A DNA stretch of 64,000 bases from Buxus sempervirens. Lineage: Eukaryota; Streptophyta; Magnoliopsida; Buxales; Buxaceae. The stretch spans positions 40,071,220 through 40,135,219 of the forward strand of contig OX387186.1 of the NCBI GenBank assembly GCA_947561395.2, written 5' to 3'. A program made the translations under genes and the position numbers. Position 1 is the stretch's first letter. Every line of letters begins with the position of its first letter. Positions 1-64,000 of the stretch are shown here, piece after piece. The notes beneath the pieces are model-generated. The model had not been told where the DNA came from, made no database searches, and was given only the letters and a program-made list of their open reading frames with translations.

Positions 1-1095
1 TAAATCTTCGAACTGTTCACCTTCGAATTTCTTTCGAAGTTCAAAGTGTAGTCCGTTTAAGGCCAAATTTTCAAATTCCGATTCCGGTAAAAGAATTCGG
101 CATTTGTTTTTCATATATTTAAAGCGAGCGATATACTTATCGGCCGACTCCCCTGGTTGTTGTCTTAACCGAGCAAGATCAACCATGGTTACTTCGGGTT
201 CTGTGCGATAAAATTGGGAGTGGAATTTCTCTTCCATCATTACCCAATTTGTAACGGAATTGGCCGGTAATGTAATGTATCATGTAAAGGCCTGTCCGGT
301 TAATGAGTTTCCAAATAGTCTGAGCCTGAGGAAATCATTACCGGACGCCTCTCCACATTGTACCGTAAATCGGCCAATGTGTTCAATGGTTGACTGTTGA
401 CCTTCTCCTGAAAACAAAGTGAATTCGGGAATCTTGTATCCCCTAGGACATTCAAATTGCTGGTCAATCCAGCCCGGGTAAGGTTTCCTATAAACTGGCC
501 TAGTCATTCGTCGGTGATATTGATCTCCGATCATCTCTTGAATTACATTTTGGATGTAATTACGGTTTACGGCCATATTTCTTACCCCGATATGTTCTCT
601 ATGGTTCTCCTGCGCTTCCCTTTGCCCCATTGGACGTACCTCAATCGGAGGTACATTAGGAGGAATTGGGATACCATGTGGTATTTCTCCCCTAAAAGCA
701 GCGGTGTTAGCCTGTTCATTTCGGCCATTTCCACCTAAGTTCATGGGTGGTGGTTGCTCCGGGATATTAATCCTTTCATGAGCATTCGAACCAGCAGCCG
801 ATGTTTCAGCTCGCTCGGCCATCATAGCCGGTCTTGCCATTGTGGAGAAACCTTCCTGTAAAACTGCTAGGATTCTACCATTATCAGAAGAAATTTTGTT
901 AATACCCTGACCAAAGCCTGCCATTTGTTGGCTAAGACCTTGTATGGCCTGGATGAGTCGTTCATTAAGATCTGGCTGAGAACTCGAAGGTCCTTCTTCC
1001 GGGACTTCTGAACCATAAAGAGGATTTACCTGAGATTCGGCAGGTTCCTCTGGCGTTGCATTTTCAGCATGCCGAGTACTTCTTTTTGCCGCCAT
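1..1095 (-). pseudogene. Ty3/gypsy gag region, cut by the window edge
   Basis: This is the Gag part of a minus-strand gypsy retrotransposon, which would form the virus-like particle. The reading starts at a Met at 1093-1095 (MAAKRSTRHAEN). A charged, Gln- and Pro-rich N-terminal half is followed by the retrotransposon-gag fold, with IPEFTLFSGEG, then EHIGRFTVQCGEAS, then LRLRLFGNSLTGQAFTW, and further toward the edge a stretch on the RFKYMKNKC pattern. The spacing is that of gag proteins in large plant Athila/Tat-type or Atlantys-type elements; the clade is inferred. The matching LTR lies just upstream at 1371-2224. The rest of the element is outside the window, so its completeness cannot be judged. 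Treated as a fossil copy. Confidence 0.8.
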
Positions 1096-1370
1096 TAGTG
1101 CTCTTTCAAAGACTAATGGTCCCACCGGGCGTGCCAAAAAGGGATGTTGCTCCGAAATTGGGCCGGTGTGAACACGTGTCGATGGTGATGATGTGTCTCT
1201 ACGCGGGCATGCCAGTATCGTTTGATACAAATGATTTCGGGTCGAACCCTGACCCCGGGCACCTGTTCCGAATCTGAACCGGGATCAGTCCAGTCATACT
1301 GCAAGTCACCTGTGATAAAATGGGTCAGACGATGATATGAAGACTAGGGGTCCGGTCTTCGTTGGGTTCT

Positions 1371-2224
1371 TGTAAGTGTTTGAAAGCGAAAGCAACTAAT
1401 GGCACACAAATCCTTTATTATAAAATCGGCCGACAAGCCAAAAGCGACAACAGATAATCCTCAAAAGGGAAACAAAAAGTAAAAAGAAAACTGACAGGAC
1501 TCGCAGGATCGGCTTGTCCTGGTCTTATAGCCGTAATCGGGTATAAACGCAGGAGGAAGGGGGCGGCTGCTAGCAAAGTCAATTCAGGGGGTTCACCTTG
1601 GATTGCTGCTTACCCGAAAATACACAAGTCACTTGCCGTGATCAGAGCGAGTCTCGAGACCGGCTGCTCGGGATTCTGTTGACACAGAACTGCGAGTCAG
1701 GGGCGGCCTCAACTTACTCTCCGGTGGCAGGATTCTGGTATTAATCAGAGTAAAGAGGGGTCGAAGATGTCACTGTGACTGGAAGCAGTGAGAGAGGTCT
1801 TAGTTTATCCTTCTGTAGTAGAGGGGATAAAAGATCACGGATGATCAAAATAATATAATAATCGGTTGCGGTTGGATCGATTGTGTCCCTGAGTTCTTAG
1901 AAGTTATGCCTTTTATAGCCGATCCTTGACGGTTGCTCAACGTCCTACTCTTGCACGATCTTCATGGCGGTTGGTCGTCTTCAGTCTTCCGTTCCAGAAC
2001 GATAACCGCTCGGCCACGATCTTAAAATAGTTTATTCTTGAACGACCGATGACACGATCTTCTGATATTTGTGGTTTTGTCGTATTGGCGTGACTCGAAC
2101 TGTATTCTTGGTTCTGTGTTCATGCTGACGTGGCCTAACCAACTGTGCAAGGCCTACGTGCTTTGATGCCATGGCCTAAATAAGCCACATAGGTACCACG
2201 TGCCATTTTCTTATTCGTTGGTCA
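1371..2224 (-). repeat. 5' LTR of the left-edge gypsy element
   Basis: On the minus strand this stretch begins TGACCAACG at 2224 and ends CTTACA at 1371, giving the TG...CA ends of an LTR (about 854 bp). A minus-strand TATA box (GGCTATAAAAGG) lies near 1905-1922, as expected for the LTR promoter. Gag follows downstream at 1095, and L1-type LINE sequence starts directly beyond 2224, so the element went into that LINE. The inner edge is the best TG/CA reading. I could not identify the primer-binding site, and the partner LTR lies outside the window. Confidence 0.6.
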
Positions 2225-3890
2225 TATAGGGTGTAAACAAATAGTCTTGTGGAAGAAACTGGTGTTGAGATCACCCCACTTTAGACAATTTATGCGAGAC
2301 TTTTGGTACCATAAGAGCTCCTGCTGATGTAGCAATTTGTTATACTCCTGCAGGAGTTGCTTCTCTTCCACCATAATTTGGGTTGTCCTCATTCGAGGAA
2401 TCTCTTTCTGAACTTCCAACAATTTGGACTTAATTTGCTGCAGCTTATAATGAATGTTCCCCACAGTATTCTTGTTCCAGATTCTAAGTTCACTGGCTAG
2501 ATGCGATAGCTTCCTGCAGAGAGATAAATGGCAGGCTTGTTTAGTCCAAAAGTCAGTTATAACCGCAGCACATGATTCTTCTTGAAGCCATAAGGCTTCA
2601 AATATGAAAGGCCAGGATTTTCGCCGAGGTTCCTTAAGCAATTCTAGTAACATTGTAATAATCTGAGAGTAGAGTATAGGGGAAGGAAAAAGATCAAAAA
2701 AAACTTAACATGCACAAACCCACGATCAATTTTCTCAGATATTCTTCTGAATCCTTGCTGTCCATTATTCCATGTAAACTGAGGCCCCTTAATTGGAAGT
2801 TCACACAGGTGACAAGACTGAATAAATGACTCAAACAAGTCTGTTTGTCTTCTGTTAATAGGCCAACCACCTCTTTTATCTGCCGGATGCAGCATGGCAT
2901 TAAAATCTCCGAGAATCATCCATGGGGTGTCATAACTCCTACTCATGGACTGAATCATCTCCCATTGTTGAGCTTGCACTTCGATTCTGGAATCAGCATG
3001 AATGAACAGAACAAAAAACATCTTTTCCTTAAAAGAACACAACAATTCAACTACCCAGTTAGAAGAGAATAAAATTGTGACAGATATTGAAGAACTCCAC
3101 ATTAATAAGAACCCATTCCTGCGTCCTTCAGGTGGCTGTACATGTGAATTCAAAAATCTAGTTTTTCGAACAATTTTTGCTGCAGTGCTCTCTTGAGCAA
3201 ACGTCTCAGAGAGCAATACTAAATCGGGTCAGTGGGATGCAATTTGGTCTTTAAGGTATTGCTGTGTCGTGGGCCGACCCAACCCGCAGCAATTCCAAAA
3301 CATGATTTTCATAATTAAAGGCCTCCGGAGAGGTCAACAGAACTAGGGGGTTGAATAGAAAAGAATTGCGGAAGCTTCCTTTTTTTGGTGGGGGAAGGGC
3401 GGTCTCCAAGTTCAAGATCATCAGAGGTTGACCCTTGGGGATGAACATGGCGATTCATAACCCGTCGTCTCCAATGAGATTCATTACTAGCTTTGAAGGC
3501 TGGAAGGGAATTATGCAGAGAAACTAAACTCAAGTGTGGGCTTACATATGAAGAGTTCGAGACAGATAAGCCACCTTGGGCTTCTTGGTTTTGGACTCCA
3601 GAAGATATCATGTCAATAGATGGGCTTTGTGGCTCAGTTGAGGTCTGTGGAGTCCATGAGCAAAGTCCCGGGCCTTGAATGGGGGTGGGCCCGTAGAATT
3701 AGACGACAATTGATTATCACCTGGCTGAAATGTGGGTGGGCTTTGGGAAGGCCCATCCGAACCCACTTCCCCTTGTGAAAAAATGGTGGCTTGCTTTTCC
3801 GGAATTGGGCCTTGGCCCACCTCCTTTTTAAGAAAGGCTAAAATAATTAGTGATACTGCACGGAAGTAACTAAAATTCAATCCCCGTATT
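2225..3890 (-). mobile_element. L1-type LINE fragment: ORF1 tail and endonuclease
   Basis: Minus-strand piece of a plant L1-type LINE. The apurinic endonuclease domain (about 3310 down to 2650) shows FWNCCGLGRP near its start, then LLSETFAQE, WMILGDFNAM and FTWNNGQQGFRRISEKIDRG, all hallmark blocks of plant LINE ORF2. The linker between endonuclease and RT follows (2653-2225), with EALWLQEESC and KWGDLNTSFFHK. Upstream (about 3880-3315) a Pro/Ser-rich stretch fits the tail of ORF1. The frames are broken between ORF1 and ORF2, and near 2650 between endonuclease and linker. The RT is absent because the gypsy LTR at 1371-2224 cuts the LINE; the rest may lie left of the window. The 5' limit near 3890 is uncertain. 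Confidence 0.8.
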
Positions 3891-3982
3891 TATGACATTC
3901 TCCGGGGAATGCCCCTCTCTCTTCAGTTCTTGGCATTTAGTGAAAATAAGGGCATTCCCTTTCATCGTTTGCGACCCTTCAC

Positions 3983-4194
3983 TTTTTTTTCTTTTTTTTG
4001 ATATAGAAACCACAAAACAAAAAAAACTACAAAGACCATAACATAGACAACAACCAAAGAACCAGAGCAAAGAGCATCAGAGTAGAACACGTCTCTGATG
4101 CGAGCACCCTATATAATCTTCTTGTAGCACTTTCTGAATTTGAGTAGGTAGTTTCATTTTCCAAAGGTATGAACTTCTTGAGGATATTGCCAAG
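3983..4194 (-). mobile_element. Short poly(A) retroposon (5'-truncated LINE- or SINE-like)
   Basis: A 212-bp insert is flanked by a perfect 15-bp direct repeat, tttgcgacccttcac, at 3968-3982 and 4195-4209. At its left end is an oligo-T run, so on the minus strand the insert ends in poly(A) after TTTCTATATC. Long target duplication plus poly(A) means LINE-machinery retroposition. I see no A or B box of a SINE. A minus-strand open stretch (RKLGNILKKFIPLENETTYS and on) enters the insert from the right and I do not recognise it. A dead-on-arrival LINE 3' end or a retroposed transcript fragment both fit. Confidence 0.6.
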
Positions 4195-4209
4195 TTTGCG
4201 ACCCTTCAC

Positions 4210-5017
4210 GGAGAGTGCTACGAACTCCTGAAACATTAGTTCACTCACATCAGAGTACGCCTATTCAAGGGTTGTGAGGTATCGTTCACTTTCCAAAGAG
4301 ACATTTGTTTATCATTGAAGGAAGTGTGTTATTTTCAGGCATTGTTGAGCTTCAAGGTATGTATTCATAGGTTTTTATTCCTTCATTGTTTGCTAGATGG
4401 TTCCTGATATTAGTTGGAATTGTTATCTTCTTTTGTTCTTGTCCGTTGACTGATTTATGTATTTGTATTCAATGCAGTTATCTACAAAAAATAAATAAAT
4501 AATATTTGTAATCTAATTTATTATTATAGATAAGAATTATGTGTAATCTGATTTACTAGTTTTTTCTTTTGTATGCCCTGATTTTTTTGGTTGACTGATT
4601 TATGCATCTGTATTAGTTTTTTCTTCTCTTTCCCAAGCACAATCTTTTATAGTCTATTGGCATGTGGTTTGGGGAATGTTATTTGTACAAAAAGAATTCG
4701 ATTAAATGTTTATGTTTGTGTATTGTCAAATATTCCGAAGGTATTGGGGAATGTTATCTGTACAAAAAAAATTAAAATATATATATTAGTTATCTGTACA
4801 ATTGAAATTAGTTGTGTGCTAGATGTTTCCTGAAATTAGTTGGAATGGGTTATTAGTTTTTTCTTTTGTCCTTGTTTGTAGACTGATTTATGAATTTGTA
4901 TTCAATGTTGTTATCTACAAAGGAAAATTTTCGCAAGTACAATCTTTTATAATATTTTATCTATAAAGGAAAATTTTCCAAGGAAAAGCATTCAATTGAA
5001 TTTTTTTGTGTATTGTC
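4210..5017. repeat. AT-rich unassigned DNA with a diverged direct duplication
   Basis: No gene or element is recognised here. A segment of about 100 bp at 4388-4490 (gctagatggttcctgatatt ... tttgtattcaatgcagttatctacaaa) recurs in diverged form at 4816-4925, and a shorter third echo lies near 4555-4615. The stretch around 4250-4355 ends in AAG/GTATGT and could be a host transcript with a splice donor, but nothing else supports a gene. The solo LTR at 5018 interrupts this DNA; the same AT-rich sequence resumes at 6832. Confidence 0.45.
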
Positions 5018-6826
5018 TGTGAGACATGGAAAATCAATTTAATGACTTCCTAATCATTACATGGAATTCATTAAAAACAAAGAGTCGCCACCATTCTATT
5101 TAGGTGTGAATGGACACCAAAATCTCAAATAAACACAAAAAGGCAAATTTAGGGTAAAAATAACCCTATTTAAAAAAACAACCAGAGATGGGTAAGGGGA
5201 TTAGGTTATGAACAGGGGAAGGTGTTAGGCATCCCTATTCATCCACACAAGGTGGTTGCCAGTTATTGTTCATGTTTTTCAAAGGAAAAAAAGCTTGCTA
5301 ATCAAAACAAAATTAAAAGAAAAATAAAAGAATGTATGGCTTTTTCCCATGTAAATAATCCAATTAATTCTGGATCCTCCTTATGAAAACAAGAGCCATT
5401 TACTTTGGCTTCATGATTGACTGAAATAAAAATAAAGAAAGCAAATCTAAAGTGAAAACTTCAAAATTTTGGCTTCAAGTTAAATTCTGGAAATCTAGAA
5501 AAATATGATTTTTATAAAATATTTCAGAATTGAACTTGAACAGTCCAGGATATAGATATAGCCCATATTTCACATTAGATCAAGAAATCAAAACCAAAAA
5601 TACCCACGTTGATGAAGAACATCAAAAGGGAGAACTTAGACTGTAGGGTCTTTTCTTAAAAGTGAAAAAGGACTCAAAAACCGCCTCATGAAACCCTAGA
5701 AGTTGCTTTCAGGCTTCTGAATCCAGATCTATCATATAGATCATGATAGATCCAGGATCTTAGCCTAATATCACAAAAATCACGAAAACAATGCTGTAGG
5801 TGCAAAGATGTGAAAAATACAAATTTTAGAAAAAAGTGGGGATCTCATGCTATAAACATCACGGATTCATATGATTCATTCAAATTCAAAATAAAACCAT
5901 TAAAACATGAACATGATATTCAAAGCAGCAATATCTCACAGATTAGAGCACATGGGGGTCTACCCTACGGATTCACCTGTTCTCTTTTCCCCTAGCTCTC
6001 TCTTCACGTTTTACGGTTAGAGAGGATTCTTGAGGTACTTAGAGACAGGTTTGGGGATACAAACACAATCAATGGCCTTATTCTACAGAAAATAAGAACA
6101 ACAGATTATGGGGTGCTATTCTAGGGATTCACCTGTTCCCCTTTCCCCTAGCTCTCTCTTCACGTTTTACGGCTAAAGAGGATTCTTGAGGTACTTGGAG
6201 ACAGATTTGGGAATACAATTATAAACCAGGCCTTATTCTACAGCAATGGAGAAGATCGGATTATTTCTAGAATTGAAGACAGAAAATAAAAGGGAAAAGG
6301 GACTTACCTGGATGGAGCAAGCAGAGCAGCAGGGATTCCTCTCTTCACTTGGAGCTCTTCAGACTTCAAATTAATGGTCATTTGCTTGAGGAGAAGCTCT
6401 CTATTTATAGGCAAACCAGGGGCATGGTTGGTCCAGAGGGATATACCAAAATCCTCAAGATTGAATTGAAAATAGGGATAATGCCAATCCATGGCCAACA
6501 AGGATAAATAGGATAATTCGACTAGATAAATAAGAGAACTCGCCTATCCCAGAGAGATATTTAGATGCAGATAAGGCTCAGAAATTGAGCAAAGATAAAT
6601 TCGCACAAAAACCCTGTGCCCGTATATACATTGCGGGCAAGTGCTGCCCACATTCTTACTACAGGCACGGCATGGCTGTATACCAATTTCGGGCGCAACC
6701 AGCCTGCAGATACAATATGGGCACTGCCTATATGATGAAATTTTATGCATTTTTGACCTGTTTCAAATCCCAATTACATGTTTTCAATTATTTTCTCATT
6801 TTGTAGTGTAATTTAGGGTGTCTACA
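5018..6826 (-). mobile_element. Solo Ogre-type LTR, target duplication ttgtc
   Basis: A TG...CA unit of 1809 bp on the minus strand, from TGTAGACACC at 6826 to CATGTCTCACA at 5018. It is flanked by the perfect 5-bp duplication ttgtc at 5013-5017 and 6827-6831. It is a diverged relative of the LTRs at 30021-32342: the shared 3' part lies at about 5030-5280. A minus-strand TATA box (CTATAAATAG) sits at 6401-6410, with a cluster of imperfect palindromes (cccgtat...gcgggc and similar) at 6608-6725 upstream of it. Two near-copies of about 80 bp occur at 5955-6085 and 6112-6235. No internal region is present, so it is a solo LTR left by recombination between two LTRs. Confidence 0.9.
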
Positions 6827-7089
6827 TTGTCAAATTCATTTTTTGTGTGGATAATATTTGTAATTGAATCCTGACAATGGATGAAATATTTAGGTTTGTT
6901 GTTGTTTTTACTTTCATTATTGTAAAAAATTTTAACAAGTTGTGAAACAAAATTTGGGGTTTATGTAATATTTAATTTCACAGCATTTATACAAATTTGG
7001 GGTCTATTTTATTTGTATTCAATTTGGGGTTTATCAGTTTGTTATACGTTGAATTTTGTGGTTAATATGTTGAATTATTATCAATTTAT
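6827..7089. other. AT-rich unassigned spacer
   Basis: No coding or element signal was found. The first bases continue the flanking DNA seen before 5018. Several copies of the phrase aatttggggtttat occur at 6950-7030. Confidence 0.4.
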
Positions 7090-8410
7090 TATAGAATCAA
7101 AACAAACTCCAAAATTAGAACATGCAAGACTGCATGGAAGTCCAAAGTTTTGCCATATTCCATATTAGACACTCAGGATAGGATGAATCTGATGTCTAAC
7201 TAAATAATGAAGCTATTGGGGCTAAAATGATCCTTGAAAATTCTTCTATTCATTTCCTTCCATGGAGTCTCGACAATTGTTGTAAGTGTTAAGTTCCATA
7301 ATAGTTGCCTCCTGTCTGAACTTATGTTCCATCTCCACGATATTCAAAAACATGAACAATTTATTTCAGCTACACCCAACAGATCTGGAATTTTAAGAAG
7401 AAAAAAACTACACTTCATGGACTACCCCACAATGTAGAAACAGATGATCCACTGATTCCAATTGAGATTTTCAGATCATGCATTTATTCGGGATCAACCA
7501 TCCTTGCTTCATAAGGTTATCAACAGTTAAAATCTTCCCCAAGATTGTTGTCCACATGTAAAAACACACTTGAAGGAATGAGAGGTTGCCACAGCATAGA
7601 AGATAGAATAAAGGAGAGCTCTTTTTGATTATAGTACCTATAGAAGTTGCTAACAAAGAACTTTCCAGATTTAGACCACAACCATTTCATCACATCTTTA
7701 TACAACTCTAGCTGGTGGCTGCTAATAACCTCCAATATTTGAGCTAAAGATTCAACCTTATAGTCCAAAAAATGACGTCTGAAATTAAGATTCCAAGTCC
7801 ATCCTTCCACCCCTACTTTTACTTCAGATATATAAGCTTGTTTGGAAGATGAGATGTTATATAGATCCTGAAATCTAAATTTTAGAAAAGGTCCTTCTCC
7901 ACATCAATTATCCTCCCAGAATTTAATTCAGCTTCCATTTCCAACACCATAACGAACTCCCTCAAAGAGCATAGCAAATATTCTACTGATTGGATGCCAT
8001 AGGCTACACCCCACATTGCCACATACCGGAGTAGGAAGCCAATTATTCCGGTCATGGCCATACTTTGCAACTACCATCACCTGGCAAAGGTTGATTCTTG
8101 ACCAAATCGCCAACACCATTTGGCCAAAAGAGCTCGATAATAGTTTTAATCTCCTAATACAAAATCCATCATGTTCTTTTTCTCTACATACCTCTTCCTA
8201 TTTTACCAAATGATACTTTCGAGCCTCCCCCCACCTGCTCCACAAAAAATCTCTTTGAATCTTCTCCAATGCATTAGCAACCGTAGCTGGTATTAGAAAC
8301 AATGATAGCAATTATGTTGGGGGAATAGACAACGCTCTTTTATCAATGTCAACTTGCCCCCTTTTGATAAGAAATTGCCTTTCCAGAAGGCCAGCTTAAT
8401 GTGCATTCAA
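7090..8410 (-). mobile_element. L1-type LINE fragment: RT C-terminus and zf-RVT
   Basis: Minus-strand 3' part of a LINE ORF2. From right to left it shows WKGNFLSKGGKLTLIKE (about 8390-8340), then ALEKIQRDFLW and the C-terminal RT extension, then the zinc-binding RT tail (zf-RVT) with WLWSKSGKFFVSNFYRYYNQ at about 7690-7630 and a stretch on the pattern VWTTILGKILTVDNLMKQGW at about 7560-7490. Several frame changes and stops show it is an old copy. It cannot be the missing 3' half of the LINE at 2225-3890, because it lies on the 5' side of that one. The right limit is lost in the LTR starting near 8430. Confidence 0.8.
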
Positions 8411-9441
8411 TATAACACAAGCTCTCAAACTGCTCTAGTTGAACTAGGATTACAAGTAAATTAGAAATATTAGTTAGATTAGGAAATCATGGGAAGCCCT
8501 ATGAATCTAATTTAGGATAGCCTAAATTAAATTGGCTTAACCATATGAATCTTAGATTGACTAACTTAACCCAAGTTCACTACGGATTTGGGATAAGATG
8601 GTAATTAGACATAATAGAATCCTAATATAAATATGAGTTTTAAAACAAAATAAGATCTTTTCTATTTCTCTTCATTGATTTGGGTGTGTGGAGATTCTTG
8701 GAGAAAACCCTAGAGTGTTGACGCGTGTTTTTAGTGGAAGAAAGGAGAAGATTTCGGTGATCAACTCAAGAGAAATCATTAACAAGAAAACCTAGGGCCT
8801 TGAAGTAGGTTGATATTTAGATTTCAAGTCGTTTGTAGAACCCAAATTAAAGAAATTTATGCCAAGTCTGCTTCTACGATTTCTAGGTGTTTGTGATAAT
8901 TCAAAATAGTGATTTTGTGATGAATAGATAAAGAAATCATGATTTATATGGTGTTTTATTGATTGATCACATGCTTGTGTGAAAATCTAGAAACTTTGTA
9001 TGAAAAGGTGGAATTTTGATGCTATTGTTTAATCCTTCCATTTATTTATTGGTTTTACTTCAAACATGTCTAGAAACATGCTACTAGGTTGATTTTTATG
9101 ATTGCTTGTGTTTGATTGGTATCTTGAAAGTTGAATATGAAACTGAAAATTAGAACTTTAGGATTTCAGTGGTGAGATACCTAAATCTTAATCTTGGTGA
9201 CTTTGGTGTGTTTGGATAGTAATGAAATCATTATTGGGTGCTTAGAAACATGTTAGAATCAATGGATGTGAAGAAAATTAGGTTGGTAAGTTAAAATTTA
9301 CGAAATCTAGAATTTTTGAGGCGCTCGATATATCGCTCGAGCAGTACATCAGGCACCTCGCCTGTACTTTTTTTTTTTTTTAATTTCAAAACCTAGGAGT
9401 GATATTCTATGTACAAACAGGATGCCCGATCCAATGCCTGG

Positions 9442-12400
9442 TGTGCGCCCCCGATTTCGGTCGTACGACGAGGCGCACGCAAAACGATGCGTGCCTCGGG
9501 ATTTGTTTGGAGTCGCCACTGCCTGATGGGGTGCAGGCAGACACCTGGTGCCTAGTCTTGTCTATTAGTCTGGTCTGCGGCTTGAGATTCTAAGTCGATT
9601 CTTGGTTATGGTCTGGGGAAGTCCGTAGACACCCAAGTCCACCCCGTCGGATGACGGGTCCCGTGGGTTCCCTGGTTTGAGTCAGCCCTCTATTTGGTTC
9701 TCACCTGATTCCTAATCCAGCATGTAGTTTGGTTAAGTCTTGGCGGGACCACCTGAGTTGGTGTGGGTCCCTTTAATGAATTTTATCTTGCTTTACTTGA
9801 GTTATCTGAGTCTGATTGGGTGGGCCCCGTTGGAAGGCCCACGGTGCCCTTGGTGGGCTTGGGTAAGCCCATGTGCCTCTGGTGGGCCTCTGTCTAATCT
9901 AGGAGGCCCTTTGGGGCTTTGGTTAAGTGTGTTGGTTTTATTTTAATTGTTCAAGTATGATACTTACGTGATTTCCATGCAAGAAGCGGGTCGGCATTGA
10001 TTTGCGGGCCCCTAGGTGGGCCCCCATGTCGGTTGCCAAAGTACTTTTATATTTATCTTGTTTAAATTGACCAAGATGAGTTGGACACTGGGCTTGGGGC
10101 CCGTAGTCCAAATTTGGGCTTGAAAGCCCGTGTTCTAGAAATGTGGGGTTTTTAACCCTCACTTGGTGGGTTGGCGGGCCCGATAGGCCCTTGCCCGTGG
10201 TCTCGGCCAAACCACGCATTTAAGCACACCAATTCCATGCATCAAAGTTCGGATGGGCCCCATTGGGCTTGGCCCATCTGGTCCGATTAATTTACTTTAC
10301 TTAGCTTGTTTATTTTGCATGCTTTAGGGTTTGTTGGGCTGGGTGGGCCCCGTTGGAAGGCCCACTAGTGTACCAAGTTGGACCGGTGGTCCAGGTCCCA
10401 AGTTGGGTTTCCGGGTGACCCGGAAACCCGGTTGGTTCCTCTGGTTTTATTGAAAACAGCATGGAAATTCAGCAGGGGTCAAGAAAATACAACAAAATAG
10501 CATTTCTGTGTGTATCCGGCCTTAGTTGCCGGATACACATGGGCCACAGGTGATCCGGCCTAAGTTGCCGGATCACACTGAAATGGCCCCTTTTGGTAGT
10601 TCTGCCATTTGGGGTGACTTCCAGGGGTTCCTAGAAGGCTTTGGCTGGTTCAGGTTTGGGGGGGTGCACCCCATGTGGTTTCTCTTTTGGACTTTTCAGC
10701 AAGGCAGGGGGTGGACTAAGGGCAAAGGGCTTGTTGCCCTTCTCACCCTCTTGGGTCGAGCTGGTTACTAAAGTGGAGACCAGAGTGTCTCCGCTTGGTC
10801 TCTGAAATTACACAAGAGCATGCATGATTCCCTGTAGTAATAACCAAACAAGGAGACTGAAGGCCTACTCCGCATAGCGAAATGCATGAACACTCTCATG
10901 TGCACCCCATGGGACAGCAGGTGCTTGGCTCCCCATTCATACAATTTAGGGTGGACGGCCGGGTTAAGAATGTCTTAATATGCTACTAGGGTGGTGGGAT
11001 AACCCGACAGCATACCCAATAATCGGGATGGCAAGTAACTTACATAAATCAACCCAAGTAATGCATACTGTAGGACTCCAGAATACATGGCACTACACAT
11101 GTAACATCTAACAAGAAAGAAAAGCAACGGAAGAATATCCAGCAAACTTTACGCATGGGCTCATTACTTATCACGAAACCTCTAGAGGAGGGAAAGAGGA
11201 GGGGGATTTATAGGGATGCACTTGACAAAAAAAAAAACAGAGAAGGGACAGCCCCCTCCTAGAGATGCTTAAAAAGAAATCAAAGCAGGACCCATGACCA
11301 CAAAAGGTGTGCCATAAAAATGACCTCTCATGTGCCCACGCGACCCCTTATGAACCTCTCGCCCTTGGAGGTCTTCATGCTATTATATAAAAAACATGCA
11401 TGCAAGGTAGAGACTTGAATGGACATACAGCAAAGGGAAAAAAGCCAGCTTACCATTATGCTCCAAAGAACTTCACATTCATTTATGTGCAATAAGAGTT
11501 AGTGAGAAGCAATACCTGGGGGTTCTTAGACCCTTGAGCAAGGTGGAGAGCTCCTCTTTGATGATGGCCTTGGAGGAGAGTGGGAAGGCAATGGGGGCTG
11601 AAAGAAGCAAAGTTCGGAGGGGAGCAAGTGAGAGAAGAGAGCTAAAAAACAGCCAAAAGAATCCAACCCCCGGAAATGAGCTGCTGTTTGCTATTTATAA
11701 CCAAACTTAACGTATCCGGCAACTCAGGCCGAATACACTAAGGTTCCTTCATATCCGGCCTTCATGGCCGGATACACTGGCACTCCTTTGTATCCGGTCT
11801 TCAATGCCGGATACAAAACATAATCATTTGAAAATTAAATGCCGCCGCGAATTTGTCGGGCGATCGGCGCGAATCTCGCGCGAAAATCTTCTTGTATCCA
11901 GCCTTCAAGTCCGGTCATGAAGGGGAGCTAGTGTATCCTGCATTAAATGCCGGATACAAATCGAAAAATTACGGATTTGCCCTTCGACTTGACCGATTCG
12001 ACCGATTTGACACTTTTGGATATCTACGGATCGCCTCGTACGAATTTTTGATATTTAAGATTTAGTCCCTGAGATATTTTGCTGCGTTGGCTGCTACGTG
12101 GGCAGTTCCTGCGCCACGTGTGCAGTTTCCGGTTTTGCTACTCGGAAACTTCGACAGCTCATATCTCCTTCATCCGAACTCCGATTTGAGCAAACTCAAT
12201 TGCGTTAGACTCGTATCGGAGCCCTGTATTTAATGACATAGGGCTAAGCACTTGGCACGGGGTTCGAGGAAAGGTCAACTTTCGGCTCTCCTTTAAGTTT
12301 GACCGCTCGCAGAACCCTCATCCGGACTCCGATTCCTGCAAACCCAGTTGCGCTGGACACGTGTCGGGGTTCTCTATCCATTGAGATAAAGCAAGGTGGC

Positions 12401-12507
12401 CAAATCTTATCTGATTAAAAGGTCAACTTTTCACTCCTTAGGGTTTGACTTTTTAGCCGGGTTTTGCATTTCTGGCTTTTCGGGAGCGCAAAAATGAGGT
12501 GCTTACA
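9442..12507 (-). mobile_element. Solo Ogre-type LTR, target duplication cctgg
   Basis: A 3066-bp TG...CA unit on the minus strand (TGTAAGCACC at 12507 to GGGGGCGCACA at 9442), flanked by the perfect 5-bp duplication cctgg at 9437-9441 and 12508-12512. The 3' end is related to the LTRs of the big element at 17814-54523 (shared gcgtgcctcggg and ggagtcgccactgcctga). The minus-strand TATA box is at 11691-11700. Palindromes built on gtatccgg/ccggatac lie directly upstream at 11711-11960, and a second pair at 10513-10572. Dense gggccc/tggtgggc motifs fill 9820-10400. It has no internal region. Confidence 0.9.
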
Positions 12508-13965
12508 CCTGGGCGCTGGATTGAGCACTAGTTGATTTTGTAGGTCGCCCGATATTCGGCTCGAGTGTAGAGCGAGCGCTTGATTTTTGGGTTTGAACCT
12601 GTTGGACGCTCAATAGGGAGCTCGAACATCCAAGTGAGTGACCATGTATAAACTGTGAATTAAGTTGGGTGCTCGAGACAAGGCTTGAGAACCAGGTCAA
12701 GCAACCAGCCCAGATTTGTGATTTTGTGTTTTTTAGCATGATTGTGTCGTTTTAGTGATATATATGCCTTGATACGTATCTAAATACATGACTATGAGCT
12801 TCTAGACTAATTCTTGATCATTGAAATTTTGTTGATTTAGATATTGACATGTTTATTGAAATTATTTGATATGGTTGTTGATGAAAACCATATGTGGCTT
12901 GCATTATGCATTAGATAGGATTTATTGTGTTTCTTGCATGAGTCCAACATGATATTGACACTGTATTTAGAACGAATGAGGTGTAAGGGTTTACCAACAG
13001 TCACCAATAGTCCTTGTTCATATGATTTGTTATCCTTACATATCGTAGTGAGGACTATCCAAGGAGTTCAAGACCTAGCTTGTAAGATGTGGCTACCAAG
13101 TGATGTAAGACCTTGAAGGATAAATCTCTGAGAGGCATTAATAGGATGAGACCATGTTATTATTTAGAGCCGGACGACACAAAGATGTTGGGGGCATCTT
13201 GGGATTAGGTCTCCATTCCGCAAATAGTGGCTCAGAATAGTGCTCTGGTCTGTTGAAAACCTGTAGAACTACGATGTACACGTGGAATACTTCAGATTGC
13301 CCTGAGTAGTGTTTGTAAGTTAGAATGTGTGTCGAGTTGGAGATATCTAAATAGTTTCACAAAAACAACAGTTGTAAAGAGTCAGGAGGGGATTGATCCT
13401 TATAATTTGCAATTCTAAAGTACTTCATGATGTGAAGATGGATATTTCTAAAGGTTCATGCAATATTTCTAGAGGTTATACATGCACTTTCACTACATTC
13501 ATTGCATGCATGATTGGTTGAGCTTGCCCTTGCGTATTTTGGAGTGTTTTTTTTCATATAAAGTTTCTTAGGAAGTCATACATATAGACCTCATATAAAA
13601 GTATTAGAGGTCAAGCATATGGATGTATCCTTATTTGTTCATTTACTTGCTTGGTATGAGTGTTTACTTGATTATATTATCTATTTTTTTATTTCTTGTT
13701 GGTCTATTTTACCATGTTTCCTCTTGTTTTCATTATTGCTATTGTTGTTTATTATTATTAGAGGTGTAATTTCTACAGTTGGAGTTCTGTATGAGATTTG
13801 ATCTGTAGAAGTGAAACCTACTAGGTTTTTTCCTCACCCATACTATATTGTAGTTGTAGGTTCTTATAAAAGTCAGTGTAGCGTAGCGGAATCATGGCAT
13901 AGGAAGTAGATTATCACTAAGGATGCAATTTCAGCATCTTGATGGTTATGTAGATGAGTTGTTAG

Positions 13966-14593
13966 TAGAGGTGGCAATGGGTCGGGTTGATGTATGGGGT
14001 TAACAAGCCAAGGCTCAACCCGAACCCGCCTGTTTAATAAACGGGTTGGAATATCCAAACCCTAACCCAACCCGCCAACCTGTTTAAATAATTTAAATTA
14101 CTATTAAAAATTTTAATTCATTCTAATATCAAAGTCTATACAAATTCTATTTTTTAATTCATTTTAATATTAAAGGACACCTAACAAGCATAATAACACA
14201 ACAATCATTAAGATATAACTAAAATAACATGAAGAAAAGAACTAAAACATACTAATAAAGTTTTAAAAGACTTTACTTGTCATCAATGCGTCAATTTATA
14301 TTAGTAGAAGCTAAGAAATTTGAAATATGTATACGTAAAAAGTCTTTCTTCACTTTATCCTTTGTCATTATTTATATTAAAAGAAGAAAGATTGAATAGC
14401 CACAAGTATCATTATTATAATTTTCCGAACTTTTATTACACAAAAAAAATAAACGGGTTGTAATAGGGTCATTTCGGGTTGAGGGGTCAAACCCTAACCC
14501 AACCCGTTTATAATCAGGTTGAGAATTCATGACCCTAACCCACCTAAGACCGGGCGGGTTCGGGCGGGTCAAGGGTCATAATTGCCACCTCTA
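13966..14593. mobile_element. hAT-type MITE, target duplication gttgttag
   Basis: A 628-bp element with terminal inverted repeats TAGAGGTGGCAAT...ATTGCCACCTCTA (13 bp, perfect), flanked by the perfect 8-bp duplication gttgttag at 13958-13965 and 14594-14601. An 8-bp duplication and this terminus are typical of plant hAT non-autonomous elements. Subterminal regions are rich in cgggttg/caacccg motifs on both sides, and the core is AT-rich. No transposase is encoded. It sits inside the gypsy LTR at 8430-14896. Confidence 0.9.
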
Positions 14594-14896
14594 GTTGTTA
14601 GGTTTAATGATATTTTTGGTACACTTTGGATATTTGTATTTAACTCTTTAATTTAATGAATATTTTAATTGTTCCTATTCTCAAAGTGTAATGATCCTAT
14701 TTTGTTTTTAAGTTCCTTTACGTTTAGAATTCTAAGTGCACGTGTGAGAGTGAATCTACTTGGGTTTCTAATTTGGGGAGAATAGAAACTGCAGTCACAT
14801 TTCCAAATCCCTAAGTCCCCATGGAATTATTAATGTATCTATTAAAGTATTTATTATTAATTATGGATTTTTATAGAACTGAAATTGGGGCATGAC

Positions 14897-15450
14897 AGAT
14901 GATATTCTAGTTTACTCTAAGAATCAGGAAGAGCATGAGGGAAACTTGAGAATTTTATTGTAGATGTTGAAAGGAATCACTTATATGCAAAGCATCCAAG
15001 CGTGACTTTTGATAGGAATAGTTAAAATTCCTAGGGCATGTGGTGAACTAGGAAAGAGATGTCTACAGACCCAGTGAAAGGTGGAAGCAAATTTTGGAGT
15101 GGTAACATACTATAATGTTTCAAAAGTAGGTTTCTTGATTTGGCTATGCATTATAAGAGATTCATAAAAGGATTTGCCAAATTAGCATGTCCTTTGACGA
15201 AGTTGACAAGAAAGGATGAGAAGCTCATATGGAACAAGAGAAGAAATCAAGAGCTTGAAGAACTGAAGTAGAGGTTGAGACTATTCCAATTTGACTTGGA
15301 TGCATCTTTGTAATGACTTGGACTTTTGCGTATGCAAAATGCGAAAGTGATTGCCTTTGAGATGGTGCTAACATAGTCACATTTGTAAATACTCGGAAGA
15401 AAAGATAATATAGAAAAATTTGGAGATGAGGCAAATATCAATCTTAAGGG
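14897..15450 (+). pseudogene. Gypsy RT/RNase H remnant
   Basis: Weathered plus-strand pol fragment. It starts at DDILVYSKNQEEHEGNLRIL, the active-site block of reverse transcriptase, continues through FLGHVVN and HYKRFIKGFAKLACPLTKLT, the connection between RT and RNase H, and fades in the RNase H region. The wording fits a chromovirus of the Tekay/Reina/CRM group. It is clearly old, with many breaks. It begins exactly where the LTR at 8430-14896 ends, as if that LTR had landed inside RT, but the upstream half of RT is not found left of the LTR. Confidence 0.75.
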
Positions 15451-15981
15451 GAAATAATTAGCATTTTGTGGAGTGTTTCCATTTGCTAACATAAATATGA
15501 AATGCAAGATTGATGACATGCATCAAATCAATCCCCATAACCACTCCTGAATGTTAACAATGTCATTCAAGTTGGATGTTCAAATATAACGGTTAATTTC
15601 TTTAACTAAGACCTTGCAAATTTGCCCCTTTTGGCATCTTCTTTGTGGTTATTTGATACTAAAACTCTTCTATATGGATTCTTTTTCCTTCATTCTACTG
15701 TTCACATCTTCATTACTTAATCGAAAAAGGGAAAACACTAGGGTTTCAACCTGAATCTTTCTAACGAAATATGCACTTTGGAACAAAATAAGGAGGAACA
15801 GAAAGAGAGCTTACTTACAAGAATCTTGTGATAGATGAAAATGGAATATGATCTCCCTAGCAAATAGATTCCTGTTCTTTGTTTGTGGATTCTTTCGGTT
15901 AAAAGATATATATTTTTTAATTATTATCTTAGGTACCAATTAGAAGGCACATGTTTCACACCTACACATTACATAACTTGA
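15451..15981. other. Unassigned AT-rich DNA
   Basis: No domain, terminal repeat or RNA gene was recognised. It may be further decayed sequence of the gypsy remnant to its left. The last five bases, cttga at 15977-15981, are the left target duplication of the LTR that follows. Confidence 0.4.
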
Positions 15982-16902
15982 TGTAAAATCCTGAATTTTT
16001 GAATATAATAATATAATAAAGTAAATCAGAATATTAGAAGAATAAATTAATAAATCTGGAAATATTGAAGGATAAAGATTTAATCCAAGTAATTGGAGGA
16101 TTTATATTATAATCCAAAAATCTAATGGTAATTAAATAAATAAATAATAGTAATTTCGAATAATTGGAAATAAAAATTGTAACTTTAATCAATTGGAAGA
16201 TTAATAAATGGATCTGGTTTTAAGAAGAGTTAAATAATAAATAATGGTAATTAGGAAGGGAGAGAGTTGATTAAGATTTATTGGGTGATTAAATTAAAAT
16301 ATGGAGGTTTGGAAAAGATAGGTATTATTCCAAGTCCATGTTATTGCCAAAATAATATGAGGAATAAATCAGAGAATTTTGGAAGAAATTCAATGGTTAA
16401 ATATTGTTATAATAAAGAAAGGGTATTTTAGTTATTTCCCAATAATCCAAATTAATAAATTGAGTAATTTTAGACTTGAAAAGTTGAGTAGACATAACTT
16501 GAGTTTATTTTGAATTTAAATAGCATGATTTATAGCTTAATAGAAGGGAAAATGGTCTATTTGCAATTATATTCAATTAGGGGCCTTAATTTGTGAAATA
16601 AGTAAGATTATGAGGTGTTTAGATAATATTTAATAATTGGAATTAAAAATATTACGAAAACTGAGTAAATTTGAAGTTTCTTTTATATGGCGTTTAAAAG
16701 ATAAAAATGAGAATGAGAGTTAATTGAAAATAGGAAAGTGGGTTAATTGGGAAGTTTCCAAATACAATTAGAACTCCTAATTAGATGAGTGCATAAAAGG
16801 AAGGATTAGGAAGATTTGGGGTTTTTTTTACTATTTCAAACGAATGAAAAGGAGAGAGTGGTAGCTCACACGATTGGAGAAAAATATAGATAGAGGGGGG
16901 GG

Positions 16903-16973
<71 letters not shown>

Positions 16974-17813
16974 TAAGAGAGATGAAATTTGTTGTAGAAG
17001 TTCCTGACCAGCATTCGTCAAAATGCAATCTAGAAACGATCCTATGTTGGATCGACTTCAAATTTGGAGAAGATGTTTCTGACTTGTAGTTCTTCCATTT
17101 GAACGGTGGAGATGGTGTTTGGAGATCTCTAGAGGGGTGCGGAATTAACAAAACATGACTGCACTTTGGGTTATTCACTAAAAAAGAGGGATATTACATT
17201 CTAGAGGTAAGTAGCACACCTTTTCGATCATAACTTTGCATGGTTTTCATATTAGTCGTTTTGGATCTTCACGTATGATTTGAGATGATAAACTTTGTAT
17301 TTTCGTTCATGTCTGATGATTTAATATGAGAGAATAAAGTGCTATAACATATAGTTTACAATATATCAGATTTCATGTGTTTGCTCGAATGATTTTTGAT
17401 AAAATTTATTGATTTGATGAAAGACTTAGTTTGGTTTTGTTGGGGATGATTTTGTAGGGTAGGAAGATGATATTAGATGGGTTAAAGGTGATTTGGGAAG
17501 TTAGATTAGTGATTTGCAATTTTATATTTCGAAAAACCTGAAATATCACGAAATTTTGCGAAATGGAGAATTTAGTCCGATGCTCAATATCTGGCTCGAG
17601 TGCCAAGTCAGACACCTAGCTATACTGTATGGTCGCCCGACATGGTCGAGCACCCAGTTGAGTGTCTCACCTGTGTTTTTCTTTTAGAATTTCAGAACTC
17701 AAGAATAATCAATTCAAAATAGTCGGACGCTTGATATAGCGTTCCAGCGCCCAAGGAATTCAAACCCAGAGACCTCAAGGCTTGAGTGCCACATTGAGCA
17801 CCCATTCAAGCGG
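15982..17813 (+). mobile_element. Left part of a split solo gypsy LTR (Tekay/Del-like)
   Basis: A plus-strand LTR starting TGTAAAATCCTG at 15982 and resuming after the large insertion (17814-54523) until ccggggagttgca at 56228. The whole is flanked by the 5-bp duplication cttga at 15977-15981 and 56229-56233. Net length is about 3.5 kb. A TATA-like box (cataaaagg) lies near 16792, then a (GA)n tract in the leader, then a CG-rich segment of gctcgagtg/gagcaccc motifs at 17575-17813. No internal region belongs to it, so it is a solo LTR that later served as target for the Ogre-type element. Confidence 0.75.
16902..16970. repeat. (GA)n microsatellite
   Basis: About 69 bp of nearly pure GA dinucleotides with one gc interruption at 16921, preceded by a run of G. 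It lies about 100 bp after the TATA-like box of the surrounding LTR. Confidence 0.95.
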
Positions 17814-20130
17814 TGTGCGCACCTAAACCTGGCCTAGATCGCACACCGGGGCGCACGTTCAGTGCGTGCCTCGAGACTTTCGGAGTCGCCACTGCCTGAG
17901 AGGTGCAGGCAGACACGGTGTTTGCCCTATCCGGGTCTAAGTCTGGTCTGCGGCTTTTCAGAGTTCTAGCTAAGTCCTCAGTTACGTCCGGGGAAGCCCT
18001 AAGACACCCCGACCCGCCCCATCGGTTCAACGGGTCCCTCGGGTCTCCCTGGTTTTTGAGTCAAGTTCACCATTCCTAGATCAGCATGCTGCTTTATTCG
18101 GTCTGGTGGGACCCTCTGAAGGTGTGGGTCCCTTTTATTTTGATTTTATCTTTTTATTTAGTGAAGTGAAATGGGCCGGACCCGGGTCCCATTGGAAGAC
18201 CCGTGGGCTGCCATGGTTGGGCCTAGGGCCCAGTAGGGTTATTGGGTAACCCATTTGGTTATTTAAATTTTATTTATTTACATTTTTTTATTTGGGCTTG
18301 ATGGGCTTGGATTTGGCCCATTAGCCAAGGGTCAAAGGGCCTGGGCCTGCTTATTGAAAACATGCCTGGTTTGGGCCGGTCAAAAGTGTGGGCCACTTAG
18401 GTGGGCCCAAGGTGGGTCTTGGTGGGCCCATCTAGGCCCACAGTCTGCAAATGGGCTAGAAATAGCCCAAATAATACACTTAGTCGGGTCAAGTAGGTTC
18501 GGGTCGGAACAGATCCAACCGGGTCGGAAAATTACATTTTTTAAGTTATTTCACAATCGCCCGTATTTGCTATACGGGCTAGCCTTGCCCGTAAGTACAA
18601 TACGGGTCAAGCTCGCCCGTGTAGTAAATACGGGCACATCCCGCCCGTTCTGAGTATACGGTTTTCACTTTTCTTCAATTTTGAGCTTCGATTTCCAGTG
18701 GGACTGTTCCAGTGGCTCTTCCAAAGGTTCCGGCAGCTTCAGAAAGGATTGCAGGTTCTTCCAGGGGCTTCATTTGCCTCATTTGGCCCAAATGATCATC
18801 TTCCTTTTCTTTTAGTGTTTCTTGAAGAAACACTGCCTTGCATGAATAATCTCCAGTTTATTTTGAGAATGGAAAAGGGGAGTTTTACAGGGAATATCAT
18901 GTATCCTTAAGAAAGGCTTGATCCTTCCACATTAAAGGATTAGAAATAACCATTTGTTTAATCAAGAAAGCACTTTCTTTTCTTCATTTCCAGCAATGGT
19001 TAATACTTTAATTCTAAACTCTTATGGCACCTCTCAATGTAATTAGTTTGTTTTGTTGGATTTGTGGTTCTTCGAAGATTTGGGCAGCGCTTCCGCGTCC
19101 TCCCAAATATTTCAAAGTTGTTGAAAAAGAGTTTGGTTGGGTGATGGATTTGAAAGTTAGACTAAAAAAGGTTTTTGCATGATATGGGCATGATTTAACT
19201 AACCTAGGGGTAGTTTAGGGATAAAAAAAAATTTGGGTGCTGGAGTGACAGCATGAGGCAGCGTTTGGTCGAGGAAAACTTTAGGAGGGCAGGGGGTGAT
19301 GGCCAGGTAGAATGGCTTGTTGAAATGGGGGGGGGGGGGGGGGGGGGCTTCTCTATTTATAGGCAAAAAGGGGCGTGCCCGTATTTGAAGTACGGGCATG
19401 CCTTGCCCGTACTTCAAGTACGGGTGTGCCTTGCCCGTAATTCAAATACGGGCGAAAAACGCACATTTCCAAATCTCGCGAAATCGGCCGTATGGGACGC
19501 GTGTCCCGCCGTACAGCGACGCGCGTCCTTTTCTAGAAACTTGCCCGTATTTCAAATGCGGGCATGCCCTGCCCGTAATTGAAATACGGTCCAGCACGTT
19601 TTTAAAATGTTTGGATTTCAAACCTTTATTCAATTTGGTTTTTTTTGCAAGATTTCATTCGATTTTTTCGATTATTTTATTAAAAAGCGAGATTCCTTTT
19701 ATAAACACATTTATTTTATTTATTTTGTTGGTTTATTCCATTTTTTGCTACCTTTTTGCCACATGGGCAGTTTTTCTGAAACTTCAACTGCTCATAACTT
19801 CTTCGTCCGGTGTCCGATTTTAGCAAACTTAGTGTCGTTGGAACCGGCTCGGAACCACCTATCCATTGGGATCAAGTCTGGCAGCTGAATTGGGGTCGAA
19901 CAAAAATTCAACTTTTCGCTCCCCAAAAGTTTGACCAACTCATAATTTTCTCATCTGGACTCCGATTCCAGCAAATTCAGTTGCGTTGGAACCGTGTCGA
20001 AATGCTCTTTTCAATGAGATGAAGTTTGATGGCCAAATTTACTTGAATCAAAAAGTCAATTTTTTGACCCCCTCAGGGTTTGATTTTTCATTTTTCTTTA
20101 TTTCGGGGGTGCAAATATCAGGTGTCTACA
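17814..20130 (-). repeat. 3' LTR of the large Ogre-type element
   Basis: 2317 bp, TGTAGACACC at 20130 to GGTGCGCACA at 17814 on the minus strand, matching 52209-54523 nearly base for base. The minus-strand TATA box (CTATAAATAG) is at 19353-19362. Directly upstream (19374-19595) lie palindromes on cccgta/tacggg, and a second set lies at 18555-18662, downstream of the promoter. A 21-bp poly-G run (19327-19347; poly-C in the sense of transcription) sits just downstream of the TATA box. Confidence 0.95.
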
Positions 20131-20144
20131 GCTGCCCCTCTTTG
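20131..20144 (-). promoter_or_regulatory. Polypurine tract of the large element
   Basis: On the minus strand CAAAGAGGGGCAGC directly precedes the 3' LTR. The nested element has the near-identical CAAAGAGGGGCAGT at 41901-41914. It is the usual plus-strand primer of gypsy elements. Confidence 0.85.
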
Positions 20145-21944
20145 TCGGAGTCACCTTAGGGGATGAACGGCAAAGAAGAAAAAGAACCTTATTTTTGCAC
20201 CTTGCATTTCTGTCGACATGGTCAACGAGCTCAATCATTGAATTTTTTGGTGAAAGGGAAGTGTCAGATGTCTGGTATCACTTCCTGACTTTGGAAATCC
20301 TATACCCTCTTTCGCGTTTGAATAGGGCTGTTCCTTAGTTCTTTGTTTTTGAAAAGAAAGATAGGATTATTTCTGAGCTCATCAGCCTGTTTCGGCGTTG
20401 ATGCAAGGCACTTAACAATGTTCTTTTCTTCTTGTTTGTTTTGTTAAAGCTTTTAGTGACTTCAATTTTGATTTCTTCTTGATTCTTTGAGTTTTTTTTT
20501 TGAAATAGGCCAAGGTATGGGTTTGGGAGTGCAGGGGGGAGGACGGGAGGAAGCTTTCGCGCTGCTGTCCATCATCTCGGAGACCACACACCTACTCTAG
20601 CCTATGCTATTTACAAAAGTGAGAATCAAAATTTACAAGAAGGGGCGAATTGGCCCATTATTGCTCTTCCTTGTTGCTTCTACTTGCCAGGTTCTTTCTC
20701 TTGTCGAGGCATTAAAGAGTCTTTTCCCATTTATGAGTTACTCTTCTGGGGATCTGGTGAGAATATGATTTGTCAAGACGACTCCTTGGGGATTATTGTG
20801 GTGCTTTTCTTTGCTCTTGAAGTTCTGTTGGAGAATCTGAGAATCTTGACAGTCTTCTTTTTTTCTGAGCTCCGCTGGGGATGAAAAGGGGAGAAATCTC
20901 TGCTGGGGAAGAAAGGATCAAAATATTCTTCTCATGTTCATTTTACATCTTTCTTCCTCCTTTGGACCTATACAAGGATCAAAATGTCAGTGTTTGATCT
21001 GCTAGGGATATGCAGGGCTGGTTTATTCTAAGCCTTTTACTCATCACAATCAAAAATGGCTATTGATTAAGGCAATGAACCCTTCTTCAAGGGTTAGCAG
21101 CACAGCTGGGGAAATTCCAAGAGTAGTTAAGCAGAATAATTACAGAAAAACATAAACGTGTTAGTGTGTGCTTGTGCCTGCAATTATCACAAAAGTCAAT
21201 CCTTAAATCAGACATAGATTAGAGTGCTTGGTATTTTTAGCCTTGTCATCATAGGCCATTGTGAAACGTTGACCCAAACACAATCTGCCAATTTGGGCCC
21301 TTCAGATCACCTGGTTGTACCTGTTTAGTGCACTGTCCATCCTATTTCTGTTTTTGCTGCATTTCCCTTTCTAATCAAGGTATGACCAGCTCTCTCTCTT
21401 TTTTTTTTTGACCACAACTGACCCTTTTGCACATAGCGCCCTTTTTGGGTTTTCACTATGTCCGGTCCTTTCAGGGAGAATCCAATTCCGTCATTACCAG
21501 AAAATGTAGATTTAACTGTTTTGCTCAAGATCATTCACTTTAGGATCCGAGAGGTCTTCAAGATAGGACGAAATGTAGGCTAGGCTGGGGTTTTGAAAGA
21601 AAGACAAGTGGCTCAAAAGGTTGTAACCTTATGGGTTTGTACGGTGCTCCTTTTATTGTTGGGGCTTACATCCTGGCTTATTTTGATGTGGGGTTCACAT
21701 TCTCCCCGTTTCATTTTGTCTTTTTCTTATTTTCTTCGCAATTGCTCTCTCTTTTCTTTTTTCTTTTTTTTTTTTGGCCAGGAATGCCCTTTTTGATGTG
21801 AAGGAACACCTGTACTAGGTTAGAAAAGAAATTTTCAGGCCCAAAAGTGTCTAACTAGGGGAACCTTTTGGGGTGTTTGAGAGGGTTTATAGGCTTGGGG
21901 GAGAGTGAAGGATGGCCTCTCTTCATTTCCCAATTGGAATGATC
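20145..21944 (-). other. Long 3' non-coding region of the large element
   Basis: Between the integrase end and the polypurine tract I find no domain. T-rich stretches alternate with short recurring phrases such as gctggggatgaaaagg and gctggggaagaaagg (20868-20930). A long untranslated 3' region is usual in Ogre-type elements. Confidence 0.6.
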
Positions 21945-23170
21945 TCAAGGGTAATACAGTTTGACTGCATCTGCATTTATTGGCTCAGGAAAAATAATTC
22001 CATCCATCTCTTGTAGGATCAGTGCTCCTTTGGACAGAACTTTGTGCACTATGAATGGTCCTTCATAGTTTGGCTTGAATTTCCCTCTATTGTCTTCTTG
22101 GTGGGGGAATATTTTCTTTATAACAATGTTTCCCACCTTGAAGTGTCGTGGTATCATTTTCTTGTTGTAAGCTCGTGCTATTCTTTGCTGATAGAGTTGT
22201 CCATGGCACAGAGCTTTGATTCTTTTTTCATCAAGCAACTGCAACTGGTCAAATCTTGACTCTTCCCATTCAATGTCATCAATTTCTGCTTCCTTCAGGA
22301 TTCTGAGCGAAGGGATCTGCACTTCCACGGGAAGGACTGCCTCCATTCCATATACAAGAGAGAAAGGAGTTGCTCCGGTTGAGGCCCTGATTGAGGTTCG
22401 GTATGCATGCAAAGCATATGGCAGATTCTCATGCCAGTCTCTGTAGGTGACTACCATCTTCTCCAATATCTTCTTCAGATTTTTGTTGGCAGCCTCTACT
22501 GCTCCATTCATCTTGGGCCGATATGCTGTGGAATTTAGATGTCTAATTTTCAAATCGTCACACATCTTGTCCATGTCCTTGTTATTTAAATTCTTGGCAT
22601 TGTCTGTGATAAGTGCTTCAGGTACACCGTAGCGACAGACAATATTGTTTCTGATGAATTTCAGTACATGGGACCCTTTGATATCTGCAAAGGACACGGC
22701 CTCTACCCACTTGGTAAAATAGTCTATTGCAACTAAGATGAATCGATGTCCATTTGACGCCTTCGGATGAATCTCTCCAATCATGTCAATTCCCCAGATG
22801 GCGAAGGGCCAAGGAGAAGTCATTGAGTACAAAGTGTTGGGCGGTGCATGAATGTTATCAGCATAAACTTGGCATAACCGGCACTTCCTTACGTGGATGT
22901 GGCAATCGTGTTCCATAGTCAACCAGTAATAACCCATTCTCAAGATTTTTCTTGCTAGCATATGCCCGTTCATATATGCGCCACATTGTCCCCCATGGAC
23001 TTCATCAACCAGCTGTTGTGCCTCTTCTTCTGTTACACATAGCAGCAGTGAATCATTATAGGACTTCTTGTATAGCTTGCCTCCACTGAGGAAGAACTGT
23101 CCTGCCAGTTTCTGAATCGTGCGCCTCTCAGATGCTGTGGCATTCTCTGGCAAAATCCTGTCTTTCAGGT
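21945..23170 (-). pseudogene. Integrase region of the large element
   Basis: Integrase inserts the reverse-transcribed DNA into the host chromosome. The HHCC zinc domain is visible (His61, His72, Cys99, Cys102 counted from the first Met of this stretch), then the catalytic core with Asp131 (GIDMIGEI), Asp192 (ITDNAKN) and Glu228 (GAVEAANK), the D,D-35-E pattern of retroviral integrases. A C-terminal part with NYEGPFIVHKVLSKGALIL gives the GPF/Y-type module. No chromodomain follows, as expected for the Tat clade. It lies last in pol, after the aRNase H, which is the normal gypsy order. Fossil copy. Confidence 0.9.
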
Positions 23171-23229
23171 ACCGCATTATGTCTGTATATCAGGGTTCCC
23201 CTTTTGGTGTGCTCTTCTCGACACGAAAG

Positions 23230-24370
23230 CAGTAAACAGAAGAACACCGCACTTCTATCTCCAATGGTTGTACCCAAGTATCACCAGTGATGGTTGCCAT
23301 AGATGCCAGTGTTGCTAGGGCATCTGCAAACTGATTCCTGTCTCGTGGCATATAATCAAATGTCACGCTTTTGAACTGTCCTTCCAATTCCTTAATCAGT
23401 TCCTGATATGGCACCAACTTTGGATCCTTAGTCCGCCAATCCCCCATTACTTGGTAGATGATTAGACAGGAATCACCGTAAACTTTCAACTCTTGTATAT
23501 TCATTTCGATTGCGGCTCGCAAGCCCAACACACATGCTTCGTATTCTGCCATGTTGTTAGTGCAATCAAACAAGAGTTTTGCTGCTATTGGATGATGGAT
23601 TCCTTCTGGGGAAATGATTACTGCTCCAATCCCTTTCCCATTGATGTTGACGGCCCCATCAAAGAACATTTGCCATCCGGTTTCCTTTCCTGCTGACTCG
23701 GCATACATTATTTCATCATCCGGCAACCCGGTGAGAAGTGGTTGATAGTCGGGCATAGGGTGTTCTGCCAGGTGATCTGCTACTGCCTGTCCCTTTATTG
23801 CCTTTCTCGTGGTGTAGACAATGTCATACTGAGATAAGATAACCTGCCACTTGGCTATCCTTCCAGTGGAGATTGGCTTTTCAAAAATGTACTTCAGGGG
23901 ATCCGTATCCGAGATCAAAAGGACAGTATGACTGAGAAGATAATGTCGGAGCTTCTGAGCTGCCCATACCAATGCGCCACAAGTCTTCTCAAGCAACGTG
24001 CATCTTACTTCATAATTGGTAAATTTCTTGCTCAGATAATAAATTGCTTGCTCCTTCCTTTCTGTATCATCGTGCTGCCCTAGGACACATCCGGCTGCCG
24101 TTTTTGTGACTGACAAGTACATGATTAGCGGTCGTCCTGGTACAGGGGGAACCAAAGTTGGCAGACTCATCAAATAGGCCTTGATTTTGTCAAACGCTTC
24201 TTGGCAATCTTCATTCCAGACCATTGGGTTATCCTTCTTTAGCAATTTGAATATTGGTTCGCACACGGGAGTCATCTGTGCTATGAACCGACTAATGTAC
24301 TGTAATCTGCCAAGGAAACCTCTTACTTCTTTCTCTGTGGATAGGGGAGGCATCTCCAAAATTGCCTTCA
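23230..24370 (-). pseudogene. RNase H and archaeal-type RNase H region
   Basis: The stretch begins with the RT connection (FLGRLQYISRFIAQMTPVCE), then the usual gypsy RNase H with LIMYLSVTKTAAGCVLG, AIYYLSKKFTNYE, LEKTCGALVWAAQKLRHYL and SDTDPLKYIF. After a spacer a second RNase H follows with Asp238 (MFFDGAVNINGKGIGAV), Glu276 (NNMAEYEACVLGLRAA), Asp300 (KVYGDSCLIIYQV) and Asp350 (NQFADALATLAS), counted from the start of the stretch. This DEDD set is the archaeal-type RNase H that Tat-clade elements are known to have acquired. Both would remove the RNA strand during reverse transcription. This dual layout is the strongest evidence for the clade. Confidence 0.9.
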
Positions 24371-24399
24371 CTTTGACAGGGTCAACCTCAATTCCTTAT

Positions 24400-25230
24400 T
24401 TTCCAACGATGAATCCGAGCAGCTTCCCTGAGGTAACGCCGAATACACACTTATTCAGGTTCAGCCTGAGTTTGCATTCCCTGAGCCTGTCAAACACCTT
24501 TCCAAGGTTCACCAAATGACTTTCCTCTTCTTTTGATTTTGCAATCATGTCATCCATGTATACTTCCATTTCCTTGTGCATCAGATCGTGGAATAACAAA
24601 GTCATGGCTCGCTGGTATGTGGCGCCTGCATTCTTCAACCCGAATGGCATCACTTTGTAGCAGTATGTGCCCCAGTGCGTGATGAAGGATGTCTTTTCCA
24701 TGTCTTCAGGCGCCATCCGTATCTGATTATACCTAGAGAATCCATCCATAAAGGAGAACATGGAATGAGTTGCAGTATTGTCAACCAATATATCAATGTG
24801 TGGCAGCGGAAAGTCATCTTTTGGGCTTGCCTTGTTCAGATCCCTGTAATCAACACACATCCTAACCCTCCCATCTTTCTTGGGGACTGGCACAATGTTT
24901 GCTAACCATTCTGGGTAATCTGTAACTTTCAAGAACCCAGCTTTTAACTGCTTAGTGACCTCTTCTTTGATCTTCAGGGCCCATTCTGGTTTCATGCGTC
25001 TGAGCTTTTGCTTCACTGGTGTGGCCTCAGACTTTATAGGTAACCGGTGCACAACTAAATCCGTGTCTAACCCAGGCATATTCTCGTATGACCATGCAAA
25101 CACATCAGTGTAGGTTTTTAGAAAATCAATTATCTGTGTTTTCTGTAATAATGTTAGCTTTTTACCAACTTGAAGAATCCTTCGTTGTGCTGCGTCACCT
25201 ATGTTGATAGGTTCAGTTTCCTCAATATTA
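24400..25230 (-). pseudogene. Reverse transcriptase region of the large element
   Basis: Contains the gypsy RT blocks in order: PVKQKLRRMKPEWALKIKEEV, LANIVPVPKKDGRVRMCVDY, RDLNKASPKDDFPLPHID, FSFMDGFSRYNQIRMAPED, GTYCYKVMPFGLKNAGATYQ and the active site EVYMDDMIAKSK. It lies between the protease/linker side and the RNase H pair, as in all gypsy elements. In Ogre-type elements RT is known to be reached by splicing out a short intron between protease and RT; whether that holds here cannot be read from this copy alone. Fossil copy. Confidence 0.9.
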
Positions 25231-25232
25231 GC

Positions 25233-26260
25233 CTAGAGACCCTTTTCATGCCTGTCTAAGGCAAATTGGATTTCAGGTGAGGTTTCCCATGATTCATCAT
25301 TATCCTCAAGTTTAAAAGAATCACTGGGGATAATTTCTGAATCATCGGGTTGTGATGAGTAAGTGTCGCTATCTGATTCCTGCTCGACACTATGGATTTC
25401 TTTTTGTTCTTTTTGACCTTTTTGTTTTTGTTTGATTTTGGCAGCCTGATTATCTATCTCGTGCTCCGAATTTTTCGGGTGTGCGTCGAGATTGATATTA
25501 AGGTTGCGATTTTGGGTTTGCTTATTTGCAGAATTATTCACAGAAGCAGAAAAATAATCAAAAGACTTCACGCATTTATTAAAAAGTGCAGCAATATCTA
25601 CAGGGGGAATTTCAGAAGTGGAAGAAACTCCCTGTGGTAGTTCGGCTTTGCGAGTGGCAAGTGGCGTCGAACTCCAGTTCTGCAATGCGTGCTTGTCCTT
25701 GGTTACAGCGGTCACCGCATTCACCTTCCCGGTTTGTATCATGCTGATGTTGTTGTCAGAGGAGATGCAGATGGGGTCATTAGCTGTGCCCTTCTTTGGT
25801 TGATTCTGACTTGAATCTTCTGATGATACACTGATCCATACCCCGCGGCGGATGACAGTCCCTGGTACCCGAATAGTGACTTCGTTGGGTGGTTCCACCT
25901 TAGGCAATGCCTTGGTTACAGATTTTTCTGATGATTCATCCCTCCTGCTGGAAAAATGTTCGTCAGGGGCCCAGTTACCATAAGTTTCATGATAAGCCAG
26001 CTCAGTAGGCAGTCCCAGTACTTGGGGCATATTCTGGAACATCTGACCCAGACCATCCCTTGTACTTGGGTGTATAATGCAGATGGGAGGTGGGGGAGAC
26101 CTTTGCCTTGGAGTGGGTTCTCCTGAACTATCTTGGCTTTCCATCATGTAGATGTACTGAGCTGGCTCTTCTTCTTCAGCCTCAGTTGGTGGTGCCTCGA
26201 ACTCATCTGATGGGTAGGCAAATGCCTCTTTCGGGATAGCTGGTTTTTCGATGTCAACAG
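25233..26260 (-). pseudogene. Linker between protease and RT of the large element
   Basis: A low-complexity, charged and Ser/Pro-rich stretch (QDSSGEPTPRQRSPPPP, KIKQKQKGQKEQKEIH, then an acidic tail before RT) without a recognised domain. In Ogre-type elements the protease-RT junction is the site of the family's known intron, so part of this stretch may be intronic or a spacer. I see no catalytic motif. Confidence 0.5.
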
Positions 26261-26264
26261 ATTG

Positions 26265-27300
26265 CTAAGAGAATAAAGCGGACAGTTCTTCCATCAACCC
26301 ACTGAGAGCTTCTGAGTTCTCTTCTGTGACTGTTTCCTGGGGCAAGGGAGGTTCGTCCCATAACCTTTGCAGATAATTAGCTTCCACTTGATCAGCTGGA
26401 TCATTGAATTCATCGCCCCATCCCTGGGGGATTATGTTCTGAACGGCCTGTGCAGCTTCCCTCTCCATATTGGTAAAGTGATGGTATAATTGGCCATGTA
26501 CACAGATGGGCCAATGTGGGTCCCTTCCTTCTGCTCGTGCCCTCTTTCGTTCAGCTTTCATGCCAAATAACCTGGCATTGTCTTCGGGTTCAGGAACAAA
26601 CCCCAATCCAAAGCCCACAGATTTGTCACATGGCTGGATTGCAGACTTGATGCCTTGCTTGTATTTGCCCAAACAATCTCCTACTCGGAGGCCCCAGTCG
26701 GCGCATTCAGCAGCACCGAACATACTCTTTCTTTTCCTTCTGCGGGACAAGTCTGATTGCAGAGGAGTAGGAATGCGGTTTACTTGCACCATTTCAATGG
26801 CTTGGAAGTTTAGGGAAGTAGGCAGCTCAAAATCAATCACAGGTACCCCTCCTTGTTCAAATTCTCTGTGATTTTCTGCATGCACCGTGATTAATTGATT
26901 TCTCGAAATAAATCGGATCATTCGATGTAAGGTGGACGGGACTGCCCCTGCTTGATGTAACCAAGGTCTTCCAATCAGCAAATTAAAGGAGGCATTGATG
27001 TCCATCAACTCAAAGGTGACGAAGAAGGCCCTCTCAGCAATTGTAACTTCCAAAGTAACTTCCCCAAGGGAATCCTTTTTGGCATTGTCAAACCCGCGGA
27101 CATTATTGGAGCTAGGTTTGATCAAATCAGCGTTTAGCTGCAGACTGTGGAAGGTCCTGACTGGGGCAGATATTCAGAGCTGACCCGTTATCTATCATGA
27201 CCCGTCTCACTATTAAGTCGGAGCACCTTACAGTGATAAACAGAGGCTCCGTGTGATTATAACCTTCAGGGGGCAAGTCTGCTGAGGAAAAAGAGATTGC
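26265..27300 (-). pseudogene. Aspartic protease and G-patch-like region
   Basis: The retropepsin core shows RRVMIDNGSALNICP (the D-[ST]-G-type active-site block as written in Tat elements), FFVTFELMDINASFNLLIGRPWLHQAGAVPSTLH-type sequence, and IRFISRNQLITVHAE. After it comes a Gly-rich stretch, GLRVGDCLGKYKQGI and FGLGFVPEPED, which resembles the G-patch-like tail that follows protease in this clade, then a basic helix (KAERKRARAEGRD). The protease would process the Gag-Pol precursor. It sits between gag and the linker. Fossil copy. Confidence 0.8.
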
Positions 27301-29512
27301 TTCTGGCGTAGCAATTATAGACATTACTGTCTCCAGCTGCTCAGGGCTGATGTCGTCAAGCACATGAGTATCACCCAGTATTTTCATAAGTACATCCTTA
27401 TGTTTGTCTGAATCTAATAAAAGATGCATAATGGATATTTGGGCTGGTGTCTTATTCAACTGCTGCACTAGATCATACTCCGAAGCGAAGGCACTATAGT
27501 GGAGTCTTTCAATCTCTTCTTCTGGGGCCTTCCCTTTCTTCTTATGGGTCTGTGGCACTTCAGCGGCCACATCCTTCCCTTTTTCTTTCCTTGTTCTTTC
27601 TTCACTAGTCTCTTCCTCTGGTGCAGGTGGAGGGTTAGGGTTTATGTATCGACTAGAACGGGTGATCCGATCGACTTCTCTTTTAGTGGAAGTGATGGTA
27701 GAATCATGGTACATGGGTAGGAATTGGTAAGGTGGAGGCACAGCGGAGTAGGTTGGGTCAAGGTGAAGTTGGTGTAAGTTGAGGGTGGGTGGTTCCAGTA
27801 GGAAGTCCACAGGCTCATTGAATGGGTTGTTCATCATGTCGAAGATGTTTAATGGGGGTGAGTTTGGGACAGGTGGAGGATAGAAGGGCTCTGGTTCGGG
27901 AAAGTTGAAATGCACCAGAGGGAACCCCATGAAAGTTTCTTCATTCTCCTCTTCATTAATGACATGTATCTGTTGATAAACTGCCCCTTCTTGGAGATGA
28001 ATCTTGACAACTTGCTCCGGTCGTCCAATTAGTAAGGACGGGTCAGCCTGTAGTTTACTGCCTTGATCACTGGTGATCTGATGTACTGTTTCGCTGCTAG
28101 AAGCCTTATTATGGTCTGGGAGAGGGTTAGTGGCAGTACCAGTAAGAGGAGTAGGTGCTGCTGGTGCTGGGGGATCTACAGAGATCTTCTTACTGTCTAT
28201 TAGATCTTGTATGTCATGCCTCAAATCCCAGCATTGATTTGTTGAATTCCCGGGAGCTCCAGAATGATACTCGCATCTCTCTGCTGCATTATAATTTCGT
28301 GAGTTGATCATTCTGGGGTTAGGAGGCTTGATTTGAAGGTACCCCTTCTTCAGCAGTGTAGACAACAATTCTGCAGGTGCATAAGGCAGCGGGGTAAACA
28401 CCCTCTTCATTCTCGCCTTTGCTTCCTCTCTGGTCCTTCTCAGAGGTTGCCCCTGACTTTCATTCCTCTGGGCAATGTGATATGGCTGTGCTGGTTGTAC
28501 ATAATTAACAGCCTGGGCTTCCTGCCTTCTGGGCTCTTGCCCCTGGCTTCTACTATTCTGTCCTGCCGCTGGCCTCCTCTGTGTCGGACCATGGCCACTT
28601 CCATCTATCTTTCCAGCCCTTACAGCATCTTCAATCCTGTCTGCCATCAGAATCAAGTCATTGAAGTTAAAAGTGCTTTGCCCTAGTAGCAGGGAAAAGA
28701 ATGACTGTCCAAGTGATGCAATGAACAAGGAGGTCATCTCCTATTCAAGTAGTGGGGGTTGGACTAGGGTCGCCAATTCTTTCCATCTCTTGGCATATTC
28801 TCGTACTGACTCTTGATTCTTCGGAGAGCCTTTGTAATTCTGCCTTGGTCTGAACTATCTGACTGTTCAATCGGTATTGCTGGATGAACTTGGCAGCTAA
28901 ATCATTCCAACTTTTGATCTTAGTCTTATCCAAACCCAAAAACCAATTGTATGCTGCTCCTGTCAGCGACCTCTGAAAGAACTGTATCATGATTTTTTCA
29001 TCTTTGGCATATTGACACATATCTCCAGAGTATGACCTTAGGTGGTTTAACGGGCACCCGGTGCCATCAAACTGATGCAAGTCAGGGCACTTGAATTTCG
29101 GTGGAAGTTGAACATCGGAGAAGAAGCAGAGGCTGTCTAAAGTAGCCTCCATGGGGACCGCACTGGGTCGTAGGCTTTTCAGCTCTTCACGCAAAGCATC
29201 TACCTCTGACTTAGTGGCTGCCATCTTTTCATCAAATTGGGCCTGCTGTGTTCTATACCAATCTTCCTCTTCTTGCCCTAGTTGGGCAGGTGCAATAGTT
29301 TGTGGAAGAGGTACTGCCTGTGGAGGCGGAGGTGGTACCAATGGTGCTGGGTACACAAGGTATGGTGGTGGAGCATCCATCTGTGGTGGAGCAATTGGTT
29401 GCTGCAGGGTCACTGGTGCAGCTGGGGGAGTCATCCTGAGTTCTCTTAATTCTGCCATTAACTCTTGAATAATAGTCCCCATACTGTCAATCCTCTGTTG
29501 TAGATCAGTCAC
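27300..29512 (-). pseudogene. Gag region of the large element
   Basis: Starts at MTDLQQRIDSMGTIIQELM, a short coiled-coil segment, followed by a Pro-rich stretch and the retrotransposon-gag fold: LPPKFKCPDLHQFDGTGCP, MIQFFQRSLTGAAYNWFLGL, WNDLAAKFIQQYRLNSQI. Further on come NFNDLILMADRIEDAVRAGK and a CX2H...C element, CEYHSGAPGNSTNQCWDLRH, which Tat-clade Gags carry in place of a classical zinc knuckle. A long Pro/Glu-rich tail leads into protease. The gag at 36565-38439 shares all these blocks. Fossil copy; the fold is easy to recognise. Confidence 0.85.
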
Positions 29513-29739
29513 TGTCTATGTCTGGCTGGACTCTGCCTGGTCCTGTTCCGACAAGGTCTGTTCCCTTGGCTACTCCATCTCAAGTCTTCTTCTGGATCTT
29601 AACAGGTAAGGGCTTCGAGAAGCAATTTTGGTACCTGGGAAGGGCAACCAGCGGATATTAGTGCAACTTATATGCATGATTATTGATGTATTCTAACTAT
29701 AAAGAAAGATCAAGGATCAATTTGTTTGAATTATTTTGA

Positions 29740-30020
29740 AAATGATAGGGACTCTTAAGCTTGATCTATTTTAGCCGAACGGCTGGGAAAGAGAACCTAG
29801 TTTAGATTGGTCTATTTTAGCCAAGCGGCTGGGAAAGAGAACCCGATTTAAACTGATCTGTTTTAGCCATATGGCTGGGAAAGAGAACCCGATTTAGGCT
29901 GGTTTGTTTTAGCCAAGCGGCTGGGAAAGAGAACCCGATTTAAACTGATCTGTTTTAGCCATAAGGCTGGGAAGAGAACCCGATTTAGGCTGGTTTGTTT
30001 TAGCCAAGCGGCTGGGAAAG
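29740..30020 (-). repeat. Hairpin repeat array of the large element, left half
   Basis: Six units of about 45 bp, each containing an AGCC-n4-GGCT palindrome (agccatatggct, agccaagcggct, agccataaggct) followed by gggaaagagaaccc. The array lies upstream of gag and continues at 46800-46945 beyond the nested element, which landed inside one unit and duplicated gaaag. Confidence 0.9.
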
Positions 30021-32342
30021 TGTAGACACCCCAAATTGCACAAACAATCATCAAAAATCATTATCTCCTTGAAAGCCAGCACAGAAATTGAAGAAAATGA
30101 ATTTTTACCTGTATCCGGCAACTCAGGCCGGATACAAGTAGTACTCTGTGTATCCGGTGATCAATACCGGATACAAGCAAGCCTTAGTGTATCCGGTATT
30201 ATATACCGGATACCTTAAGGCCCTTGTGTATCCGGTCTGATATACCGGATACACAAGTTTTGCTCAAAATTAGGGTTTTCCGAGAGCTTTTCACTTTTAC
30301 CATCATATCCCTCATTAAATGAGGGGAAATCTCGGAAATAGCCTTAGGGTTAAGGTTGGTGGGCTATAGACATTATGTTGTGTCTATCAATCTCACCAAC
30401 CCTAACCCTAGCCTTTGCCTATAAATAGGAGGCTCCTCCTTAAGCAAATGGCAATCAACTCTTGTTTTGAATTCTCGCCAAGAAGAACTCCAAGAGAAGA
30501 AGGAAACCGCTGCGGAAGTGCATCCAGAACGAAGGTAAGCCTCAAACTTTTATTTTATTTTCTGTCTTTACATTTCTAGATCTAGATCACTTCTTCTACC
30601 TTTCTGTAGAATAAGGCTTTCTTTGTGTGTGAAAACCTTTCCCTGGCTCAAAGTATCTCGAGACTCCCCCTAGCCGTAAAACGTGGAGGCGGGATCTAGG
30701 AGAAACGAGACCGGGGATTGACCCTAGTACTAGAACCTATGTAGCATAAAGCCTTTTGATTGATTGTAAACCGTTTCATATTCAAAGTACCCTTGATTAT
30801 CTTGAAGAACCGTGTTTAACAGGGAGAGAGAACAGAGGGAAACGATAATGGAACGGAACCCTAGGCTGTTCTTAGAACCTTATTTTGATGAATATGCATG
30901 CATGCTATTGATCTTGTTTGGTTTTTCACACTTGCACATACATATCACTATTTTGGCGGGATAGGCTCACATTTTGGGTTTATTGCATTTATTGTGATAA
31001 ATCTGAAATAAATGGCCTCAATCAATTCTGAAATGTCTTTGGATGATTTTTAAAGGTTTTGGATTCATCTTGCACGAATCACACACACTTTATCACAGTT
31101 TTGAGTTGGTTTTGCTCAAAAATGGCTTAACTTGACAGCACCTGTACCCTTACTTCGGACGCTCATAACTTCATCGTCCGGATGAATTTTGGAGCGATTC
31201 CAGAACCATGGGAAAGGTGAGGCTGTCTAGTTTATGTCCACCAAATGTCATTAATTTCTATTGAGTGGATTTTTGACACCTCTCTGTCGAAGTTGATTGG
31301 ACAGTTCAGGTTCAAATACAGAACTTGTCACTTCGACGGAGCGCCATGTGTTCGTTTTAAATCCGATTCGAGTGCTTTTTGTTTCTGAGCACTCCTTTAT
31401 GAGTCTATTTTCAAATCCAGCTGGTTTCATAATTGTTCGACTCCATTTGTATTATCGGTAGCCGATTTACTCAGAACTGCGCAATGGCACTTTTCTGGGT
31501 AAATCTGTGATCTTCGGGGCCTGTTCGGGAGACCACCCAAGGCACATCCGAATGAGTTTTTGTATGAGGCTAGTTTCTTTTGAAAGATGACCATACAGAC
31601 TTCAATCACACCAAATTTCGTGGGTTTTTATGTAGTGGATTTTTCTAGGTGATTTTCCAAAGTTGCCTACTTATCACTTTTAAATATCCCCAGCAGCAAC
31701 TTTCAAGGAGCATAACTCCTAGGTTTTCAACCGGAATTACTTGAAATTTTGAATGAGACTATTATTTACCATAATCTTTCAAATGGATTTGGTTTGATTT
31801 GATTTAAAATTGGATTTGAGTGATTTCAAGACAAATGGCCTTACTTTTCACCGAATTTTCCGGATTTGATTCAACTTGGCTTTGGACATTCTTTTGCTTG
31901 GATTTTTTTTTCCTTTTATGACATTTCAGAAATGATATTGACATAAGAGAAGATTCAAAATCCATTTGGATCTTCATGTGAATATATCATACACTTGTTC
32001 CTTTTTCAAGGCTTTTCATGATTTTTTAGCAAGCTTCCTATTTTCTTTTAGCATGAACAAACACTTGGCAACCACCTTGTGTGGGTGAATGGGGGTGCCT
32101 AACACCTTCCCCCGTTCATAATCTAATCCCCTTACCCATCTCTGGATTTGATTTTCAAGTAGGGTTATTTTTACCCTAGAATTTGCCTTTTAGCACCTTT
32201 TTGCTATTTTTGCTTATTTTTAATTCTTTTGGTGTCCATTCACACCCAAAATCTGAATGGTGGCGACTCTCCCAATTTTGCGTTGAGCCCGTGTGTTGAC
32301 GGAGGGATGATCATCTTCCGGTGATTTTTTCCATGTCTCACA
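30021..32342 (+). repeat. 5' LTR of the gag-only element
   Basis: 2322 bp, TGTAGACACCCC to CATGTCTCACA. Four perfect palindromes on gtatccgg/ccggatac occupy 30114-30254. The TATA box (cctataaatagg) is at 30418-30429, and the leader begins near the gcaatcaactcttg stretch. A diverged minus-strand relative is the solo LTR at 5018-6826, and another begins at 61966. Confidence 0.95.
30114..30254. repeat. Cluster of four palindromes upstream of the LTR promoter
   Basis: Four 25-bp palindromes with 9-bp arms. The first has arms GTATCCGGC and GCCGGATAC; the next three have GTATCCGGT and ACCGGATAC, so the ninth pair changed on both arms. The 7-bp loops differ each time. The cluster ends 165 bp before the TATA box. 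The same cluster is at 42004-42147 in the 3' LTR. Confidence 0.95.
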
Positions 32343-32344
32343 AC

Positions 32345-32443
32345 TGGCGACTCTGCTGTTTTTAGGATGAGCCCGTGTGTTGACGGAGGGGGAATCATCC
32401 CGGTGATTTTTCCATGTCTCCCAACTGGCGACTCTGCTGGGGA
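32345..32443 (+). promoter_or_regulatory. Primer-binding site region, present twice
   Basis: Directly after the 5' LTR stands TGGCGACTCTGCTG (32345-32358), complementary to the 3' end of plant tRNA-Arg. About 80 bp further on stands a second copy, TGGCGACTCTGCTGGGGAC (32426-32444), preceded by a near-copy of the last 50-60 bp of the LTR (gagcccgtgtgttgacggag, ccatgtctcccaac). The second copy extends further into the tRNA match. Confidence 0.8.
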
Positions 32444-32639
32444 CTTGTGGATTTAAGCCATTTTGTGTATATTCATGCTTTTTCTTCACTTTTGAATGCT
32501 TGCTATTTTGCTTATTTTATTTGTGCATATTGTTGTATCTTAAATCTGAATGGGATGTTTAAAAATTTACATGGATAAAGGCATGGGCATGTTGCTTGAT
32601 TTTTGTTTAAAGGAAAAACCCATATTGTTATATGACTTT

Positions 32640-33200
32640 GCTATATTATGTGTTAGCATTTGTTTTGGGGTTTCAATGCCATGAGCTAAAAAAATAAAAA
32701 AAATTCAATATTTGAAATCTGGAAATTTTGTGTTGGGTATTCAAGCATGTTTCCCATGAATAAAGCTTTTTTGTGCTTAATGTTTGTTTTATGCCATGCT
32801 TTGGATTTGGGGGTATAGGATGACATGATTTGAGCATGAAAACCATGAGCATGAAATCTGGAATTCAGTAGTTAATTTGGAGGTTTTCAAGCATGTTTTT
32901 ACCATCAAAACTCTCCTTATACCATGTCAATTAGTTGCTAAATTTTTAGGCATTAATTTGGGGTATGAGTGATGCACTTTTGAGCATGAAAAATCTGGAA
33001 ATTTGAGTGTATTTCGGGGGAGATTTCAAGCATGTTTTACCTAATTGAAACACTTTTGGACCATGTCAAGTAGTTGCTAAAATTTTTAGGCTTCAACTTG
33101 GGTAGAAATGGTACACTTTGAGCATGAAAATCTGGAATTTTAGGGAATGCTTTTGGGTTTCAAGCATGCTTCCATGGTTTAATTGTTGTTTGCACCAAAT
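32640..33200 (+). repeat. Diverged tandem repeat in the leader of the gag-only element
   Basis: About four units of roughly 140-150 bp sharing gagcatgaaaatctggaa, ttcaagcatgttt and accatgtcaagtagttgcta. No coding potential is evident. The remainder of 32444-34347 holds no domain; 33201-33930 is unassigned. Confidence 0.7.
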
Positions 33201-33935
33201 AACATGTTTGTATACCACTTTTTGGGCATGTAATATTTTTGTGCATATTTGGTTGCTTTGGTTCTCTTGCTTGCTTGTATTTAACTTCATTATATTGTCA
33301 TATGTGCCTTGGCTTGAAATTGAATGCATGGCTACGAAAAAGAGTGGCAAGGGGCTGGGACGTTGTGAATGTTACCTCAATTTTAAATTGCACTTGAGCA
33401 CTTTAAACTATTTGCACAGCCTACCCATTACCTATAGGAAGTTGAACCATGAATGTGTGTAGCTTGGCGCACCGAGGTCGTGACTTCGGAAAGCGAAAGT
33501 GAAAACATTCACCTTAGAATTTGAATCAATGATGTGATGACAATGGGATCTGTGATTCGATTCCGGGCATCACTAGACTTGAGTTCTAAGTTGCCAATTA
33601 AGCCAAAACCCAAAAACCATACGCTTGAAAGTGGAGAAACACGTTTTCAGCTAAAAGCACACAATTGCGTTTGGGGAATTGGGTGTAAATGTGGGAAGGC
33701 CGTTTGCATGTTTTACAGGCCAAGGTACAATGTGAATACCATATTGAATGAAGGTAATACAAGGTGGCAAGGTAAAGCCATGTTCTTTTCATGAATTTGG
33801 GGAATTTTGCAAATATGATGTCCAAGCCCAATTTGGGGCAAGTTTTGAAGGTCAAGTTAAGGTGAACATCAAGTGGGAATGAAAAAAAACCTAATCTGGT
33901 GAAAAAATGAGTCAAAAATGGCCATTTCGGCATTA

Positions 33936-34075
33936 ACCGGCAACTCAGGCCGGTTAAGAACACTTTTCTTCATATCCGGTATATAATGCCGGATACAAAG
34001 GGTTATGCGTGTATCCGGTCATTATTGCCGGATACAGTAAGACATATGCTTATCTGGCACTTAATGCCGGATACA
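33936..34075. repeat. Internal palindrome cluster of LTR type
   Basis: Four palindromes on ccggc...gccgg and tatccgg/ccggatac (ccggcaactcaggccgg, then three with atccggt/tgccggat-type arms). They resemble the clusters in the LTRs at 30114-30254 and 11711-11960 but lie inside the element, between the primer site and gag. Confidence 0.85.
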
Positions 34076-34347
34076 TGCAGAAAATGAATAAATTGGCTTT
34101 TTCAGCCCGAATTTTCAGAATAAAATGCCTAAACACTGTGGATAATCCTTAGGCACCCCAAAGAAAATATAAAATGTCCAAAAAAAATAATAAAAAAAAT
34201 GTATATTCCTTTAAGATTAAGAATAATGTGGAAGCTCAAAGAACAAGATAAGGTGTCATATTTTTGATATCAATTCAATTCAAACATGTGTCAATCAAGC
34301 TTTAGAACTTGAAAATTGAGAAAATTCAGCAAATTTCAAAAATGAAA

Positions 34348-35633
34348 CCCTTGGTTGGTCTTCTTTTTACCAATCAAATCAAAAAAAAAGTGGGACCTCT
34401 GGAAGCCCTAAAATATTCCATAAAAACCCTTGGTTGGTCTTCTTTTTACCAATCAAGTCAAAAAAAAAGTGGGACCTCTGGAAGCCCTAAAATATTCCAT
34501 AAAAACCCTTGGTTGGTCTTCTTTTTACCAATCAAGTCAAAAAAAAAGTGGGACCTCTGGAAGCCCTAAAATATTCCATGAACCCTAGGTTGGTCTTCTT
34601 TTTACCAATCAAATCAAAAAATTGTGGGGACTTCGGAAGCCCTAAAATATTCCATAAAAACCATTGGTTGGTCTTCTTTTTACCAATCAAGTCAAAAAAA
34701 AAGTGGGACCTCTGGAAGCCCTAAAATATTCCATGAACCCTTGGTTGGTATTCTTTTTACCAATCAAATCAAAAAATTATGGGACCTCTGGAAGCCCTAA
34801 AATATTCCATGAACCCTTGGTTGGTCTTCTTTTTACCAATCAAATAAAAAAAAAGTGGGACCTTTGGAAGGGCTATAATATTCCATAAAAACCCTTGGTT
34901 GGTCTTCTTTTTACCAATCAAGTCAAAAAAAAAAGTGGGACCTCTGGAAGCCCTAAAATATTCTATGAACCCTTGGTTGGTCTTTTTCGTACCAATCAAA
35001 TCAAAAAATTGTGGGACCTTTGGAAGCCCTAAAATATTCCATAAAAATCCTTGGTTGGTCTTTTTCGTACCAATCAAGTCAAAAAAAAGTGGGACCTTTG
35101 GAAGCCCTAAAATATTCCATAAAAAACCTTGGTTGGTCTTTTTCGTACCAATCAAATCAAAAAATAGTGGGACCTCTGGAAGCCCTAAAATATTCCATGA
35201 AATCTTGGTTGATTATTTTCATCAATCAAATCCAAAAAAAGTGGGACCTCTGGAAGCCCTAAAATATTCCATAAAAACCTTGGTTGGTTATTTTTATCAA
35301 TCAAATCAAAAAATTGTGGGACCTTTGGAAGCCCTAAAATATTCCATGAAAACCTTGGTTGGTTATTTTTATCAATCAAATCAAAAAATTGTGGGACATT
35401 TGGAAGCCCCAGAATATTCCAAAAACCTTTGTTTGGTCACGAGAACCATTCAAAATCAAAAAATTTATGGGACATTTGGAAGCCCCAGAATATTCCAAAA
35501 AAAAAAAAAAACCTTTGTTTGGTCACGAGAACCAATCAACTCAAAAATTTGTGGGACATTTGGAAGCCCCAGAATATTCCAAAAAAAAACCTTTTGGTTG
35601 GTCTTCTTCGTACCAATCAATTGAAACCTTTTT
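34348..35633 (+). repeat. Tandem array of 77-79 bp units with two hairpins each
   Basis: Sixteen or seventeen units. Each unit carries TTGGTTGGT...ACCAATCAA around a T-rich loop and TGGAA...TTCCA around gccctaaaata. The early units are nearly identical (period 79); later ones diverge (tttggtcacgagaaccaatc, ccccagaatattcc). Long open frames across the array result from the period and are not genes. It lies in the leader upstream of gag. Confidence 0.95.
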
Positions 35634-36320
35634 GGGCCATCTAAAAGCCTCTGAATTTTAGACAAACCTCTTTTGGCCGTCTAAAAGCCTCTGAATTTTA
35701 GACAAACCTTTTTGGGCCATCTATAAGCCTCTGAATTATAGACACATATCCTTTGGGCCGTCTAAAAGCCTCTGAATTTTAGACACAATCTTTTTGGGCC
35801 ATTTGAAAGCCTCTGAATTTCAAACATCAATCTCTTTGGGCCATCTATATGCCTCTGAATTATAGACACATATCCTTTGGGCCGTCTAAAAGCCTCTAAA
35901 TTTTAGACACAACCTTTTTGGGCCATTTGAAAGCCTCTGAATTTCAAACATCAATCTCTTTGGGCCATCTATAAGCCTCTGAATTATAGACACATATCCT
36001 TTGGGCCATCTAAAAGCCTCTAAATTTTAGACACAACCTTTTTAGGCCATTTGAAAGCCTCGGAATTTCAAACATCAACCTATTTTGGGCCGTCTGTAAG
36101 CCTCTGAATTATAGACACATATCCTTTGGGCCGTCTAAAAGCCTCTGAATTTTAGACAAACCTTTTTGGGCCGTCTATAAGCCTCTGAATTATAGACATA
36201 TATCCTTTGGGCCATCTAAAAGCCTCTGAATTTTAGACACAACTTTTTTGGGCCGTCTATAAGCCTCTGAATTATAGACACGTATCCTTTGGGCCGTCTA
36301 AAAGCCTCTGAATTTTAGAC
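35634..36320 (+). repeat. Array of 17 hairpin units with three co-varying stems
   Basis: Units of 40-43 bp begin gggcc and contain a 7-bp stem around the constant loop agcctctgaa. Stem types are TCTAAAA/TTTTAGA (8 units), TCTATAA/TTATAGA (4 units) and TTTGAAA/TTTCAAA (3 units). One more unit has TCTGTAA/TTATAGA (a G-U pair) and one has a single innermost mismatch. Units are homologous to the ggaagccctaaaatattcc half of the preceding array, a copy of which follows at 36335-36362. Confidence 0.95.
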
Positions 36321-36564
36321 ATTTCTCATTCTTTGGGACCTTTGGAAGCCCTAAAATATTCCAACAATCAAAAAAACAAAAAATGGAAAAATATAAAAAA
36401 AAACAAATAAATAAATCCGGACTTGTGTTCACCCAACCCACTTATCTACATTTATAGGTGTATGACTCAAATTAAATGAAAGCTGACATGTTTCTTTGCT
36501 TTTCCTTACCTAGGTACATTTACTTGCAATCATTGCTCCCGTGACCAGATCCAAAGCCCGCATC

Positions 36565-38439
36565 ATGAATACGGAAGAGAACCAAGCTCAAGCCACCGTG
36601 CCAGCCCAAGACTTTGCTCAGCTGCAAGAGCAAGTGGCTAGTCTGGCCAAAATGCTGGGGGACTTACTGGCGGCTCAGGCCCAACAGGCCTAGGCCCAGG
36701 CCCATAACCAAGCCTCTACTTCCCATCAAGCACCACCACCTCAGGCCTACATTCCGCCTCCAGCTCAACCCATGCCTGAGCCCATTTCTGAACCGGTCCC
36801 TGAACCTATTCTGATCAGGGAAAATACAGCAGAATCTGAGAAAGAAATAGAGAAGGAAAAAGCCAGGGAGGAGATGGAAAGAAAACTCCTGCACAAGATT
36901 GAAAGAATTCAGGAGGAACTGAAAGAAGTGAAGGGAGGAAATAGTTACGGAGGCACCGCCTTTGACGATCTGTGCATGTATCCAGACGTATGCCTTCCGG
37001 CCAAGTTCAAGTGCCCGGACTTCGACAAATATGATGGCACGGGCTGCCCATTGAGCCATTTGAAATTGTACTGCGGGGCTTTGTGCCAGTTTGGCCGGGA
37101 TGACGGCATACTGATCCAACTCTTTCAGAGGAGTTTGACCGGGTCAGCTCTTAGGTGGTTCGCCACAGTTGATCATGGGAAGATTAGAGGATGGAAGGAC
37201 CTGGCAGACACCTTCTTAGACCAATACAAATTTAACTCGGAGATCGTGCCAGACCGGTACGACATTATGAGGATGAGCAAGGGCAAAGATGAATCTGTGT
37301 GGCAATATTCCAAGAGGTGGAGAGAGGCTGCCTCCCAGGTCAGGCCGCCTATGCTGGAACCTGAAATGATCTCAACATTCATGGGTACGCTGGGGCAGCC
37401 CTTCTACAATCACCTGGTGGGTCAGATCACCACCAATTTTGCTGCCCTGGTACAAGTGGCCGGCCGGATTGAGGATGGGATCAAATCTGGCAAGATAATT
37501 GATTATTCCACCATGATCAGTCAACAAGACTCCACTCATAGCAAGGGAAATGGTAATGGAAAGAAAAAATCTGAGGAAAGAAGAGAAGCAGAAGTGAATA
37601 TGGTGCAGCTTCCCAAGGGACCCGTTCAAATCAATGCCCATCCAGTTCCTTTGCTGCCTATCCAAATTAATGTTCCCTCTGCACAGCCTGTGAAGGAGGA
37701 AACAGAAGTAAGGAAGAGAAGGGAGTTTTCAAAACTGCCTATGAGACCATCTGAACTTTTGCCTACCCTACTTCAAAAGGGTTATGTGACTTTGAGGTTA
37801 CCAAATCCTCATGCAAGCAAGGGGAAGGGTTATGATCCATCTGCAATTTGTGAATATCATATGAGTAGTCCAGGGCATACCACAGATCGTTGCTTGGCCC
37901 TAAAGCATGCAATTCAGGATTTGCTGGATAATAACTCTTTATCATTCAATTCAGTCACACCCACTCCTCCTCCCACCAACAACAATGGGGCAGGCAGCTC
38001 AAATGCAATAGGGGCAATTTTCTCTGGAATAAGAAGATTTGATCCTTCTCAACTTATTGCTCCAGTTGGTACCACAGTCCGGGTTTATTTTGAAAAAGAA
38101 GATGAATGGGGCCATATGGAGAAAGAGACTTATACAGGGGCAGATTTTAAGGAAAAGAAGGAAGGGGTAATGGAAGAAAAGAAAGAGGCAAATGTTGAAT
38201 TCATTTTGCCACACATTGATTGGGCAGTCATCCAAGTTCCAGATCAAGTAACGTCACTTCTTCCAAGGGCTGAGCATGATGTCCTAAATATGAAGGCAAT
38301 GGCTAATCAAAGAAAGGAATTCTTCCCTCAACCAACAGAAGATGAACATTTTTGCAAAAATGGAAAAAAATCAACCTTTGTCTTTGAGAACAGGGGCAAT
38401 TCTCGAATTCCCATGTTCTTTGAAAAGAAACCCCCATAA
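36565..38439 (+). CDS. Gag of the gag-only element
   Basis: The reading begins at MNTEENQAQATV (36565), shortly after the repeat arrays. An N-terminal Gln/Pro-rich part leads into a coiled coil (REEMERKLLHKIERIQEEL), then the retrotransposon-gag fold: LPAKFKCPDFDKYDGTGCP, LIQLFQRSLTGSALRWF, WKDLADTFLDQYKFNSEI, AALVQVAGRIEDGIKSGK, and the CX2H...C block CEYHMSSPGHTTDRCLAL. A Glu/Lys-rich tail ends in FFEKKPP. The same blocks occur in the gag of the surrounding element (27300-29512), so both belong to one clade though their sequences differ clearly. It would supply particle protein, with enzymes from an autonomous partner. Fossil element; one or two breaks. Confidence 0.85.
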
Positions 38440-40343
38440 GGAGAATGCACATTTCCTGAGGATCTAAGGAGCCTTGTTCTCAGGAAGTGATTTCAATAAA
38501 GGCTCTTTCAAAAGCAAAAAAAAAAAAAAAAAGAGTTTTTTCCCTTTAACATTTTTCTAAAAAAAAAAAAAAAGAAAAAAAGTTTTCAACAAGGTCCTGT
38601 TTTACTTATGAGTCATATCTCCTATTGAATTTCATTAAGTTGAATATGACTTCGACATTGGGTTCAATCTTGAGACCAAAATCGAAGAAAAAGACATTTT
38701 ATATGAAAATTCAAATCCTTTTAAGGGTCATGAGAAAAATATTCTGCAAAATTATGAAGTGACCAATTTTATAGCCTTTGGAACCAAAGATGACCCACAG
38801 TCTTCAACAGAAAGATAGAAGAAGATTTGAAGTTTCTTCATTAGAAAACAGAAAGGATCACACCACTTGCTAATTTGTTCAAAGGGAAGTTGATAATATT
38901 GTTTGAAGAAATTTTGGGGCTTTGCACTTGAAAATATGGGAGAAGATTTGACCTTTTCGTTGGAAATCGAATTGAGCATCATCTAATGGAAAGAATCCAA
39001 ATTCATAAGATTGATCAAAAGGTGAAGAACTTGTTCATAACAGAGGTTCTATTTGAAGAGGCTTTTATCTTGATAGAAGTTGATTAAAAAAAAAAAAGAA
39101 AAGAAGGAAAAATCCTGAGCCAGTCATGTAGTGCAACTCTACCAAGTCTGAAAATTCAAACTTTTCTTAAAAGGATAAGAGGCCTTTCTTTCTTATATCC
39201 CCAACAATTTGAAAACCCTAGTTAGACCCTTTGAGCTTGATAAATTTTTCCAAGTAACCTAAACTGAGAATTGCAACCCCACACTGGGGCAAATTATTAA
39301 GGCATAAAAAAGAAAAGAATGAAGGGACAAGAGAAGGGGGCATTATTGAAGTTCAAAAGGGATTTTGAAGATGTTTTCAAAAAAGGGGGCAAAGAAATGA
39401 AAAAAAAGGGGCAAATAAATGACAAAAGAAAAAGAAAGATCATCAAATGTTATGTGGAGAATGTCTTCAAAATTGTGAAGAGAAAAAAAGTTCAATAATG
39501 GGAAATAAGTTTTAAATGAAGAAATCAAAGTGGGTGAAGAACTTCATTATTGGGGGCAATTTTGTATTCACTCCAAGGGAAGAAATGCCTTAAAAATTGC
39601 AATTTCAGTTAACCCATTAGATCATATGGTATTTGAGCCTTTTATTCCTTTTCTTTCTAAACAAACACCAAGCCTTCGTTTCGTCCCATTCATAAGTCCT
39701 CTTTGATTAAGAAATTTTGAATTAAGGCAATTTTGACTACATAGTTACTGGTGATAAAGGATTAAAAAAAAAAAAGAAAAAAGAAAAAAATGGAGAGAAT
39801 GTAGTGAAAACCCGGAAGGGCGCTACATGGCAAATAATCAGCTATCTACAAGAAGGAAATCGTCAGAGAGGAAAGTCCAGAATTGGCATGGATCCAGGTG
39901 AAGTCCTCATGTTGGTGGTTATTTTGAGATACAGTCACTTTTCGAGTCATTGAGGAAAATTCTCTTTTCAAGGCTGAAGCAACATAATCAGAACTATGAT
40001 ATGAATCATCTATGAACAAGTTGATGGCCATAAAAATTGCCATTAGGAAATTATTGCTGAAGTTGAAGTCATAAATTCTCATATCATGGATACAATAGGG
40101 AAACAATTGCTTTTCAATTGGATGAAGGAAAATGTCTTTCTAGACTGGAGCAAAATAGTCAGATTGAAAGAGTCGTCATATCTAGAGCATCAATTGACAA
40201 GCCGATGGTCATGGGAATGATTCTAAAGGTTCTGAAGGCTTATTTCGGTCTTTCTTCATTTTCTGAAATAATCTTCTCATTATTCAACTTGATTTTAATT
40301 CTTTTGGACTATATGCTCATAAGTGGTGGGATCACTTTTCAAA

Positions 40344-40380
<37 letters not shown>

Positions 40381-41408
40381 ACACAAAAAAAAAATATTTT
40401 TGGCCTATGATGAGCATCTATGTCTTTTCATAAAAACATTGGTTTTGCAAGCATTAGAGAATTCTGAGGCCACTAGTATAAAACCTATTTTTGTATTTGC
40501 ATTCCTTTATAAGGGTTTCTTTTTTGCAAAGGTTAAAAAAAAAAAAAGAAGAAGAAAGAGAAAAAGAAAAAAAGAAAAGAAAAAAACAAAGAAAAAAAAA
40601 AGAGGATCATCTCTGCTGAGGGGCAAATACTACTTCAAGCAATCAAAACTGGGGCATGCTCAGCGCCTTTCCCTCTGAGTTTTCATTGGAATAAATTACA
40701 GCATCTGGAAGAAGCAGTCAGGCCTTAGTCATTGGAGTTGAAAAAAAAAAAAAAAAAAGAAACTTCGAAGCAGTTGCATGTTTTCTCCTTTAAACAAAGG
40801 TTTCCAATTCTGAGGAAGGATTTTACTGGAGCAGTAAGAAGGCATGAATGAAAGGTCATGGGTTGTAAGGGCATGAGTTCAGATCAACAGATCATGATTT
40901 TCAAATCCATCAATCAAGAAGAGGCATTCACTTGGGCAGTTGAAAAGAATGAAGGCAGGCTATGGGCAGCAATGGCACATACATCCTTATTGAGAGAGCA
41001 AGAAGATGAAGAAGCAAAAGCAAGTTGCAGAATATTCAAGCACAGGTTTGGGCATCCAATGGCACCCAGGTATGTCAAATGAAAAAAAATCAATCAAGAA
41101 AATTCAATAAAATATTTCCTTCCTTATTGTTAAGCGGTTAAGTGAAAAACATCGAAAGCAATTGAGTTTGCAGAGGTCAATTTTAAATCCACCTTCTTTT
41201 CAAAATTTGCTTGTCTCAGATTTCTTTTCATAGCCACGAGAGCTCAAAGAAATCTGAGATAAGGAAGAGACGCCACCCCCGTCAGACTATACACAGCAGG
41301 GGTTTCATTGGCTATCTTCAAATCCATGTTTTTTTTATTACTCATTTGTTTGACCAAAGCAAGTTCAATTAATGAGGTGTCTTTCAAACGTGCAATTTTG
41401 AGTTGTGT
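38440..41408 (+). other. Non-coding 3' interior of the gag-only element
   Basis: Where pol would be expected I recognise no protease, RT, RNase H or integrase motif on either strand. The stretch is A-rich with oligo-A runs and a (TA)n tract at 40351-40381. Copies of the phrase cacagccacgagagctcaa at about 41233 and, beyond this stretch, near 41572 and 41714 form a loose repeat. Confidence 0.65.
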
Positions 41409-41457
41409 TGTAGACACCCCAAAATTGCACAATTTTTGATAAATCTTGAAGGAGAGG
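41409..41457 (+). repeat. Stray copy of the LTR start
   Basis: tgtagacaccccaaaattgc and the next 30 bp resemble the first 50 bp of the LTR that starts at 41915, about 500 bp before it. Its aaaattgcac forms an inverted repeat with gtgcaatttt at 41390-41399. Confidence 0.7.
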
Positions 41458-41900
41458 AATATATTATTGGAATTTTCAAATCTTTGCATTGGGTTTGAGG
41501 AGCAAAAAGAAATGCACTGCAAAGTTCACTATTTTCTCACAAAATCCTATTTTTGCCTTAAAATCCACCTCACAGCCACGAGAGCTAAGTAGAATTTAGG
41601 ACAACTTTGGGAAATGTGCTGGTCAAAAAGGATGATATCCACTCAATTTTTAACTTGGTTTGATAAAAAAATCAGTTTTCAAAAATCCTATCTTTGGGCT
41701 TAAAATCCACTTCACAGCCACAAGAGCTCAGTGGAATTTAAGAACTCTTGGAGAGATGCCCCCTTAAAGTTAGGGCTTTTTGGCAAATCTTCACTCAAAA
41801 ATTGCTTTCTATAAAATTGAATTGAATCAAGCAAATCATGCTTAAGGGAGTGCAATTTGGGCTTGTCTAATCTTTGCAGCTCACTGCTTCGCAGCTCCCA

Positions 41901-41914
41901 CAAAGAGGGGCAGT
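41901..41914 (+). promoter_or_regulatory. Polypurine tract of the gag-only element
   Basis: CAAAGAGGGGCAGT directly before the 3' LTR start (TGTAGACACC at 41915). It differs by one base from the tract of the surrounding element. Confidence 0.85.
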
Positions 41915-42213
41915 TGTAGACACCCCAAATTGCACAAACAATCATCAAAAATCATTATCTCCTTGAAAGCCAGCACAGAAATTGAAGAAAATGAATTTTT
42001 ACCTGTATCCGGCAACTCAGGCCGGATACAAGTAGTACTCTGTGTATCCGGTGATCAATACCGGATACAAGCAAGCCTTAGTGTATCCGGTATTATATAC
42101 CGGATACCTTAAGGCCCTTGTGTATCCGGTCTGATATACCGGATACACAAGTTTTGCTCAAAATTAGGGTTTTCCGAGAGCTTTTCACTTTTACCATCAT
42201 ATCCCTTATTAAA

Positions 42214-44370
42214 TGTAAAACCCCAGTTTTGAGTAGAAACAAAATAAAATAATAATACTAGAATAAACTAAATTAACAGTCACAGTAAGGAAAATAAACA
42301 AATAATAACAGTAGATGAAAAAAATATATATATATATATGCACATATAGATGTAGGTGCAGGTTAAATCAAATTTTATTATTGCTAGGGACTTGTGGTCA
42401 TCAGGGTTAACAAAAAAAAATGGAAATATTCGGACCCGTAAATAAATAAGAATTGGTCAATAGTTAAAATCCGGGAAAATCCCTACATTAATGAGGGGTA
42501 GAAAAGGGATTCGAGGGATAAGAGCGGATTAGGTCAAACCCTGGCAGTGTCTATAAATACGAAGCTCCTATAAAAATTTTCGGGGATTTTGGAGAAAGGT
42601 GGCCGCTCTAGAGAAAGTTAGGGCAGCAGTCCAGCGGGTTAGGTCTCGAAATGGAATCCACCCAGGATGGCCGGAAGCTTGAAGAAGGTCTTCAATACTA
42701 GGTGAGTGGCATTGTTTTACAACCGAGTTTTCGGATTAATTCGTGTATTTGATTGAATGAATGCATTGTTTATGATTGAAGTATTCTCGGTGTGTTTTCT
42801 GGGCAAACCAGTTACGGAGGGTTTTGTACAGTGAATTTGGGGATAACTGGAAATCATGTAGATTAAATCCAAATTAGGTTTGGATGTGTCCTGGGAGTAT
42901 TAGGAGGCTATATAAATGGTTACAGACTGAAAAATTTCAGCCAGAGTTGGATTTCTGGGATTAACAGAGACCTGGGAATCGTAGTGGGCTACCGCCCACT
43001 TGGCGCCTACCTGGCGCCCACTTAGGAAGTGAGCGCCAAGAAAAAAGGACCCGGCGCCGAGCTAGCGCCCACCCCGCGCTCAACTCGCGCCTACCTCAAG
43101 TTTGAGCTCCTTTCTCGCGCTTTTCTCGCGCCCGTCTGGCGCCTAGCTCGCGCCCACTCGTCCACGAGTGAGCGCCAGCTTCAGTTATACGAGCGGACTT
43201 ACCGCCCACTTGGCGCCTACCTGGCGCCCACTTAGGGAAGTGAGCGCCCAGTTGTTTTTCGTGCAGAATCCTATAATTTCGTAAAACCAAGGGGGTTCTG
43301 GATACTAGAGGGTCTTCAACCACTTACCCAACTAATTGATTACGACATTAGAGGTAACAATTTTGCTGGTGAGAACATTTGAGATAGATCCTAGTTTTAG
43401 TAAAGGCTTATGAAGTAGGTGTGGAGAAATAATTCGAGGATGCTCGGGATGTTTACATACTAGGGCTTTATTTTAGTCCTCTTGAAACATGCATTGTTTG
43501 GTACCTGATTTGATTTATTGAACCCCGTTTTGATGGCAAGTTTTGAATGAAGTTGTAATTATTATTTATTTGAACACTGGTGTGAGTTGATGTTCTGGTT
43601 GGAACACTTGTGTGAGTTTATGTTCTGGTTGGAACACTGGTGTGAGTTGATGTTCTGGTTGGAACACTGGTGTGAGTTGACGTTCTGGTTGGAACACTTG
43701 TGTGAGTTTATGTTCATGTTGGAACACTGGTGTGAGTTGATGTTCTGGTTGGAACACTGGTGTGAGTTGACGTTCTGGTTGGAACACTGGTGTGAGTTTA
43801 TGTTCTGGTTGGAACACTGGTGTGAGTTGATGTTCTGGTTGGAACACTGGTGTGAGTTGATGTTCTGGTTGGAACACTGGTGTGAGTTGATGTTCTGGTT
43901 GGAACACTGGTGTGAGTTTATGTTCTGGTTGGAACACTGGTGTGAGTTTATGTTCTGGTTGGAACACCTGTGAGTTTCTGTTCTGGTTGGAACAATTTGT
44001 GATGTGCATGCCGACTGCGGTGTTTTATCGGCGATTTATCGGTTTTAAACTTGGTTTATCCTGAATCCAGAATTTAAGTCCGAAATGTGATGCCTTTGTC
44101 TATTGGGGAAATGGCATGGCCAGGAAGCGTTGCCACTACCCATGTAGGGCAGCCAGATACCGTGGGTAGTACTGGTTGTCAGTGTTGATACCCGGAGTAG
44201 GCCGGCACTGGATGATGAACCCTGGGTGGTTCGTCATTTCAGAGTATCCGAAACCCTGAGAGGGCCGGAACTGTGTACATGAGGTTGGGAAGCAGCTCTG
44301 GCATATGGATTAACCAATCACACAATTGCATAACATTGACCAGGGTAGGAGCTCTGTGATATCCGGCTTG

Positions 44371-44402
<32 letters not shown>

Positions 44403-44772
44403 CTTGATGGATTGTGGTAGCATTAGGGTTTTCTTTTATCGGTTTCATCGAAGCCTTGTTTACTTGTCGTGTGGTTATTCGATTCATAATTTCAACGGTA
44501 AATTGTATTTGAGCATGCATGTGTCACTCGCTGAGATATTCGTATCTCATCCCCTCGTTATGGTTTGTTTTTCAGATGCGTTGGAGCGTAGGTACTTGCG
44601 GGTTAGTTCGGGGCCATGTGAGTTATTATGTTGGGGTTATTTTAGCGCACTCTGTTTCGCAGAAATTTTAGCTTCGTGTTTTCCTTACTCTGGTAGTGCG
44701 ATCCTGTTAATTATGGTGACCTCTGGATACGAGTTATGGGTTTTCCATGTGACTCGGATCTGGGGCATTACA
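42214..44772 (+). mobile_element. Solo gypsy LTR (Tekay/Del-like), target duplication ttaaa
   Basis: 2559 bp, TGTAAAACCCC to GGGGCATTACA, flanked by the perfect 5-bp duplication ttaaa at 42209-42213 and 44773-44777. The TATA box (ctataaata) lies near 42551. A CG-rich leader segment with ggcgcc/gcgccc motifs and a duplicated phrase (accgcccacttggcgcctac, 42990 and 43201) follows at 42980-43250, then the 30-bp minisatellite and a (TA)n tract at 44371-44396. The clade is inferred from ends and size. Confidence 0.9.
43574..43995. repeat. 30-bp minisatellite inside the solo LTR
   Basis: Fourteen units of tgttctggttggaacactgg plus tgtgagtt and ga, ta or a variant. Each unit has the small palindromes gttc-tggttg-gaac and cac-tg-gtg. 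Two opposing open frames across it (about 130-150 codons) are period artefacts. Confidence 0.95.
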
Positions 44773-46799
44773 TTAAATGAGGGGAAATCTCGGAAATAGC
44801 CTTAGGGTTAAGGTTGGTGGGCTATAGACATTATGTTGTGTCTATCAATCTCACCAACCCTAACCCTAGCCTTTACCTATAAATAGGAGGCTCCTCCTTA
44901 AGCAAATGGCAATCAACTCTTGTTTTGAATTCTCGCCAAGAAGAACTCCAAGAGAAGAAGGAAACCGCTGCGGAAGTGCATCCAGAACCCAGGTAAGCCT
45001 CAAACTTTTATTTTATTTTCTGTCTTTACATTTCTAGATCTAGATCTCTTCTTCTACCTTTCTGTAGAATAAGGCCTTCTTTGTGTGTGAAAACCTTTCC
45101 CTCGCTCAAAGTATCTCGAGACTCCCCCTAGCCGTAAAACGTGGAGGCGGGATCTAGGAGAAACGAGACCGGGGATTGACCCTAGTACTAGAAACTATGT
45201 AGCATAAAGCCTTTTGATTGATTGTAAACCGTTTCATATTCAAAGTACCCTTGATTATCTTGAAGAACCGTGTTTAACGGGGAGAGAGAACAGAGGGAAA
45301 CGATAATGGAACGGAACCCTAGGCTGTTCTTAGAACCTTATTTTGATGAATATGCATGCATGCTATTGATCTTGTTTGGTTTTTCACACTTGCACATACA
45401 TATCACTATTTTGGCGGGATAGGCTCACATTTTGGGTTTATTGCATTTATTGTGATAAATCTGAAATAAATGGCCTCAATCAATTCTGAAATGTCTTTGG
45501 ATGATTTTTAAAGGTTTTGGATTTATCTTGCACGAATCACACACACTTTATCACAGTTTTGAGTTGGTTTTGCTAAAAAATGGCTTAACTTGACAGCACT
45601 TGTACCCTTACTTCGGACGCTCATAACTTCATCGTCCGGATGAATTTTGGAGCGATTACAGAATCATGGGAAAGGTGAGGCTGTCTAGTTTATGTCCACC
45701 AAATTTCATTAATTTCTATTGAGTGGATTTTTGACACCTCTCTGTCGAAGTTGATTGGACAGTTCAGGTTCAAATACAGAACTTGTCACTTCGACGGAGC
45801 GCCATGTGTTCGTTTTAAATTCGATTCGAGTGATTTTTGTTTCTGAGCACTCCTTTATGAGTCTATTTTCAAATACAGCTGGTTTCATAATTTTTCGACT
45901 CCATTTGTATTATTGGTAGCCGATTTACTCAGAACTGCGCAATGGCACTTTTCTGGGTAAATCTGTGATCTTCGGGGCCTGTTCGGGAGACCACCCAAGG
46001 CACATCCGAATGAGTTTTTGTATGAGGCTAGTTTATTTTGAAAGATGACCATACAGACTTCAATCACACCAAATTTCGTGGGTTTTTATGAAGTGGATTT
46101 TTCTAGGTGATTTTCCAAAGTTGCCTACTTATCACTTTTAAATATCCCCAGCAGCAACTTTCAAGGAGCATAACTCCTAGGTTTTCAACCGGAATTACTT
46201 GAAATTTTGAATGAGACTATTATTTACCATAATCTTTCAAATGGATTTGGTTTGATTTGATTTAAAATTGGATTTGAGTGATTTCAAGACAAATGGCCTT
46301 ACTTTTCACCGAATTTTCCGGATTTGATTCAACTTGGCTTTGGACATTCTTTTGTCTTGGATTTTTTATCCTTTTATGACATTTCAGAAATGATATTGAC
46401 ATAAGAGAAGATTCAAAATCCATTTGGATCTTCATGTGAATATATCATACACTTGTTCCTTTTTCAAGGCATTTCATGATTTTTTAGCAAGCTTCCTATT
46501 TTCTTTTAGCATGAACAAACACTTGGCAACCACCTTGTGTGGGTGAATGGGGTGCCTAACACCTTCCCCCGTTCATAATCTAATCCCCTTACCCATCTCT
46601 GGATTTGATTTTCAAGTAGGGTTATTTTTACCCTAGAATTTGCCTTTTAGCACCTTTTTGCTATTTTTGCTTATTTTTAATTCTTTTGGTGTCCATTCAC
46701 ACCCAAAATCTGAATGGTGGCGACTCTCCCAATTTTGCGTTGAGCCCGTGTGTTGACGGAGGGATGATCATCTTCCGGTGATTTTTTCCATGTCTCACA

Positions 46800-46945
46800 G
46801 AAAGAGAACCCTAAACTGATCTGTTTTAACCAAAGGTTGGGGGAGAGAACCTTATTTAGACTGATCTGTTTTAACCATATGGTTGGGGGAGAGAACCCGG
46901 TTTAGGCTGGTCTGTTTTAGCCAAACGGCTGGGAAAGGGAACCCG
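46800..46945 (-). repeat. Hairpin repeat array of the large element, right half
   Basis: Continuation of 29740-30020. Units carry AACC...GGTT (aaccaaaggtt, aaccatatggtt) and then AGCC...GGCT (agccaaacggct), so both arms changed together relative to the other half. Confidence 0.9.
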
Positions 46946-47039
46946 AAATTTAAAAGGTTGGTTTGAGCTCAGTATCACGAGGTTGGACCATGTTAAGTCT
47001 CCGCAGGGGATGAGCTAAACAGCAACATCCAGGTGTACC

Positions 47040-47515
47040 TCAACCAATTTTCAGTTTAATCTCTGATGGTTTTAGCACCTAACTTCGGCTAGTAGTTCCC
47101 AGGCGTGTCTTAGCTAGTCGTTGGTTTAATCACCATTGACTTTGACGCCTCACAACGGGGAAGGCTATGCCAAGACGATCTTCTACCAACTTTCTGGTTT
47201 AATTACCAGTGGCTTCAGTGCCCCAAGAGTTTGGCTAGGGATACCCGAGCGTACCTTAGTCGTTAGCTTAGTTGCTTGACCTTGGTGCCACACAACGGGG
47301 TATGCTATGCCAGGACGATCCTCTGCCAATTTTCTGGTTTAAACACCAGTGGCATTAGTTCCCCAAGAGTTCGGCTAGGGATACCCGAGCGTACCTTAGT
47401 CGTTAGCTTAGTTGCTTGACTTTGGTGCCACACAACGGGGTATGCTATGCCAGGACGATCTTCTGCCAATTTTCTGGTTTAAACACCAGTGGCATTAGTG
47501 CCCCATAGGCTGACT
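47040..47515 (-). repeat. 140-bp repeat array with TTTAAT-loop hairpins
   Basis: About three and a half units; the best pair starts at 47221 and 47361 (period 140). The units hold short hairpins such as CTGGT-ttaaac-ACCAG, CTGGT-ttaatt-ACCAG, TGGT-ttaatc-ACCA, TCAG-tttaatct-CTGA and AGC-ttagtt-GCT. The array lies between ORF1 and gag. Confidence 0.85.
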
Positions 47516-47554
47516 GTATGATCTTTTAAATCAGACGAGTGTGATCTGAGCTCA

Positions 47555-48015
47555 AGGGATTGGGTGTTCTTTATTCAGAACCCAGGGGTTTTAAGGCTTA
47601 AACTTGAAACTTGAAAGTTTGAGAGTTGATAAGGATGGGGTGTTCTTACTCAGAACCCCTTGGGTTTAAAGATTCTCTTGGCAAGTTCTTTATTCAGATT
47701 GCCTAAAAGTTTTAGAATTGGTTGCGAGAATGGGGTGTTCTTTATTTAGAACCTTTAAGTTTAAAGATTTAAAAGAATTTGGCGAGTTCTTTACTCAGAT
47801 CGCCTGAAAATTTTAAATTGGGTGTTCTTTATTCCAAACCCTTAAAGACTTAAATTTGAAATTGATAATTTCTGAAAATTTGAAAGTTGGTGAGAATTGG
47901 GTGTTCTTTATTCAGAACCCTTAAAGATTTAAGATTTAAATTCAGAATTGGTAATCTCTGAAGATTTGAAAGTTGGGTAGGAATTGGGTGTTCTTTATTT
48001 AGAACCCCTGAAAAT
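47555..48015 (-). repeat. gttctttattcagaac hairpin repeats
   Basis: About nine copies of a gttctttattcagaac core at irregular 30-100 bp spacing. The flanks pair as GGGT...ACCC, GGCAA...TTGCC (47680-47703) or GGCGA...TCGCC (47780-47803), again with joint changes on both arms. Confidence 0.85.
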
Positions 48016-48170
48016 TTTGAAGTTGATGGATTGGGGCCAGATTGTTTGAAAAAGGAATTCGGGGATGTCTTAATTGACTTTATTAAATCTAACACAAAAT
48101 TCTTCATGGAAAAAGAAGTACAATGCCAAAAAGCAATTACATGATTAAAAAAAACAAACAAACCCAAAGT

Positions 48171-48791
48171 CTAGCTAGGTTGGTCATCATCATAATGAGA
48201 GGACACGTCTCGCCTTTTCAAGGCACGCAGAAGTTTATTCCGCAGACGTCGGTCCTCTTTTGCGCGTCTGCGCATGGTGTCAAGCTGCTGTTGAAGGGCC
48301 TCATTGGCCTGCTTGTTTTTACGCTCGGAATCCACGTATGCACAGTGGATTCGAGAATGAGATTCCCGCAGTTTGGCCACCCTATCCCTGTATGTGTCAG
48401 GGGGCGGAACTGGGATATCGTCAGAGGTGACGATATGGAGAGGAGGTGGGCTGTCTAGGCCAGTTTCTCGAGCAATCCATTGTTCGTAATTACGAACGTC
48501 GGATGCAGTGAAAATGTCCTCTTGGAGTATGTGCACGTGTTGCCATTCCTTCACCAATTTTTTCTTCAATTCCCATGTAAGTGGGCCAGTTAATCCTTCC
48601 GCCTCATCCTTGATCGGTATCCCCTGAGACTTTCCAAACTGTCTCAGAATTCGAACCGGATAGTATGGCATGGCATGAGTCAGGCCTATCAAGGCTAGGC
48701 AATGTCTTTTCCTGAAAGCTATGACGGGAGTATATGTTTGGTCAAATGTGCCTCCCCATTTTATATCAGTTTCTCCTTTCAGTTGGAGAAA
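48171..48791 (-). pseudogene. ORF1 of the large element, C-terminal part
   Basis: This is the far half of the extra ORF that Ogre-type elements carry upstream of gag. Recognisable blocks are FDQTYTPVIAFRKRHCLALI, GLTHAMPYYPVRILRQFGK, LTWELKKKLVKEWQ and a C-terminal basic coiled coil with NEALQQQLDTMRRRAKEDRR. The function of this ORF is not established; related plant proteins contain the plant mobile domain-like fold. It is parted from the other half by the solo LTR at 48797-50090. Fossil copy. Confidence 0.75.
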
Positions 48792-48796
48792 GTGGT

Positions 48797-50090
48797 TGAA
48801 AGAGTAGGAGACTACTCTACAGGTCTACGATCTACAACAATTAAGAACTTAACAATGCGGAAACATACACACAGAAATTATACGAGGAAACCTGAATCCA
48901 GATCCAGGAAAAACCTCGAGTCTATATGAGGCGACTAACCCTTAGAATCTCCACTATTGAATGAAAGTCAATTACAAAGGAAGACACACTTAACCTTTAC
49001 AATTGAACTCACTCAACAGCAATCCACAGCTCGAATCCACGAACTGTAGCACAACTTGAATCCACAAGCTGCAATTCACGATCTATCCAGATCCACAGCT
49101 CGAATCCACAAACTGCAACGCAACTTGAATCCACAAGCTGCAATTCACGATCTATCCAGATCCACAGCTCGAATCCACGAACTGCAACGCAACTTGAATC
49201 CACAAGCTGCAAGTGACGATCAATCCAGATCCACAGCTCGAATCCACGAACTGCAACACAACTTGAATCCACAAGCTGTAATTCACGATCAATCCAGATC
49301 GTGACAATCACCTCAGAGTCCACTGAGATGATCCAATGCAATAGGAATCCACCTATGCATCAAACAAGGTCGATCACCAATCCAGGAGATCTTACGATCA
49401 AGTGAAGTTCCGAACTGAAGAAGAATCCTCAAACTTCAATTCCAGGTGATCTCTCTCAGATCTCCCCCTCACTCGATCACCGACTCTCTAAAGATCAATT
49501 GATTGAATCTCAAACACCTCAAGATCCAAATCGGATTAATCAAAAGAAAAAAGTCTCTCAAAAACAAATACAGCTCGTCTATTTAAAGGAGAAAACTCAG
49601 ATCGCATCGAGCGCTGGTGGCGTCGCCTTGCGATCGGGGTAGACGGCTAGAAGCGAACTCAATCCCGCTCAAATCCAAATAGACTTAGTTAAGGGCGCGC
49701 TGCCAGCGCGCTGGTAGCGGGAGGGAACGCGGCATGTGCACAGCTGATTTGTAGATTCTTCAATCTTGCTCTGCGCTACCAGCGGCGTGTCGGCGTCGCC
49801 TTACGAAGCCGGTACGCGTGCTTTACTTTCAAAGTGCTATTTCACTTATGCGCTGCCAGCGGAGTGGCAGCGACGTTGTTCCTCGCAAGTGCCTTTACAA
49901 GAAATGTTTTATTTAGAAACTCTTTCATTTCCTTGAGCTACCAGCGGCGTGGTATCTGTGTGGCAGCCTCACCTTCCTCTTTACTAAATTCACAGAATTT
50001 ATATTTTGATTCTGCACATCTTGAAGATTATTAGAGGATATAATTTGTCAAACATTTGCCATATAAGGAGTGTGAGTTTTCACACTTACA
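48797..50090 (-). mobile_element. Solo copia-type LTR, target duplication gtggt
   Basis: 1294 bp, on the minus strand TGTAAGTGTG at 50090 to CTACTCTTTCA at 48797, flanked by the perfect 5-bp duplication gtggt at 48792-48796 and 50091-50095. Its 3' part (about 49000-48800) reads like the R-U5 end of plant copia LTRs: gattctaagggttagtcg, then GGTTTTTCC, GGTTTCC and TTCCGCATTG. It contains the 69-bp minisatellite at 49021-49305. It interrupts ORF1 of the large element. Confidence 0.85.
49021..49305. repeat. 69-bp minisatellite inside the copia-type solo LTR
   Basis: About four units containing cagctcgaatccac, gaactgcaacgcaacttg and aatccacaagctgcaa. Each unit holds the palindrome CTTG-aatcca-CAAG. 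The open frames on both strands here are period artefacts. Confidence 0.9.
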
Positions 50091-50095
50091 GTGGT

Positions 50096-50903
50096 CAAAC
50101 CAGTCCTCTCTGGAGGGTAAGTCTGGTCTAATTTCTCTTCGGGCCATCAATGTGACATTGTCACGGACGTACCCATAACGTGGGCTGACAGGTTCAGCAA
50201 CCATCAGGTGATCTTGGAGCCAAATGTGTAGGAGAGGAGCGCATCCCTGAAACCTCCTAGTTCCGTTCTTGGTCATGGTCAAGGCATGATATAGCTGAGC
50301 AAGGATCAGTGGTGCAATTCGGAATTTCACTTGGAGTTGGTCTACAATTTCCATGAGGGCCAAATTAATGGTGTCTCCCCCAGTAGGAAAGAAGAGCTGT
50401 GACAGAACCACGAGGGTGAAGGTGTCCCACCAAACACGGGGTCTTTCCTGTTTTTTGTCCCTTATCTTTTCAGCAAGGAAGGTTTTAGAGATCCGAGTGA
50501 ATGCTTGGTCACCTCCTAAAGTCTGGAATTCTCCTCTGGGGAGACCAAAGAAAGTACAAGCTTTATTCTTGTAGCTATCTTTGAGGTTTGGCTTGGCTGG
50601 TTCTCCGTGGTCACGGAATCGGAGGAATAGTTCGAATTCCTCAATTGTGGGAGTCAGCTCATTAGTTCCAAACCTAAAGAGTGAAATTTGGGGATCCCAG
50701 AAAGGTAGGGCCGCCTGAATCATGTCCCAATTAATGGGCACATTTAATAGGGACAGAGTTTGTCCCATGTGGTATTTCTGTTCCCATTTAATTTGTTCAT
50801 CTCCTTGCAATTGCGTTGTCCAAGAATGGATCCAAGGGGTATCAAAGGCACACTTCTCTATCCTAGGGAAACGAACTCTCTCAGTCGAGGATGAAGATGC
50901 CAT
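50096..50903 (-). pseudogene. ORF1 of the large element, N-terminal part
   Basis: Starts at MASSSSTERVRF (Met at 50901-50903), the first ORF after the primer site. Blocks seen: PWIHSWTTQLQGDEQIKWEQ, LLNVPINWDMIQAALPFWDP, FRFGTNELTPTIEEFELFLR, PRVWWDTFTLVVLSQLFFP and LAQLYHALTMTKNGTRRFQG. The TPTIEEF block and the overall layout match the plant mobile domain-like proteins encoded as ORF1 by Ogre-type elements and by host relatives. The role in the element's life cycle is unknown. The position between primer site and gag supports the assignment. Fossil copy. Confidence 0.8.
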
Positions 50904-52186
50904 GCCGACTATCCGATTGAAATTCCAAGTCAATTTAGGGTTTTCCACCAAAAACTCTAAATTAGTCTAAGGCATGCAACAAGATATGCAAAAATTAAAT
51001 TAATGCCTAAGCAGTTTATGCAATTATTAATCACAGGAGTTAAATCCAAGCACTTAAGTTATGGGGTCTTAAGGGTTATGTCCTTTAAATGTTTGGAGAA
51101 CACATTCAGGTCTTAGCCGGCCTTTTCTTTCATCTGCCCTTTCATCTGCTCCTAGTGTCGGACTGAAAACAATATTTACAACTTGCCTTCGGGGGTGAAA
51201 TTTACAAAATAAATCTGCAAAGAGAATCACCTTTAGGGTTGTTGAGAACCCAAAAGGAGGGTACAAATTTGCTACTCAACATGTGGGCTGAAATCCTATC
51301 TCTAGGGTTTTTCTGCCTCTGTTCTGACCTATTTCTGTCAAATCTGGCCGGCTTTCGACTGAACCAAGACCGACTTGGGTGCGCAGATTAAATCGAGTTA
51401 AATTAGGGTTAAGACCAACAAAGGCGGGGGTTAATGCCCCAGACGGATTTTACCCATATTTGTTCATTCATGTTTATGCTCACATCAGGGTTTATCAGAA
51501 GTAATAGGTGGGGAAGGATACCCAGCCCAAGGCACCTGCCTTCAAGGGTCTGAGCCAGGTACTAGACCCTTCGCGTACCATGGCAAGAAACCAATGGCGC
51601 TTGAAGAATCCAGAAACCTGGGGAGATGGGTTTACCCTGCTTTCCCCGGCAAGCCACGGAAGCGTAGGGCTAATACCATCCCAAAAGTAAGTTTCTCGAT
51701 TGAAGAAGGGTGGCTGCTAGAGAGATCTAGGTTTTGGTTAAGAAGAGCATTCACATGGTGCAGACAGCATTCAGTTCGGATCATCCATGCAGACTCCCTT
51801 GTGCATGTCACCCCACGCAGTTAAAAGTTCATTCACGGTGTAGTGAGGTGCTTGTATGTGCAGTGGAGCCAAGTGCTGTGTCTGTACGGGTGATTCTCGG
51901 ATAATGGGCTGATTAAGGGTTCCTTAATGTCACTTTTATAGTGAGAATACAGAACAGTATGCAATACAATGCTTGGGTGGATCCCCAAGTAAGTGGAGGG
52001 TCACAGGGAACCGCTTAAATTCCACTTTCCTTAGGCAATTATCTCGTTCTTATGACAGGATCCCCCAATACCATGTAATTGCATAAGTTCCATAAACCAC
52101 TAAGGTTGGACAAGAAGTACTTCCTAAATCTGCTTATATCCACCTAGTTGACTCATTTGATAACCAGGATCCGACTGGGTTGAGGG
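50904..52186 (-). other. 5' leader of the large element
   Basis: Lies between primer site and ORF1 and contains no recognised domain or array. Several short open stretches on both strands lack any family signature. Confidence 0.6.
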
Positions 52187-52205
52187 GTCCCCAGCGGAGT
52201 CGCCA
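52187..52205 (-). promoter_or_regulatory. Primer-binding site (tRNA-Arg) of the large element
   Basis: On the minus strand TGGCGACTCCGCTGGGGAC stands 3 bases after the LTR end. It matches the complement of the 3' end of plant tRNA-Arg (CCCCAGTGGAGTCGCCA) except for one base. tRNA-Arg priming is known for Ogre. Confidence 0.85.
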
Positions 52206-52208
52206 AGC

Positions 52209-54523
52209 TGTGCGCACCTAAACCTGGCCTAGATCGCACACCGGGGCGCACGTTCAGTGCGTGCCTCGGGACTTTCGGAGTCACCACTGCCTGAGAGGTG
52301 CAGGCAGACAGGTGTTTGCCCTATCCGGGTCTAAGTCTAGTCTGCGGCTTTTCAGAGTTCTAGCTAAGTCCTCGGTTACGTCCGGGGAAGCCCTAAGACA
52401 CCCCGGCCCGCCCCATCGGTTCAATGGGTCCCTCGGGTCTCCCTGGTTTTTGAGTCAAGTTCACCCTTTCTAGACCAGCATGCTGCTTTATTCGGTCTGG
52501 TGGGACCCTCTGAAGGTGTGAGTCCCTTTTATTTTGATTTTATCTTTTTATTTAGTGAAGTGAAATGGGTTGCCCTCGGGTCCCATTGGAAGACCCGTGG
52601 GCTGCCATGGTTGGGCCTAGGGCCCAGTAAGGTTATTGGGTAACCCATTTGGTTATTTAAATTTTATTTATTTACATTTTTTTTATTTGGGCTTGATGGG
52701 CTTGGATTTGGCCCATTAGCCAAGGGTCAAAGGGCCTGGGCCTGCTTATTGAAAACATGCCTGGTTTGGGCCGGTCAAAAGTGTGGGCCACTTAGGTGGG
52801 CCCAAGGTGGGTCTTGGTGGGCCCATCTAGGCCCACAGTCTGCAAATGGGCTAGAAATAGCCCAAATAATACACTGAGTCGGGTCAAGTAGGTTCGGGTC
52901 GGAACAGATCCAACCGGGTCGGAAAATTACATTTTTTAAGTTATTTCATAATCCCCCGTATTTGCTATACGGGCTAGCCTTGCCCATAAGTACAATACGG
53001 GTCAAGCTCGCCCGTGTAGTAAATACGGGCACATCCTGCCCGTTCTGAGTATACGGTTTTCACTTTTCTTCAATTTTGAGCTTCGATTTCCAGTGGGACT
53101 GTTCCAGTGGCTCTTCCAAAGGTTCCGGCAGCTTCAGAAAGGATTGCAGGTTCTTCCAGGGGCTTCATTTGCCTCATTTGGCGCAAATGATCATCTTCCT
53201 TTTCTTTTAGTGTTTCTTGAAGAAACACTGCCTTGCATGAATAATCTCCAGTTCATTTTGAGAATGGAAAAGAGGAGTTTTACAGGGAATATCATGTATC
53301 CTTAAGAAAGGCTTGATCCTTCCACATTAAAGGATTAGAAATAACCATTTTTTTAATCAAGAAAAACACTTTCTTTTCTTCATTTCCAGCAATGGTTAAT
53401 ACTTTAATTCTAAACTCTTATGGCACCTCTCAATGTAATTAGTTTGTTTTGTTGGATTTGTGGTTCTTCGAAGATTTGGGCAGCGCTTCCGCGTCCTCCC
53501 AAATATTTCAAAGTTGTTGAAAAAGAGTTTGGTTGGGTGATGGATTTGAAAGTTAGACTAAAGAAGGTTTTTGCATGATATGGGCATGATTTAACTAACC
53601 TAGGGGTAGTTTAGGGATAAAAAAAAAATTGGGTGCTGGAGTGACAGCATGAGGGCAGCGTTTGGTCGAGGAAAACTTCAGGAGGGCAGGGGTGATGGCC
53701 AGGTAGAATGGCTTGTTGAAATGAGAGGGGGGGGGGGGGGGGGGGGGGGCCTCTCTATTTATAGGCAAAAAGGGGCGTGCCCGTATTTGAAGTATAGGCA
53801 TGCCTTGCCCGTACTTCAAGTACGGGCGTGCCTTGCCCGTAATTCAAATACGGGCGAAAAACGCACATTTCCAAATCTCGCGAAATCGGCCGTACGGGAC
53901 GCGTGTCCCGCCGTACAGCGACGCGCGTCCTCTTCTAGAAACTTGCCCATATTTCAAATACGGGCATGCCCTGCCCGTAATTGAAATACGGTCCAGCACG
54001 TTTTTAAAATGTTTGGATTTCAAACCTTTATTCAATTTGGTTTTTTTTGCAAGATTTCATTCGATTTTTTCGATTATTTTATTAAAAAGCAAGATTCCTT
54101 TTATAAACACATTTATTTTATTGGTTTATTCCATTTTTTGCTGCCTTTTTGCCACATGGGCAGTTTTTCTGAAACTTCAACTGCTCATAACTTCTTCGTC
54201 CAGTGTCCGATTTCAGCAAACTTAGTGTCGTTGGAACCGGCTCGGAACCACCTATCCATTGGGATCAAGTCTGGCAGCTGAATTGGGGTCGAGCAAAAAG
54301 TCAACTTTTCGCTCCCCAAAAGTTTGACCAACTCATAATTTTCTCATCTGGACTCCGATTCCAGCAAATTCAGTTGCGTTGGAACCGTGTCGAAATGCTC
54401 TTTTCAATGAGATGAAGTTTGATGGCCAAATTTACTTGAATCAAAAAGTCAATTTTTTGACCCTCTCAGGGTTTGATTTTTCATTTTTCTTTATTTCGGG
54501 GGTGCAAAAATCAGGTGTCTACA
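52209..54523 (-). repeat. 5' LTR of the large Ogre-type element
   Basis: 2315 bp matching 17814-20130 at about 98% by eye. The TATA box lies on the minus strand at 53755-53764 and the poly-G run (23 bp) at 53727-53749. Palindromes on cccgta/tacggg lie upstream of the promoter at 53778-53995, and the second set at about 52955-53060. It is followed on the right by the target duplication agcgg. Confidence 0.95.
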
Positions 54524-54528
54524 AGCGG

Positions 54529-56228
54529 CTATTGAAATCTTAGAGAATTTAGGATGCCTGACTGGACACTCGAGTAGTGGGTTGAGTGCCCAAACCCAGA
54601 TTTCAGTTTTTGACATTTTTGTGTACTTTTTAACTATAAAATGATTTTTGTGCAAATCCAACCCATGAACCAATAAGGTATAGGCATTTGTGAGATGTTT
54701 TCATTGGCCAAATATTAAAATTCAATTTGGTAAAGATTTTGGGTATGCTCTACTAAATATGTCTTGTTTTGGTTCTAAAGAGAGTTTTGGTCCTTAAATT
54801 TGTTTTAAGTTAAATTGGTTGGTCCTACACTTGTAAAACATGGTTTTAAATGTGTTTTGAGTTTTAAAATTGGTCAGAAAGGTTTTGTATCAGATTTGGG
54901 TATGTTGAGCAAATGATTTGGAATTAAAAGAGCTTTAAAACCATATATGCCACTAGGCACCATATGTTTATGCATTGATATTAAAGTAACACTTGAGTAT
55001 GTCTAGTGGGTATAGCTGTGTATGGATCTAAGTGTTAAGCTAGCTAGTGGAAAGGTATTTCCTTTAATTGAGTACTCTACTTACATACTGCTTCCTTTGT
55101 GAATTACTTTGCCTTGGAAGGCCTTCATGTACAATAGGGATTCATTTCAGAATTAGCTTGCTGGTGAGGCTCATTTCTGATTTATCTTGCTAGTTAGGTT
55201 ACCCCTGTATGTGGTGATAAGCAACTACTCCCATGTTCAGATTTTGCTTGCTGCATGCTTGGATAGTACTTGCCAACTCCATATTTCAAAATATAGTTTG
55301 TTGATATATGAGTTCTTGTGCAATAAGTCGATGTCCATGCTCCATATTTCGAGTTATAGTTTGTTGGCATGAGAGTTTTTTACTAGCTTCGGTCATAAGT
55401 TGCAAGGTGGCATAGTGAATGATGAGTGTTTTCTTAAAGACTTATTTTCTTCATGAGTCCTACAATATTTGTCATGGTTCAATTACAAATATATTTTTGA
55501 AATCGAGATTGTTCAAATAAAGTGATATAGTTTGGCTGTATATTGATTATTATCCATGTTATTGACTGTTCACATACAGTGACATAGCTTGCCTGGATCT
55601 TGAGTATTATGTGGTATAGTTACTGTGATATTGTTGGCCAGCAATATATCCATTGCAGAGATGAACTTTATATTGAGTTTTTACTTGAACTTGATTTTAT
55701 TGATGAGATTGTATCGTGATTATCCGTTTCTTTTGCCGATCATGAAAGTATGTTATTTTCATATATGAGAACTGTTTATACATGCATGTGCTGCTTACTA
55801 GGATATTCGTATATCATTTTGCGTTTTGTTTTGTTTTGCTTCCAGATACGCTTGTAGAGGACGAATAGTTGGGGTAAATGTTCAAGTGGGTACAATTGAA
55901 GATATAGAATAGCCCCTTGTAACTTAGTAGGTTATTTCTTTATTATTGATGGATATTTTATTTAGGTATCTTTTAGTTTAAATTGGAGGATTATCACTAT
56001 GATCTAAGTTGAGAGTTGTTAGTTGCCTTTTAATATTCAAATCTGATCTATATACAATTTGAAGTTTATTTTGAAGTCTTCCGCTATTAATTGAAATAGT
56101 AAAAAATTGTTTAAATTTTGGCATATTCTGATATGAAATCATTCTTTTGTTATGGATTTTATGATTGTTTCGGGCCACAACACTAACACTTTAGATTTGG
56201 ATAATTATTCTAGATCCGGGGAGTTGCA
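54529..56228 (+). mobile_element. Right part of the split solo gypsy LTR
   Basis: Resumes the LTR of 15982-17813 directly after the agcgg duplication, beginning in the same CG-rich segment (gagtagtgggttgagtgccc) and ending ccggggagttgca at 56228, followed by the duplication cttga (56229-56233). It is AT-rich otherwise. A phrase matgcatgtgctgcttactagga-like near 55790 corresponds to catgtgttgcttactgag near 60980 in the LTR at 58649-61413, so the two LTRs are related. Confidence 0.7.
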
Positions 56229-56239
56229 CTTGACATGTG

Positions 56240-58270
56240 ACGTGTAAGACCAATGATAGCCTCGTTATGTTGATATTATCCCTGTTTACACTTTCAATAC
56301 TTTTGATAAAAGATCCAATTGGAGCACTCGCCTGTAATAGCAATATAATAACTTGTTTTTTGAAATGACCTTGATTTGCAAATCGATCTATTTTCCAACA
56401 AGGAGCTACTTCTAGAGGGATGAAACCAAAAAGAGCCTCTATACATTACTGTAAAGTACTGTGGTGGCATAATGTTAAAGAGAATTCTAATTGATAATAG
56501 TTCAAGGCTCAATATATGCCCTCTATGAACCTTAGCTGTACTAAGCATCGACCCTACTCAACTCAAGGAGAGCTGTCACTCAATTAGGGCCTTTGCTAAC
56601 TCGAGGCAATCCTTAGCCAGTGAGATTAACATGACCATCATCATAGCCTAGCAACCGTTCATTCTGAAATATTGGAAAATCTTTTAACCTACAACTTGGA
56701 GAACCCTGGCGCACCTAGCTAGCATTGTCTCATCCTTCCTACATAAGAAAGTCAAGTTCATACTGGGTCAAAACTAGATAACAGTGTATGCCAAAAATAA
56801 TAGGGAGGTTGAAAGAATAGGTGTACCCTATGTAGACTTCAGGATGTCGACATCATTATCTTTTTTGCATGATAGAAATTTTCGATGTTAGCTACATCCT
56901 AGGAGGGATGAATTAGCTACAAGGAAAAGAAAGAATGGGATGATGAGTATGGTTATGACCCTAACAAATTGGGGGCTACGAACTGAAGAGGCTCTAAGGT
57001 TGTACAAACAAGAGAGAATTGATGCCATCCAAACACCATCAAGTGCCACCAGATTTAGATTAATATATGAGCTCAGTCCTAAGGACTATGCATTAACACA
57101 CCGAAGGAAGAATAAAATGAAGCCAGCTCACCTAGAGGGGAGGAATCTTCACTAGAATTGGGGAATATGCCAAGCCTAATAGATGTCCCCCTTGCAAATT
57201 ATCAACCGATAGCTCGAAGACATCATAGACACAGCCTAGGAAGACAAGGAAGAGTTGGAAGGACTTTTGGAGATGTTCAATGATAAAGCACCTACTTTAA
57301 ATGTTTTGGACATAGTCTCTGTTACTAACACCATATATGTTATTAATACTGTTGCTGATACCACCACCCATTCTACAACCGAAGACGATATACCATCAAG
57401 GAGGATGAAAGCGATCCATATTTAATTACAAACATATGTATGATTGAGGAAGCCATAAACCCTGAGCCTAAACCTACGGAAGCTGTTAAGGACACAAGCC
57501 ACCTCAAAACTAGACTTTAGTTCCTCTTGTAACTAGACATCTAGATGTTGCTAGGGAGTTTCCGTCTCTTCTTCATCCACTTCTTATGAAATTATAGATA
57601 TATTTCATAAGAACTTCAGCAATTTTGCAAATAAAAATGAGAAAAATCCTAGACATGAAATTGAACAATGTGACCTTAATGCTGATTCTGATGCAAGCCT
57701 TGATTGGCTAAAGCATGAGGCCAACAATAAGGTACCCCAAAAAAATGAACAAACTGACCTAAGTGCCAATCATGGCTCTAAAATGCCAAACAATGAGATC
57801 AATAATAATGACCAAGAAAAAGATGAACACATTTCTAGTGTTTCCTCTAAACTAGAATCTAACAAGTTGTGCAAAAGTTAAACACTGACCCACTGCTACG
57901 AGGTGAAAACAATTTAGACATTGTTCCTGAAAGAGACCTTGATAGGTCAAAAGAAGATGAGGATGATCTCGAGTCATTAGAAGTTTAGAACCCCCTCCTA
58001 AAATCTAATTCACCCTACAAAGGCACGAGAAAGGTTTCTAGACCAATATTGAGAAGATAGATCCCATTGGCATGCTTGTTGACTATATTGAAATGCATTC
58101 AATATTCTCCTTTGTGGATGTCTTTTCAAGGTATAATCAAATAAGGATGTTGCCTGAAGATATATGGAGAAAGAATCCTTCACCAAGATTTGATTCTCCA
58201 AGAGATAAAAGTATACATTAATGATATGATAACAAAGTTAAAAGAGGAGGAAGATCACTTGGTGGATTCA
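56240..58270 (+). pseudogene. Weathered Tat-clade pol remnant
   Basis: Old plus-strand fragment with faint but ordered Tat blocks. The protease part is at about 56400-56800 (EPLYITVKYCG, a decayed counterpart of the active-site block, and SSFLHKKVKFILGQN), the G-patch and basic helix part at about 56960-57150 (HRRKNKMKPAHLEG), and RT at about 58080-58270 (FSFVDVFSRYNQIRM and VYINDMITKLKEEEDHLV). The order matches the large element at 17814-54523. It carries many breaks and is much older than the nest to its left. Confidence 0.75.
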
Positions 58271-58419
58271 ACAGATATCTCTTAATCTTCTCAAATGCCT
58301 ACTCATAGTTCCTATATTAGATTGCAGGGTTGTATTTCTTTAGCAGATTAAAAATCGGTTTGCACCAGGTCATTTGTGTGATGAACTGGTTGATGTACTT
58401 TATTCTGCCTTGAAACCCA
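58262..58419 (-). pseudogene. Inverted Tat-clade RT/RNase H connection fragment
   Basis: On the minus strand FQGRIKYINQFITQMTWCKP and IFNLLKKYN match the RT connection of the large element (FLGRLQYISRFIAQMTPVCE). It abuts the plus-strand remnant head to head near 58265, and copia gag sequence at 58420. Confidence 0.7.
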
Positions 58420-58643
58420 TGTCCTGGTTTATCACAAACATAACAATTCCCTTTCTTGTTGTATCTTTTATCTTCATTTGGTCCCCTGTCTCATTGAAAT
58501 TCCTCTTCTTAGGATTCTTTCGAGGACCATATTCTACTGGATTGGCTTTACCCATTCATGATTGGCCTTGTCCCGAGGATAAGTATTCTCTTCGATTCGA
58601 ATGAGAATCACCAAATCTTCAAGAAACCTTTCTTTTCTCTTAT
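58420..58643 (-). pseudogene. Copia gag remnant, zinc-knuckle part
   Basis: Minus-strand fragment with the CX2CX4H zinc knuckle CYVCDKPGH at about 58450-58420, preceded by the basic linker KNPKKRNFNETGDQMKIK and the copia block LIRIEENTYPRDK. It is the downstream part of the gag whose upstream part lies at 61419-61960 beyond the solo LTR. Old copy with several breaks. Confidence 0.7.
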
Positions 58644-58648
58644 GCTTA

Positions 58649-61413
58649 TGTGAAACCCCGTTCCAATATCCTTAGCACACCCTAATTAGTAAGCTTGATA
58701 TGTAGGTGAAGCTGGAGGAGCTCAAGCCTAAAGCCAGTCAAAGTGGCTAAGCCCCGGGCTGTCAGTAACCTGCGAAGGTGAGCCTTCCTTCCTTGAGAAG
58801 TTCCTAAATGATTGGGCAAATTATTTTAGAGATGAGACAAAATGACTAAGTGCTGGTATTATGTGCAAATAGGAGGAGGAATGGCAAACTGGTAAAATTT
58901 AGTGTCTTGAGGAGAGGTTTTGTTTAAGTGGAGAAAACCAAAGGGAAGCCCCATTTGTATATGCCAATCCCCCACACCCTTTCTTCATCTCCTCTTCTCC
59001 CACTCTCTCATTTCCTCCCCATTTCTTCTTCATCACCTCCCCATTTCGTCCCCCATCTATTTCAAACCCATTGGAAGTGTTTGTTTGCAAGAAAAACAAA
59101 AGAAGGAACCAAAGGGAGTGATTTTCGTTTGGGTTTGAGCTTGGAGATTTTGGAGGAATCATCCAAGAGAAGCTTAAGGTGCTGTTCGTGGCTTTTATTG
59201 GAGACTATACAACTTACTTAAGAGTTTGCAAGAGATAAGCAACACCACCCTTCCCCTTGTTTTCCAATTTCGGCCAAAATCACATATTTAGATGAATGTT
59301 AGGGTTGAGATGTAAAAACGAGTCCTAGGCCAAATGGGAGGGTTTTCTTTGAGGGATTTTGTTGGTAGTAGATTTCTACACATGCTAGGAATAATTTAGA
59401 GCCCAAAAACATCAGGATTGAGTGAGAATTGAGAAAGATCAAAATCCCCAAAAGTTGGGATTTCGCAAACAGTCAAAAACCCAGCCGCCTGAACAGCCGC
59501 TCGAGCGCGGCATCAGGCGATAGTTTTAGGTAGTCTTAGGAAGTGATTTAAGGCATGGCCGCTCGAGCGACTGTTCTAGTATTGTCTTAACAGAGAAACC
59601 CAAGAGCTAATTCTTGGCTGCTTGAAGCAGGCTCGAGCGACCCATCGAGCGCCCTTACCAGAAGTTCCATGGTTTGCATTTTTAGCTCAGATTGAACTAC
59701 CCTTTGTTTTTGTTTAGATCTAACCTATGTATAAGTGAGAGTTAGGTGTTTAGGAGGTGTTCCAACTGGAAGTATCCCAAAATTCCAAATAACAAGGATT
59801 TTGGGTACGTTTTGCCAAAGAAGGTCATAGAAAGAGTTTCTGTCCCAGATTACTACAGAATTCTGTCCCAGATTACTATAGAAATAGGATAACTTGAATC
59901 CACCGCGTCAAACACTTTCCAATTAACCTTTAGAAGTAGAAATCAAGAACTAAAACCAAGATATACAAGTATCAAAAGAGTTGAGGCATAGGTTGCCCAA
60001 ATTGAGTCAAGAAAGGTAGAAATTTTCTGAAAACCTAACCTTTACCATTGATTATCAATGAGAGTACACCACACCTGAAATTATGGGCTTCGGCCTAGTA
60101 TTTGATACATAGTGTGAAGGGCATTGGCTCATATCACAATTGTATGACATTAAGGGCTTTGGCCCGTTACTTGCACCATGAGACAAAAAGGGCAGTGGCC
60201 CATGGTTATTGACATTGAAAAGAGGGCAGTGGCCCCAACGACATTGAGATGTATTGAGTAGAGGGCATGGCCTAAGATTGACTCGGGTAAGGCCGTGGGC
60301 TGCCATTGAGCATTTTCCATGCAAGAGTGCATGAGGTATTGACATGAGTAACTGACCAGTAAGACTTGGTGGGTTGTGAGCGGTTCATCTTAGTTGGGGT
60401 AGTGGACCATTGTTCCTTCCAACTTGGAGATAGAGAACTAGCATCCTCCACTCAAGCTTGGATATGTTGTTATACTTGTTGTGAAATGGATAAATAAACA
60501 CATTAGCATAATGAACCCTTAAGGTATAGATCCATAGACTTAAACGAGAATGTTTGTATATATATGCCATGGCCAGTGGTTCTTGTTACTGTTACTGCTC
60601 TATTGTGATATCATCCTGGCACCAGCATCATCGGTGGCTGATGCCCACTTGCTACGGGGAATCGGCAGTGGATGCCTGTATGTCAAGGGAAATCGGCGTA
60701 TGGATGCCTACATCAAGGGGAATCGGCGTAGATGCCTAGCCACCATGAGGAATCAGTGAAGCTAGATGAGGCCATGTGTAGTATATATAAACATCCTAGA
60801 TAACAAGTGATAATATTGAGTACATGATTGTTACTAAATGGATTATCTATACACTGAGGCACATGCATGCACTATTGTATGACACATAAGATGCCGTGGA
60901 TTTTGTAGTATTAGAACTACCCGCATGTCATGGTTTTATCATGAGATAATTGCGTTAACTGTGTTTTCACCGATTCATGCATGTGTTGCTTACTGAGACA
61001 TTCGTCTCACAATTGCTTCTTATCTTATTTTTCAGATCCATCGACGTCTGGTGTGAAGGACCGGGCTGGGGATAGAGGCAAGGAGAAAGCTATAGGGTAT
61101 AAAGAGGAAGACTATTATAGGCCTTAGGTTTTTGTTTCTGTTATGAATGTATAGTTTTGGATTGTAACCTTTACCTTTGAGAGGAGTGACTAGTCACCCA
61201 ATATTTTGTAACCAACTCTCATGTCTTATTTCGTTTCAAATATATATATATATGAACACCCTTTTGATATGCATAAGTATGAACTATTTGCACTTGCACT
61301 TGTATAGAAAAAGTTTTAAAATCCTACGTGTTTTGTTAAGAATAATGGTCTACATGCCACGTTCTGGGACGGGTTGTGCCTTGGAGGGGCAGATCTGGTT
61401 CCGGGTCGTGACA
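58649..61413 (+). mobile_element. Solo gypsy LTR (Tekay/Del-like), target duplication gctta
   Basis: 2765 bp, TGTGAAACCCCG to CCGGGTCGTGACA, flanked by the perfect 5-bp duplication gctta at 58644-58648 and 61414-61418. The leader contains a CG-rich segment with repeated gctcgagcg motifs at 59480-59650, ggc/gcc hairpin repeats at 60085-60290, and an aatcggc...gatgcc repeat at 60650-60760. The late part (attcgtctcac, 61000-61010) resembles the LTR ends at 44540 and 55800. It has no internal region. Confidence 0.9.
60085..60290. repeat. GGC/GCC hairpin repeats in the solo LTR
   Basis: Five or six units of about 40 bp with gggctt-cggcct, gggctttggccc, gggcagtggccc, gggcagtggcccc and gggcatggcct. 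All are short stems with changing loops. Confidence 0.75.
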
Positions 61414-61418
61414 GCTTA

Positions 61419-61963
61419 AGTGAATTTTCATATACTTTCCAGGGGTCTAGTAATTTTTCAATTAAAGATACTACCTGGAAAGAATCAGATAAGACCATTC
61501 CTTCACTGGCTAACTCATGTATGATAATTTGGTGTTCATGAATACAATCAATAATGAGCTTTAAATCAAACATCCTAAAATCCATAAATTTTGATATTGC
61601 AAAAAATTCTCACTAACATACTTCTCATATAATGCATCCCATATAACTTTAGTATGCTCAGAAGTGCAATAGATATCATAGAGATCATCGGATAATATAA
61701 TTCTTGCATATCTTTTCTGCCTTCATCCAAGTTGTTGTGTTCCTCATTTTAAAATTTTTAGCTTTGGGGATTGAAAGAATGAAGGTAATTTGCATCCAGA
61801 TCAGATACATATGCAGGCCCAATTTCCGATGAGTTTGTAGAGTTTTGTTCATACCAGAACTATATGGCTATGGGGGGAGACTTGTTGTATATGGGAGTGG
61901 TGTCTTATTTCTGTAATGGGTGGTTTTTCTTTTGAGGTTGTGTTGCCTCTTTCAGGTTAGTGG
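61419..61963 (-). pseudogene. Copia gag remnant, N-terminal part
   Basis: Minus-strand fragment beginning near TNLKEATQPQKK (about 61960) and containing LSDDLYDIYCTSEHTKVIWD with ALYEKY, then FDLKLIIDCIHEHQIIIHEL and ASEGMVLSDSFQVVSLIEKL. These are the standard UBN2-type gag blocks of plant copia elements. It is cut on the right by an Ogre-type LTR (61966) and on the left by the solo LTR at 58649-61413. Old copy. Confidence 0.8.
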
Positions 61964-61965
61964 TA

Positions 61966-64000
61966 TGAGACATGGAGGAAAAAAATCAATTCAATGACTT
62001 TCCTCTTATTATCACACGGGCTCAATAAAAAATCAAGGAGTCCCGACCATTCCTTTTTAGGGTGTGAATGGACACCAAAATAATCAAATAAAGAAAATAA
62101 TAAAACAAAGTTAGAGTAAAAATAACTCTAATTCAAAAAGTAAACCAAAGATGGGTAAGGAGATTAGGTTATGAACAGGGGAAGGTATTAGGCACCCCCA
62201 TTCATCCACACAAGGTGGTTGCCAAGTATTGTTCATGTTTTTAAAAAGGCTTGCTAATATAAATCAAAACAAAAGTAAAAGAAAAATAAAAGAATGTATG
62301 GCTTTTTTCCATGTGAATGATCCAATTAATTCTGAATCTTTCTTATGAAAACAAGAGCCATTTCTTGGGCTTCATGATTGACTGAAATCAAGATAAAGAA
62401 AACAAATCTAAAGTAAAAAACTTCAAAAATCTGGCTTTAAGTTAAATCTAGAAATAAATAGAAAAATATTATTTTTACAAAATATTGAAGGATTGAATCT
62501 GAACAATCCAAAGCATAGATCTAACCCATATTTCTCATATAAAAAAAATCTAAACCAAAAATACCCACGTTGATGAAAAACATCAAAAGGGGGGAGCTTA
62601 GACCGTAGGGTCTTCTCTCAAAAATAAAAAATAACTCAAAAACCACCTCATGAAACCCTAGAGATTACTGAAAGGCTTCTGATTTCAGATCTATCATATT
62701 GATCATGGCAGATCCAAGATCTTAGCCTAAATGACTAAAAACATCAGAAAACATAAAAAAAGGGAGAAAACAATGTAAAAAAAAATTCAGAATCTAGAAA
62801 GAAAAGGAGATCTAATGCTGTGAACAGTATAGACCCATGGTATTCCTTCATATTTCATCAATAATCAATGATAAAACCTAAACAAAAATATTGCAACCAC
62901 AAATTTCTAAGATTACAGCATACGGGGTTTGCCCTACGGGTCCATTCCTGTCTTCCTTTCCCCTAGAACTCTCTTCACATTTTACGGCCAGAGAAGATAC
63001 TTGAGGTATTTGGATTTAGGTTTGGGGTTATAATCACACACAGGCCTTATACTACAGAAATGGAGAAGATTAGAACTATCCTAGAAATTAAAACTAGAAA
63101 ATAAAGAGGTTGAGAAGCTTACCTAGACTTGAGAAAGCAAAGAGGTAGAGGTTCTCTTCTTTACTTGGAGTTCTCCCAATCTTCGATTTCTCAGCAATTT
63201 TTAACCACAATTTTCAGCCTTCAATTCTCAGCCATTTGCTTGAGGAGAGGCCTCCTATTTATAGGCAAGAGCACAAGGGTGGTCCTAAAAGGTTCTAGAA
63301 TGTTTCAATTCAATTTTAGAAACATAAGTTGGAGTAAATATGAGAACCAATGAGGGTAAAACGGGGACGGACGAAACCCTAGAAAGAGGTAGAAATAGTA
63401 ACAAAGCTTAAAAATCGAGCAATTAAAAATTCGCTCAAAACTGCCCGTGTCCGCATTTGGATTGCGGACATGCCTTGACCGCATACCAAATGCGGACATG
63501 CCATGGCCGCATACCAAATGCGGACATGCCTTGATCGCAAATCAAATGCGGACAACATAGGTTTGTTCAATTTTCACCTTTTTTTGACCCTTACCTGCAT
63601 ATGCAATACTTATTTACATGTAATATTATTTAAGTAAATGTCCTCATATTTTTTAATCTCCATTTACTTAAGATATTACATGTAAATAAGCAAACACCCC
63701 CCATTTGAATCCATTAAAAATAGTTCCAGACCCAAATTCCAAGTGAATAAAAAGTCAACTTTCCAGTTCAAGGCTAAATTCTGGTTTTTTAGGTCTGGTA
63801 AAAAGGTTCAACATATTAATACCAAGGTATTTGTCAAGATTTAAAGGCTCAAAAAATTCATTTATGCAATAACATTGCTAAAAACCTGATTACCAGGAAA
63901 AATTATCTTGAAATCTTGCCTAAAAAATATTTCATTTTTTGGGGTCAAAAATCAACAAAATTCAACCGGAAAAAATTTGACTTTACGCAAAAGATTGAAT
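61966..64000 (-). mobile_element. Ogre-type LTR running off the right edge
   Basis: Starts tgagacatgg at 61966 and follows the solo LTR at 5018-6826 and the LTRs of the gag-only element in reverse orientation (tgtgaatggacaccaaaat, gatgggtaagg, aacaggggaaggt). The minus-strand TATA box (CTATAAATAG) is at 63255-63264. Palindromes on gtccgca/tgcggac lie upstream at 63441-63555, and a long inverted repeat at 63609-63690. Whether it is solo or part of a full element is not visible. Confidence 0.8.
63609..63690. repeat. Long inverted repeat in the LTR upstream region
   Basis: Arms of 32 and 30 bp (63609-63640 and 63661-63690) around a 20-bp loop. The outer cttatttacatgtaatat and atattacatgtaaataag pair fully; the inner part differs only by a 2-base gap and one mismatch. 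Confidence 0.9.

Follow-up and report, generated by a model that had tools for sequence, protein, structure and literature searches.

Tandem hairpin units with paired stem changes in the leader of a gag-only LTR retrotransposon of Buxus sempervirens

Descriptions of tandem repeats within plant LTR elements usually treat them as hypervariable by-products and as seeds of satellites. Some LTR elements, termed TR-GAG, contain gag only; we know of no leader hairpin array by which they are defined. In retroviruses, packaging and dimerisation are functions of the Psi leader, composed of a few distinct stem-loops, and for the BARE RNA pools of plants a structured leader has reportedly been proposed to steer RNA into particles. 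According to excerpts of two reports, Tat/Ogre LTR retrotransposons carry tandem repeats downstream of the coding region, in the 3' untranslated part (PMC7004042; PMC11963269), and an excerpt of the former cites the hypothesis that these repeats are made by illegitimate recombination or abnormal strand transfer (PMC7004042).

The array described here was identified in a window of 64,000 nucleotides of B. sempervirens, i.e. the whole stretch of DNA analysed, to which all positions refer. Like retroviral Psi and BARE, it represents a structured leader, extending between the primer site and gag, of the kind proposed to steer RNA into particles; unlike Psi, it consists of many tandem copies of one hairpin, and its packaging role is putative. 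It resembles the Tat/Ogre repeats in that those are also short family-specific arrays, reported in the excerpts from non-autonomous copies lacking pol as well (PMC7004042; PMC11963269). It differs from them in its location (35631-36322), upstream of gag (36694) and after the primer site, and in being built of hairpin units with paired stem changes, which these excerpts do not mention (PMC7004042; PMC11963269). Among titles and abstract openings of the open-licence PMC literature, nothing similar to tandem hairpins in a retrotransposon leader was found.

The array resides within a gag-only LTR element (30021-46799), flanked on both sides by GAAAG, a target-site duplication. The features of this element and of its insertion site are as follows.

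30021-32342, plus strand: 5' LTR (TG...CA), defined by self-BLAST
32343-32440, plus strand: primer-binding-site-like ACTGGCGACTCTGCTG, two copies 81 bp apart
33973-34075, plus strand: hairpins TATCCGG...CCGGATA, two perfect and a third, TATCTGG...CCGGATA, with one G-U pair
34345-35626, plus strand: 78-bp tandem array of about 15 units with two hairpins each
35631-36322, plus strand: 41-bp array of 17 hairpin units with stem types A, B and C (unit listing and TRF), the unit being GGGCC-R-stem(7)-GCCTCTGAA-stem(7)-CA-linker
36334-36365, plus strand: lone hairpin unit of type D at the end of the arrays, before gag
36694-38439, plus strand: gag open frame, stop to stop, 581 aa (Pfam Retrotrans_gag, E 2.6e-10)
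38440-41914, plus strand: region from gag to the 3' LTR, without a pol-like match (tblastn)
41915-46799, plus strand: 3' LTR, interrupted by about 2.55 kb (42216-44770), defined by self-BLAST
29762-30020, with a second part at 46800-46965, minus strand: 46-bp leader array of another element, with stems AGCC/GGCT and AACC/GGTT

The sequence following the 5' LTR is presumably the tRNA-Arg primer site of Ogre-like elements; its second copy reads TGGCGACTCTGCTGGGGA, and the duplication of the ACTGGCGACTCTGCTG stretch takes in the LTR end. A tblastn search (E 1e-3) with the frames of the neighbouring element detected no RT, RNase H or integrase in 38440-41914. The position assigned to the array by the sequence-only reading, between primer site and gag of a gag-only element, is supported: the gag frame is present and a pol match is absent. 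With two LTRs, a target-site duplication and a gag gene accompanied by no match to RT, RNase H or integrase, the element resembles TR-GAG. As regards the Ogre/Tat trait of a pol containing a second RNase H, together with a gag-pro/pol intron, the region 38440-41914 gave no pol-like match, and the element is therefore an Ogre/Tat gag-only derivative at most.

The neighbouring element, whose 46-bp tandem array was the target of the insertion, is encoded on the minus strand and possesses gag, RT, RNase H and integrase frames (21945-29515), which match RT, two RNase H-type domains and integrase. Its gag product shares 46.5% amino acid identity with that of the array element over 129 residues. Taking into account this value and the unlike sequences of the two leader arrays, the 41-bp and 46-bp arrays probably arose separately. 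The insertion of about 2.55 kb within the 3' LTR (42216-44770) holds a 30-bp tandem array of 14 copies (43572-43994).

A recount of the 41-bp array agreed with the 17 units and three stem sequences reported earlier; the units are spaced at 40-43 bp, with loops from 35647 to 36304, and TRF revealed a period of 41 (16.8 copies) at 35631-36321/36322 as well as a 124-bp period comprising three units. Type A stems (TCTAAAA/TTTTAGA) occur in 8 of the 17 units, type B (TCTATAA/TTATAGA) in four exact units and two variants, and type C (TTTGAAA/TTTCAAA) in three. One of the B variants, TCTATAT/TTATAGA, carries a T-T mismatch at the innermost pair and the other, TCTGTAA/TTATAGA, a single G-U, while 15 of the 17 stems pair perfectly, exactly as had been claimed. 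The constant 10-nt loop agcctctgaa proposed at the same time stands with respect to its core, but not its length: a 7-bp stem encloses a loop of 9 nt, gcctctgaa (with the variants gcctctaaa in two units and gcctcggaa in one), the innermost A of the stem having been counted in. In units with a G preceding the stem, it provides an eighth pair (G-C). An Rfam search of 29500-43500 yielded 16 matches up to E 5, none of which fell in the array or reached the gathering score.

The 78-bp array lies directly upstream. One hairpin of its unit, D (TTTGGAA-GCCCCAGAATA-TTCCAAA and variants), is homologous to the 41-bp unit and has a TGGAA/TTCCA core, and the second (TTGGTTGGT/ACCAATCAA) frequently contains G-U pairs. 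A 258-aa open frame (34848-35624) traverses this array; it is probably without meaning, since the 78-bp period is a multiple of three. Hairpins of the form TGTATCCGG...CCGGATACA are found in both LTRs (30110-30260 and 42004-42155) and in the leader (33973-34075). In the LTR hairpins, TGTATCCGGY...RCCGGATACA, the inner pair is C-G in one case and T-A in the others.

Within the searched genome (676.5 Mb in 247 contigs), exact copies of stem A number 3427 and those of stem B 1691. The 41-bp array used as a query gave at least 98 matches, with the best 40 of 826 candidates scored. In 39 non-duplicate places, types A and B were always present and type C was found in 38; pairing was perfect in 780 of their 920 units (822 of 920 if G-U is allowed). 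A pattern for stem variants with a changed third base matched 45 places genome-wide, and the 30 that were fetched exposed a further array type, E (stem TCTGAAA/TTTCAGA, loop GCCTTTGAA); in the subsequent search with the type E array the best 40 of 2233 candidates were scored. Type D stems read [C/T/G]TTGGAA/TTCCAA[G/A/C].

The resulting set of 70 loci, which drops L017 (a near-duplicate of L016) as well as L077 and L078 (both overlapping L033), has leaders in which types A, B, C, D and E are combined in differing orders and numbers, and the string of units closes with a D unit in 62 of the 70. DNA similar to positions 36500-36900, the start of the gag side, was present in 63 of the 70 loci (some matches being short), with 81-100% identity in 45 loci and 66-75% in 18; the latter contain the same unit types in other orders and numbers. 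The array is thus present in other copies of the family, a result that is partly circular because the copies were found by array or unit searches. The loci L016 and L017 (C1:15.84-15.85 Mb) are similar, lie 12 kb apart and contain 45 units each by loop search; apparently they represent a local duplication of an expanded array. Downstream of gag, three places of the E subfamily were examined for an autonomous partner with the same array: the first matched the neighbour's gag-to-RT frames, with no RT in the next 3 kb, the second matched the gag-only downstream region of the array element itself, and the third matched nothing.

The sequence-only reading regarded the paired substitutions as the mark of a conserved structure. 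They are real: three pairs of this array are involved, and leaders of the family add two or more other stem types, all on a conserved flank and loop. However, the paired changes are seen between types only. In the corrected G statistic calculated for types A, B, C and E (366 distinct cores), the top three of 378 column pairs were stem pairs 5, 4 and 2. Two-arm differences separate A from B (pair 5), A from E (pair 4), E from C (pair 2) and C from D (pair 5), for which the simplest reading, as distinct from a computed tree, is a branching order of A to B, A to E, E to C and C to D. In simulation, two random changes within a 7-bp stem leave full pairing with a probability of 0.0255, and four two-arm steps would all retain it by chance at about 4e-7. 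Therefore, the pairing between types is not due to chance.

Within types no covariation was detected: 1664 units contained 4 compensated doubles versus 4.2 expected by independence (A 1, B 1, C 2 and E 0, against 2.28, 0.64, 1.25 and 0.05, respectively). This set covers types A, B, C and E of the 70 loci, excludes units differing from every type by more than three letters, and contains units midway between two types (e.g. C and E) whose assignment is ambiguous. The 294 units of E arrays have C-G in 248, T-G in 27, C-A in 12, T-A in 1 and others in 6 at pair 2, and G-C in 242, A-C in 23, G-T in 22, A-T in 1 and others in 6 at pair 4, as independent decay would give. The third stem base is C in 18 of the 30 chosen loci, with an opposite G in 2 of these 18; the frequency of right-arm G (20 among 1370 units) would predict about 0.3, which makes this a weak excess. 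The signal thus sits between a few ancestral types amplified in tandem, and the independent paired changes are few (four to five). The reservation that covariation might reflect a few amplified ancestral types thus largely applies, although the signal between types still exceeds chance. Pairing was kept while about five ancestral unit types arose, and the present copies merely decay.

The same data bear on a pure founder effect, in which a few accidentally palindromic types were amplified in tandem and pairing was never maintained. All present covariation does lie between types, and both tandem and transpositional amplification multiply covariation of this sort. Nevertheless, this explanation is disfavoured and very improbable, given the chance calculated above for four two-change steps retaining all seven pairs, and given that the pattern recurs in hairpins D and E, which belong to neighbouring arrays and another subfamily. 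Paired change is also seen in the 46-bp lineage, in whose units the second stem base is G in 1337 and another base in 977 genome-wide. In the first 100 matches listed for each group, all on contig C1, the G is opposed by C in 98 and by T in 2, and the non-G base is always A, opposed by T in 95 and by C in 5.

A comparison between types gave differences at 15-30% of stem sites, 6-14% of loop sites and about 9% of flank sites; the linkers differ by 34-57% in edit distance, a figure that may be inflated as they are T-rich and variable in length. The type B linker differs by only 14% between subfamilies, which may indicate recent sharing of part of the array. A loop changing less than the stem and linker would be the trace of a partner reading the loop, unlike neutral copying of the arms.

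Such copying is the main rival to a selected structure. Hairpin-templated synthesis, in which a polymerase (perhaps the reverse transcriptase) switches template and copies one arm onto the other, could create paired stems without any selected RNA function, and as hairpins also promote slippage it would account for the tandem arrays. An excerpt of PMC8794818 documents template switching as a maker and mender of stems, which could yield identical paired differences. Several unrelated tandem arrays (41-bp, 78-bp, 46-bp, and CCGGATA of the LTR and leader) all consist of hairpins, types A and B differ by a swap of A-T for T-A, which lacks a G-U intermediate, and 22 units combine a B left arm with an A right arm, all of which would fit. 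However, unlike the stem repair of that excerpt (PMC8794818), neither loop inversion nor present compensation is seen here: an exact inverted loop between exact arms is absent in the 70 loci, and within types the compensated doubles, no commoner than under independence, reveal no present correction. G-T, which correction at the DNA level should remove, persists at high frequency in the second hairpin of the 78-bp unit, and the conserved loop and flank are left unexplained. We consider this origin possible, though somewhat unlikely.

In that second hairpin (560 units), G-U forms the majority at pair 4 (420 units), and at pair 8 it occurs in 227 units versus 6 with A-C and 10 with A-U; T-T is also common (97 of 560 at pair 4 and 68 of 560 at pair 9). 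The outer pair of hairpin D, in 416 matches that include a few spurious ones, is C-G in 114, T-A in 114, G-C in 14, C-A in 59, T-G in 57 and T-C in 31.

The two arms of a perfect stem have nearly mirror-image contexts, and strand-symmetric mutation should therefore generate sense-strand G-U and A-C about equally. Genome-wide, 131 variants of stem A have G-U changes only versus 95 with A-C only, and for stem B the numbers are 112 versus 55; taken by units, this amounts to 243 versus 150 (binomial p 3e-6). This excess is weakened because units are not independent events. In the sampled copies, G-U versus A-C was 84 versus 68 by locus and allele (p 0.22), 107 versus 83 by distinct context (p 0.095), and 25 versus 26 in the E subfamily; these event counts exclude pair 3 from the second set, whose loci were selected for pair 3. 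Among distinct units, variants shared by at least two loci show more A-C (16) than G-U (10), and private variants 86 G-U versus 57 A-C, the latter figure including loci chosen for the changed third base. Singletons in the unpaired leader of 39 loci (per site: C>T 0.0075, G>A 0.0079, A>G 0.0037, T>C 0.0032) display no strand bias matching the G-U excess. Shared variants of the unpaired leader are equal for C>T (0.0387) and G>A (0.0394), while A>G (0.0146) is lower than T>C (0.0193), which is not the direction of the excess. The sense-strand G-U excess is a hint, not proof.

In RNA folding, the plus strand of the array was more stable than 20 of 20 shuffles (z -1.97), whereas for the minus strand 12 of 20 shuffles were as good (z +0.42). 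The pair-probability matrix of the plus strand gave the middle pair a value above 0.5 in 12 of 17 stems. Isolated units A, B and E fold with the 7-bp stem (-7.0, -7.6 and -5.9 kcal/mol), while the best folds of C and D (-3.0 and -5.2 kcal/mol) differ from the 7-bp hairpin.

Strandedness is also relevant to a role in DNA or chromatin, in which the array would offer palindromic sites to a host protein or give rise to small RNAs silencing the family. Conserved palindromic cores in many repeats would suit multivalent DNA binding, and dispersed high-copy repeats are the usual sources of siRNAs. A dimer site, however, should retain the letters of its half-sites, and here the half-sites change while their symmetry is preserved; any genuine G-U bias would be specific to one strand. 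We regard this role as improbable.

The most economical reading, to which we assign a probability of roughly 45%, is an RNA hairpin module whose pairing was kept by selection in active source elements. On this view, the array would be a tandemly amplified module carried in the leader of the RNA that serves the element both as genome and as gag message; the sense strand of each unit is predicted to form a 7-bp stem capped by a constant 9-nt loop, following the fixed GGGCC flank. During the active period of the source elements, selection on the RNA probably preserved the pairing of the stem and left its letters free; two-sided changes would then have produced about five stem types, multiplied via tandem exchange and transposition. 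An RNA with many identical loops would be suited to multivalent binding, the likeliest partner being the Gag of the element itself during RNA selection or dimerisation, and a role in the translation of gag behind a 4-kb leader seems less likely. The sequences themselves show the anatomy, the pairing between types, the many copies, and the conserved loop and flank versus the variable linker; selection, action as RNA and the packaging role are inferred. In favour of the RNA module, the stem letters are freer than the loop letters, yet still paired, and folding surpasses shuffles on the sense strand but not on the antisense strand. Against it, covariation is absent within types, the G-U excess loses significance when counted by locus, the stems are AU-rich and weak, and the amplified non-pairs are not G-U alone (C-A and T-C in D, T-T in the second hairpin).

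The unit may additionally close as an H-type pseudoknot by 3-4 pairs between GGGC of the flank and GCCU of the loop. Geometry (1-2 nt crossing the 7-bp stem) and conservation permit this, and the flank-loop pairs found no support from covariation (ranks 125, 53, 106 and 62 of 378). It is also conceivable, but in our opinion unlikely, that leader arrays with identical loops serve these plant retrotransposons generally as a cis-acting RNA device, which selects or pairs their RNA in particles and would have evolved independently in two lineages of one genome.

The original observation stands and extends wider than first described. The secondary structure of the array is kept from one unit type to another, in thousands of copies and in subfamilies that have diverged; a nearby, unrelated lineage behaves likewise. 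The natural A, B, C, D, E and mismatch units make the ideas of RNA action and template switching testable. Should template switching be its origin, the array would be a clear example from nature of hairpins shaped by reverse transcription; should the structure function in the RNA, plant retrotransposons would possess in it a cis-element serving packaging, dimerisation or translation.
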